Virus record (IMG/VR): IMGVR_UViG_3300010211_000027
Span: 1 to 45,088 of that record
DNA length: 45,088 bases
DNA from: a virus
Direction: 5' to 3' (one strand)
Below are positions 1 to 45,088 of this stretch, piece after piece. Both the position numbers and the translations under genes were made by a program. The notes below the pieces were generated by a model. It was not told the DNA's origin and made no database searches. It was given only the letters and a program-made list of their open reading frames with translations. Position 1 is the stretch's first letter; each line of letters opens with the position of its first letter.

Positions 1-1037
1 AGGTCAGCACCACTCAAGTCAGCCTCTCTCAGATCAGCACCGCGCAGGTCGGCGCCGCTCAAGTCCACCCCGCAAAGGTCGGCGTTGCTCAGGTCGCCCT
101 CGCGCAGCTTGGCGCCACTCAGGTCGGCACCACTCAAGCAGGCCTCCATCAGAATCGCCTCAGTCAGGTCCGCGCCGACCAGGAAGCCTTTTTTGAGATG
201 AACGCCAATAAGGTTCGCGCCACTCAGTTTGGCTTGATGCAGATTTGCCTCATTCAGGACGGCGCCACTGAAATCATAGAGATGGGAGGGAAGACTAATC
301 TTGAATACAACATTCATGGCCGCCTGAATATCCTCAAGAGCCTTGCCAACTTTCGCACTATAATCGGAACTTATTTCATTTATTTGAAAAAAGTTTTCTC
401 TGCTTTTTGTGCGCACAAAGGCACAGAGCACGTCCAGAACCATGCGCTTGTCGGCTTCGGCCCGCTGTCTGTCCGCCTCTGCCCGCTTTTTATCTGCCTC
501 CGTCGCGTAACTGGCCTCGTCTTCGGCCACCTCGCTTTCCTCGGCGACAGCACGAAGCCCGGCAATGCCCCCCAGGCGGATCGCCAATTTATCGTCCCCC
601 AACTGCTTCACGGACTCCGAGAACCGCTTGCTCAGGTGATCGCGCCGCGTCATGCGCAATTCCTCGGTGCGCTTCTCCAGGGCCTCCACATTGGCCTGTG
701 CGGTCTTCTCAAGAGCCTTGGAGCGTTTCGCCAGGTAGTACAGCGTCAATCCCCCGCCGATACCCAGCAGCAGCGTCTGCAGCAGGGTGAAGGCCCGGCT
801 GGGTTCCGCCGGCCCGCACGGCCCGAAAACGCATCCGGCGATTTCCACCGAGACCCTGACCATCAGCCCCGCGACCAACAGCGCGAGGACCGCGCCGATC
901 AACACGGCCACAGCCATCGCCACCACGATCGTACCGGGCGGTGGCGGCAAATCGAGATGAGGCGCCAAGCGTTCCGCCCATGTGTACGCCCGCTCCCAGC
1001 GCGCTTTCAGCCAGGCCTGCAGCGTTGTGCCGCCCAT
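1..1037 (-). CDS. Membrane-anchored pentapeptide-repeat protein (partial)
   Basis: The minus-strand frame is open from an ATG at 1037 to the window edge, giving 345 residues without a stop, so the C-terminus is missing. A strong ribosome site (GGGAGGGGGG) precedes the start. Two hydrophobic segments lie at about residues 36-60 and 82-102. They are followed by a charged helical part with the family pattern FSESVKQLGDDKLAIRLGGI and DVLCAFVR. From about residue 252 onward come pentapeptide repeats of the A(D/N)LxG type, such as SGADLRGADLREADLSGADL. The family forms a right-handed quadrilateral beta-helix; its cellular role is generally unknown. A coiled insert of ADKKRAEADRQRAEAD type (about 180-197) separates the two family signatures. 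The gene is divergent from the helicase gene at 1142. Whether it belongs to the prophage is unclear. Confidence 0.85.
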   Translation of the reverse strand, partial: MGGTTLQAWLKARWERAYTWAERLAPHLDLPPPPGTIVVAMAVAVLIGAVLALLVAGLMVRVSVEIAGCVFGPCGPAEPSRAFTLLQTLLLGIGGGLTLYYLAKRSKALEKTAQANVEALEKRTEELRMTRRDHLSKRFSESVKQLGDDKLAIRLGGIAGLRAVAEESEVAEDEASYATEADKKRAEADRQRAEADKRMVLDVLCAFVRTKSRENFFQINEISSDYSAKVGKALEDIQAAMNVVFKISLPSHLYDFSGAVLNEANLHQAKLSGANLIGVHLKKGFLVGADLTEAILMEACLSGADLSGAKLREGDLSNADLCGVDLSGADLRGADLREADLSGAD

Positions 1038-1141
1038 ACCCCCCTCCCGTGTGCTCGATTACCGGCGCCAGCATGGCCTGTTCCGGCCGGTATTTCCACT
1101 GATCCGGGAACGGGCCACATCCCCGCGCGGAGGGCCGCCTC

Positions 1142-2587
1142 ATGACCACCCTCCGCCCCTATCAGGGCCACGACGTCGCGGCGATCCTCGCCTACACCCA
1201 GCGCGGGGAGTCCACCCTCTACGCCCTGCCCACCGGCGGGGGAAAGACCCTGGTCGGGTCCACCGCCATCGCGACCATCATGCGGGAATCGCCCAGGCGC
1301 GTCCTGTGGCTTGCCCATCGCCGCGAGTTGATCTGTCAAGCCAGCCGGCAGTTTCGCGCCCTTCGCATCGACCACGGCATCATCGCGCCGGAGCACCGGT
1401 TCACCGGCACCGACCGCGTGGCCATCGCCAGCGTGGACACCCTGCCCCACCGGGCCGACGCCCTGCGCGCGTGGCTGGCCGACGTGCGGTTGGTGGTCTG
1501 CGACGAGGCCCACCACGTGGTGGCGCCCAAATGGCAATCCGCCCTGGCCCTCTGCCCCTCGGCGCAGCGCCTCGGACTGACGGCGACGCCCTATCGCCTG
1601 GATGGCCAGGGCCTAGGCGATACCTTCACGGCCGCCGTGCGCGGGCCCAGCATCCGCACCCTGATCGACCAGGGGTATCTGGTTGAGCCCAGGGTATACA
1701 TGCCGTCCGTTATCGACCCCTCAGGATTGCCGAAGCGTTTCGGGGAATTTCGGGTGAAGGCCGTCGAATCCCTGGTGGACACCGATGAGCTAACCAAGGC
1801 CGCCCTGGGGCAGTACTTCAAGAGACTATGCGGCGTCAGGACGGTCATCTACTGCGCATCGGTCGCCCACGCCCATCATGTTGGCGCTGCCTTTGCCAAT
1901 GTGGGGGGCTGGCGCACGGCGATAGTCCATGGCGGCACCCCGTCGGGTGACCGTGACACCATCTTTCAGGATCTCGCCGGCAACAATTTGGATGTTGTCT
2001 GCAACGTCGAGGTTGTGACGGAAGGCGTTGATATCCCGCGCCTCGGCGGCATCATCTTGTCGCGGCTCACCGCCTCGACATCACTGTTCCAGCAAATGGC
2101 GGGACGAGCCCTGCGGCCTGGGTTCAGGAAGACCCACGCCACGATCCTTGATTTGGTTGGCTGTACTGCGATCCACGGCCTCCCCGACGAGGACCGCCCC
2201 TGGACCCTGCATTCCGGCCTGGTCGATGGCCATGCCCAAAAAGCCGTGGCCGCCACGCAGACCTGCGCGGCCTGTGCCCGTGTCTATCGTCGCGCCGACC
2301 CCGCCTGTCCGGACTGCGGTTGGAAACCGGCGCGCGCACCCGACCGGACATCGTCGATCATCCGGATCGAGGACCGCCGTCTTGGCGTCGGCGACCTGAC
2401 CGTGGGGGACGCCCGAAGCATGGCCTATCCGGAGATCGTCGCCCGCTACGGCACCAATCGGCTGGCCCTGCAGCTCATCGGCGGGGCGCGTGGCTACCAC
2501 CCCGGATGGGCCGATAGGGTCCTGTCTTCGGCCGGTGTCGGCCGGAGCGGCACCAGGGGCCACAGACGCGGGAGGGCGATGCGATGA
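1142..2587 (+). CDS. Superfamily 2 DEAD/DEAH-box helicase
   Basis: This is a 481-residue ATP-dependent nucleic-acid helicase of the phage/restriction-helicase type. Walker A is PTGGGKT (residues 30-36), the DEAH box is CDEAHH (about 120-125), motif III is LTATP (about 146-150), and motif VI lies in QQMAGRALRPG (about 317-327). A zinc-ribbon follows, with cysteines at about 375, 378, 389 and 392. The rest of the C-terminus is unassigned. It is first in a tight cluster with the small gene at 2584 and the DnaB-type helicase at 2786, with overlapping stops and starts, so it probably acts in phage DNA replication or recombination. The start ATG follows a GGAGGG-like sequence at 1129-1135. Confidence 0.9.
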   Translation: MTTLRPYQGHDVAAILAYTQRGESTLYALPTGGGKTLVGSTAIATIMRESPRRVLWLAHRRELICQASRQFRALRIDHGIIAPEHRFTGTDRVAIASVDTLPHRADALRAWLADVRLVVCDEAHHVVAPKWQSALALCPSAQRLGLTATPYRLDGQGLGDTFTAAVRGPSIRTLIDQGYLVEPRVYMPSVIDPSGLPKRFGEFRVKAVESLVDTDELTKAALGQYFKRLCGVRTVIYCASVAHAHHVGAAFANVGGWRTAIVHGGTPSGDRDTIFQDLAGNNLDVVCNVEVVTEGVDIPRLGGIILSRLTASTSLFQQMAGRALRPGFRKTHATILDLVGCTAIHGLPDEDRPWTLHSGLVDGHAQKAVAATQTCAACARVYRRADPACPDCGWKPARAPDRTSSIIRIEDRRLGVGDLTVGDARSMAYPEIVARYGTNRLALQLIGGARGYHPGWADRVLSSAGVGRSGTRGHRRGRAMR

Positions 2588-2796
2588 CGGCCACCATTAC
2601 CCGCCTGGACATCGCCCATCGGCGCCCGCCCGTGACCCGCGAGGACGTGGAGCGCGCCCGCCTGGACATCGCCCGATCCGCCGCCGAGGTGGACGACGCC
2701 CGGGCCCGCCTGGCCGAGGCCCGCGAGGCCTTCGCCGCGATCTGGTCCGCCTGGTGTGACCAGGATGATGGGGAGGATTCGGACGATGCCGCTTGA
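2584..2796 (+). CDS. Small hypothetical protein, coiled
   Basis: A 70-residue reading frame whose ATG overlaps the stop codon of the helicase (ATGA). The middle part (residues 19-50) is charged and alanine-rich, REDVERARLDIARSAAEV and onward, and would form a helix or coiled coil; the end is acidic (DQDDGEDSDDAA). I do not recognise a family. Its place between two helicase genes, with translational coupling on both sides, suggests a replication accessory protein, but this is inference only. Confidence 0.6.
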   Translation: MTATITRLDIAHRRPPVTREDVERARLDIARSAAEVDDARARLAEAREAFAAIWSAWCDQDDGEDSDDAA

Positions 2797-4231
2797 TCTT
2801 GATCGCCCGATCGACGACCCCACGGACGTCCGCCTGCCCCCGCACTCGACCGAGGCGGAACAGGGATTGCTCGGCGCCATCCTGACCCAGCCCCGCACCC
2901 TGGATCAGGTGGTGGACGTCGTCCGGCCGGAGCATTTCACGCACGGCGCCCATGCCGCGCTGTACGCGGAGATCCTGCGACGGTCCGAGGCCGGCCGGGG
3001 ATTCGACCCGGTCACCCTGAAAGAGTTCGCGAACAACGACCCGGACCTCGCCGAGGTCGGGGGCCAGCGATACCTAGCGGGGCTGATTACCGGCGTGGTC
3101 AACGTCCGCAATGCGCCGGAGTATGCGCGCATTGTCGCGGATTTCGCGCGGCGCCGGCGGCTGATCGAGATCGGGTACACGCTGGTCGATCAGGCATTCA
3201 GCACCGACATCGAAGAAACAGCAGAGCAGATCCAGGAGGCCACAGAGGCGGAGCTTCTGGAGGTTGCTCAGTCCAGCACCGGGCGCGCGGAAACGGTCCA
3301 CGTGTCCGATGCCGCCGCCCAGGCCCTCGACCAATTCGAGGCCGCCCACAAGAACCGGGCGCCGGTCGGATTGCTGACGGGATTCGCCGACCTGGATCGT
3401 CGCCTTGGCGGCATAGCCGAAGACGAGATGGTGATCCTGGCCGGACGCCCCTCCATGGGCAAGTCCGCGCTCGGGATGGCCATCGCCTGGAGCGTGTCCA
3501 GGGCCGGTCTGCCCGCCGATTTTTATTCCGCTGAGATGGGTCCGGACAGCCTGGCGGAGCGCATGGTGTCTGCCGAGGCCCGTGTGAGCCTGTCCGATCT
3601 CAAGCAGGGCCGGTGCTCGGATGCCGACTTCGAGGCCGCAGTCATGGCTCGTCGCGCCTTCGACGGGTTGCCCCTGTACATCCAGGATTGTGCCGGCATC
3701 ACCGTCGGGGCGATCCGCAGCCGAGCCCGGCGCATGAAGCGCCGGCACGACATCGGCCTGATCGTGGTGGATTACCTTCAGATCCTCGGTGCCGCCCGGG
3801 GGGAGCGCTCGGAAAACCGAACGCAGGAAGTCACCAAGATCAGCGCCGGTCTTAAGGCCATCGCGAAGGAACTTCGCGTGCCCGTGCTGGTCCTCTCGCA
3901 GTTGTCTCGTGCCGTCGAGCAACGCGAGGACAAACGTCCGCAGTTGGCCGATCTGCGGGATTCCGGGTCCATTGAACAAGACGCCGACAAGGTCATGTTC
4001 GTGTACCGGGATGAATACTACCTGGAGCGGGCCGAACCAAAGCCCCGCGACGGAGAAGGCAACGACAAATACCAACAGCGTGTTGCCGCACACGCCGAGC
4101 GTCTCGGTGCCGCCCGAAACGTGATGGAGGTTATCGTTGCCAAGAACCGCCGTGGATCGGTGGGAACGGCGCGCCTGTACTTCAATGCCGCGACACAGCG
4201 CATTGAAGATTTGGCTCGGGAGGATGGGTGA
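2786..4231 (+). CDS. dnaB: Replicative DNA helicase, DnaB family
   Basis: This 481-residue protein is a phage copy of the hexameric fork helicase. The N-terminal DnaB domain has the usual PPHSTEAEQGLLGAIL pattern (about residues 18-33). The RecA-like C-terminal domain has Walker A in AGRPSMGKSALG (about 219-230), Walker B in LIVVDYLQIL (about 335-344), and the motif LSQLSRAVEQREDKRPQLAD. I chose ATG 2786 because GGGGAGG lies 9 bases upstream; an in-frame ATG at 2756 adds ten residues but lacks such a site. The start overlaps the end of the previous gene. The replication protein follows directly at 4231. Confidence 0.93.
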   Translation: MPLDLDRPIDDPTDVRLPPHSTEAEQGLLGAILTQPRTLDQVVDVVRPEHFTHGAHAALYAEILRRSEAGRGFDPVTLKEFANNDPDLAEVGGQRYLAGLITGVVNVRNAPEYARIVADFARRRRLIEIGYTLVDQAFSTDIEETAEQIQEATEAELLEVAQSSTGRAETVHVSDAAAQALDQFEAAHKNRAPVGLLTGFADLDRRLGGIAEDEMVILAGRPSMGKSALGMAIAWSVSRAGLPADFYSAEMGPDSLAERMVSAEARVSLSDLKQGRCSDADFEAAVMARRAFDGLPLYIQDCAGITVGAIRSRARRMKRRHDIGLIVVDYLQILGAARGERSENRTQEVTKISAGLKAIAKELRVPVLVLSQLSRAVEQREDKRPQLADLRDSGSIEQDADKVMFVYRDEYYLERAEPKPRDGEGNDKYQQRVAAHAERLGAARNVMEVIVAKNRRGSVGTARLYFNAATQRIEDLAREDG

Positions 4232-5472
4232 TGGCGAGGATCCGCACGATCAAGCCGGAGTTCTGGACCGATTCCTTCATGGTTCAACTCCCTCCGTTAG
4301 CGCGGTTGCTTTACATCGGCCTTTGGACCGCCGCTGATGATCACGGCTGTATTCCAGACGAGCCAGAGCGGTTGGCCATGGAGTTGATGCCGAAGGAGGA
4401 CTCGTCTGAAATCGACGGCTATATCCAACTCTTTGTTGCGACAGGTCGGTTGGATATGTGGGTGTCTGAGGATGGTGAAACCTTCCTTCGCGTTGCAAAA
4501 TGGGAGACCCATCAGAAAGTGGACCGGCCCAGCAAAAGCCGGTTCCCTCGCGAAAGCTCGCGAAAGCTCGCGATCCCTCTCTCAATTCGCAGAGCCCTTG
4601 CCGAAAAGTATGGATGCGAGCCAGGAACTAGCAAAGAGGCAGAATGCTTCTATTGCGGGGCGCCTGGTCATATACATTGGCAAAGGTTGTATTCTGGGAA
4701 GCCCGGTAGCTGGGTGTATTTTTCTGGCCTCGAAATAGATCATCTCGAGCCAGAGCATGAGGGTGGGGAAACAACTGTGGAAAATCTTGTACTTGCGTGC
4801 CGTTCCTGCAATCGCTCGAAAGGCACGAAGGCTTGGTTTGATGCGCTTTCCTCGCGATCCCTCGCGATCCCTCGAGACCCCTCGCGAAGGCTCGTGGACG
4901 GAAAGGAAGGGAAAGGAAAGGAAAGGAAGCAAGCTAGCTTGGCTGATGGAGAGAACCCGCGCGGACACGCGGCGCTCACTGTCCAGCCTCCAACTCCGTC
5001 GCGGCCCATGCCGCCCGAGCCCGAGCACAGGTCAGAAGCCAAACCGGATCCGGTCAAAATCGGACGGGATGCGCTACGGGCCGCCGGAGCAGACCCGGAC
5101 GCCTTCGAAGCCAATGGGGGAACCTACGCGACGGTGCAGCGGTGGCTGAGCGAGGGGCTCACGCCCGAAGAAATCACGGCCGTGTTCCGGAAGCGTCCCG
5201 ACGTCGCGGGGAAACGAAACCCCGTCGCCTACGCCGCGAAGCTCATGGGCGACGAGATCGCCACGATGCGCGCCCAGGCCAAAGCCGACGAAACACCCCC
5301 GCCGCAGACGTGGGGCGGGAAGACCGAAGCCGAGTGGGAAACCCGGATCACCATCGGGGCCGAGGCAGGGTGGTCCGATTGCTGGGGGGATCCCCCCGGA
5401 GACCCCGGGAGCCTGTGCCCCAAACACCTTTGGCCGAAATGGACCGCAGCACACCAAGGATCGGCCGCATGA
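4231..5472 (+). CDS. Phage replication protein with embedded HNH nuclease domain
   Basis: The N-terminus (MARIRTIKPEFWTDSF, then PLARLLYIGLW, then WETHQKVDRPSKSRFP up to residue 106) is a phage replication-organiser type DNA-binding domain usually found beside a DnaB gene. Residues 113-207 are an HNH endonuclease domain: CxxC at 139-142, DH at 170-171, N185, and CxxCN at 190-194. After it comes a basic linker (DGKEGKGKERK) and a C-terminal region (about 262-330) like helicase-loader proteins (GGTYATVQRWLSEGLTPEEI). The HNH segment has visibly lower GC than its surroundings and is bordered on both sides by ten-base repeats of CTCGCGATCC type, so it looks like a later insertion. ATG 4231 overlaps the DnaB stop, with GGAGGA before it. 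Confidence 0.85.
   Translation: MARIRTIKPEFWTDSFMVQLPPLARLLYIGLWTAADDHGCIPDEPERLAMELMPKEDSSEIDGYIQLFVATGRLDMWVSEDGETFLRVAKWETHQKVDRPSKSRFPRESSRKLAIPLSIRRALAEKYGCEPGTSKEAECFYCGAPGHIHWQRLYSGKPGSWVYFSGLEIDHLEPEHEGGETTVENLVLACRSCNRSKGTKAWFDALSSRSLAIPRDPSRRLVDGKEGKGKERKQASLADGENPRGHAALTVQPPTPSRPMPPEPEHRSEAKPDPVKIGRDALRAAGADPDAFEANGGTYATVQRWLSEGLTPEEITAVFRKRPDVAGKRNPVAYAAKLMGDEIATMRAQAKADETPPPQTWGGKTEAEWETRITIGAEAGWSDCWGDPPGDPGSLCPKHLWPKWTAAHQGSAA
4547..4896 (+). repeat. Ten-base tandem repeats split by the HNH segment
   Basis: Units of the form CTCGCGAAAG or CTCGCGATCC occur at 4547, 4557 and 4567. After the HNH-coding stretch (4577-4850) they resume at 4851, 4861, 4871 (CTCGAGACCC), 4881 and 4891 (degenerate). 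The array encodes the serine/arginine-rich linker. The nuclease segment sits exactly between two CTCGCGATCC units, which is the pattern expected if it entered within a pre-existing repeat array. Confidence 0.75.
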
Positions 5473-5702
5473 GCGCGCCTCCCATCCCCTGCCGCTTGGT
5501 CTCGGGGACACAGGTCGTCGAGCGCCATCGCGCGGATCAGGGACCCATGGAGGGGCGCGATGATCATGCGCGCAGGGTGAGGGAGGGAGACGCGGGGGCG
5601 ACGCGCCGGAGGGCGCGGGTCTTGAAACGCCGAAATGGAACCAAAAAACCTATATTGTGCAAAAATAGTCCGATTAAAAATCCTTTAAAAACAACAAGAT
5701 GA
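5469..5702 (+). CDS. Small hypothetical protein, possibly truncated
   Basis: A 77-residue frame whose ATG overlaps the stop of the replication protein (ATGA). The first part is GC-rich and arginine-rich. The last twenty or so residues (from KRRNGTKKPILCKN) fall in the AT-rich sequence that carries the promoter of the next operon. This break in composition at about 5630 suggests that the original gene was cut when the ATPase/protease cassette was inserted, so the C-terminus may not be native. No family is recognised. Confidence 0.45.
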   Translation: MSAPPIPCRLVSGTQVVERHRADQGPMEGRDDHARRVREGDAGATRRRARVLKRRNGTKKPILCKNSPIKNPLKTTR

Positions 5703-5712
5703 TAATTATAAT
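5684..5712 (+). promoter_or_regulatory. Sigma-70-type promoter for the ATPase/protease operon
   Basis: A perfect TATAAT lies at 5707-5712 with TTTAAA at 5684-5689, separated by exactly 17 bases, in an AT-rich stretch unlike the rest of the phage. The leader to the first start candidate is about 50 bases. An own promoter fits an independently expressed cargo operon. The -35 box matches only four of six consensus bases. Confidence 0.6.
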
Positions 5713-5768
5713 GCGTTATTGTCTCTGTAGAGTTTGAAAAGTGTGCCGGTCCGAGATACGGTTCTGAC

Positions 5769-7001
5769 ATGGCGGTTGGCGCGCCCGTTCGGTGGCCGCG
5801 CCCATCCACCTCCGCCCCCTGTTTTCCAGTTCCGATGGGCCCAATGACCAAAGAATCGTCGTCTCTCGAAACCGATTTCCTGACTTTGGCGCGCCTCGCC
5901 CTAACCGGTCGGCCGCAGGACGTCCAGCTTATGTTGCGTCGGACCGCCAGCCGTCGGCGCTCCACAAACCCGGGCGTCGCCGAGGCGATCATCGCGCTTC
6001 TCCAGGAGGCGCCGACACGGATGTCGCCTCTGCGCCGACAGATGGATACGCCCGTGCCGGTGGATGTGGACTCTCGCCTGCATCTGCTTCACATCGAAGA
6101 TCACCCGGACCTGAACCACGAACCTGTTCTGGTCCCGGAGGTCGCCAAGGCCTTGGACCTGTTGGTTCAGGAAAGACGGAACCCCGGGGCGCTTCAGGCG
6201 ATGGGGTTGGACCCCTCCCGGACCGCGTTGTTCGTGGGCCCCCCTGGTGTTGGCAAGACCATGGCGGTGCGGTGGTTGGCGCGCGCCCTGGGAAAGCCGC
6301 TGGCCATTCTGGATCTGGCCACGGTGATGAGCAGTTACCTTGGCAAGACCGGGACCAACCTGCGGCGCGTCCTGGACTATGCAAAGACCGTAGACTGCGT
6401 GCTGCTGCTCGATGAATTGGATGCCATCGCCAAGCGGCGGGACGATCATGGCGAGATCGGCGAACTCAAGCGCTTGGTGACGGTTCTGATCCAACAGATC
6501 GACGACTGGCCCGCCTCGGGCCTGCTCGTAGCGGCCACAAACCATCCGGACCTCTTGGATCCTGCCATTTGGCGTCGGTTCGAGGCGCGGATCGCGTTCC
6601 CCCTTCCCGATCCCGACACGATCCGGTTTTTCGTCACCGACAGACTGGCACCCTACACGCCGTCCGCCGATGCGTTCGCCCGGGCCTTGTCGGTTGTTCT
6701 GAAGGGCGCGTCGTTCAGTGACCTCGAGCGGACCTTGGAGTCCGCAAGACGAGCGGCGGCAGTTACAGGTGCGCCGTTGAACGAACATCTCGCGGCACTG
6801 CTGTCCTGCAAGGGCAAACCCAAGTCGGAGCGAATTGCTGTCGTTGATGCCTTGTTGGCTGCCGGTACGTTTTCACAACGCCAAATTTCCGAATGGACCG
6901 GCGTATCCCGAACGACATTGGGGGCCAGACGAGAAAAAGCGATCACGACCGAAGAAAACGACCAAGCCCACGTTAACCCCCCACGTCGGGAGGCGTCATG
7001 A
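5769..7001 (+). CDS. ietA: AAA+ ATPase, IetA-like antiphage component
   Basis: This 410-residue AAA+ ATPase has Walker A GPPGVGKT (157-164), Walker B VLLLDELDA (211-219), sensor-1 ATNHP (256-260) and an arginine-finger candidate WRRFE (268-272). It has a helical N-terminal part and a C-terminal helix-turn-helix-like segment (about 366-390, SQRQISEWTGVSRTTLG). It overlaps by four bases a subtilisin-like protease gene, the arrangement of the IetAS pair reported as an antiphage system and earlier as a plasmid stability/incompatibility factor. The ATPase is expected to control or deliver substrates to the protease; that is inferred. The true start may be ATG 5835 or 5844 (MTKESSSLETDF), because the first 25 residues look non-conserved and proline-rich. 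Confidence 0.85.
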   Translation: MAVGAPVRWPRPSTSAPCFPVPMGPMTKESSSLETDFLTLARLALTGRPQDVQLMLRRTASRRRSTNPGVAEAIIALLQEAPTRMSPLRRQMDTPVPVDVDSRLHLLHIEDHPDLNHEPVLVPEVAKALDLLVQERRNPGALQAMGLDPSRTALFVGPPGVGKTMAVRWLARALGKPLAILDLATVMSSYLGKTGTNLRRVLDYAKTVDCVLLLDELDAIAKRRDDHGEIGELKRLVTVLIQQIDDWPASGLLVAATNHPDLLDPAIWRRFEARIAFPLPDPDTIRFFVTDRLAPYTPSADAFARALSVVLKGASFSDLERTLESARRAAAVTGAPLNEHLAALLSCKGKPKSERIAVVDALLAAGTFSQRQISEWTGVSRTTLGARREKAITTEENDQAHVNPPRREAS

Positions 7002-9220
7002 CGAACCGGAATTTTTTACTCGGCAAGGGCGAACGGCTTGTCGAAGAGGTTACACTGAAATTTGGCGGTTCGCCGAAAGACCGCCCCTATTCCGTTGCGG
7101 AGGCATGCCACCGGCTGGCCCCCCGTCTCACGCGGGCTGTCGAGGCCCTGGACGCGCTGCCCGACGGGGCCTGTCCAGAGGACCGTGCGGTGGCAACGGT
7201 GACCCTTCACCCGGATTTTATTGCGAAATCGGATTACCCGAAGGCGCTTTTCGACGGCGTGGGCGTCGTCCCGATCGGAAGCCGGCCGCGTCGGATCACG
7301 CCGGAAAAGCGATCAAGAGAGCGTGTTCCGGAGCCGGCGGACACTACCCAGTTTTTCGTCCATGGGAAAAGGGCAGCTTTTCGCGCGTGGTGCGACGTGT
7401 TGCCGCAGTGGAGTGAAAGGACAAGCCTTGGGGCAGCCTTGACGATGATCGAGGACATTGCAGCGCCCGCGGTGACCGATAAGATCAAGGGACCTCTTCC
7501 GGATCAGGAGAATGCCGTTGTTGAGGTGGTGGTGCACGCGAATGCCTGGATGGCTGAAAGCCGTGTTTTGCACCAGCTGAAGTCCTATCTTGGGACTCTT
7601 GGCATTTCTTGGGAAAATCCCCGTAGATTTTTCGCGGATAACCTGTGTTTTCTGGAACTGACTGTTCCCGTTGCCCTTGCTGAAGATATCGCCCGGTTTT
7701 CCCTTGTTCGCGTGTTGCGACCGATGCCCTCCCTGCGTGCCTTGCGTCCGATGGTGCGAACCGGCCCCATGCCAGTTCAGACCGTCGTGCTGCCAACGGA
7801 ACCGCCCCTGGATCCAAAGACACGCATCGCCGTATTCGATGGAGGATTACCGGACCATCATTTGTTTTCTTCCTGGGTGGTCGCGCTTGAGACCGAGGCG
7901 TTGGGACCGGCCGTGGAAGACTATTGTTCTCACGGACTTTCCGTTACATCTGCCGTGCTGTTTGGCGCCATTGATCCCAGGCGGCCTATCCCGAGGCCCT
8001 ACGCGGCGGTGGATCATTATCGCGTCCTTGACGACACGCCGGGCGAGGCCACCCTGGAGCTTTATGACGTTTTGGCGCGGATCGAGGCCGTTTTGACCTG
8101 CCGCTCCTATCCTTTCGTCAACCTGAGCCTGGGGCCGCGATTACCGATCGATGATGACGAGGTTCACGCCTGGACGGCGGTTCTGGATGATCGTTTGTCC
8201 CGAGGAGATACCCTGGCGACCATCGCCGTCGGGAACGACGGCGAGGCCGATGCGGCCGAGAATCTAAACCGCATTCAAGTGCCAGCCGATTGCGTGAATG
8301 CCCTGGCGGTGGGGGCCTGTGATAGCACGGATGCGTTATGGCAACGGGCGACCTACAGTTCCGTCGGACCGGGGCGCAGTCCGGGCCGTGTGAAGCCAGA
8401 CCTCGTGGCTTTCGGAGGCAGTCTCCATAAGCCCTTCTTGGTCGTCGGGACAGATCATACCGAGACACTGGAGGCCACCGGCGGAACGTCGTTCGCTGCC
8501 CCATCCGTGTTGCGTATGGCAGCAGGGATCCGTGCCCATATGGGACCGGAACTGGGGTCGCTCGCGTTGAGGGCTTTGCTCCTTCACACGCTGGAGACAA
8601 ACGGTATGCCGGTCGTTGAAGTTGGCCGGGGCCGCTTGGCTGGAGAGTTGGACAACATTCTCCTTTGCGCGGGTAACACCATTCGGGTCGTATACCAAGA
8701 TAAAATCTCGCCCGCACGCGCGGTGCGGGCGCCCATTCCACTGCCGTCCGGTCTGATCACGGGCAAGGTCACGGTGACCGCAACACTGTGCTATGCCACC
8801 CCCGTTGATGCGCATCATCCTGGAACGTATACCCGCGCAACGCTTAAGCCCATTTTTCGACCGCATGCCGAGCGCCGCAAGAAACCCGAACAGATTCACG
8901 CGAATTCTCAGAGTTTTTTTGGCAAGACGTACCATGGTCAGACCGAGGGAAGCCTGCGCAGCGACGCAGGAAAGTGGGAACCCTGTCAACATGACAGTCA
9001 CGTGTTTTACGGGTCGTCGCTTCTTCGGCCGGTCTTCGATATCCACTATATGGCTCGCCAAGAGGGGCATGATTCCAGACCAGATGACCCCATGCCCTAT
9101 GCCCTGGTGGTGTCGGTGTGCGCGCCATCCGTGACGGACCTGTATGACCAAGTGGTGCGTCAGTACGGCGGGCGGCTGGAACCCTTGCAGCCGGTCATTG
9201 AAACCCCGATTCAGGTGTGA
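6998..9220 (+). CDS. ietS: Subtilisin-like serine protease (S8), IetS-like
   Basis: This 740-residue protein carries a complete S8 catalytic set. Asp281 is in IAVFDGG, His312 in YCSHGLSVTS, the oxyanion Asn413 in IAVGNDGEA and Ser498 in GGTSFAAPSV. About 270 residues precede the catalytic domain and about 210 follow it. No signal peptide is visible, so the protein should act in the cytoplasm, unlike most subtilases. Its ATG overlaps the stop of the ATPase gene (ATGA), giving translational coupling. This matches IetS-type proteins that work with an AAA+ partner. Base composition is lower in GC than the neighbouring phage genes, in keeping with acquired cargo. The target of the protease is not known. 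Confidence 0.87.
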   Translation: MTNRNFLLGKGERLVEEVTLKFGGSPKDRPYSVAEACHRLAPRLTRAVEALDALPDGACPEDRAVATVTLHPDFIAKSDYPKALFDGVGVVPIGSRPRRITPEKRSRERVPEPADTTQFFVHGKRAAFRAWCDVLPQWSERTSLGAALTMIEDIAAPAVTDKIKGPLPDQENAVVEVVVHANAWMAESRVLHQLKSYLGTLGISWENPRRFFADNLCFLELTVPVALAEDIARFSLVRVLRPMPSLRALRPMVRTGPMPVQTVVLPTEPPLDPKTRIAVFDGGLPDHHLFSSWVVALETEALGPAVEDYCSHGLSVTSAVLFGAIDPRRPIPRPYAAVDHYRVLDDTPGEATLELYDVLARIEAVLTCRSYPFVNLSLGPRLPIDDDEVHAWTAVLDDRLSRGDTLATIAVGNDGEADAAENLNRIQVPADCVNALAVGACDSTDALWQRATYSSVGPGRSPGRVKPDLVAFGGSLHKPFLVVGTDHTETLEATGGTSFAAPSVLRMAAGIRAHMGPELGSLALRALLLHTLETNGMPVVEVGRGRLAGELDNILLCAGNTIRVVYQDKISPARAVRAPIPLPSGLITGKVTVTATLCYATPVDAHHPGTYTRATLKPIFRPHAERRKKPEQIHANSQSFFGKTYHGQTEGSLRSDAGKWEPCQHDSHVFYGSSLLRPVFDIHYMARQEGHDSRPDDPMPYALVVSVCAPSVTDLYDQVVRQYGGRLEPLQPVIETPIQV

Positions 9221-9288
9221 CGTCGATCTGCCGGCGGGTTAAAATAAGAGGTGGTTGGGGGAAGCGTCTCGTCCTGAAATGCTCCCCG

Positions 9289-9316
9289 TGAGGGACCCCG
9301 TCGCCGGGGCCCCTCA
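9289..9316. terminator. Hairpin between convergent genes
   Basis: Arms TGAGGGACCCCG and CGGGGCCCCTCA form a 12-position stem with one A-C mismatch and loop TCGC. It lies between the end of the protease gene (9220) and the end of the minus-strand gene (9377), where a two-way terminator is expected. There is no clear T-run on either side, so intrinsic termination is uncertain. Confidence 0.5.
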
Positions 9317-9376
9317 GGTGATCTCACTCCGTCGCAACAGCCGCCGCGCCGGGCGGCGCGGAGTTGATAGGCCGCA

Positions 9377-10066
9377 TCAGTCGGCACTCTGGGCCGCCGC
9401 TGTCGCGGCACGCTCGAGCTGCCAATCAAGCCCGACGTGCCCATAGTATCGGCGGTCAAAATAGTCGGTCATGCTGTCCGAGTTGTCGCGGTTGTAGGCG
9501 CCGTGCAGTTCCTTTACCGTGTCCATAATATGTGTGAGGGGATCAGAGTAGATGGATTCCCCTTCCCGCCACGGCCTAGAGTGTGGGTCGTCTCGCCGCT
9601 CCTGGAGATACCACGACGCATAAACGGGCATGTTTTCTGGTAGCGCGGTAATCCGGGCATTAATCGATCCGCCGCCCGTATATCGATTAGTGGTGATGCT
9701 GACCTGAAGCCCTTTCGGGAGGCGCCCGGCCTTGATCGCCTCCTTGATGTCGGTGCGGATGCGCTTGGCGATCTCGGTAAGCGTGAGTTGCTCGGTCGCA
9801 TCATGCTTCGTCCCGCGCCACTCATTGTTCGGATCGCAATAGGCGGGCATGGGCCCAGCCGTCGCGGCCTGGTCCTTGGTGTGCTCCGTGGCGTCGTACA
9901 GCGCGCCCATCAGATGGTGAAGCAGAGGCACAGGCTCGAACGGCTTCAGGGTGTCGGCGCGCTTGGCTGTACGGCTGTTATTCGCGGCGGCATCGCGGTC
10001 GGCGGTTTCGGCTGCCGCCCGGCGGCGATTGCGTTCCGCCTCGAAAGAAATCACAGTGGCTTGCAT
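9377..10066 (-). CDS. Hypothetical protein with LPD29-like segment
   Basis: A 229-residue protein starting MQATVISFEAERNRRRAAAE. Residues about 94-146 (LTLTEIAKRIRTDIKEAIK, LPKGLQVSITTNRYTGGGSI) resemble the LPD29 domain found in polyvalent proteins of phages and plasmids. This assignment rests on pattern memory and is tentative. The N-terminus is helical and charged. It is read away from the HTH regulator gene, with a promoter candidate TTGACG-17-TACAAA at 10232-10260 on the minus strand. It could be an early or lysogenic phage function that acts on host DNA or defence; nothing in the sequence proves it. Confidence 0.7.
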   Translation of the reverse strand: MQATVISFEAERNRRRAAAETADRDAAANNSRTAKRADTLKPFEPVPLLHHLMGALYDATEHTKDQAATAGPMPAYCDPNNEWRGTKHDATEQLTLTEIAKRIRTDIKEAIKAGRLPKGLQVSITTNRYTGGGSINARITALPENMPVYASWYLQERRDDPHSRPWREGESIYSDPLTHIMDTVKELHGAYNRDNSDSMTDYFDRRYYGHVGLDWQLERAATAAAQSAD

Positions 10067-10101
10067 GGTCTGCGTCTCCGGTGCTTGTGAGGTGTGACCA
10101 A

Positions 10102-10146
10102 GGGCGCTCTCGGTGTTGCAGCACCGGGGCGCCCGTTTTCGTTCTT
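10102..10146 (+). terminator. Rho-independent terminator candidate
   Basis: GGGCGC (10102-10107) pairs with GCGCCC (10129-10134), and CGGTG (10111-10115) with CACCG (10122-10126), with a small internal loop between. GTTTTCGTTCTT follows. It would stop plus-strand transcripts before the regulator gene. Read on the other strand it lies in the leader of the minus-strand gene. Confidence 0.45.
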
Positions 10147-10231
10147 GGGGCTCGTCTCATCCCCTTGCGGGGTTCGGCTCGGTGGCTCTGGGGGGCGCCG
10201 TGGCCGGGTCTCGACTGTGTCTATGCCTATA

Positions 10232-10285
10232 TTTGTAGCGCCATTCGACAAATACGTCAACTGTTTTGTTGTGTCTCGCTACAAA
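10232..10285. promoter_or_regulatory. Divergent promoters with symmetrical operator
   Basis: Perfect inverted half-sites TTTGTAGCG (10232-10240) and CGCTACAAA (10277-10285) flank a 36-base spacer. The left half-site contains the minus-strand -10 candidate TACAAA, with TTGACG exactly 17 bases upstream (10255-10260, read on the minus strand). The right half-site contains an equivalent TACAAA for the HTH gene, although its -35 region is poor. A regulator bound at both arms would cover both -10 boxes, as in a lysogeny switch. Confidence 0.6.
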
Positions 10286-10303
10286 AAATGCCATCATGGC
10301 CAC

Positions 10304-10543
10304 ATGAACAGGACAAAAAAGCAGCGAGCCGGCCTTACACAGGCGCAGGCCGCACGCCTCCTTGGCGTGGATCGGACCACGATCGCAAACATCGAAGGGG
10401 GGCGCGCGGGGCCAACTGCTGGCGCGCTACGCTATCTGCTGGCGTCATGGCCGCGTTTGTCCGCCGAGGATCAAGCCGCCGTGTTGGCGGAGGTCACCAC
10501 GTCCGAGGGTGGCGAGAACAGCGAGGACAGAGGCCCGGAATAG
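10304..10543 (+). CDS. HTH transcriptional regulator (Cro/CI type)
   Basis: A 79-residue protein with a helix-turn-helix at residues about 10-35 (LTQAQAARLLGVDRTTIANI) of the XRE family, followed by a short helical tail. ATG 10304 gives a protein that starts just ahead of the domain. Upstream in-frame extensions have non-coding character and cross the promoter. The leader would be very short, about 12 bases. It lies beside a symmetrical operator and opposite the LPD29-like gene, so it is the best candidate for the phage switch regulator in this window. It is shorter than CI repressors and lacks a cleavage or dimer domain, so it is more Cro-like. Confidence 0.8.
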   Translation: MNRTKKQRAGLTQAQAARLLGVDRTTIANIEGGRAGPTAGALRYLLASWPRLSAEDQAAVLAEVTTSEGGENSEDRGPE

Positions 10544-10584
10544 TTCCGCGTTTGTTCTTGCGGGCACCCCCGCAAAATTCTCCG

Positions 10585-10600
10585 TGCACCCAACCGGACA
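10585..10600 (+). promoter_or_regulatory. Late element copy 1 (TGCACCCAACCGGACA)
   Basis: First of six identical 16-base intergenic elements. It ends 47 bases before the GTG start of the small terminase gene. It is followed by the shared A at the seventh base after the core. The function is inferred to be a late promoter or activator site. Confidence 0.75.
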
Positions 10601-10647
10601 TGCCTTAGCCCTGGTGTCGTGAGACCCACGGCAGGAGTGCGCGCAAG

Positions 10648-11226
10648 GTGGCCGGAGCGGCGAATTACGATCCCGTCAACCTGAATGACCGCCAACGCGC
10701 GTTCTGCGAGGAATACCTCGTGGATTTCAACGCGACGCGCGCGGCCATTCGTGCGGGATACTCGCCCAAAGCCGCACCGCAACAGGGCTGGCATCTTCTC
10801 AACTTGCCGAAGGTCCTCAAGGAATTAGACCGGCTCAAAGGTGAACGCCGCCAAAGGATTGAAGCCAATCAAAACAACGTCGTCCAAGAGTTGATTTCGC
10901 TCGGGCTTTACGACCCGGCGGACATCGCTGGCGCGGAGATCGGGGCGCCAGCCGACATTGCCAGACTGCCCGAACACATTCGGCGGGCCATCACCGGGTG
11001 GAAGTGGGACAGGGACGGCCGTTTTGTCTTGGAACTCGCGGACAAGGCCCGCGCCCTGGAGTTGCTGGGCAAGCATCTTGCGATGTTCGTGGATCGTCAC
11101 GAGCACTCCGGCCGGGATGGCGGACCCATCGAAATCAGCGACACCGAGCGAGCCCAGCGGATCCGGGCCCTGCTTGATCAGGCGCTCAAGCGGATCACCT
11201 CCGACCCGGCCGGGGGCGACGCCTGA
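10648..11226 (+). CDS. terS: Terminase small subunit
   Basis: A 192-residue DNA-recognition subunit of the packaging motor. The pattern LNDRQRAFCEEYLVDFNATR followed by AAIRAGYSPKAA (residues 12-43) is typical of the Terminase_2 small subunit family. The start is GTG at 10648 with AGGAG ten bases upstream. Its stop overlaps the ATG of the large subunit (TGATG). It is the first gene after late element copy 1. Confidence 0.9.
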   Translation: MAGAANYDPVNLNDRQRAFCEEYLVDFNATRAAIRAGYSPKAAPQQGWHLLNLPKVLKELDRLKGERRQRIEANQNNVVQELISLGLYDPADIAGAEIGAPADIARLPEHIRRAITGWKWDRDGRFVLELADKARALELLGKHLAMFVDRHEHSGRDGGPIEISDTERAQRIRALLDQALKRITSDPAGGDA

Positions 11227-12779
11227 TGCGCCTGGACCGAGACACGCTCCCGGACATGGACGACATCGCCCGGCTCATGCCCCTACTGACCGAGGACGAG
11301 CGCCGCCAGCTTGATCAGTTGCTTGCCGGCGCCCTGCCCATCTGGGTTCCCCTCCCCGGCCCGCAGTCGGACGCCTACCACGCGCAGGCCGACGTGGTCG
11401 GCTATGGCGGCGCCGCAGGCGGGGGCAAATCCGATCTGGCCCTTGGTCTGGCCCTGACCCGCCATCTGCGCAGCGCCATTTTCCGCCGCGAGGCTACACA
11501 GATGACCGGCCTTGTGGATCGCCTGGCGGAAATCCTGGCGGGGCGCGACGGCTACAACGGCTCGGAAAAGATCTGGCGCCTCGGTCAGGGGCGACAGATC
11601 GAATTCGGCTCCTGCCCCAACCTGGGGGACGAGCAGCGCTACCAAGGCCGCCCCAAAGACCTGCTGGTCATCGACGAGGCCACGCATTTTCTCCCCGCCC
11701 AGGTCCGCTACCTCATGGGCTGGGTGCGGACCACCAAAAAGGGCCAGCGGTGCCGGGTGATCATGACCTTCAACCCGCCGACGGACGCCGAAGGCCGGTG
11801 GGTGATCGAGTTCTTCGCCCCCTGGCTGGATCCGAGCCACCCCAACCCCGCCATGCCGGGGGAAATCCGCTGGTTTGCCACCATCGACGGCAAGGAGGGG
11901 GAGGTTGCGGGGCCGGAGCCGATCGTCCGGGACGCCGAGACCATCTTGCCGCAGTCCCGGACCTTCATTCCGTCGCGGATCGCCGACAACCCGTTTCTGA
12001 CCGGCACCGGCTATGAGCGCACGCTGCAGGCGTTGCCGGAGCCGCTGCGCTCCCAGATGCTGTACGGCGATTTCCAGGCCGGGGTTGGGGATGATCCCTG
12101 GCAGGTCATTCCCACGGCCTGGGTCCAAGCCGCGCAAGATCGCTGGGAGCCCCGTGCCGCCCCCGGGCCGATGGACTCCCTGGGCGTGGACGTGGCGCGC
12201 GGCGGAGACGACAACACCGTCTTCGCGCCCCGCCATGGCACTTGGTTTGCCGACCTCATCACCCACCCCGGGACCGCGACGCCGAACGGGCCGGTCGTCG
12301 CCGGCCTGTTGCTGCCTCACCTACGCGACAAGGCCCCGGTCCATGTGGATGTGATCGGCTGGGGGGCCAGCGTCTACGATTTCCTCATCGAAAATGGCGT
12401 GCATGCCGTCCCGGTCAATGCATCCGAAACCGCCCCGGGCCGCGCCAAGGAATCCAACCTGGCGTTCGTCAACCTGCGCGCCGAGCTGTGGTGGCGCATG
12501 CGCGAGGCCCTGGACCCGCGCAATTCCGACCCGATCTACCTGCCGCCCCGCGCCCGCCTGCGCGCCGATCTGTGCGCGCCGCGCTGGAAAATGACGCGCG
12601 GCGGGATCCTGATCGAGGCCAAGGAAGACCTGCGCAAGCGCATCGGCCGGTCGCCGGACGAAGGCGACGCCGTGGTCATGGCCAACATGGTCACGGCCAA
12701 GCGCGACGCCAGCCTCAACGCCCGTCTGCGGCAGTCCCACACCGCCGCCGCCGGCGTCAACCGCACGCGCGTGATGTAG
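11226..12779 (+). CDS. terL: Terminase large subunit
   Basis: A 517-residue packaging ATPase and nuclease. The Walker A variant is GGAAGGGKSD (61-70) and Walker B is LLVIDEATHF (146-155), with a coupling motif in MTFNPP. The C-terminal RNase H-like nuclease begins at about residue 319 with LGVDVARGGDD, where Asp322 is the likely first metal ligand. Further acidic residues lie in HVDVIGWG and in SPDEGDAVVMA. It works with the small subunit and the portal to fill the head, and it precedes the portal gene by 15 bases. Confidence 0.93.
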   Translation: MRLDRDTLPDMDDIARLMPLLTEDERRQLDQLLAGALPIWVPLPGPQSDAYHAQADVVGYGGAAGGGKSDLALGLALTRHLRSAIFRREATQMTGLVDRLAEILAGRDGYNGSEKIWRLGQGRQIEFGSCPNLGDEQRYQGRPKDLLVIDEATHFLPAQVRYLMGWVRTTKKGQRCRVIMTFNPPTDAEGRWVIEFFAPWLDPSHPNPAMPGEIRWFATIDGKEGEVAGPEPIVRDAETILPQSRTFIPSRIADNPFLTGTGYERTLQALPEPLRSQMLYGDFQAGVGDDPWQVIPTAWVQAAQDRWEPRAAPGPMDSLGVDVARGGDDNTVFAPRHGTWFADLITHPGTATPNGPVVAGLLLPHLRDKAPVHVDVIGWGASVYDFLIENGVHAVPVNASETAPGRAKESNLAFVNLRAELWWRMREALDPRNSDPIYLPPRARLRADLCAPRWKMTRGGILIEAKEDLRKRIGRSPDEGDAVVMANMVTAKRDASLNARLRQSHTAAAGVNRTRVM

Positions 12780-12794
12780 GGAGGGGCAAAGCGC

Positions 12795-15056
12795 ATGGCC
12801 TTTATCGGAGCCCGCCCCCAGAAACGCCGGCCGAGGCAGGATCCCGCGATCCTGGAGGCGCAATATGCGCGGTATCAGCGGGCCAGGACCGGACATGACG
12901 TGTGGGCCAAGACGGCCACCGAGGCGGTGCGCTTTTACGAGGGCCAGCAGTACACCCCGGAAGAGCGCGCCCTGATCGAAGGCCAGGGCCGCCCTGCCCT
13001 GACCATCAATTTTATCAAGAACGTTGTGGACACCGTGCGCGGCTACATGACGCGCAATCGGTACGAGACGCAGATCAAGCCGGGGAACAACGGGTCGGGA
13101 AGCGCCGAGCAGGCCGAGGCCCTGACGATGGTCCTGAAGCAGATCGACGAGCGGTGCCGGCGCAAGTGGATCGACAGTCAGGTGTTCACCGAGGGCGTGT
13201 TGTCTGGGCGCGGCTTCTGGGACGTCCGCCTCGATTTCAGCCGCAACGCCCTCGGCGAGGTGAAGATCAGCGGCGTGGACCCGTTCCAGGTGCTGGTGGA
13301 CCCGGAAGCGACATCCTACGACCCCGACGAGTGGCCCTATGTCATGCAGCGCCGCATGATGACGCTGGATCAGATCCGGGCCAATTTCGGCCGCCGCTCC
13401 GCCGAGGACGTCCACCAGCGGCGCGGTGCCAGCCCGACGATGGGCATGCCCACCGGGGGCGCCGATCTCGACGTCGAGGACGATTGGACCTCCCCCGATG
13501 CCACGTTCGGGCTCGACCGCTGGCTCAACGAGGGCTGGGACGGGCTCGCCTCCACCACGGCGCTGTCCGCCAGTGGCGAAAGTCCCATTGACCATGTCGA
13601 CCGCAACCGCCGCCGCATCCTGGTCCTAGAGACCCAGCATTGGCAGACCCGCAAATGCTGGCAGGCTATCGATCAGACCACGGGCTCGATCCTGCGGCTG
13701 CCCTTCCACTGGGGGCAAGGCCAGATCACGCGCCTGATCGAGTGGAACAAGGCGCGCGGAACCGACATCACCATCGAGGAGGTGGAGGCCGCCGTTCCTC
13801 GCTGGACGGTGACCGCCGGCGACGTCGTCTTGTTCGACGACTGGTCGCCGTGGCAACGGTTCACGCTGGTCCCGTATTTCCCCTACTTCCGGCGCGGCAA
13901 GACCATGGGCATGGTCGAGCCCCTGGTCGATCCACAGGTGACCGTGAACCGCATGCGCTCGGCGCAACTGCACATCCTGGCGCAGTCGGGCAACCCCGGC
14001 TGGATATACGAGCGCGGATCCCTGGATCCGGAAATGGAAGTCGCCCTCGCCGAGCAAGGGGCGGTTCCAGGGATCAATCTGGTGTACGAGAACGGCAAGC
14101 CGCCGCCGCAACGCATCCAGCCGGGCGCCCCGCCGACAGGATGGGCGATCACCGGCGAGCAGGCCGAGGCCGATCTGCGCAAGATCAGCGGCATCAACGA
14201 GAGTGCCATGGGGCAGTTGGACCGGGTCCAGTCCGGGCGGGCGATCGAGGCTCGAACGCGGGGCGCCCTGAACTCCACCGAACCGCTGTTCGACAGCCTC
14301 GCCCTGTCGCGAGAACTGGTGGCGCGGAACGTCCTGGGGCTGGTCCAGGCGTTTTATACCGAGCAACGGATCATCCGCGTCCAGGGCGATATGGACCGCG
14401 AGAAGACCATCATCATCAACGAAAAGGACCCCGCCGGCCGGATCAAGAACAACATCGCCGCCGGGAGCTATGACGTGGTGGTGGACGAGACGCCGGCGAC
14501 GGCGACCTATCTGCAGGGCCAGTTCGAGGATGCCTTGGACCTGGTCAAGTTGGGTCTGCCGATCCCGCCGGATGTCTTGATCGACCTGTCCACCATGCCC
14601 GGCAAGGATGCCATCGTCGCGCGCATGAAAGAACAGCAACTCGCTCAACAGGCCAGCATGCAGTGGCAGAACCTGCAGATGCAGGCCGCCCTGGGGGTCC
14701 AACCCGGGACACCGCCGCCGCCGATCGTCGCGACCGAGCCCTTGGCCATCGATGGGGCGCAACTGCCGCCCCAACCGCCGCCACAGGCGGGACCACCCCA
14801 GGGGCAGCCGGGCATGGCGGGCCACGGAATGGCGGGCCACGGAATGGCGGGCCAGCCTCCCCAAGAAGCGCAACCCGGAGGCGCCGCACCACCGGGACCC
14901 GAGGCCCTGCAAGCCCTGCCCCCGGAGGTCCAAGCCGCGCTTCTGGCACAGATGCAGGGGCAGGCCACCCCGCAACGGCCCCCCGGCCCTATCGCCCGCC
15001 CCGCGCCGCCCGGCGGACAGGGATTTTTGCCGGGTGCCGGGTATCCGCCACGATAG
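12795..15056 (+). CDS. Portal protein, P22-like
   Basis: This 753-residue protein forms the head vertex ring through which DNA passes. The N-terminal pattern (WAKTATEAVRFYEGQQYTPE, then RPALTINFIKNVVDTVRGY) is typical of the P22-type portal family. Residues from about 615 are rich in Gln, Pro and Gly and include a short tandem repeat MAGHGMAGHGMAGQ, encoded by fifteen-base DNA repeats at about 14814-14860. That tail is longer and less ordered than usual. The start ATG is preceded by GGGAGGGG at 12779-12786. It follows the large terminase as in most tailed phages. Confidence 0.92.
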   Translation: MAFIGARPQKRRPRQDPAILEAQYARYQRARTGHDVWAKTATEAVRFYEGQQYTPEERALIEGQGRPALTINFIKNVVDTVRGYMTRNRYETQIKPGNNGSGSAEQAEALTMVLKQIDERCRRKWIDSQVFTEGVLSGRGFWDVRLDFSRNALGEVKISGVDPFQVLVDPEATSYDPDEWPYVMQRRMMTLDQIRANFGRRSAEDVHQRRGASPTMGMPTGGADLDVEDDWTSPDATFGLDRWLNEGWDGLASTTALSASGESPIDHVDRNRRRILVLETQHWQTRKCWQAIDQTTGSILRLPFHWGQGQITRLIEWNKARGTDITIEEVEAAVPRWTVTAGDVVLFDDWSPWQRFTLVPYFPYFRRGKTMGMVEPLVDPQVTVNRMRSAQLHILAQSGNPGWIYERGSLDPEMEVALAEQGAVPGINLVYENGKPPPQRIQPGAPPTGWAITGEQAEADLRKISGINESAMGQLDRVQSGRAIEARTRGALNSTEPLFDSLALSRELVARNVLGLVQAFYTEQRIIRVQGDMDREKTIIINEKDPAGRIKNNIAAGSYDVVVDETPATATYLQGQFEDALDLVKLGLPIPPDVLIDLSTMPGKDAIVARMKEQQLAQQASMQWQNLQMQAALGVQPGTPPPPIVATEPLAIDGAQLPPQPPPQAGPPQGQPGMAGHGMAGHGMAGQPPQEAQPGGAAPPGPEALQALPPEVQAALLAQMQGQATPQRPPGPIARPAPPGGQGFLPGAGYPPR

Positions 15057-15061
15057 ACGCA

Positions 15062-15077
15062 TGCACCCAACCGGACA
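15062..15077 (+). promoter_or_regulatory. Late element copy 2
   Basis: An exact copy of TGCACCCAACCGGACA six bases after the portal stop. It ends 45 bases before the ATG at 15123. The 31 bases 15062-15092 are identical to 38024-38054 at copy 5. Confidence 0.75.
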
Positions 15078-15084
15078 CGCGCCA

Positions 15085-15112
15085 CCGTGATCACCGTCCT
15101 GCTTGATCACGG
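15085..15112 (+). promoter_or_regulatory. Hairpin touching a ribosome-binding site
   Basis: CCGTGATCA (15085-15093) and TGATCACGG (15104-15112) are perfect inverted arms with a ten-base loop. The second arm overlaps the GGAG (15111-15114) used by the gene at 15123. In RNA it could partly hide that site. Confidence 0.5.
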
Positions 15113-15122
15113 AGCCCGCACG

Positions 15123-15647
15123 ATGTCCAGCCTCGCCCATCCTCCCGCCCCCGGCCTCCATCTCCGCGACGCCCGTCGCGAAGGGCCGCCGCCGCAAGCC
15201 GCCATCGAGACCGAGGCCCCCGAGGATCATTGGACCTGCGCGCCCGTTGGCGCGGGGCGCGTGGCATTCGTCGGCCGCTCTGGGCGCTTGCTCATTACGC
15301 CCGAGCATGAGCGAGTCCTCTGCAATCTGGTGTCGCGGCTGCAGATGCAGTGTGGCGAGGGCGGGACCTGGCTTGGGCGCTGGCGAGAGCCGGATGCAGG
15401 GTTTTTTCCCACCGAAATCGAGATCGCATGGCTCGACGCCGACTGGGATCCCCACTTCGTGATCGAGTATTTCGACGATCTTTGCGGCGACGTGCTTGTG
15501 AACCTGCAAGTAACCCGGGGCGACACTCTGATTGCGGACGCGGCCGAGGCTCACGTCGAATGGGCCGAGCACCTCCATGAGTGCGACGTCACGCCCGCCG
15601 AGCAATACAAGCGCGTCCTCGGCGAGCGGGCCCCCAGCGGCACCTGA
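15123..15647 (+). CDS. Hypothetical structural-region protein
   Basis: A 174-residue protein with no family I recognise. It is rich in acidic and tryptophan residues, for example EIEIAWLDADWDPHFVIEYF, and looks like a compact mixed alpha/beta domain at residues about 45-170. ATG 15123 has GGAG eight bases upstream. A GTG at 15087 is in frame but would start inside the hairpin. It lies between portal and scaffold with its own late element. That position suggests a head-assembly role, which is inference. Confidence 0.7.
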   Translation: MSSLAHPPAPGLHLRDARREGPPPQAAIETEAPEDHWTCAPVGAGRVAFVGRSGRLLITPEHERVLCNLVSRLQMQCGEGGTWLGRWREPDAGFFPTEIEIAWLDADWDPHFVIEYFDDLCGDVLVNLQVTRGDTLIADAAEAHVEWAEHLHECDVTPAEQYKRVLGERAPSGT

Positions 15648-15683
15648 TTCCGGCACCTGATTCCGGCACCTGATTCCGGCACC
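15638..15683 (+). repeat. Thirteen-base tandem repeat at a gene end
   Basis: CGGCACCTGATTC is repeated three times in tandem (15638, 15651, 15664) with a partial fourth unit. Each unit contains the TGA that ends the preceding gene, so the stop codon region has been multiplied. Confidence 0.8.
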
Positions 15684-15710
15684 CCCGGAAAAACCCGAAA
15701 AAAACATCGC

Positions 15711-15726
15711 TGCACCCAACCGGACA
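15711..15726 (+). promoter_or_regulatory. Late element copy 3
   Basis: An exact copy of the 16-base element. It lies 101 bases before the scaffold start, the longest leader of the six, and is preceded by an A-rich run. Confidence 0.75.
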
Positions 15727-15827
15727 TCGGTCACGGTCACCCCATCGTGCGCGCTCACGACACGAGCGCCGGGCCGCCGCCGACCGGGCGTTGCCGCACC
15801 CCAGCGACACGGGACGAGGACGTAATC

Positions 15828-16946
15828 ATGGGCGATGCCGACTACGCCAAGATGACCGAAACCGACCTTGACACCCTGGACGACGAGGCGCTCGACAAGA
15901 TCGAGGCCAGCCTATCGGACGAGGGTGATGGGGGGGCGGACGCCTCCGACGCCGAACTCCTGGACCTGGGAGACGACGACGGGGACATGTCGGTGACCAT
16001 TTCGGATGACGGCCAGGATCGCAACGACGGTCAGGGTCAAGCCGATGTGGTGGCGCAGCCGGAACCGGATACCCCGGACACCACGGGCGCATCGGAAAAG
16101 CCGACCAGTGAACCCGAGGCCGGGACCCCTTCCAAGCCGACCGACACCGACCGGGGCGACGGGATCATGATCCCCAAGGCCCGCTTCGACCAAGTCCGCC
16201 AAGCCTATCAGGACTTGCGCGCCGAAATCGACGCCTTGAAGGCGGATCGGGCCCAGACTCAGAAAGAGCCGGAGCCGCCACGACAAGACCCGGAACAGGC
16301 CATCGCGAGCCTGGAGCGCCTGCGGCGCCACGAAGCCGCCCGGGCCGACAGTGGCGAGATTTCGGTGGTCCAGTTCCTGGAACTGGACGGCAAGATCCGA
16401 GAGGCACAGGACCGCGCTCGCGCGGATCTTGCCGCCCAACGGGACGCCGAGGCTCAGGCCAATCGGCCGATCCAGGATGACAGTTTCGTGCAAATCGAAA
16501 CCGCCAAGCTGGATGCCGCGAACCCGTGGGTCCGCAATCTGGACGAGGCCGGTGTTCAGTTCCTGAGCGCCCGGGCCGGGGCGATCGCCCGGGCCCTCGC
16601 CGATCGCACCGGCCAGCCCCTGCCCCAAGGGCCCGCGCTAAATCTGCTCCTGCGACGCATCGCCGTCGATTACGCCATCAAGACCGGTTTTGCCCAACAA
16701 TTCGGCTTCCAACCTCCTGCCCCTCAGCAACAGCAACAGCAGCAGCCCAAGCCGGCGGCCTCTCCGGTCCGGGAGAAGGCGACGGTCCGCGCGCAGATGC
16801 CCCCCGATTTGACGTCTGTCGGTGGCCGCGAGGCCGAGAGTGACCTTGAGGCGCTGATGCAGCGCATCAACGGGACCTCCGAGGTCGCGCTGTCCGAAAT
16901 GCCAGACGAAGACCTGGCGGCCATCGAGAAGCGGTTGGGACTGTGA
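15828..16946 (+). CDS. Capsid scaffolding protein (putative)
   Basis: A 372-residue, strongly acidic protein with a disordered N-terminal half (many Asp, Glu, Gly and Pro up to about residue 110). A coiled-coil stretch follows (about 112-215, RFDQVRQAYQDLRAEIDALK), then a C-terminal part with a polyglutamine run (about 302-308). Composition and position directly before the capsid gene are typical of scaffolds. ATG 15828 follows GAGGA; an in-frame GTG at 15747 lacks a good ribosome site. A role in guiding capsid assembly is inferred. Confidence 0.75.
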   Translation: MGDADYAKMTETDLDTLDDEALDKIEASLSDEGDGGADASDAELLDLGDDDGDMSVTISDDGQDRNDGQGQADVVAQPEPDTPDTTGASEKPTSEPEAGTPSKPTDTDRGDGIMIPKARFDQVRQAYQDLRAEIDALKADRAQTQKEPEPPRQDPEQAIASLERLRRHEAARADSGEISVVQFLELDGKIREAQDRARADLAAQRDAEAQANRPIQDDSFVQIETAKLDAANPWVRNLDEAGVQFLSARAGAIARALADRTGQPLPQGPALNLLLRRIAVDYAIKTGFAQQFGFQPPAPQQQQQQQPKPAASPVREKATVRAQMPPDLTSVGGREAESDLEALMQRINGTSEVALSEMPDEDLAAIEKRLGL

Positions 16947-16979
16947 TGCAAACGGGGCGCCAAGACGGGAGCGGCAACC

Positions 16980-18086
16980 ATGGCTGCAACTGATTTCGGG
17001 TCCTTCTCCGGGATGAAAAAGAAGGTGTGGGCCGCCCGTGGCTGGAAGGCCGGGCGTGACCGTACCGTTCTGTTGGCGTCCGGACAGGGTCTGTTCGGCA
17101 CCGACGACAACAAGCCTCTGCACAACATCACCGAACTGACGGAGACCGAGCGCGGTCATCAGTGCGTGATGCACCTGATCAACGACCTGACCGGGGACGG
17201 CACGCCCGGTGACGATGAACTCGACGGCAACGAAGAGGCGATCGTCATTCAGGACACGGTCATCACCACCGATCTGCTGCGCCATGGCGTCCGCAATCAG
17301 GGCAAGATGAGCGAGCAGAAGACGGTGGTGCGCTTTCGCACCAGCGCGCGCGACAAACTGGGGTTCTGGTTGGCGAACAAGCTGCAGGAAATGTGTTTCC
17401 TGCACCTGGCCGGCCGTCCGCACACCCGGACGCTGCGCAACGGCCTCCGGGCCGCGCGGTCGAAGCTGTCCCGTCTTGCCTTCGCCGCCGACGTCAGGGC
17501 TCCGTCCGCCAATCGGACCATGATCGCCGGCGGGGTCGCCTCCCTGTCCGGCCTCAGCGCCTCTGACAAGATGGACTGGGACACGCTGGTGGGGGCCCAC
17601 ACCCTGGCGTCCCGAGCCAACCTGAAACCCATCATGTACCGGGGCAAGGAAACCTACCTGGCGTTCCTGGCACCGGAACAGCTTCGCGACCTGAAGAAGG
17701 ACGAAAAATACAACACCAATGTCGCGCAGGGTGCCCCACGCGGCGAGAAGAACCCGCTGTTCACCGGCGCGGCGGCCCACGTCGACGGCCTCATCCTCTA
17801 CAGCCACAACCAGGTCCCGACCAACTACGACGACACCACGGGTTGGGGGGCAGGCAACGACGTCGAGGGCGCTCAGGCCTTGTTTCTGGGGGCCCAGGCC
17901 CTGGGGGTCGCCACCATCGGCGACAGCCAGTGGGCCGAAGATAAACAGAAGGACTACGGCAACAAACCGGGCATCTCCATCGGCCGCAAGATCGGCCTGA
18001 AGAAGCCGGTCTTCGAGGATCCGGTCACCGAGACCGACGAGGATTTCTCGGTGGTCTCCATCTTCACCGCCGCCGCCAAGACCTGA
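16980..18086 (+). CDS. Major capsid protein, N4-gp56 family
   Basis: This 368-residue protein matches the N4-gp56/DUF4043 capsid family. The diagnostic pattern runs through residues 57-110, with CVMHLINDLTGDGTPGDDEL, then LDGNEEAIVIQDTVITTDLL, then GKMSEQKTVV. The length is usual for the family. It follows the scaffold and is followed by a hairpin and a decoration-like gene. It is notable that the capsid is N4-like whereas portal and tail genes are P22-like; such mosaics are known in temperate podoviruses. Confidence 0.9.
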   Translation: MAATDFGSFSGMKKKVWAARGWKAGRDRTVLLASGQGLFGTDDNKPLHNITELTETERGHQCVMHLINDLTGDGTPGDDELDGNEEAIVIQDTVITTDLLRHGVRNQGKMSEQKTVVRFRTSARDKLGFWLANKLQEMCFLHLAGRPHTRTLRNGLRAARSKLSRLAFAADVRAPSANRTMIAGGVASLSGLSASDKMDWDTLVGAHTLASRANLKPIMYRGKETYLAFLAPEQLRDLKKDEKYNTNVAQGAPRGEKNPLFTGAAAHVDGLILYSHNQVPTNYDDTTGWGAGNDVEGAQALFLGAQALGVATIGDSQWAEDKQKDYGNKPGISIGRKIGLKKPVFEDPVTETDEDFSVVSIFTAAAKT

Positions 18087-18105
18087 GCGCGTCCACATCG
18101 CTGAT

Positions 18106-18132
18106 GGCCGGGGTCCGTAAAAGCCCCCGGCC
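18106..18132 (+). other. Hairpin between capsid and decoration genes
   Basis: GGCCGGGG and CCCCGGCC pair with an eleven-base loop. There is no T-run, so it may be an mRNA-processing or stability structure and not a terminator. Confidence 0.4.
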
Positions 18133-18159
18133 GATCCGCCAGCAGAAGGAGGGCCGGTC

Positions 18160-18552
18160 ATGGCCGCCGTCGAAAGCTACAAGTCCAAATCCGAGCACCT
18201 GCCGCGCATCGTCCCCGGTGTCACCCCGGTGCTGTGGTTTGCCACGCTGGCCGCCGACGCCGCCGACAGCGGCGACACCATTGACTGTTTCGACCTGCCG
18301 GCCGGGGCCCGCATCCTGGATTGCGCCCTGAGCGTGGGCGCGACCCTCGGTGCGTCTTGCACCGCCACCCTGATGCTGGGGGAAACCGCCCTGACCGGGG
18401 CCACCTCGGCCGGCGGCGCCCATGTGGAGCGCATGACGGCGTTCCCGCCGCCGCGTGGCGATGACCCGCAGACGGTGCGGATCGCCATCGGCGGCGCCGA
18501 CATCGCGGCCTCCGCCGCCGTCGAGGTGATGGTCACCTACTGCATGCCGTGA
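18160..18552 (+). CDS. Small beta-rich capsid-associated protein (putative decoration)
   Basis: A 130-residue protein, mainly beta-strand in character and poor in charged residues (ADAADSGDTIDCFDLPAGAR, then CTATLMLGETALTGAT). It comes directly after the capsid gene with a strong ribosome site (AAGGAGGG). Size, fold character and position suit a decoration or head-fibre protein, but no family signature was recognised. A Rho-independent terminator follows, so capsid and this gene appear to form a highly expressed unit. Confidence 0.65.
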   Translation: MAAVESYKSKSEHLPRIVPGVTPVLWFATLAADAADSGDTIDCFDLPAGARILDCALSVGATLGASCTATLMLGETALTGATSAGGAHVERMTAFPPPRGDDPQTVRIAIGGADIAASAAVEVMVTYCMP

Positions 18553-18563
18553 TCCTCCCCCTG

Positions 18564-18602
18564 GGGCGGGGCGCCTCGAACGACGGCCCCGCCCGCCTTT
18601 TT
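18564..18602 (+). terminator. Rho-independent terminator
   Basis: GGGCGGGGC (18564-18572) pairs perfectly with GCCCCGCCC (18586-18594), followed by GCC and five T. It lies between the decoration-like gene and the gene at 18620 and should lower expression of downstream tail genes relative to the capsid. Confidence 0.8.
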
Positions 18603-18619
18603 CAAGGAGGCCGCCGGCC

Positions 18620-19222
18620 ATGTGGCAGGTCTACGATCTCTTCGCCCGATCCGGCCCGAGGGTGCATACCGCCAAGACGGCCGACGGCGCGCGCTACCGG
18701 TTCACCTTTCCCGATGTGATCACCCCGGTGAAGATGACCGAGGCCTGCGCCCGCGTGTTCATCGGCAACAGCGCCTTTCGCGTCGTCGCGCCCGATGGCC
18801 GCACCTGGGATGACCATTGGTCCGGCGAGGTGCCCCCCGAGACCCTGGCCGCCCTCGAAGCCGCTGCCCTGGCCGACGCCGCCGCCACCACTCCGGAACC
18901 AGCCGAGCCCGTCACCCTGCCGCCGGGCTATGCGATCGTCGCCGCCGACGAGATCGAGCGGTGGCCCTTGCTGCGGCTGGCCAACGCCATGGGCGGCGAG
19001 TTCGGGCGGAGTGCGACCAAGGACGACATGGTGGCCTTCCTGATCGCCGCCACCCATGCCGCGCCGGTGGATGCGGCCCAGGTCATCCGGGGCCTGAAGC
19101 CGATCCCCTTGCCCGGGGCGCCGACGGTTGAGGCCGCGCCCGCCCCCGGCGATGACGCCGACGACGAAACCGACGACACCGTGATCGAGGTCAGCGATGG
19201 CGACGACCCTGTCATCGGGTGA
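18620..19222 (+). CDS. Hypothetical head-completion-region protein
   Basis: A 200-residue protein with an alpha/beta N-terminus (residues 1-65, WQVYDLFARSGPRVHTAKTA), an alanine/proline linker, a helical middle (about 113-160) and an acidic tail. No family recognised. AAGGAGG precedes the ATG, and the gene end overlaps the next start by 26 bases. Position between capsid and gp4-like adaptor suggests a head-completion role; not proven. Confidence 0.7.
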   Translation: MWQVYDLFARSGPRVHTAKTADGARYRFTFPDVITPVKMTEACARVFIGNSAFRVVAPDGRTWDDHWSGEVPPETLAALEAAALADAAATTPEPAEPVTLPPGYAIVAADEIERWPLLRLANAMGGEFGRSATKDDMVAFLIAATHAAPVDAAQVIRGLKPIPLPGAPTVEAAPAPGDDADDETDDTVIEVSDGDDPVIG

Positions 19223-19895
19223 CATCGTCACCCTCGCCTTGCGGCAGATCGGCCGATTGTCGCCGATCGATACCGGCGCCGACCCCGCCGAACACCGGAT
19301 CGGCCTGCAGGTCCTGGACCTGATCCTCGCCGATATCGCCGCCACGGAGACCTGGTACACGGCCACGCCGGTCGAACAGTCCATCGCGCTGGTGGCGGGC
19401 CAGCGGGATTATGCCCTCGTCAACCTGATCTCACCGCCGTTCCTGGTGGTCACCCGGGCGCGGTACCGGGCCGCCGATGCCACATGTGAGTCCGAGGTCA
19501 CGTTGATCCCCCGAACCGCGTGGGATGCCCTGACGGACAAGCAGGCCACCGGAACGCCTTCGGTCGCGCACATCCTGGACGACGCCACGCAAACGCTGCG
19601 GCTGCACCCGACGCCCGGGGTCGCCGGGTCCCTGCTCCTGACCGGTCAACAGCACAGCCAGTCCGTGGCCGACAGCCCCGACGGCAGCGCCGCGCATGGC
19701 CTGCCCAATGGATGGCAGACCTATCTGGTCAAACGCCTGGCCGCCGATCTGGGCTCCGGCCCGATCTTGGCGATGGCCATGGGCGAGACCGACCGTCTGC
19801 GCGGCGAGGCCGCCCAGCTCCGCGTGACCCTCGCCGCGCGCAGTGGCCGCCAGCACCTCACGCGGCCCCTGGTCACCCGGCCCTGGGGGATGTGA
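19197..19895 (+). CDS. Head-to-tail adaptor, P22 gp4-like
   Basis: A 232-residue protein. The N-terminus (LSSGDIVTLALRQIGRLSPI) and the middle (LQVLDLILADIAATETWYTA) follow the pattern of the P22 gp4-type adaptor, which binds under the portal and closes the head. The start lies within the end of the previous gene. It is followed directly by fibre genes and later by a gp10-like protein, as expected for a P22-type tail machine. Confidence 0.75.
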   Translation: MATTLSSGDIVTLALRQIGRLSPIDTGADPAEHRIGLQVLDLILADIAATETWYTATPVEQSIALVAGQRDYALVNLISPPFLVVTRARYRAADATCESEVTLIPRTAWDALTDKQATGTPSVAHILDDATQTLRLHPTPGVAGSLLLTGQQHSQSVADSPDGSAAHGLPNGWQTYLVKRLAADLGSGPILAMAMGETDRLRGEAAQLRVTLAARSGRQHLTRPLVTRPWGM

Positions 19896-19896
19896 C

Positions 19897-21201
19897 ATGA
19901 CTCAACGCGCCCCACTCCGCATGTTCGCCCTGGCCAACCCGGCCTATCGGGATGCCACGGTCAGTTTTTTTGCCGTCGATCCCGAAACCGGCACGCGCCT
20001 CGACACCCTGGTAACGCTATACGACGGACTGATTGGGACAGGGACGCTGCCCAATCCGCACACCATGGACAGCACCGGGAAAATGGCGATCCCGGCCTAT
20101 ATCGAGGAAGCGACCGCCCCGGTGGTGACGACGTCGGCGGCCGGGTCGCACACCCTCGGGGTCGTCCCCGCATACGGGCTGTGGAAGGACGATTGGGGGC
20201 CCGGGGCGCGGTTCTTCCTGGGCGATCGTGTGCGGGACGGCGCCGCCGGAGCGGCCACGAAGAACACGTACATCTGCCTCGCCCCGCACCTGTCCAGGGA
20301 CTGGGCGGCCGATCTCGCCGCCGGATACTGGGGCCTTGAGAATGACGTCGCCACGGCGATCACCGACATCGCGGCGCAGATCTCCTTTCCGGACGGCCTG
20401 AACCTCGGCGCCATTCTGCAATGGAACGGCACCGTCTGGACGAGCGTCACCGATCTGGTGTTGCCGGGCAACCTCACGGTCACCAGCAACCTCACGGTCA
20501 CCAGCAACCTGACCGTCTCAGGCAACCTGAACGTCGACGGCGCCGTCGTAGCGACGTTCAACGTCGAGAACAACGTCATCACCGTCAACGATGGCGAACA
20601 GGGCGACGGCGTCACCGCCGGAACCGCCGGCATCCGCGTGAACCGGGGGACGGCGGAACCGTACCGGTTCTTCTTCCGGGAAAGCGACGACGTATTCGCG
20701 ATCGGTGAGGCCGGCGACGAACAGGCCGTCGCCACCCGCGAGGATAGCCCCACGCGGGGCGGGATCGGATATTGGAATGTGGGGACGCGGCGCTTCGAGA
20801 CGTCGGCGGCTCTGACCTTTGCCGACGCGGTCCTGTCCCTGCCATCTCGTGTCCACTACACCCAGGCCAGCTACACCGAGACCGATCACGGCGAGGCCGG
20901 GGCCGCCGTCACGCTGGCCCTGACCGAGGGCGAGGTGCAGCACCTGACCCTGACCGCCGATACCGTCATCACCCTGCCGGACCCGCCCGCCGGACGGGGG
21001 TATACGGTGACGCTCCATCTGATCCAGGACGCCACGGGCGGGCGAACCCCGACCCTCCAGGATACCGGCGGCACGGCGGCGCGCTGGCCCGACGACAGCC
21101 CGCCCCCCTGGCAAACCACCGCCGGCGCCCGGGACGTGGTGGTGCTGATGCACGGCGCCGCCGGCCTGCTGGCCGCCCAGTTCGGCGGGTGGGCGCCATG
21201 A
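19897..21201 (+). CDS. Tail fibre protein
   Basis: A 434-residue fibre-type protein. The N-terminal part has an attachment-type pattern (ANPAYRDATVSFFAVDPETG, then TLYDGLIGTGTLPNP). The middle contains short beta repeats (NLTVTSNLTVTSNLTVSGNL, residues about 190-209) that suggest a trimeric shaft. The rest is beta-rich. ATG 19897 follows GGGGGA and the preceding stop. An in-frame ATG at 19843 lies inside the previous gene and is less likely. It is expected to serve in host recognition or as a fibre base. Confidence 0.75.
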   Translation: MTQRAPLRMFALANPAYRDATVSFFAVDPETGTRLDTLVTLYDGLIGTGTLPNPHTMDSTGKMAIPAYIEEATAPVVTTSAAGSHTLGVVPAYGLWKDDWGPGARFFLGDRVRDGAAGAATKNTYICLAPHLSRDWAADLAAGYWGLENDVATAITDIAAQISFPDGLNLGAILQWNGTVWTSVTDLVLPGNLTVTSNLTVTSNLTVSGNLNVDGAVVATFNVENNVITVNDGEQGDGVTAGTAGIRVNRGTAEPYRFFFRESDDVFAIGEAGDEQAVATREDSPTRGGIGYWNVGTRRFETSAALTFADAVLSLPSRVHYTQASYTETDHGEAGAAVTLALTEGEVQHLTLTADTVITLPDPPAGRGYTVTLHLIQDATGGRTPTLQDTGGTAARWPDDSPPPWQTTAGARDVVVLMHGAAGLLAAQFGGWAP

Positions 21202-21713
21202 TCGGCGGCGGGGCGGCGAGGATGGCGGCGAGGATGGCGGCGGCGACGGGAGGACGCTGGGTGCCATGGGCGAACCCCATCATGACGGGGACAAGCTCCC
21301 CGGCACCGTATGTCGCCACGTCTAAAAGCGCCTATGTCAACTCCCCGCCCTACAGGGGTTGGATCGCCTTCAACGGTGACGTGGCCGATCGCGTGATCAG
21401 CGCGCGCGGGGACGTCACCGACTGGTGGGTCGCCCTGGATACCGGCGGCGTCGTCCGCGTGACGGCGGCGACCGTGGTGACGTCGGCGTATCACTGGGCG
21501 CGCCTCGTACGCTTGGAGTGCTCGAACGACGGCACCACCTGGGCGACGGCCAGCAACGAGGTCGAATTGCCGAACAGAGCAAGCGAAAGCGTCCCCCTGA
21601 GGAGGCTTAGCGGCGTCGCCGCCCGGCATTGGCGTTTACTCTGCCTGACCTCCTACGGCACGGACTACTGTGAGATCGCCGAGCTGTCCCTGTCGGGGTT
21701 CCGGCGCGCCTGA
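21198..21713 (+). CDS. Discoidin-like (F5/8 type C-like) carbohydrate-binding protein
   Basis: A 171-residue protein whose core (about 40-168) has the pattern WVALDTGGVVRVTAATVVTS, then VRLECSNDGTTWATAS and a final WRLLCLTSYGTDYCEIAELS. This resembles galactose-binding-like jelly-roll domains. The ATG overlaps the fibre stop (ATGA). It sits between two receptor-binding type genes, so it may be an extra adhesion module bound to the tail. No signal peptide. Confidence 0.65.
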   Translation: MIGGGAARMAARMAAATGGRWVPWANPIMTGTSSPAPYVATSKSAYVNSPPYRGWIAFNGDVADRVISARGDVTDWWVALDTGGVVRVTAATVVTSAYHWARLVRLECSNDGTTWATASNEVELPNRASESVPLRRLSGVAARHWRLLCLTSYGTDYCEIAELSLSGFRRA

Positions 21714-21716
21714 TCA

Positions 21717-21740
21717 CCCCCACCGGCCGACCGGCGGGGG
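21717..21740 (+). other. Hairpin before the tailspike gene
   Basis: CCCCCACCGG and CCGGCGGGGG pair with one mismatch and loop CCGA. No T-run follows, so termination is doubtful. Confidence 0.35.
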
Positions 21741-21779
21741 CCGGGGCGCGGACACGCCCCGAACCGGGAGAAACCATGG

Positions 21780-23648
21780 ATGGCCCAGTTGATCGAAGAG
21801 TTCACCGTCTGGCAGCCTGGATACGCGGGCGCGACGGTGGTCATCCATGAGGCGGGCACGACCACGCTGGCCGATGTGTACACCGACGAGGGCCTGACCC
21901 AGCCGGCCGATAACCCGCAACGCTTGAACAGCGCGACGGTGGGCGGGGTCGCCTGCGGGCGGTTCGCCGAGCCCCTCTACACCCCGGACAGCTACACCCT
22001 CTCCATTAACGGTGTGGAGGGGCTCGGGATCCGTCGCGCCCCCCTGATTGCCCTGAGCGGTGAGGACGCGTCCTCGGCCCTGGTCACCACCGCCAGCGGC
22101 ACGCGGGCGCGCACCCTGGCCGCCCGGGCGGACGATGAGATCCGCGTGGTGGATTTCGGTGACCTGGGGGTGTCCGCTGCCCAGAACACGGCCGCCATCA
22201 CCGCAGCCATAGGGGCCGCCGCCGCGCGAGGCGGGGGGCGCGTGCACATGCCGGCGGGGTCCTTCACCATCACGACCCTGTCCATTCCCGGGTCCGTGCT
22301 ATTGGTCGGGGCCGGCCGATCGGCGACGGCGCTGGTCAGCCAGCAGGCCGAGGACGTCGTTACCATCACCGGCGACGAGGGCGGGCTCGCCTGCCTGACC
22401 CTGGACGGCGTCAATCTGGTGGACGGGTCCGTGGGACTGGCATCCGTCGGCCTGACCCGCGTGCTGCTGATCGACGTCGCCATCCGCCGGTTCGACATCG
22501 CCATGCGCCACCACGGCGGCACCGACCACAAGTATCAGGATCTGTTCGTGAACAGCGCCGGCACCGGCCCGCGCGCTTTGGGCACCACGGACGACGACGG
22601 CGGGGCCTTCACCGGGCTGCGCTGGACCGGGGGCGCGATCGAGAACACAACCCTCGGCCCCACGCTGGAACTGGCCACCGACGACGCCCAGGTGAGCCAG
22701 AACGTGCTGACCGACGTCGCATTCCTCAACAACGTCGGCACCTCCGGCGTGCGGCTGACCGGCACTCGGTTCACCACCCTCCAGGACTGTACCTGGGAGG
22801 GCAACGACACCGACATCGAAGTCACGGACGGCACCCATCCCGATCTGGCCGAGCGTCACACGATCGGCCTCCGCGTCATCGGGGGCCGCATCCTGGACGG
22901 CGACATCACGCTCGGCGGACGCTGTCAGGATGTGGTGTTCGACGGGGTCGAACTGGCCGCCTGCAACTTCGAAATGTCGGCGCCCGAGAACCAGGTCCTT
23001 TTGAAAAACTGCCTGGAGGTCGCCGCCACCGTATCGGGCTCGGAAACCCGCAAGCTGGCGCGGGTCTCCGACATCAATCGGGGGGCCGTCGTCGGCCTGA
23101 CCACCGACGGTACAACGGAAGTCGCGTTCTCCTACACGCTGCAGCCCGGCGAGGTGATTTTGCTGGAGGTGCGCGCCACGGCGGAGCAGATCAACAACCC
23201 CAAGGACCACGCGGTCTATCACCTGGAGCAGGCCGTCCGCCGGCCGGGCTCCACCCTGGCCTATGACACCATGACCGCCGCGTTCACCGTCGGTACCACG
23301 ATCCAGGGCGCCGACAGCGGGGCAACGGCCCTGATCGTCGCCGACGACAATAGCGAGACCACGGGCACCCTGACGCTCTACGACGTCGAAGGGACGTTTC
23401 TCGACAACGAGACCATCACCGAAGCCGGCGACGACTACACCGGATCGGCCACGGTCAACGGCACCATCACGGACGCGGACGCCGCGCTGCTGGGCAGCCC
23501 CGTGACCCACATGACCGTGGAGACGATCACCGGCTGGGCCTGTGCCATCGCCGTCAGCGCGCACGAGGCCCGCGTGACCGTCACCGGGGCGGAGGATGAT
23601 ACCGTTCAGTGGCAGGTGGCCACCCAGGTCACGGTTTTTGGGGGCTGA
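21780..23648 (+). CDS. Tailspike with beta-helix (pectate-lyase-like) domain
   Basis: A 622-residue protein. The N-terminus (about 1-85) resembles the fibre attachment part, with EFTVWQPGYAGATVVIHEAG and VYTDEGLTQPADNPQRLNSA. The beta-helix starts with the typical entry DFGDLGVSAAQNTAAITAAI (about 123-142) and continues to about residue 420. The C-terminus is beta-sandwich-like with Asp/Thr-rich repeats. Such spikes bind and often cleave host surface polysaccharide; the active site cannot be named from sequence alone. GGGAG lies nine bases before ATG 21780. Confidence 0.8.
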   Translation: MAQLIEEFTVWQPGYAGATVVIHEAGTTTLADVYTDEGLTQPADNPQRLNSATVGGVACGRFAEPLYTPDSYTLSINGVEGLGIRRAPLIALSGEDASSALVTTASGTRARTLAARADDEIRVVDFGDLGVSAAQNTAAITAAIGAAAARGGGRVHMPAGSFTITTLSIPGSVLLVGAGRSATALVSQQAEDVVTITGDEGGLACLTLDGVNLVDGSVGLASVGLTRVLLIDVAIRRFDIAMRHHGGTDHKYQDLFVNSAGTGPRALGTTDDDGGAFTGLRWTGGAIENTTLGPTLELATDDAQVSQNVLTDVAFLNNVGTSGVRLTGTRFTTLQDCTWEGNDTDIEVTDGTHPDLAERHTIGLRVIGGRILDGDITLGGRCQDVVFDGVELAACNFEMSAPENQVLLKNCLEVAATVSGSETRKLARVSDINRGAVVGLTTDGTTEVAFSYTLQPGEVILLEVRATAEQINNPKDHAVYHLEQAVRRPGSTLAYDTMTAAFTVGTTIQGADSGATALIVADDNSETTGTLTLYDVEGTFLDNETITEAGDDYTGSATVNGTITDADAALLGSPVTHMTVETITGWACAIAVSAHEARVTVTGAEDDTVQWQVATQVTVFGG

Positions 23649-23653
23649 CGGCC

Positions 23654-25054
23654 ATGGCCTGGGAAAAGGTCCGCCTAGATGCCCCGGTGCTGGGCAACGT
23701 GGACGAAACCGCCCTGCCCGGCGCGGCCTCCGCCACCCTGGAAAATGCCTTCATCACCGAAACCGGCGTGTTGCAGCGGTTCCCGGGGCTGCGCGACTTC
23801 ACCCGCGTCGCCGGGGGCAGAGTCACCCTGACGGACTGGCGCGACGACCTGATTGCCATCACCTCCATCGGCCAGGTGTGGCGGATCAGCGCGAGCGGGG
23901 ACGTCACCGACCTGACCGGGTTCCAGGTCACCGGGGGCGGTCGGCCGGTCAGCGCGAAGACCGAGAACGAATTGGTCATCGCCGCCGGCGGACCCATCGT
24001 GCGGCTGCGCGGCAACAAGACGGAGCGGCTATCCTCGGGGGCGCCCAACTCCACCCACGTCGCCTTCATCTCCGGCTACCTGGCGGCGATCGAGCCGGGA
24101 TCCGGAAGGTTCTGGCACTCCCGGGCGGGAGCCTATGATCAGTGGGACCCGCTGGACGTATTCTCCGCCGAGGGCAATCCGGACAACCTGACCGCCGCCG
24201 TGGTCACGCCGTTCAATGAGTTGCTGCTGGCGGGACCGCAAAGCATCGAGCAGTTCGAGCCCGTGGCCAGCGGAACCCAGCCTTTCTTTCGCCGCTACGC
24301 CATGGGCGACGGCGTTCGCGCGCCCTACACCCTGGTGGTGGTGGACGGCGCCCTCTGCGGGATCAACACCCGCTACGAATGGGCCCGCTATTCCGGGCAG
24401 ATCAGCCAGGACATCGGCCAGTTGCAGGGCCGGCTGTTGGAGCGTGTGGACGACTGGCGCGAGGCTTGGGCCGACCTGATCCACATCGAGGGACAGAAGT
24501 TCGTGGTCCTGCAGGCCCCGAAAGCCACCAACCGGCACGGCACCGCCGGGGTCACCCTGCTGTTCGACTATCGGGCCGGCCGGTGGGCCTCGCTCAGCGG
24601 TTGGGATGCCGATGTCTCTCAGCCCGGATGCTGGCCGGGCCGGTCCGTGTGCCGGCTGTGGGGGCGTTGGTTCGTCGGCGGCGAGGGGGGCCGCATCTAC
24701 GCTCTGGAGCCCGACGCCTTCGACACCGCCGGCGCGCCGCAGCCGGTGCTGTGGCGGTCGGGCCATTGGCAGATGGAGGGGCACCGCACCCGCGTCGGCA
24801 ACAGCCGGATCACGGTGCGGCGCGGCGGGACGGACGTCAACGCGGCGGAACCGGTGCTGCGTATCCGCGTGAACCGCGACAACCGCGGCTGGTCGGGCTG
24901 GAAAGCGGTCGGGCTGGGCAAGGCCGGACACAGGCAGATGACGGTGGGGCTGGGCGCCTGGGGGGCCGCCGATACCTGGCAGTGGGAGTTGTCCATGACC
25001 GACGCGGCCGCCTGCCAGATCATGTCCCTTGAGGTGGAGACGCACAAATCATGA
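23654..25054 (+). CDS. Tail hub / DNA stabilisation protein, P22 gp10-like
   Basis: A 466-residue beta-rich protein. Patterns such as TALPGAASATLENAFITETG, AYDQWDPLDVFSAEGNPDN and QSIEQFEPVASGTQPFFRR are typical of the P22 gp10-type packaged-DNA stabilisation family, which closes the tail below the adaptor. ATG 23654 lies six bases after the tailspike stop; an earlier in-frame ATG at 23609 lies inside that gene. The following small gene overlaps its end (ATGA). Confidence 0.85.
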   Translation: MAWEKVRLDAPVLGNVDETALPGAASATLENAFITETGVLQRFPGLRDFTRVAGGRVTLTDWRDDLIAITSIGQVWRISASGDVTDLTGFQVTGGGRPVSAKTENELVIAAGGPIVRLRGNKTERLSSGAPNSTHVAFISGYLAAIEPGSGRFWHSRAGAYDQWDPLDVFSAEGNPDNLTAAVVTPFNELLLAGPQSIEQFEPVASGTQPFFRRYAMGDGVRAPYTLVVVDGALCGINTRYEWARYSGQISQDIGQLQGRLLERVDDWREAWADLIHIEGQKFVVLQAPKATNRHGTAGVTLLFDYRAGRWASLSGWDADVSQPGCWPGRSVCRLWGRWFVGGEGGRIYALEPDAFDTAGAPQPVLWRSGHWQMEGHRTRVGNSRITVRRGGTDVNAAEPVLRIRVNRDNRGWSGWKAVGLGKAGHRQMTVGLGAWGAADTWQWELSMTDAAACQIMSLEVETHKS

Positions 25055-25350
25055 GCGACGACCTGACGACGCCCTCGGCCTCGGCCACATCGAGCGGGGC
25101 CCCCTTCCCCGCTATCCCCTCGGCGCCCCGCCTGACCGGAGACGCCGCCTGGGATACCCAGGCCCTGGCCAACTGGATGAACCAGATGTACCGGGCCCTC
25201 GCCCTGGCCGAGGGCGGGCCCACGAAGCGGCTCGAACGCCTGGCGGCGGTGCCGGATCTTGACCTCGCCCCGGGCGAGACCCCCACGGCCAAGGATTTGG
25301 AGGCCGTCCGCGATAAGCTCAACGACCTGCTGGCGGCGGTTCGGGGGTGA
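25051..25350 (+). CDS. Small hypothetical tail-region protein
   Basis: A 99-residue protein, Pro/Ala/Ser-rich at the start and helical at residues about 33-95. The ATG overlaps the stop of the gp10-like gene. It is the last gene before the minus-strand cargo island. No family is recognised; it may be a small tail accessory protein or chaperone. Confidence 0.6.
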   Translation: MSDDLTTPSASATSSGAPFPAIPSAPRLTGDAAWDTQALANWMNQMYRALALAEGGPTKRLERLAAVPDLDLAPGETPTAKDLEAVRDKLNDLLAAVRG

Positions 25351-25372
25351 TGGGGGGGGGCTTAGGCGCGCC

Positions 25373-25561
25373 CTATTCGGCGGCCGCCAGGGCGTCGGTC
25401 GGCAGTGTCGCCTTGGCGTTCAGAACCTCAATCCCGACAAGCCGGTTGTCCGCGTCGTAGTCGAGGATGACGCCGGGAGACACTTCTTCCGATTCCACGG
25501 TGGGCCGATCGGACAGGCTCACATAGAGCGCGTCCACCTCCGGGTCATATGTCGTCTTCAT
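25373..25561 (-). CDS. DUF2283 protein, possible antitoxin
   Basis: A 62-residue protein with the DUF2283 pattern: YDPEVDALYVSLSDRP, then VSPGVILDYDADNRLVGIEV. Its ATG overlaps the stop of the DUF4258 gene upstream (ATGA), so the two are coupled. Small DUF4258/DUF2283 pairs look like toxin-antitoxin modules, with DUF2283 in the antitoxin role; here this is inference from size and arrangement. It is read against all surrounding tail genes. Confidence 0.8.
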   Translation of the reverse strand: MKTTYDPEVDALYVSLSDRPTVESEEVSPGVILDYDADNRLVGIEVLNAKATLPTDALAAAE

Positions 25562-25800
25562 GGCCGGGCTCCCCGATCGAAGAAGGCGGTGATCACCACG
25601 ATATCATCTCCATCCGACCGGTGAACAACCCGAAGAACGCGACCGCCGAAATCCGGGACGGCCTTGAAGGATCGCGTAACCCCCGGATCGCTCGGGTCTG
25701 GCTCGGTTCGATCCGGAGCCAGAATCGCCGCCTCGACCCACTCTCGACTCAGACATCGTTGGGCCAGGGCGCGTTCGGCGTGGATGGAAAAACGGATCAC
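25558..25800 (-). CDS. DUF4258 protein, possible toxin
   Basis: An 80-residue protein with the DUF4258 pattern: FSIHAERALAQRCLSREWVE near the start and GRVLRVVHRSDGDDIVVITA near the end. I chose GTG 25800 because the family begins just before the FSxHA motif; an upstream ATG at 25926 adds residues of low quality. The fold is thought to be related to small RNase-type toxins, but no catalytic residue can be assigned safely. It is coupled to the DUF2283 gene downstream. Confidence 0.75.
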   Translation of the reverse strand: MIRFSIHAERALAQRCLSREWVEAAILAPDRTEPDPSDPGVTRSFKAVPDFGGRVLRVVHRSDGDDIVVITAFFDRGARP

Positions 25801-25873
25801 GGCTAAATCAGATCCACATCCGGCAGAAACCGACTTTGGACCCTCTGCCGGGGCCCTGGTTGCGACACGCTCA

Positions 25874-26530
25874 TCACGGGTTGATAGAGGGGAAATCCTC
25901 GCGGGCGATGCGGCGGCCAAGCTCAAGGGCCGCCGCGTCCGTATCCGGAATCAACGAGCGGCAAACGGTCACCGCCGTGGTCGTGTCCCGGGCCGTATCG
26001 GCTAGCGCCACAGCGCATCCTAACGGTGCGCCAGACTCCGGTTCAGTCATGCGGCTAGCGCGGGCTTGAACGGGACCACCGACAAAACGCCCCTGAAACA
26101 GACCGGGCAGCAAAAAACCTTTTTGTTTCATATCACGCCAAAACTCAGAATAAGGAATTTTCGAATCATACTGGGCGATCAGAACAAACACCACCTCTGC
26201 TTTGTCACGCCAATATCCTCCCTCCATAGAAATAAAGAAGTTCTCACCAATTGTTCTTTTTAAGGGGTCTATCTTTGCCCCCACTTGGAACATCGTGCCG
26301 TCTCCATAGGGGGATGTCACACGGGCACATTTCGGCCGATGGCCCTTCCATTCCGTAATCAGATTCCAGAGCGGCGACCCCGGCACGAGGACGCCCTGGC
26401 ACTGCGCGGGCAACGGCGCCCTTTCCGCGCGTGTCTGTGTCGTTTGCGGGCCGCCGCTTCCGCCCGTCGTCTGGCACCCCGCCAGCAGCAGCGCCGCCGC
26501 CACGGCGATCCCGATGGCCGTTCCCCTCAT
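25874..26530 (-). CDS. Lipoprotein, unknown function
   Basis: A 218-residue protein with a lipoprotein signal: hydrophobic stretch and lipobox LLLAGC at residues about 14-19, followed by a Gly/Thr-rich spacer. The mature part is unrecognised, with patterns such as WKGHRPKCARVTSPYGDGTM and ENFFISMEGGYWRDKAEVVF. The middle of the gene has much lower GC than neighbouring phage genes. It is first in the minus-strand island before DUF4258/DUF2283. An envelope lipoprotein made by a prophage could serve superinfection exclusion or alter the host surface; nothing proves this. Confidence 0.75.
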   Translation of the reverse strand: MRGTAIGIAVAAALLLAGCQTTGGSGGPQTTQTRAERAPLPAQCQGVLVPGSPLWNLITEWKGHRPKCARVTSPYGDGTMFQVGAKIDPLKRTIGENFFISMEGGYWRDKAEVVFVLIAQYDSKIPYSEFWRDMKQKGFLLPGLFQGRFVGGPVQARASRMTEPESGAPLGCAVALADTARDTTTAVTVCRSLIPDTDAAALELGRRIAREDFPSINP

Positions 26531-26616
26531 GACATCCTCGCGGTTGGTCAATCGTCCCAACCCCTAAGTGTATAACCTCTCCGAGACAAAGATCCACTGC
26601 ACCCCAAATCCCCCGC

Positions 26617-26632
26617 TGCACCCAACCGGACA
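26617..26632 (+). promoter_or_regulatory. Late element copy 4
   Basis: An exact copy of the element, 41 bases before ATG 26674, just beyond the start side of the minus-strand island. The 32 bases 26601-26632 are identical to 38008-38039 at copy 5. A partial extra copy, CTGCACCCC, lies at 26598-26606. Confidence 0.75.
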
Positions 26633-26673
26633 TCCCGCACCATCGCGACATCTGAATGTGTCGTGGGGTGCCC

Positions 26674-28656
26674 ATGCCCAGCCTTGCCCAGATCGCCGGC
26701 ACGACGCCGCGCCCGTCCCGCCGCGCCGCCCGGTCCCCCGGGAGCGGATCCTTGTCGGCCATCCGCGCCGCCGCCGATACCCTGGAGGGTATGGGGCAGC
26801 GCGGTGATTCCGAACTGGTCCATGTCAACCCACTGGAGGTGGGGATCCTTCAGAAGCTGAGCGGCAACACCACCCGCAATCCCGCGACGGGGCTTCGGCA
26901 GTTCTTCGGCTCCGGCGGAGACAAGGACGATTCCGGCAAGAGCGGCGGCGGGTCTTCAAGTGGGTCTTCGGGGGGCGGCTCCTCGCGCAGCGGCGGCGGC
27001 AAGAGCGACAAGGGCGGATCCAGCAAGGGCAGCGACGGGGGTCGGGGCAAAAGTTCAAGCGGCGACCGAAGCGGGGGCGGCAGAGGCAAGGATGCCTCCG
27101 GCAAGAGTGGTGGCACCGGATCTTCGAGTGACTCCTCGGGGCGCTCCTCGGGCGGACCGTCCGGCGGATCCTCGGGCCCGTCCGACCGGTCGGCGGGGTC
27201 CCGGTCCGACGTCGGCAAGAGCGACAGCAGCGTGGGCCCGTCGGTCTCCCGCGATGACAGCGACCAAAACTACTCCGGTTATGACAAGGACGGCAATTTC
27301 GTCGCCCGCGACATGGACCTGACAGGACCGACGGAGTTCGCGGGCGGGGCCTATGACGCCGGCTACGGCGGCGGTCCCGGCGCGGCCGGCGGACTCCCCG
27401 GCGGCGGCCTCCCCGACTGGGGCGGCGGGTCGATGGGCGGCCACAACTTCAGTGAGGATCCGACCAGCAGCGGACTGGGGTTGCATGACCTATCCCAGGA
27501 CTATGCCGAGATGTTGGCGGACGCGCGAGACATTGGAAATTCTTTCGTCGAAAACATGGGCAACGCCTTCGCCAAACACGGTTTGCATACCACGGAACGG
27601 GCGGTGACCATGGACCAGGTGGCGGCGGACGTGGCTGCCGGCCTGGAACCCGGCGCCCACTGGGGCATGAGCGTGCCCGGTGTCGTTGGATCGATAGCCG
27701 GCGCCTTTGCGGGAGCACCCCTGGTCGGAACGATTACTGAATACGCCGGGGACTATTTCGGCGTTCCCGATATCGACCTCGGCCCCGACGTCTTCGGCGG
27801 CGACTGGAACGGCTCCCGCACCCGCTCCGGCTGGAACGACCACCGCGACGGCGCGGACGTCCCCGAGGACGACGGCGGCGACGCGGGCGACGATCCCGAT
27901 CCCGCCGACGGCACCGACGACACCCTCACCGACCGTAACTATTTCCTGCCGGACTACCTCCGGCCGCAGCCCCACAACAGCCAGGAGGAGGATGCCGCCA
28001 TGGCCAACAACACGGGAACGCTCGCCCGGCTGGTCGCCAACCAGGGCCAGGACGGCGATACCCGCCTGATCCACGCCAGCCCCCAGGCCCAGGGCATACT
28101 GCGCGCCCTGGGCGGCTCCGGCGACGTCAACCCCGCCACCGGCAAACGCGGCTACGCCATGAAGCGCCAGGCGTTCGACACCAACCTGTACCGGTATCTC
28201 TACGGTGATCAGTTCGAGGATGACGCCACCGACGCCGACCTCTGGCAGCAGTACGTGACCGGCGGGCGCAACGCGGGGAACGTCGCCAACCTCGCCGAGT
28301 TCGAGGCCCGCGACAAGGGCTACACGGGCGCCTTCGCCGGCACCTGGAGGGATGCCCTCCGGCATGTTCAGGGCCAGGGCTACACCCCCGGCAAAGACAC
28401 CACGTTCATCGACCGCGCCGGGATGTCGACGAGCGACCCGCAGACGGCGGTCGACTACTACATGTCGACTCTCGACAACCCGAGCCTGAGCCCGTTCTGG
28501 ACGTATTCCACGAGCTACAAGGACGGCCCGCAGCCACCGGCAGGGCCCGCTCAACCCTCGGACAAAGACACCGTCACCTCGGGCACCACCGCGAAGGCGG
28601 TGCCGTCCTACCGGCGCGCCCGCTACGGCACGGGCACGGTCGCCACCGGCTTCTAA
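26674..28656 (+). CDS. Large structural protein with Ser/Gly linker and duplicated motif
   Basis: A 660-residue protein. Residues about 48-82 (VHVNPLEVGILQKLSGNTTR, NPATGLRQFF) are echoed at about 466-500 (IHASPQAQGILRALGGSGDV, NPATGKRGYAM), so a short module occurs twice. Between them is a long Gly/Ser/Asp-rich low-complexity stretch (about 83-215) and a hydrophobic part (about 320-360) that could insert in membrane. The later part is soluble. Position at the head of the ejection-protein block suggests a virion or ejection protein. ATG 26674 was preferred over ATG 26656. Confidence 0.7.
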   Translation: MPSLAQIAGTTPRPSRRAARSPGSGSLSAIRAAADTLEGMGQRGDSELVHVNPLEVGILQKLSGNTTRNPATGLRQFFGSGGDKDDSGKSGGGSSSGSSGGGSSRSGGGKSDKGGSSKGSDGGRGKSSSGDRSGGGRGKDASGKSGGTGSSSDSSGRSSGGPSGGSSGPSDRSAGSRSDVGKSDSSVGPSVSRDDSDQNYSGYDKDGNFVARDMDLTGPTEFAGGAYDAGYGGGPGAAGGLPGGGLPDWGGGSMGGHNFSEDPTSSGLGLHDLSQDYAEMLADARDIGNSFVENMGNAFAKHGLHTTERAVTMDQVAADVAAGLEPGAHWGMSVPGVVGSIAGAFAGAPLVGTITEYAGDYFGVPDIDLGPDVFGGDWNGSRTRSGWNDHRDGADVPEDDGGDAGDDPDPADGTDDTLTDRNYFLPDYLRPQPHNSQEEDAAMANNTGTLARLVANQGQDGDTRLIHASPQAQGILRALGGSGDVNPATGKRGYAMKRQAFDTNLYRYLYGDQFEDDATDADLWQQYVTGGRNAGNVANLAEFEARDKGYTGAFAGTWRDALRHVQGQGYTPGKDTTFIDRAGMSTSDPQTAVDYYMSTLDNPSLSPFWTYSTSYKDGPQPPAGPAQPSDKDTVTSGTTAKAVPSYRRARYGTGTVATGF

Positions 28657-28671
28657 GCGAGGACCAGGCCC

Positions 28672-29850
28672 ATGGGACTGTGGGATGTCGTCACCGACCT
28701 TGCGCCTTCAGTGATCGACGCCGGCCTCAACATCTGGGGCACGGAAAGCGCCAATAACGCCAACAAGAAGGCCAGCAAGAAATATCAGAAATCCCTGAAC
28801 GAAGCCGCCGGGCTGCTGACGGCCGGGGAGACCGAAGCCCTTGAATACATGCTGGGCGGCAACGAGGACATGCGCCGGATCTACGAGGCGCAGCGAGCCG
28901 CCGGCAAATCGGATCGGGAAGCCCTGGGCATCGCCTATGCGCAGGCCCTGACCGGCGCGGCCGATATCTACGGCGACGCCCTGACGGAGGCCGGCGACGC
29001 CTATAGCCAGCGGCTGCGGGACACCCTGGCCGAGACCCTGGGCGAGATCGACTATGGCACCTGGGATTCAATCGACGCCCTGAACCGGGGGCTGGCGGGG
29101 CTGGAAGACGCCTACGCGCCGTACCTGGAGGGCGGAGAGGACGCCGTCGCCTACCTGTCCCAGGTCATGGGGCGGGACGCCAGCCAGTTGACGCCGGCCC
29201 AACAGCGGATGATGGCCGACCAGAAGGACGCCATGCGCGCCAACCTGGCCGCCTCCGGCCTTCGGGGCGCGGGCCGTGCCGGCGTCGCCAGCTTCAACGA
29301 GGGCGAGGCCGCGCTGCGTGCCAACCTCTACGACCAAAACCAGCGGCAGATTGACCAGGCGGTTCAGGCCCTGGGGCAATACGGCTTTGGGGCGACGGGT
29401 AACGTCGCCTCGGCGCGCGGGGATTTCGCGGCCCGGAAGGCGGGCGTCCTGGGGGACGCGGCGAACACGCGCGCCGGCCTGATCGGCGACGCCGGCCGCC
29501 AGATCGCCGACGTGGGACTGAACATCGGCAACACCGTCGGCGAGGCCCGCAAGTCCGCCATGGACCGCGGGCACCAAACCATTGCCTCCCTCCGCGAGGG
29601 CAATGCCCAGCGCGACGACATGTATGCCGCCATTCGCGCGGCCCTGGCGGGCTCTGATGCCAGCCTGCGCGGCGGCGCCACCAAAAACATCGCCGGCTAC
29701 GGCGCCAATGCCTTGACCGGGGGCGCCGGCGCGGCCCTGAACGCCGGCCTGGCCAACGCCGCGAACACCCAGGACATGTTTGGGTCACTGGCCAGTATCG
29801 CGGCCAACGGGATGAACAAGTGGCTCACCTTCGGGGAGGAGCTTCAATGA
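28672..29850 (+). CDS. Internal virion / DNA ejection protein
   Basis: A 392-residue, alanine-rich helical protein with patterns seen in ejection proteins, such as SANNANKKASKKYQKSLNEA near the start, then PAQQRMMADQKDAMRANLAA, then a long helical repeat region (GRQIADVGLNIGNTVGEARK). It corresponds by position to the P22 gp7/gp20 or T7 gp14 group, proteins stored in the head and injected before DNA. The C-terminus overlaps the next gene start (ATGA). Confidence 0.7.
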   Translation: MGLWDVVTDLAPSVIDAGLNIWGTESANNANKKASKKYQKSLNEAAGLLTAGETEALEYMLGGNEDMRRIYEAQRAAGKSDREALGIAYAQALTGAADIYGDALTEAGDAYSQRLRDTLAETLGEIDYGTWDSIDALNRGLAGLEDAYAPYLEGGEDAVAYLSQVMGRDASQLTPAQQRMMADQKDAMRANLAASGLRGAGRAGVASFNEGEAALRANLYDQNQRQIDQAVQALGQYGFGATGNVASARGDFAARKAGVLGDAANTRAGLIGDAGRQIADVGLNIGNTVGEARKSAMDRGHQTIASLREGNAQRDDMYAAIRAALAGSDASLRGGATKNIAGYGANALTGGAGAALNAGLANAANTQDMFGSLASIAANGMNKWLTFGEELQ

Positions 29851-31619
29851 GGCCGCCCCCCAACGTCCCGCGTCGCATGCCGGCGGCGGAGCCCTCGCCC
29901 GCCCTGCCCCGACCGTCGCCGGCGGGATCGCTGGCCATGATCCGGGGCAATCCCATGCGGGACGCCTACCAGCGGCACCAGGCCCAAACCCGCCAGGAAG
30001 ACAACGTCAAGGATCAGCAGTTCCTGCAGGTTCTCAAACTGGCCGCGCAGGGCCAGGGCGACGCCGCGCAGGCCCTGGCAGAGCGGTACCGGATGCCCCT
30101 GACGGACAGCCACAGGGCCATCATTCGCAATGCGCGCGCAGCGGGTTTGATGAAGACCGGCCACGACCTGGGGCTCGACAAGGACCCCGAGGCGTTCCGC
30201 GCCTTCATGCAGGCCGGGGCCCAGAACGGATACGACCCGACCCGGTCGTATTTGCAGGTCATGCAGAACGGCCCGATCCTGAACCCCACGGCGCGGATGT
30301 TCCGGGATCTGGCCCAAGGTGGAGGGGCCCAGGGCGTTGGAACAGGGGCGGCCGGAGGCCCGTCCGTCGGCACCGACACCGTCACGGGGCCAGCGCAGCG
30401 CCCCGCCCTGGAGCGGTCCCCGTTGCCGATCCAGGCCCAGGCGCCGGAGCCGTTGCGCGACACGATCGCGGCGACGGCCCAGCAATACGGGATCGACGCC
30501 GAGGTCTTGACCCGTCTTCTGCAAACGGAAAGCAACTGGGACCCGATGGCCCGCAGCCCGGCGGGGGCGGCCGGCCTGGCCCAGTTCATGCCGGGGACGG
30601 CCCAGCAATACGGCGTCGACGTCACCGACGCGCATTCGTCCATCGACGGCGCCGGGCACTATCTGTCCGACATGACGACGCAGTTCGACGGTAACCCCGT
30701 GCTGGGCGCCATGGCCTACAACTGGGGGCCGGGCAACGTCCAGAAATGGCTGGCGTCCGGGGCCGATCCCGCGCGCGTGCCGGCGGAGACCCGCGCGTAT
30801 GTGCGGGACGTCCTGGGGCAGGACGTCGGCGCCGTCGGGGGCCGGGGGGTGCGGCCCGGGCAAACGGCGCCGGCCGAAGGGGCCCAGTCCCCCCAGGGTG
30901 CGTCGGCGCAAGGTGGCGCGGGCCTGAGCCGGGATATGCTGGTCGCGCTGCAGTATATGGCCCAGACGGACCCTAAAGGCGCCCAGAAGTGGTACCTGGA
31001 TTACCTGGTCAAGGCCGAGGGCATCCATGCCGCGACGGCCGCCATGAAGGAGTACCACCTCGCCCAGCGTCAGGGTTTCCAGGGTAGCTTCCTGGACTTC
31101 GAGGCCGAGCGCGCGGCCTCCCGGCGGTCGGCAGCCCCGCAGATCCGCGAGGGCATCAACCCCGAGACCGGCGACCCCATGTTCGGGCGCATCGATCCCC
31201 GGACCGGGGCGGTCTCGCCCCTGCAGGGGATCACCCCCCGGCCCCGAACCTCGACGGCCCCGCATGCATCCACCCTGGTGAACCAAGCGCAAACTCGCGC
31301 CCTCGCCCGCGCCAAGGCGGACGCGCCGAGGGAAGGCGGAGACGGCCTTTTTGCCGGCACCGCCCCGGACCCCGCCAAGGTCCGGGAGCTATATCAGCAG
31401 TACCTCGCCGAAGAACTCCGGATGCGCGGCATCGATCCCACGGCATACACGGCCGGGGCCGACGCACCACAGTCGACCGCGCCGCCATCGCCCCCACAGG
31501 ACTCGCCCCCGGGGCAGCCGACGGCTCCGGCCCCGCCGAAGGTGGGGGATACGGTCCTTGGCTATCGTTTCCTGGGCGGTGATCCCGCTCAGGAGAGCAG
31601 TTGGGAGTCGGTCGAGTGA
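29847..31619 (+). CDS. Virion protein with lytic transglycosylase domain
   Basis: A 590-residue protein with an SLT-type domain at about residues 205-325. The catalytic glutamate is likely Glu228 in LLQTESNWDP, followed by GAAGLAQFMPGTAQQYGVD and MAYNWGPGNV. This enzyme cleaves peptidoglycan so the ejection channel can cross the cell wall. N- and C-terminal parts are Pro/Ala-rich and probably flexible. GGGGAGGA precedes ATG 29847, which overlaps the previous stop. The end overlaps the GTG start of the giant gene. Confidence 0.85.
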   Translation: MRPPPNVPRRMPAAEPSPALPRPSPAGSLAMIRGNPMRDAYQRHQAQTRQEDNVKDQQFLQVLKLAAQGQGDAAQALAERYRMPLTDSHRAIIRNARAAGLMKTGHDLGLDKDPEAFRAFMQAGAQNGYDPTRSYLQVMQNGPILNPTARMFRDLAQGGGAQGVGTGAAGGPSVGTDTVTGPAQRPALERSPLPIQAQAPEPLRDTIAATAQQYGIDAEVLTRLLQTESNWDPMARSPAGAAGLAQFMPGTAQQYGVDVTDAHSSIDGAGHYLSDMTTQFDGNPVLGAMAYNWGPGNVQKWLASGADPARVPAETRAYVRDVLGQDVGAVGGRGVRPGQTAPAEGAQSPQGASAQGGAGLSRDMLVALQYMAQTDPKGAQKWYLDYLVKAEGIHAATAAMKEYHLAQRQGFQGSFLDFEAERAASRRSAAPQIREGINPETGDPMFGRIDPRTGAVSPLQGITPRPRTSTAPHASTLVNQAQTRALARAKADAPREGGDGLFAGTAPDPAKVRELYQQYLAEELRMRGIDPTAYTAGADAPQSTAPPSPPQDSPPGQPTAPAPPKVGDTVLGYRFLGGDPAQESSWESVE

Positions 31620-34600
31620 AGCCCTGGGAGGTTTACCAGCAGACCGCCATCCCGAATACGCCGGCCCCGCCTCGGACGCCCTGGGAGATCTATGCCGCCG
31701 CGAAACCGGCGGACTCCGACGCGGGGACCTGGTCGCAGGCCGGCAATATCGTCCGGGGTGCCGGAGAGGCCGCAATGGATGTGGCCGGGTGGCTTTTGGA
31801 AAGTGGCGGCGCCATTGCGGAGGACCTCGGCGACGAGATGGAACGCCGCTTCCCACTGGGCACCCTGTCCAAGCCCGGCGTCCCCATGACCGAACAGGAG
31901 ATCGCGGCACCCAACCTGGGCCGGACCCTCCAGGAGATCGGCCGGACGACCGCCGACGTCGATTTCGGCTACGAGGAAAAGTACTCCTGGGATCGCCTGA
32001 AGAACAGCGAGGGCATCCTGGACGCGGCCGGCAACCTGATCGGCTTCGCCACGGAACAAGGGCTGGTCTCGGTTCCTCACATGATCGCCGCGATCACCAA
32101 CCCGGCCGCCTACACGATGGCCCTGGCCGGCGGAATCGGCACGACCCGCGCGGAAAACCAGGGGCGACCGGACGACGTCCACGCCCGGGACGTGGCCGAG
32201 GCCGCGCCCGCCGCCCTGGCCTCCGCGTTGATGGAGCGGTTCGGGGCCCGGGGTGTGCTGGGCCTGGACGACACCGTGAGGCGGGTTGCCGACATCCCGG
32301 GCGCCATGGCCAAGGCCGGCGTCAAAGAGGGGGTCACCGAGTTCGGCCAGGAGCAACTGGAGTATGCCGGCGAGACCGTCGGCACCAAGACGCCCTGGGA
32401 GTTCTGGCAGAGCCTGGAACGCGGCGCCGCCGGGGCCCTGGCCGGCGGGCCGTTCGGCGCCGGGGTTCGCGCCGGGACGGCGGCCGTTCAGTTGGCCGTC
32501 AATCCGGACGCGGACTCCCCCGGAATCGGGGAGCAGCCGGGGGACAACGGCACGGGATCCCCACCGATCCCGGGCCGGAAGCCGGAACCCGGGGGCCGGG
32601 TGACGGTGGTCCTGCCGGGCGAGGACGCCCCGGTGTCCGGCGTGGTGGAAAGCATCGATCGGCGCGGGGCCACCGTGCGCCTGGACGACACCGGGGATCT
32701 GGAGGTGGTGGCGCCCGAGGCCCTGACCCAGACCGACGCCGGCACGCCCGAGGCCCAGCCCGCGCCATCCCCGGCCGGTCTGTCGCCGGAGACTGAGCTT
32801 GACCAGGTCCTGAACTCCGACCGGCCGGTCACGGAGATCATCGCCGAGGCCGATGGGCGCCCGGTCGGTCGCCAGCGGGTGACCCTACCGACCGGGGACA
32901 CCACCGACGCCACCGTGACGCCGCTCGACGACGGCCTCGTACGCATCGAGACGGCGGACGGAGATGTGTTGGTGGTCCCGGACACCGGAAGCGGCATCAC
33001 CTTCGCCGCGCCCGAGGCCATGCCCGCAGCGGAGCCGAATGCCGCCCCTAAGAGCCACGCCGACCCCGACGGACCGGTCACCATCCCCGACGACCTCCAA
33101 CCGGAGATCGATCGCCTCATCGGCGAAGGCCTGGACCCGCTGGATGCCCGGGACGAGGCGATGGAGCGCGCCGCCCTGCGCGACGATACGCCGTTGCCCT
33201 GGGAAGAGGCGTTTCCCGCGACACCACGGCAGGATGCCCAGATCGCCGACGCACCGGAACCGCAACGGGCCGAGGCCATGCGGCGGATCGGCCTGCAGGA
33301 CAGCGCCGCCGAGGTGGATGTCACCCTTGCCGACGGCACCGATATCCGCGCCGAGATCGGCCGCGCCGGTCTGGACGACCAGGGCCGGCCCTGGCTGGAA
33401 CTCCGCCAGGACGACGGCACCGTGTCGGTGGTCAATCCCGGTGTGAATGCCGAGGTCTGGCCGGCAGTGTCGGCGGCCGAGTCGCGTCGTTACGTGGCCA
33501 CACCAGATAATGCGCCTGACTGGGGCGCGATCGACGCCAACGCCGCGCAGGCCATCGGGCGCCAAGCGGCCCCCATTCGCCTCCGGGTCGGAGACAAGAC
33601 GTTCGGACTGGCCCACATCAGGGCGCGTCATGGCGAAGATGCAAAGCGACTGGGATACCAGGACGTCGAACACATGGTCCTGGACATCACGCGGAATTGG
33701 ACGGCCGTCTACCAGGGCAAGGGACGCTCTCTGATCCTGGCGAAAGAAACGCCAGCCCACGGTCACGCTTATGTCCAATTGGAGCCGTCGCCGGACGGAG
33801 ATTTCTACGACGTCAAAACGGCGACCCCGAGCCGAACCGATCAGTTCAGGAGCAAAAAGCCGCTCTGGGAGCGCGCCGGGCCCAGCGCGTCGCCCGCCGT
33901 AACGGACACCGTTCATCCCTCGGTCCAGAGCAAACCTATTGTAGCAGGTCTCGCCTCTCTTTCCTACACGCCCGCCGTCACCGATCGCGCCCGCGTTCTG
34001 CAGCGCGCTTTGAAGTCCCGCCTCCGGGAAATGGGGCTGGGAGACGTCAACGTGGTCATCGCCGACGACATCGGTGGCGGGACCCGTGACGGCTTCTATT
34101 GGAAAAAGCTGATCGCCGTGGCGTTGGACCGCGGGGAAACCGAGGCATTTCATACCCTCAATCACGAGGCGATTCACGCCGCCCGCCGCCTGAACGTGCT
34201 TCGTGGCCGGGAGTGGGCCGCCCTGGACCGGGCGGCCACGTCCGAAGGGTGGATGGATCGCTTCCGGGTGCGGGAGCGCTATCCGGACCTGTCCCCGGAG
34301 CAGCAGACCGAAGAAGCCATTGCCGACGCCTACCGGGCCTGGGTGGCCGGGAAAGGGCCGGAGCCCCGCAATGCCTTTGCCCGCCGCGCCCTGCATCTCC
34401 TGCGCCGGGTGTTCGAGCATATCCGGGCCACCTTCCAGGGGCAGACCCTGACCGCCGATGACGTGTTCCGGCGGGTTCGCGCCGGGGCGTTGCGGGAGCA
34501 GCCGTCCGCCCCCCCAAGGTCATCCGCCGGACGGCCGGCCGAGGGACGCCGCCCGGTCGGTCCCTTCGGCCCCGTTTTCACGGCGTATCGGCACGATGCT

Positions 34601-37600
34601 CGCGGCGCCATCTCCCGCTTGATCCGGGAACAAGACGGCGAGGCTGTCGCCGCCCTTCATCACCCGGAGATTGGGGATATCGATCTGGTATGGGGTGTGG
34701 TGGGGACTGGTGCCAGCGATGGATATGGATTGGCCAAGCTAGTCCGCTTCCACCCCGAAGTTCTCGACGATCTTCAGGGCGCTTTGAGTGCCATGCAGAT
34801 TGTCCAGCGCGGCCCGAACCGAATCCGGTTGGCATCGCCCACCCACAAAGCGGTTGTTCGCCTTGACTGGGACGGACGGTCCAAGACGTGGTTGCTCACG
34901 GCCTTTGAGAAAAACGGGAGTGGTGTCGACACGACGACGGACACTGCCAAACTTGCCGGCGGAGATGACACAGCTCGCTCCACCACCACTCCGGCGACAA
35001 GTATAGCGGAGCATAGCCCCGAGTTCCACCACCCCGAGACCGAACCACCGGCCGAGTCCCGTCGCGCGGCAGACCAGGCCTTGCGGGATGGCCTGGACGG
35101 CCTGGCCGAGCAAGAGCGTCAGCAGCACGGCGACCGGAACACCCCGGAGCCCGCCACCCTGGCCCGGCAGTTGGGCCGCGTGCGATCGGTGATCCTGCAC
35201 CCGCGCATGATCGCCAGCCGGCACCCGACCTTCGTCCCGGTGTATCAGGCGGTCATCGCCCGCCGGCAGTTGCGGGAAAAGATCCTCTCCGAACTGACCG
35301 AGAAGCGGCGCCCCTATGCGGCCATGACGCCCAAGGAAAAGGCCCGCGTCAACGCGGTGCTGGAGATCGGCCGCCTTCACCAGACCGACTATTCCGACAC
35401 GCAGTTGCGCGAAGGCGTCACCACGGCCCTACGCCACCTGTCCGCCGCCAAGCGCGGCACGGTCTACAAACTGACCGACCCGGAGATCCGGGGGTATCGG
35501 GCCTATCGCGGCACCATGAACCATGCCTTGGGGCTGTTTCGGGATCAGATGATCGCGGAATATGCCGAGCGTCTCGGGGTGAACCCGGAGGATGTCCGCG
35601 ACCTTAACCACATCGCCGAACACATGCGGATGGTCGATCCGGACAGCCGGGCCATGGACGAGTGGCGGCGGTTCTACGACACTATTTTGCAGATCGAGAA
35701 TCAGACCCGCGTCGGCTATGTGCCCTTCACCCGATGGGGGCGGATCGGCATCACCATCCGGTCGAAGACGGAAACCGAGCCGGTCCCGGGCTCCACCACC
35801 GAGACCCGGCCCAAGGTGGTGCATTTCGAAAAGATCGACATCGATGGCCTGAACGAGCGGGTGAAACGCCTGATGGTCCGGTTCCAGCGGAACGGCAATC
35901 CGGACGCCCTGCGCAACATCCCCGCCGTGCGAAAGGCGCTGGCCGATCTGCGACGGCGCTATCCGGCGGCCCAATACGACATCGCGGCCCCCATCGAACT
36001 GGTGCCGAAGCAGAACGCCGAGGACATCACCCTGACCGGCATGGATGCCCTGGCCAATGCCTCCGGGCTGATGGACAGCGACTCCTATGACGAGGTCCGC
36101 GACGCCTTCGAGAAGGCATTGCAGGCCCGGGGCTTCCGGCGGCACTTCTTCAATGCCCGCCACATCGCCGGGTACAGCGGCGACCTGGACCGCGCCGGCG
36201 CCGATTACGTGACCGGGATTTCCCGGCACCTGTCGGATCGGGCCTGGAAGCAACCCCTCGACACCGCCCTTGGGCACGTGGACCCGCGCTCCCCTCGGTT
36301 GGTGGCCTATGCCCGCAAGTACCTGGATTACATCGATCAACCCCAGGAGGAATTCCAGACCCTGCGGGCCATGGCCTTCTATTGGCTGCTGTCCGGGGTC
36401 GGGTCCGCCGCCGTCAACCTACTCCAAGTCCCGGGGATATCGGTCTTCTATGCTGCCATGTTCCAGAAAAACCCTGTACAGATCAGCTACATGTTTGCGC
36501 GGGCCTACGCCGAGACCTTGGGAATGGTTTCCCTCAAAGCCGGGTGGGAGGTGATCGACCCCAACAAGGCCCCCCGCGATATGCGTGAGGACTTCAAGCG
36601 CGCCTTCGACGAAGGCGAGATGTGGCCGATCACCACCATGGAAGAGATGGCCCAGGCGCATCGGCGCGACATCTTCGCCGGGATCGCGCGCCGGGTGGGC
36701 TCCGTCAGAATCCCGGGCACCAATACCCAGGTGGATATCGGCACCATCTTCAAGATTCTCGGCCACTTATTCACTCTCGCCGAACGTGTGAACCGGGCGG
36801 CCACCTTCATCGTCGGCCATCGTCTGGGGCAACAGGCCAAGACCTGGGAGGTGGCGGAGCGAATTTATGATGCCAGAAGCCCGCTGGCCCAGGAGGCCCT
36901 GAAGGACCGCAGTCCCTCCGCCTTCGCCGCTTGGCTGATCGAGGAAACCCACTACCGCATGGGTAAGGAGAACCGCCCGACGGTGGCGACGGGACCGGGC
37001 GCGCTGATCCTGCAGTTCCGGGGGTACACAATGCAGACCCTGGAATTGTACGCGCGCCTCGCCACCCGCCACGGGCCGGAAGGCCGCATGGCCCTGGCCG
37101 GCATGATGGGGTGGTTGCTGCTGACCGCCGGGGTTCTGGGACTGCCGTTCTTCGATGACCTCAAGGACATCATTGAAGGCGTCTGGAAGCAGGCCGCCGG
37201 TGTGGATCGGGACTTCGAGACCGAATTCCGCCGGTTCGCGGACGCCGTGACCGGCGTGGACAGCCTGGGGGAGATCATTACCCGCGGCTTCCTGCGGAAG
37301 TCCCCCACAGACGTCAGTCGCCGCATCGGCATGGGCGACATCTTCCCCACGGAAATGCATGACCTGGGCTGGGCCGATCTGGCTGGGCCGGCGATCAGCA
37401 CCATCGTGCAACGGGTGAGCAAGATGGCCGTGGCCGGGACCCGGCCGAACATGGACGAGGCCCTTGCCATCGCCATTCCGGCGGCGTTGCCGGCGGCGTT
37501 CGCCTACCCCATCGAGGGCTTGGTCAGTTACCCCAAGGTGGGTGTCGTCTCCAGCCATGACGGCATGACCCTGATCCCGCCAGAGGACATCACCAACGGC

Positions 37601-38008
37601 GACAAGATCATGAAGGCCCTCGGGTTCACCTCCGCCCGCCTGGCCAGCGAATGGGAACGCCGGCAGGCCATCCGCCGGCAGGAAAGTGCCGTCGATCTGC
37701 TGCGGTCGCGCACGTACATGAAGCTCGCCCTGGCTCTCGTCGACTACGATCGCGCAGATAAGGAGAAAAATGAAGAGGGCGTCCGTCGGGCTGCGGATCG
37801 TGTCCAACGCGTGGCCGACGCGATCGAAATCCACAACAAAGCAGCCGATGCAGCAGGAAGGCCCTGGGAAGAGGTCCATTTGCAGCTACCAACCCTCAAG
37901 CGCAAGGTGGCGGAGCTTCTCCAGGGCCGCGCGCCCTCCCTGCCTCGTCGCCTCGGCGGGGCCCAGGCGGAAACGAACGCGCTTTTCGGCGGGACCCGCG
38001 CCGATTGA
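31616..38008 (+). CDS. Giant polyvalent ejection protein with peptidase and nuclease-like domains
   Basis: A protein of about 2130 residues, the third ejection-type gene. Seen in order: a hydrophobic/amphipathic N-terminal part (1-300); three small beta modules (about 327-372, 409-460, 562-615); a barnase/EndoU/colicin-like nuclease segment (about 640-760, FGLAHIRARHGED); a zincin-like site NHEAIH (about 849-854) with a C-terminal helper region; a second nuclease-like segment (about 985-1100, EIGDIDLVWGVVGT and GYGLAKLVRFHPEV); then a long helical region with membrane-prone stretches (from about 1580). This matches the polyvalent-protein concept, in which phages inject multi-domain proteins with the DNA. 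GTG 31616 follows GGGAG; TTG 31601 is an alternative. All nuclease calls are by pattern. Confidence 0.8.
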   Translation: MKPWEVYQQTAIPNTPAPPRTPWEIYAAAKPADSDAGTWSQAGNIVRGAGEAAMDVAGWLLESGGAIAEDLGDEMERRFPLGTLSKPGVPMTEQEIAAPNLGRTLQEIGRTTADVDFGYEEKYSWDRLKNSEGILDAAGNLIGFATEQGLVSVPHMIAAITNPAAYTMALAGGIGTTRAENQGRPDDVHARDVAEAAPAALASALMERFGARGVLGLDDTVRRVADIPGAMAKAGVKEGVTEFGQEQLEYAGETVGTKTPWEFWQSLERGAAGALAGGPFGAGVRAGTAAVQLAVNPDADSPGIGEQPGDNGTGSPPIPGRKPEPGGRVTVVLPGEDAPVSGVVESIDRRGATVRLDDTGDLEVVAPEALTQTDAGTPEAQPAPSPAGLSPETELDQVLNSDRPVTEIIAEADGRPVGRQRVTLPTGDTTDATVTPLDDGLVRIETADGDVLVVPDTGSGITFAAPEAMPAAEPNAAPKSHADPDGPVTIPDDLQPEIDRLIGEGLDPLDARDEAMERAALRDDTPLPWEEAFPATPRQDAQIADAPEPQRAEAMRRIGLQDSAAEVDVTLADGTDIRAEIGRAGLDDQGRPWLELRQDDGTVSVVNPGVNAEVWPAVSAAESRRYVATPDNAPDWGAIDANAAQAIGRQAAPIRLRVGDKTFGLAHIRARHGEDAKRLGYQDVEHMVLDITRNWTAVYQGKGRSLILAKETPAHGHAYVQLEPSPDGDFYDVKTATPSRTDQFRSKKPLWERAGPSASPAVTDTVHPSVQSKPIVAGLASLSYTPAVTDRARVLQRALKSRLREMGLGDVNVVIADDIGGGTRDGFYWKKLIAVALDRGETEAFHTLNHEAIHAARRLNVLRGREWAALDRAATSEGWMDRFRVRERYPDLSPEQQTEEAIADAYRAWVAGKGPEPRNAFARRALHLLRRVFEHIRATFQGQTLTADDVFRRVRAGALREQPSAPPRSSAGRPAEGRRPVGPFGPVFTAYRHDARGAISRLIREQDGEAVAALHHPEIGDIDLVWGVVGTGASDGYGLAKLVRFHPEVLDDLQGALSAMQIVQRGPNRIRLASPTHKAVVRLDWDGRSKTWLLTAFEKNGSGVDTTTDTAKLAGGDDTARSTTTPATSIAEHSPEFHHPETEPPAESRRAADQALRDGLDGLAEQERQQHGDRNTPEPATLARQLGRVRSVILHPRMIASRHPTFVPVYQAVIARRQLREKILSELTEKRRPYAAMTPKEKARVNAVLEIGRLHQTDYSDTQLREGVTTALRHLSAAKRGTVYKLTDPEIRGYRAYRGTMNHALGLFRDQMIAEYAERLGVNPEDVRDLNHIAEHMRMVDPDSRAMDEWRRFYDTILQIENQTRVGYVPFTRWGRIGITIRSKTETEPVPGSTTETRPKVVHFEKIDIDGLNERVKRLMVRFQRNGNPDALRNIPAVRKALADLRRRYPAAQYDIAAPIELVPKQNAEDITLTGMDALANASGLMDSDSYDEVRDAFEKALQARGFRRHFFNARHIAGYSGDLDRAGADYVTGISRHLSDRAWKQPLDTALGHVDPRSPRLVAYARKYLDYIDQPQEEFQTLRAMAFYWLLSGVGSAAVNLLQVPGISVFYAAMFQKNPVQISYMFARAYAETLGMVSLKAGWEVIDPNKAPRDMREDFKRAFDEGEMWPITTMEEMAQAHRRDIFAGIARRVGSVRIPGTNTQVDIGTIFKILGHLFTLAERVNRAATFIVGHRLGQQAKTWEVAERIYDARSPLAQEALKDRSPSAFAAWLIEETHYRMGKENRPTVATGPGALILQFRGYTMQTLELYARLATRHGPEGRMALAGMMGWLLLTAGVLGLPFFDDLKDIIEGVWKQAAGVDRDFETEFRRFADAVTGVDSLGEIITRGFLRKSPTDVSRRIGMGDIFPTEMHDLGWADLAGPAISTIVQRVSKMAVAGTRPNMDEALAIAIPAALPAAFAYPIEGLVSYPKVGVVSSHDGMTLIPPEDITNGDKIMKALGFTSARLASEWERRQAIRRQESAVDLLRSRTYMKLALALVDYDRADKEKNEEGVRRAADRVQRVADAIEIHNKAADAAGRPWEEVHLQLPTLKRKVAELLQGRAPSLPRRLGGAQAETNALFGGTRAD

Positions 38009-38023
38009 CCCCAAATCCCCCGC

Positions 38024-38039
38024 TGCACCCAACCGGACA
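38024..38039 (+). promoter_or_regulatory. Late element copy 5
   Basis: An exact copy of the element sixteen bases after the giant gene, 43 bases before ATG 38083. It shares long identical flanks with copy 4 on its left (32 bases in total) and with copy 2 on its right (31 bases in total). Confidence 0.75.
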
Positions 38040-38082
38040 CGCGCCACCGTGATCCTTAGGCCGTCAATTGGAGGGATGAGTG

Positions 38083-38283
38083 ATGCGTGTCTATCTGATG
38101 CACTGTCTGGGAAAGATCCTGGGGATTTCGTTCAAGGTCGGCGACGTTCCCTATGGGTCTCTCCAAAACACGACCGAACGATGCGGGCCTACCGAACAGT
38201 CTTGGTCCGGTGAGACTATACCTCGCAATTGTGGATATGATGTCCCTTATTGCAACGGCAAGCCGTTCAAAGGCAATCTTTGA
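38083..38283 (+). CDS. Small hypothetical protein (doubtful)
   Basis: A 66-residue frame with GGAGGG seven bases before ATG 38083 and late element copy 5 upstream. The protein (MRVYLMHCLGKILGISFKVG at the start, several Cys near the end) matches nothing I know. Its end overlaps by 17 bases the end of the minus-strand Cas2-like gene. Two other short frames occupy the same place, so coding status is uncertain. Confidence 0.35.
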   Translation: MRVYLMHCLGKILGISFKVGDVPYGSLQNTTERCGPTEQSWSGETIPRNCGYDVPYCNGKPFKGNL

Positions 38284-38536
38284 TCCACTTCGAAACTTTA
38301 TCTTCGTATCCTATCCAAGCGGCTTCTCCGGTTAGCCTTCCAACGAACAATTTGTCATTATTATCAAGACAAGACTTGAGAAAATCTCTGATTTGCGCCG
38401 CCGTCTGGTCCGCCACGACAATCCACACCGACCGTTGCATATGCCAATGTGTCCCGTAGCTCTTGAGCTTCTTGTGTAGGCATTCATAGTTTTGCCCTTC
38501 GGCACTTAGGTCGTATGCGACCATATAAGTTGCCAT
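38267..38536 (-). CDS. Cas2/VapD-fold small protein ('SinR family')
   Basis: An 89-residue protein with the pattern ATYMVAYDLSAEGQNYECLH, then YGTHWHMQRSVWIVVADQTA and KLFVGRLTGEAAWIGYED. This is the small ferredoxin-fold family often annotated as SinR-like and related in shape to Cas2 and VapD. Asp9 lies at the end of the first strand, where Cas2 has its conserved acidic residue. There is no CRISPR array or cas gene nearby. The gene is low in GC, on the opposite strand, with GGGAGAGG before the ATG and a TTGACT box at 38591-38596, so it is an independent cargo gene. Function unknown; an RNase or nucleic-acid-binding role is possible. Confidence 0.8.
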   Translation of the reverse strand: MATYMVAYDLSAEGQNYECLHKKLKSYGTHWHMQRSVWIVVADQTAAQIRDFLKSCLDNNDKLFVGRLTGEAAWIGYEDKVSKWIKDCL

Positions 38537-38631
38537 GACCCTCTCCCTATATCCTTATGCGGGCGCAAAAATGACGTTTATCGCGTTATGAGTCAATCTG
38601 CGCCCCCGCCCAGGATTCGGGTCTTTTTCGC

Positions 38632-38647
38632 TGCACCCAACCGGACA
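38632..38647 (+). promoter_or_regulatory. Late element copy 6
   Basis: An exact copy of the element 50 bases before the holin-like gene. It lies just beyond the second cargo island and heads the lysis cassette. Confidence 0.75.
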
Positions 38648-38697
38648 CGGCCTATCGTCGCGGCAATGACCACCGGGGCCGGGAGCGGGACGACATC

Positions 38698-38910
38698 ATG
38701 GACAGACTCCGAGACGCGGTCGCCCCTGTGGTCGCCGTACCGGCCGCCGCCCTGGCGCCCCTCGGATGGTGGCTGGACACCATCAACGGCCTGCTCGCCA
38801 TCCTGTCCCTGATCTCCGCGATCATCCTCGCGTGGCTGCAGATCATCCCAAAGGCACAAGCCTTGTTGGCGCAACGCCGGGCGAATCGCAGCAAAGGAGC
38901 GCGCCAATGA
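38698..38910 (+). CDS. Holin-like membrane protein
   Basis: A 70-residue protein with a hydrophobic stretch at about 12-24 and a clear transmembrane helix at about 28-50 (TINGLLAILSLISAIILAWL), ending in a basic tail (AQRRANRSKGARQ). Size, topology and position before the endolysin fit a holin. Its stop overlaps the ATG of the endolysin. No named holin family recognised. Confidence 0.7.
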   Translation: MDRLRDAVAPVVAVPAAALAPLGWWLDTINGLLAILSLISAIILAWLQIIPKAQALLAQRRANRSKGARQ

Positions 38911-39560
38911 CCGACGCCCCCCGCCTCTACCGCCATTGGCGCGACGTCCCCGCCGGGTCCTGGCACTGGCCGCACTTCAGCCCCGCCGAAATCGCCTGTC
39001 GAGGTACCGGCGAGCTTTTGGTGGTGCCCCGGGCCCTGGATGCGCTCGAAGACCTGCGGGCGGCTCTGGGCGGCCATCCGCTCATCCTCAACAGCGCCTA
39101 TCGCAGCGAAACGCACAACCGGGCCGTCGGAGGCGCGAAGAAATCCCAGCACCGCGAGGGCGTGGCCTTTGATATCGCCTGTGGCAACGTTCACCCCACG
39201 GTGCTTCGGGTCGCCGCCATGGCCTGCGGGTTCACAGCCGCCGCCTGGTACCCGAAACAGACCTTCGTGCACATCGACATGGGGCCCGCGCGATCCTGGG
39301 GCCCAGCCTTCCCGGCCCGCCCTGTGGTGGATCGCGAAGAGGCGAACCGCTTCCCGCCGGAAACGACGAAGCCGGCGGCGCTCAAGGTAACGACGGCGGT
39401 CGTCTCCGGGGCCGGGGCTGTGGCCTCCGGATCTGGCGCCGTATTGGGCAACTTCGACGGCGACCTCGCCAAGCTGGCCGTCGTCGCCCTGGTGCTGCTG
39501 GTGGCCGCTGGCCTGTTCGCCGCCTGGCGCCTGGGCTGGCTGACGGAGCGCGGGCGGTGA
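38907..39560 (+). CDS. M15-type peptidase endolysin with C-terminal membrane segment
   Basis: A 217-residue cell-wall peptidase. The zinc-site pattern SQHREGVAFDI (residues 80-90) gives His82 and Asp89, and His122 in TFVHIDMG is the third ligand, as in M15A D-Ala-D-Ala type peptidases. After the catalytic domain (about 1-150) there is an alanine-rich linker and a hydrophobic segment at about 185-212. A C-terminal membrane anchor is unusual for a soluble endolysin and may delay or localise its action. AAGGAG precedes ATG 38907. The spanin gene overlaps its end. Confidence 0.87.
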   Translation: MTDAPRLYRHWRDVPAGSWHWPHFSPAEIACRGTGELLVVPRALDALEDLRAALGGHPLILNSAYRSETHNRAVGGAKKSQHREGVAFDIACGNVHPTVLRVAAMACGFTAAAWYPKQTFVHIDMGPARSWGPAFPARPVVDREEANRFPPETTKPAALKVTTAVVSGAGAVASGSGAVLGNFDGDLAKLAVVALVLLVAAGLFAAWRLGWLTERGR

Positions 39561-39916
39561 CCGCCCTTCTCCTGCGCCTCTGGCCGGCCCTGGCGGTGCT
39601 CGGTGTCCTGGGGATCGCCGCCGCCGGCGCGGCCTGGATCACCGATGCCCTGAATGACCGCGCCGCCCTGGCTCGCGAGGTCCAGGAGCAAGCCGACACC
39701 CTCGCGGCCTATCAACTCGCCCTGGCCGAGACCCAGGCCAACGAAGCGGCCGTTGTGAACGCCCTGTCCCGGGCCCATGCGCGCCTCGCCGCCATCACCG
39801 CCGACCGCGCCGCCACCCTGGAGGACCTTCGTCATGCGACTGCTCCAGACTGCCCTGTGCCTGATGCTGTCCGGGACGCTGTTAACCGGCTGTGGGACGA
39901 CGCCGACGCCGACTAA
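39557..39916 (+). CDS. Rz: Inner-membrane spanin, Rz-like
   Basis: A 119-residue protein starting with GTG at 39557, overlapping the endolysin stop. One transmembrane helix (about 5-28) is followed by a long periplasmic coiled helix (about 33-90). Topology and a nested lipoprotein gene in another frame are the hallmark of Rz/Rz1 spanin pairs, which fuse the two membranes in the last step of lysis. Sequence alone would not identify it; the arrangement does. Confidence 0.85.
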   Translation: MTALLLRLWPALAVLGVLGIAAAGAAWITDALNDRAALAREVQEQADTLAAYQLALAETQANEAAVVNALSRAHARLAAITADRAATLEDLRHATAPDCPVPDAVRDAVNRLWDDADAD

Positions 39917-40097
39917 CCCGCCGCCCCGGACCTGCCCAGTGATCCCAGACGACTTGCTGACCTGCCCGTCGGGTGCCCAGAAGCCCGACCCCATCGACAT
40001 GGTCACGCTCACCATCGCGCTCACCGAGGAACGCGCGGCCGGCGAAGTGTGTCGGGCCCGGATGGATGAGGTGCGGGGGCTGGTGGGGACACCCTGA
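39834..40097 (+). CDS. Rz1: Outer-membrane spanin lipoprotein, Rz1-like
   Basis: An 87-residue lipoprotein starting inside the Rz gene in a different frame, with GGAGG about eight bases before ATG 39834. The signal MRLLQTALCLMLSGTLLTGC ends in a lipobox with Cys20. A proline-rich part follows (PTPTNPPPRTCPVIPDDLL), as in Rz1 proteins, then a helical end. It should bind Rz across the periplasm. A decayed copy lies at 41407-41637. Confidence 0.88.
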   Translation: MRLLQTALCLMLSGTLLTGCGTTPTPTNPPPRTCPVIPDDLLTCPSGAQKPDPIDMVTLTIALTEERAAGEVCRARMDEVRGLVGTP

Positions 40098-40107
40098 GCC
40101 CTGAATC

Positions 40108-40134
40108 GTTTGCGCCTACACTGTAGGCGCAAAC
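40108..40134. other. Perfect 13-base inverted repeat after the lysis genes
   Basis: GTTTGCGCCTACA and its exact complement TGTAGGCGCAAAC are separated by one base. No T-run follows, so it is a poor intrinsic terminator. A palindrome about 90 bases from the attachment site could be a binding site for integrase, an accessory factor or a regulator. A nearby CGCAAAC occurs again at 40140-40146. Confidence 0.6.
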
Positions 40135-40220
40135 AGATACGCAAACCGAGTCCCGGTGGGAAAAATACTGCTTGAACAGTAAGCTAACTTATTGAAACAC
40201 GGCGGTTTTTATACCCCATG

Positions 40221-40271
40221 CCCTCGTTTACACCGAGAGGGTCGGCGGTTCGAGCCCGTCATCGCCCACCA
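40221..40271 (+). other. tRNA-Val(TAC) 3' fragment, probable attR
   Basis: The sequence reads as the anticodon loop TTTACAC, 3' anticodon stem CGAGA, T-arm GGCGGTTCGAGCCCGTC and acceptor end ATCGCCCACCA of a tRNA-Val with anticodon TAC. The 5' half is missing, and the base pair at the outer anticodon stem is broken, so identity starts at about 40223. Many temperate phages integrate in the 3' half of tRNA genes and leave such a fragment at one end. The intact tRNA should lie at the other prophage end, outside this window. Confidence 0.75.
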
Positions 40272-40387
40272 ACGAAAACAAGGACTTAAGCCGCCCCACC
40301 AGCCCGGTCGCTACCTCGGAAATCCCAATAGGTAACATCTTAGGTAACATCCGACAGGGCGGATTTGGGCAGCGAATTGCATCCACG

Positions 40388-40414
40388 AAAAAGCCCCCGG
40401 CCGGAGCCGGGGGC
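40388..40414 (-). terminator. Rho-independent terminator (minus strand)
   Basis: GCCCCCGGC (40393-40401) and GCCGGGGGC (40406-40414) form a nine-pair perfect stem with loop CGGA. Read on the minus strand it is followed by five T. It lies 75 bases beyond the stop of the minus-strand gene at 40489. Confidence 0.85.
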
Positions 40415-40488
40415 AGTAGGTGCGGCGCGATGGCGCGGCGATCACCGAGCCGGCAGCAGCCGAAATAGCGCTGGTAGGTATGCCGCCG

Positions 40489-40920
40489 CTACAGACCCCA
40501 ACCTTCTGGCGGCGTCTGGCAAAGAAAGCGCCACAAATCCGATTTCGAGGATCCCGACACCAGATCGAACCATTTCGTTGGGTCACTGGTGCTCATGCCC
40601 TCTGGTGAGCCGTCCTTGTCCCCCAACTCTCGCATCTTCATGGTCGAGCAGTTGCTCTCGGTCAGCGTGAAGCCGATATCGAACACGCCTTCACGTTTGT
40701 GAAGGGCGCGGATAACGTCGCCGTCCCTTTCGGCCGCAATCAGGTAGTCCTTTCCCTTGTCGCCCGGCATAGAACGCGGAATCTGGATGGGAGAATGGTT
40801 CCGGGCAGCCTCCAATAAGCTTGCCAGAGAATCGTCAGACGCATTCCCAGGGCTTGCGTCAAGCCCGATCGCCCCTATTCCAGAAAGTATGGCAGCGACC
40901 AACACAACGAAGCACCTCAT
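40489..40920 (-). CDS. Small secreted protein, unknown
   Basis: A 143-residue protein with a cleavable signal peptide (MRCFVVLVAAILSGIGAIGL, probable cut after about residue 27). The mature part has DKGKDYLIAAERDGDVIRAL and two cysteines (about 102 and 135). No family recognised. ATG 40920 was chosen because the signal peptide begins there; an ATG at 40950 adds ten residues. A strong terminator follows. It lies between two attachment-site fragments, so it is chromosomal or the remnant of a second element. Confidence 0.7.
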   Translation of the reverse strand: MRCFVVLVAAILSGIGAIGLDASPGNASDDSLASLLEAARNHSPIQIPRSMPGDKGKDYLIAAERDGDVIRALHKREGVFDIGFTLTESNCSTMKMRELGDKDGSPEGMSTSDPTKWFDLVSGSSKSDLWRFLCQTPPEGWGL

Positions 40921-41272
40921 CCTCGCCTCCCTCGTGATGAAGACGAGCATGTTGCTTCAGATGCAACAGTGGCATCTATGGCTCCCCATCTGCATCTCCG
41001 CTACGGGGACTCGGGTGTAACCCGAAGGTGCCAGTGTAATGCAGGTTCCCCGGCCCGGACGCGAAGGTATGGCCATAACACCCACGTCAAGCATATCCGC
41101 GCTGTGTATCATCGTTGGACACGTAGCTTAAATTCTTCTGATGACAGTACCCGAAATAAGAATACGAAAAACACCGCCCTCTTTCTCGGGCGTAACATGC
41201 TCTCTATTCTCAAGAATGTAGTCAATGGAACCGGGCTTGGGATCAGGTCGCATGGCAGGCGGAGCACGGGCG
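40921..41272. other. Stretch without recognisable gene
   Basis: This stretch holds the presumed promoter of the minus-strand secreted-protein gene and a small hairpin GTTGC...GCAAC near 40952. From about 41100 an AT-rich piece leads into the decayed spanin copy. Homology to the end of the endolysin gene seems to begin near 41255 (GGAGCACGGGCGATGA against GGAGCGCGGGCGGTGA). No convincing coding frame was seen. Confidence 0.5.
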
Positions 41273-41637
41273 ATGACCGCCCTTCTCCTGCGCTTCTGGC
41301 CGGCCCTGGCCGTGCTCGGCGTCCTTGGCGCCGTCGCGGCCGACCGCGCCGCCATCCTGGAGGATCTGCGCCATGCCGAGGCCCCCGACTGCCCTGTCTG
41401 TGCCTGATGCTGTCCGGGACGCTGTTGAGCGGCTGTGGGGCGACGCCGGCGCCGACTAACCCGCCGCCCCGGACCTGTCCAGTCATCCCCGACGACTTGC
41501 TGACCTGCCCGCCGGGCGCATCCAAGCCCGCCCCCATCGACATGGTCACGCTGACCATCGCCCTGACCGAGGAACGCACGGCCGGCGAGGTCTGCCGGGC
41601 GCGGATGGATGAGGTGCGGGGGCTGGTGGGTGAGTAA
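41273..41637 (+). pseudogene. Decayed second Rz/Rz1 spanin cassette
   Basis: The stretch is closely similar to 39557-40097. The Rz copy begins MTALLLRFWPALAVLGVLG but has lost about 180 bases of its coiled region and stops early at 41407. The Rz1 copy has a four-base insertion (TCTG at about 41397-41400) that throws the lipoprotein signal out of frame; only a short start MLSGTLLSGCG remains at 41407. After it the text PTNPPPRTCPVIPDDLLTCP is preserved to 41637. Neither protein should work. This is best seen as the remnant of a related prophage. Confidence 0.85.
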
Positions 41638-41751
41638 AGCGAAGAATCCCGCCAGAACCTGTTCTACAAACATCCGCTAACCCATTGAGTTTCTCGGCGC
41701 GTTTTACACGTCAGCACAGTCTAAGCCGTTGAAAACGAACGCTAAAAACCT

Positions 41752-41798
41752 GACTGAAAATCCCCGTGTCGGCAGTTCGAATCTGTCCCCGGGCGCCA
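41752..41798 (+). other. tRNA-Phe-like 3' fragment, probable second att site
   Basis: Anticodon loop CTGAAAA (anticodon GAA), 3' stem TCCCC, variable GTGTC, T-arm GGCAGTTCGAATCTGTC and acceptor CCCGGGC with GCCA are seen. The 5' half is absent and the outer anticodon stem cannot pair. The base before CCA is G, whereas tRNA-Phe usually has A, so identity as Phe is not fully certain. As with the tRNA-Val fragment it lies about 110 bases after an Rz1 end, which supports an attachment site of a second, related element. Confidence 0.65.
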
Positions 41799-41806
41799 TT
41801 TCCAAC

Positions 41807-41833
41807 CCCCTGAAAACATTGCGTTTTCAGGGG
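41807..41833 (+). terminator. Hairpin after the tRNA-like fragment
   Basis: CCCCTGAAAAC (41807-41817) and GTTTTCAGGGG (41823-41833) form a perfect eleven-pair stem with loop ATTGC. It probably was the terminator of the original host tRNA gene. Only TGTTCTCGTT follows, so the T-run is weak. Confidence 0.65.
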
Positions 41834-42274
41834 TGTTCTCGTTGCGCTCCAGGGGCCGTTTGGGGGGAGGACGCAGACGCCCGCCGTGGTCCCCGGATGC
41901 ATCCAACCGTGAAACGGAAAGCGAAGACGATCGGTCCCACCGCGCGGCCACCAAAAAAAGACGTTTTCCAATATTGAAATCTCTAATTTGTTGAGCGTTC
42001 CTCCCGATCCGGACAGACAGCAACTTATAATTCACACATGATACAGAGATATTCGCCATAACGTTAAGGTTTTCATTCGGGCTTAAATGATCAAAATCGT
42101 AGCAAAATTCGATCTTATCTCGTAACATTCCAATGAATGCGTCTAAGACTTGCCATGGGAATCAGGAGTTTTATTCCTGTCTCCATGTTCCAATTTTTGA
42201 TTTCAAAGACAACATGGGGCCCTGAAGGGTCCCATGACCGACTGGCATCCTCATTCTCGTCATGGAGTTGGCCA
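41834..42274. other. Intergenic stretch before the NHL gene
   Basis: A GC-rich part up to about 41960 is followed by an AT-rich part (41970-42140) that should hold the promoter of the NHL gene. Short frames overlapping the tRNA fragment translate to strings well known as false annotations of tRNA loci. No real gene seen. Confidence 0.5.
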
Positions 42275-43225
42275 ATGACCCCGAATGCCATCTTGTCCGC
42301 CGTCGCCTCCGCCCTCGCCACCCTAGTCGTCGCGTCGACCACCCATGCCGCCGACATCTCGATCGAACCCGTCATGAGCTTCGGCTCCGAGGGAAACGAC
42401 GAGGGGCAATTCGGTTATGTCGAGGATTTCGCATTCACGGCGGACGGTCATCTGTTGGTCACCGACGCCTCGCACGCCTACGTTCAGGTCTTCGACCAAA
42501 CCACCGGCGCGTATATCACCCGCTTCGGCGGACACGGCGATTTCGACGAGCACCTGGAAAAGCCGGAAGGCATCGCCGTCGCGCCCAACGGCGACATCTA
42601 TGTTGCCGATTATCAAAGCGGATACATAAAGGTCTATTCTCCTGAATACGAGTGGCTGAGAACCTTCAGCGGCTACGGCTCGGAGCCGGGACAGACCATC
42701 AAGAGCGAGTTCATGGACATCCATGAGGGACGCCTCTATGTCCCCGAGGCCGGCAACCACCGTATCAGCGTTTTTGACCTAGACGGGACCTTTCTCTTCG
42801 CCTTCGGCGAGCACGGCACGGGTGACGGTCAAATCGACAATCCGGAATCCGCGAAATTCAACAGTGCCGGCGCTCTTTATGTAGCCGATCTGAAAAACGA
42901 CCGCGTCGTCGTCTACGATGCCGAGGGCACCGTACAGTTTATCTTTGGAGAAACCGGCTCGGAACCGGGCCAATTGTCCCGGCCGGCCGGCATCTCCTTT
43001 GATGCGGCCGACAATGTCTATGTCACCGAGATCGGCAATGATCGGGTCTCGGTGTTCACCAGCGACGGCACGTTCCTGACCTCATGGGGTAGCAAGGGCG
43101 AGGCCGAAGGCCAGTTCGGCAACCTCCACGGCATCATCCTCAATCCCGAGACCGGCCGGATCTACGTCGCCGACACGGCCAACAACCGCGTGCAGGTCTT
43201 CCGCACATCCGTGACGGCCAACTGA
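42275..43225 (+). CDS. Secreted NHL-repeat beta-propeller protein
   Basis: A 316-residue protein with a signal peptide ending THA-ADIS (cut after about residue 25). About six NHL repeats follow, each with the pattern (G)I-x-(hydrophobic)-x-G-x-(I/L)YV-(A/T)D-x-xN-x-R-(I/V)-x-V(F/Y), for example NVYVTEIGNDRVSVFTSDGT and RIYVADTANNRVQVF at the end. A closed six-blade propeller in the periplasm is expected, usually for binding proteins or sugars. ATG 42275 has GGAG eight bases upstream; frames starting at 42137 lie in non-coding sequence. It is host DNA beyond the att sites. Confidence 0.85.
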   Translation: MTPNAILSAVASALATLVVASTTHAADISIEPVMSFGSEGNDEGQFGYVEDFAFTADGHLLVTDASHAYVQVFDQTTGAYITRFGGHGDFDEHLEKPEGIAVAPNGDIYVADYQSGYIKVYSPEYEWLRTFSGYGSEPGQTIKSEFMDIHEGRLYVPEAGNHRISVFDLDGTFLFAFGEHGTGDGQIDNPESAKFNSAGALYVADLKNDRVVVYDAEGTVQFIFGETGSEPGQLSRPAGISFDAADNVYVTEIGNDRVSVFTSDGTFLTSWGSKGEAEGQFGNLHGIILNPETGRIYVADTANNRVQVFRTSVTAN

Positions 43226-43316
43226 GACCCGGTCATGGCGTCCATCGCCGCAAAGACCCACGGACGCACGGCGGATCAGCGGACCTCGGACCCGCGCGCG
43301 GCCCAAGGAGAGCGCC

Positions 43317-45088
43317 ATGTCGAACCGGAACCGGGGGCACGGGTCCAGGCCGCGCCTTGGCCTGAGGGGAAAACTCCTCTCCGGCTTTCTGTCCCTCATG
43401 GTTCTGGTGGTGCTGGCCTGCGGCGCCAGCATCGTCCTGACCCATTCCATCTCCAACAGGGTCGACGTCGTCTCCGAGGAAAGCCAACCGATGCTGCTCG
43501 GCGCGCAGGCGCTGGTGGCGTCGAACAAGGACGTCGAACTTATGATCCGCGAGGCGCTCGCGCAGACCGATCCGAGCGAGCTTGACCGGATCGGGAGTCG
43601 GCTGGAATCCCTTCAGGCCGACGCGAAAGAGCGGCTCAGGATTTTGGCCGCCGAGTCCGAGCGGACCGACGTGGCCGGGTCGGTCGCTCGTCTTGTCGAC
43701 CTGCATGCGCAATATGGGACGCAGACGGAAAAGGCCATCGCCATGCAGGCGACGCTGCTGGACACACAGCGCCGGGTGGAGGAATTGACGCGCCAATTCC
43801 GCGACGTCGCGGCCGGCTTGAACGACACCCTGTCGGACCTCGCCAAATTGGCGGAATCGCTAATGGGACGGGACGAGGACCAGTCACGGACGATGGTGCA
43901 ATCCGGCAATGCATCCGTGGATAGCCTGTCGGACGTGATTGGGACTGTCTTCCACTTCTCGTATCCGATCCTTCAGAACAGCTACAAGCTCATGAACTTC
44001 CTGACGGAGCTCGACCATATTGTCTCCGTTTACGAGACGGAGCCGACTCCCGACGGCCTCCCCAAGATCGAAAAAAACTTTGCCCGCTATGCGCGGGCCG
44101 CCACGTCCCGGTTAGGACGGCTGCGATCCGCCCTCGAGGAGGCGGGCGAGGAAACCGACATGGCCCGCGTCGGCGGCGCCTTCGACGAGCTGAACCGATT
44201 GGCGACTGGCGACGACGGCATGTTCGCCCTTCATCGCAAGGCCCTAGCGGCGCAAACCGAGGCGTTCTCGGCCCTGTCCTCCCTTCAAGCCATCAGCGCC
44301 GAGTATCAGAAGGCCCTCGATGGGCTCGCGAGCCGCGCCAAGGACCTTCAAATTAGCGCCACACGGGCCATCGGCGAGACCGTAACAAGCGCCACGGTGG
44401 CGATGACCGTCTTCGCCGCCGTGAGTCTGGTCCTGGCAGTGGTGTTGGGCCTGGTGTTCGGCCGCCTTGTCGCCGGTCCTGTCATCACCATAACCAGCGT
44501 CATGCGCCGCATGGCCGACGGCGCCCTCGATATCGAGGTCCCGGGCACCGAGCGTCGGGATGAAATTGGCGCCATGGCGGCGGCGCTGGAGGTCTTCAAG
44601 GAAAATAGCATCCGCATGCATACGCTGCAGTCAGATCAGACCACTCAAGCCCGCCGAAACGAGCGCCGCATGAGAACCGAAATGATGGCCCTGAACAACG
44701 CACTGGACGAGGAGGTTCGGGCGGCGGCCGACGCCGTGCACCAGCAGGCCAATGTCATGCAGGGAGCGGCGGGGGAGATGTCCTCCGCCGTGGACCACAC
44801 CGAGCAGCGCTCCCGGGCGGCCGACGGCGCGTCCCGGAACGCCGCGAGCAATGTCGAAGCGGTGGCCGCCGCCGGTGAACGATTGGCCAGTTCAATCGGC
44901 GAGATCAATCGTCAGGTCTCAGGGGCGACCGACATCGCCCATCGCGCCTCCCGGCAAGCGGAGACAACCAATCATCAGATTCAGGGATTGGCCAAGGCCG
45001 CCCATCAGGTCGGGGAAGTGGTCAATCTGATCCAAGACATCGCCAAGCAGACCAATCTGTTGGCCTTGAACGCCACGATCGAGGCGGC
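43317..45088 (+). CDS. Methyl-accepting chemotaxis protein (partial)
   Basis: At least 590 residues, cut by the window edge. The first transmembrane helix lies at about 20-43, then an all-helical periplasmic sensor of about 310 residues, then a second helix (about 357-383) and a HAMP domain (GPVITITSVMRRMADGALDI, about 386-440). The signalling domain ends the window just at the conserved tip (IAKQTNLLALNATIEA). It senses an unknown ligand and signals to CheA/CheW. AAGGAG lies six bases before ATG 43317. Confidence 0.93.
   Translation, partial: MSNRNRGHGSRPRLGLRGKLLSGFLSLMVLVVLACGASIVLTHSISNRVDVVSEESQPMLLGAQALVASNKDVELMIREALAQTDPSELDRIGSRLESLQADAKERLRILAAESERTDVAGSVARLVDLHAQYGTQTEKAIAMQATLLDTQRRVEELTRQFRDVAAGLNDTLSDLAKLAESLMGRDEDQSRTMVQSGNASVDSLSDVIGTVFHFSYPILQNSYKLMNFLTELDHIVSVYETEPTPDGLPKIEKNFARYARAATSRLGRLRSALEEAGEETDMARVGGAFDELNRLATGDDGMFALHRKALAAQTEAFSALSSLQAISAEYQKALDGLASRAKDLQISATRAIGETVTSATVAMTVFAAVSLVLAVVLGLVFGRLVAGPVITITSVMRRMADGALDIEVPGTERRDEIGAMAAALEVFKENSIRMHTLQSDQTTQARRNERRMRTEMMALNNALDEEVRAAADAVHQQANVMQGAAGEMSSAVDHTEQRSRAADGASRNAASNVEAVAAAGERLASSIGEINRQVSGATDIAHRASRQAETTNHQIQGLAKAAHQVGEVVNLIQDIAKQTNLLALNATIEA

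Follow-up and report, generated by a model that had tools for sequence, protein, structure and literature searches.

A prophage right border with the 3' parts of two different tRNA genes: a possible composite of related prophages

How might a single prophage border come to carry the 3' parts of two different tRNA genes, each a short distance downstream of spanin-like coding sequence? This question is raised by a virus record of 45,088 bases, the whole of which was analysed and is called the window here. The window is occupied by a P22-like phage whose genes can be assigned to replication (a DnaB helicase and a replication-initiator-like protein with an HNH domain), to packaging and head formation (small and large terminase, a P22-type portal, a major head protein and a connector) and, at the right end, to lysis (an M15 endolysin, Rz and Rz1). 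Because the record ends on the left within the phage, it lacks the left attachment site. Searches of the window found no tyrosine integrase and no resolvase-type recombinase, ARAGORN found no intact tRNA in it, and an Rfam search of positions 38000-45088 returned no match.

Two other features of the phage can be mentioned in their own right. Between the replication and packaging genes, overlapping genes for an AAA ATPase and a subtilase (5769-9220) match the PADLOC models IetA (8e-79) and IetS (3e-44), and probably constitute a prophage-borne IetAS anti-phage defence system. Closer to the right end, positions 31601-38008 form an open frame of 2135 aa in which a PBECR1 nuclease-like domain was recognised, and the corresponding place in the relative called G001 below is taken up by a 2901-aa reading frame.

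Two tRNA scars and their flanks

The preliminary description of this locus reported tandem 3' fragments of a tRNA-Val and a tRNA-Phe-like gene. Both fragments are real and lie far beyond chance, as judged from blastn, ARAGORN and base-by-base comparison. The Val piece (40223..40271, plus strand) comprises nt 28-76 of tRNA-Val(TAC) and is identical at 47 of 49 positions to the intact tRNA-Val(tac) used for comparison, with agreement at chance level upstream. In blastn it matches annotated tRNA-Val genes of phages as well as plasmid tRNA-Val loci, with E values down to 2e-13. The Phe piece (41752..41798, plus strand) comprises nt 30-76 of tRNA-Phe(GAA), agrees with the intact Azospirillum tRNA-Phe(gaa) at 42 of 47 positions and at chance level upstream, and matches Azospirillum loci in blastn (1e-9). 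The intact counterparts of the two pieces are called tRNA-Val(tac) and tRNA-Phe(gaa) by ARAGORN, and four short probes taken from the pieces each occur once in the window. Sites used by tyrosine integrases usually show a break in the anticodon arm at the tRNA 3' end. Both pieces are tRNA 3' parts at the end of an element, broken in that arm, and their identification as tRNA-integration scars of the tyrosine-integrase type is supported.

The tandem arrangement originally proposed stands insofar as both pieces are integration scars, but the two are not equivalent: they differ in kind, the Val piece being internal and the Phe piece standing at the border. Directly 3' of the Phe piece is an intrinsic-terminator-like hairpin (41807..41833, plus strand; z -4.0) that resembles the end of a host tRNA gene. 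Right of 41,800 there is a gene with NHL repeats that looks like host DNA, and that found only distant NHL proteins (28-41% identity) when compared with genome contigs. The left arm of the Phe site has two IHF-like sites (41678-41690 and 41722-41734, both on the minus strand), identified with an IHF consensus, and to the right of the piece there is no repeat pair and no IHF-like site before 42065. Because a terminator and then non-phage DNA follow directly, and att features are present on the left only, the Phe piece is the outer prophage border (attR).

The Val piece, in contrast, has att-type features on both sides. One IHF-like site lies in its left arm (40185..40197, minus strand, one mismatch to the consensus) and another in its right arm (40276..40288, plus strand). 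Just after Rz1 there is a perfect 13-bp inverted repeat with 1 base between its arms (40108..40134; fold z -5.6), in which no U run was seen, and after the inverted repeat CGCAAAC is present at 40128 and 40140, a spacing of 12 bp. Together these are candidate left-arm (P) integrase sites of the prophage that ends here, designated A, or alternatively a late terminator lacking a U run, and CGCAAAC may not be an arm site. The right arm holds the direct repeat TAGGTAACATC (40329..40351, plus strand, 12-bp spacing). Based on its likeness to integrase-side repeats, this is a candidate for P' (right-arm) integrase sites that would belong to another element, B.

When motifs were counted over 120-150 bp on each side of the Val core, the left side had three copies of CGCAAAC (either strand) and zero of TAGGTAACAT, and the right side had two of TAGGTAACAT and zero of CGCAAAC. 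Given the IHF-like sites on both sides and the repeat pairs that are unlike left and right, the Val piece is an internal site. Arms that are unlike are what the junction of two elements should show, and the Val core would then be a hybrid attachment site, although a single phage with unlike arms is possible. The yardstick for this asymmetry consists of two single-integrase comparators and one tandem comparator, with motifs chosen by eye. Exact patterns for the Val core plus its flank and for the Phe core each had 0 matches in viral contigs, and a comparison of the right arm of Val with plasmids gave nothing convincing.

Some care must be taken with these short motifs, all of which (the IHF consensus with one mismatch, CGCAAAC, GCGCCCAG and TTCCGC) were picked after the sequences had been viewed. 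With the IHF consensus and one mismatch allowed, the window has 12 IHF-like sites where 6.6 are expected. Four of the 12 adjoin the two cores (40185, 40276, 41678 and 41722), compared to a mean expectation of 0.18 beside the cores, and a count of four was reached in 0 of 2000 local shuffles. The IHF-like and arm-type sites beside the cores are predicted att features. The preliminary description also listed motifs shared, in the same order, by the two spacers between Rz1 and fragment. As an alignment this resemblance is marginal (52 of 1000 shuffles score as high), but the CTAAC...ATTGA part of it coincides with the clustered IHF-like sites. Repeats with 12-bp spacing were considered as a mark of integrase sites and rejected: repeats spaced by 10-14 bp number 11 in the window, compared to 1.6 in shuffles, 10 of these 11 lie elsewhere in the window, and a spaced repeat was present in only 1 of 14 integrase loci. 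The argument from TAGGTAACATC is therefore confined to its resemblance in sequence to integrase-side repeats.

Two spanin copies and the interval between the scars

The M15-family endolysin of the prophage (38907..39560, plus strand; Pfam PF08291, 3.6e-21; PHROG peptidase/endolysin) is followed by an Rz i-spanin of 119 aa (39557..39916, plus strand; PHROG 214 Rz-like spanin, 1e-4) and by an Rz1 o-spanin lipoprotein of 87 aa that overlaps Rz (39834..40097, plus strand; PHROG 456, 1.9e-5; Pfam LysC/Rz1, 1.6e-4, which is below the curated cut-off). This first copy is an intact two-component spanin set, with Rz and an overlapping Rz1 lipoprotein after the endolysin, and the proposal that each tRNA fragment follows a spanin cassette holds for it. 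The second copy (41253..41637, plus strand), which would represent the right end of a further prophage, C, is damaged and partial rather than an equal of the first, and was not counted as a spanin set. Its Rz frame begins at 41273 and, with the middle part missing, stops after only 44 aa. In its Rz1, a 4-base difference parts the frame from the original start, and the frame continues from an internal ATG at 41407 to 41637. The distances from Rz1 stop to tRNA fragment are ~125 and ~114 bases, close to the 124 and 115 first reported.

The DNA of the two spanin copies is 86-87% identical, and the pattern of the differences provides a useful hint regarding their history. Over 77 Rz1 codons there are 16 silent changes in 64.5 sites (pS 0.248) and 13 amino-acid-changing ones in 166.5 (pN 0.078), with 17 of the 29 differences at third positions; this comparison counts in the first ~50 bases, which overlap Rz in another frame, and its last codon is a stop in copy 2. 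Since their split, selection has probably acted on both Rz1 lines most of the time. Divergence biased toward silent sites in this way suggests that each copy evolved in a functional phage of its own before the two were united. Sequence comparison thus supports a derivation of the two right ends from related phages, and the degree of identity, taken with the silent-site bias, fits the earlier suggestion that phages with a common right end had different tRNA targets. Rz1 as a query found 0 relatives in viral contigs.

The interval between the Val piece and the second spanin copy (40272-41252) has one gene only, on the minus strand. This cargo-like gene (40489..40950) starts with what resembles a signal peptide, is served by a terminator of its own (40414-40393, minus strand) and sits where an integrase would be expected. 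Family searches assigned it to no known family. Its relatives are hypothetical proteins on five plasmids, four from Acinetobacter and one from Neptuniibacter, the best with 57% identity over 89 aa, and it had 0 relatives when used as a query in viral contigs. Most of these relatives are on small Acinetobacter plasmids, and mobilization genes adjoin in the one such region inspected. No integrase remnant was found between the scars, with nothing in the 1-kb interval below E 0.28 in comparisons with integrase-bearing reading frames, and the same reading frames gave only chance-level matches at both window ends. The interval might be the leftover of an element that had entered tRNA-Val.

Comparator loci and known systems

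Relatives of the phage were sought with the large terminase, TerL. The search matched 315 stretches to the pattern, 314 of them relatives, from which 80 were kept; of these, 50 were examined for an integrase and for the endolysin. An integrase was present in 14 of the 50 and an endolysin relative in 1, and an endolysin alignment search yielded only that same phage, G001, and one relative at 40%. A tRNA 3' pattern matched in 3 of 15 records (the window and the 14 with an integrase), which is an undercount because the pattern misses the window's own Phe piece.

Viral contigs were also scanned with GGTAACATNNTAGGTAACAT, which was found in 11 records representing six distinct contexts. An integrase adjoins the repeat in two of the six contexts (2 of the 11 records), designated L128 and L129, and the other four have none in the record. 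The repeat pair of L128 stands directly after the integrase gene. In L129 (1794-1977 of record G060) a core is flanked left and right by the same repeat pair, an integrase follows, and the core appears to be the end of a tRNA-Ser gene, which would make this locus a textbook-like attP. In both single-integrase comparators that have two arms, the repeats are equal on the two sides (two and two in L099, two and two in L129). When left arms A and B were compared with the left arm of L129, 15 and 58 of 1000 shuffles, respectively, scored as high; both likenesses were set aside, and for arm A the best local match falls outside the motif in question.

The tandem comparator is G027 (IMGVR_UViG_641522607_000001), whose TerL is related at 59%. 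It has an intact tRNA-Leu(caa) at 53989-54073, then 41 kb with a phage, then an identical 57-base copy of the tRNA 3' part, and directly after that copy the genes of another element, namely a tyrosine integrase followed by a type I restriction-modification set. Of the two sides of this copy, the far one has GGTACAG two times and the near one lacks it. The separation of TTCCGC is imperfect, with two on the near side, five beside the intact tRNA and one on the far, or "wrong," side. We read G027 as a P22-like prophage and a restriction-modification element in tandem integration, with a hybrid site between them. It resembles the present locus in the succession of prophage, tRNA 3' copy and next element with its own arm repeats; it differs in that one tRNA gene is involved, both scars are identical and the late genes are opposite in orientation to the scar.

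The closest relative found is G001 (TerL 70%, endolysin ~76%). A 15-base repeat, GTTGTTCACGAAGTG, is present at both ends of its record and is not recognisably tRNA; an IHF-like site lies near it, and the integrase is on the other side. Such ends might mean that the phage is circular or that the cut was made precisely at the att sites. G001 appears to use another core, with CACTTCGTGAACAAC at the two ends of the record, so the group seems to be variable in its integration targets. Nearly the same Val core as in the window is found beside a site-specific integrase in MesoLjLa5, a Mesorhizobium plasmid, at the end of MT836451, a faecal phage contig whose integrase gene begins at base 125, and in a second faecal contig, MT835592, whose DNA after the core no longer looks like phage to us. 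MesoLjLa5 and MT836451 share with the window this near-identical core, which the C-terminus of the integrase faces, but they have an integrase present and a single scar.

Certain published systems offer parallels. Mycobacterium abscessus T36 carries tandem prophages with a shared hybrid attR/attL junction (PMC9934374), and like the present locus it is described with an internal hybrid att core between two prophages and an outer border at a tRNA gene. In that account, however, both prophages are whole and have related cores at one tRNA-Thr, whereas here there are downstream remnants and two different tRNA cores. The composite genomic island CGI48 of Shewanella putrefaciens lies in tRNA-Trp and carries GI21 (PMC8978831). 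It likewise joins two elements of different integration specificity in one composite, but is described as nested whole islands able to excise, with no phage border. In Sinorhizobium meliloti, phage-related sequences that occupy tRNA genes have att cores of 46-49 bp at a tRNA 3' end (PMC11476347), similar in length to the 47-49 nt scars here, but those discussed are single scars at Lys, Asn and Thr genes. No description of two different tRNA cores in one phage border was recognised in the open-licence literature searched.

Origin of the border

The explanation to which we assign the highest probability, at roughly 0.48 and thus tentatively, is that related prophages aimed at different tRNA genes built this border up as a composite, first by integrating in tandem and afterwards through deletion or recombination. 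Mobile DNA of three origins, A, B and C, would then meet at one right border. The P22-like prophage A would end with its endolysin-Rz-Rz1 genes, its left integrase arm and the tRNA-Val core, the last being an internal hybrid site whose right arm belongs to element B. The remainder of B, about 1 kb with integrase-arm repeats and one cargo gene, would be joined at ~41250 to the worn right end of the related phage C. Phage C would have integrated in tRNA-Phe, leaving the Phe piece as the outer border and then the host terminator.

The order of events can be envisioned from the way such elements would integrate. A tyrosine integrase would recombine in the anticodon arm; the incoming phage would bring a 3' part of the tRNA gene with it, and the previous one would persist as a scar at the opposite end of the element. 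Were another element to enter the rebuilt tRNA gene afterwards, a scar would lie between the two elements, and prophage A might have entered tRNA-Val in front of a resident B, or the reverse. A simple tandem array is insufficient: the window has a single Val scar and its outer border is Phe, rather than a repetition of the same tRNA core, and a second event is therefore needed. This might have been a deletion or recombination, perhaps via the shared lysis region, that joined the Val pile-up to the Phe prophage. Speaking against such a composite, the window has no trace of the integrase of B or of its right-hand Val scar, and the joining deletion could remove the intact tRNA-Phe, a loss that would be acceptable to the host only if it had a further copy.

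In the main rival reading, a former attP-Val phage might have gained a right-end module (Rz/Rz1, attP-Phe and integrase-Phe) from a relative and now reside in tRNA-Phe with a relic attP-Val inside. In a variant of this scenario, a whole phage would be inserted by homologous recombination at the lysis genes, and a subsequent deletion would yield the same layout. A change of target of this type is possible but on the unlikely side. It would account for the att features that flank Val on both sides, as in a whole attP, and for the location of the worn spanin copy, which is where recombination in the lysis region would leave it; also, the apparent use of yet another core by G001 suggests that targets vary in the group. 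However, the arm repeats are unlike on the two sides of Val, no integrase remnant was found beside it, and the searches made found no free phage with such a layout. Rather unlikely, too, is the idea that a single temperate phage has been caught in the middle of a change of target, holding two specificities in one genome, with a relic but structurally whole attP for tRNA-Val and a captured second right end that directs integration into tRNA-Phe. Between the two arrangements that the preliminary description had brought together, side-by-side or nested prophages with a deletion explain the data at least as well as a switch of integrase specificity, and have a parallel in G027. Both the composite and the switch require recombination among related phages with different tRNA targets.

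An assembly artefact, in which sequence from two related prophages or strains was merged in silico within the lysis region, is improbable. In its favour, this is a virus contig, and its junction near 41250 falls where the lysis-gene homology begins. Nevertheless, the copies at 86-87% identity are too different for simple repeat collapse, and the stretch from one scar to the other has a gene and a terminator of its own. More improbable still is a tandem duplication of the right end within one phage and decay of the outer copy. The copies do have the same order and orientation and a similar spacing to the scar, but they sit at two different tRNA genes, and silent-site-biased divergence of Rz1 is unexpected for a freshly freed spare copy; duplication in place is disfavoured on both counts. 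That the pieces arose by chance, or from the breakage of a host tRNA cluster with no link to integration, is hardly credible, this reading having in its favour only that both are tRNA pieces, and being contradicted by the breaks of both in the anticodon arm, their position after phage lysis genes and the att-type features around them.

Pile-ups of prophages that target tRNA genes are already known, and the present border is a tidy and instructive example of an ordinary kind. Related phages often differ in integration target, and the intermediate steps are rarely seen. Here, two tRNA cores, two related right ends and one worn copy are packed into 1.6 kb, and the border records either the erosion of tandem prophages or the capture of an integration module.
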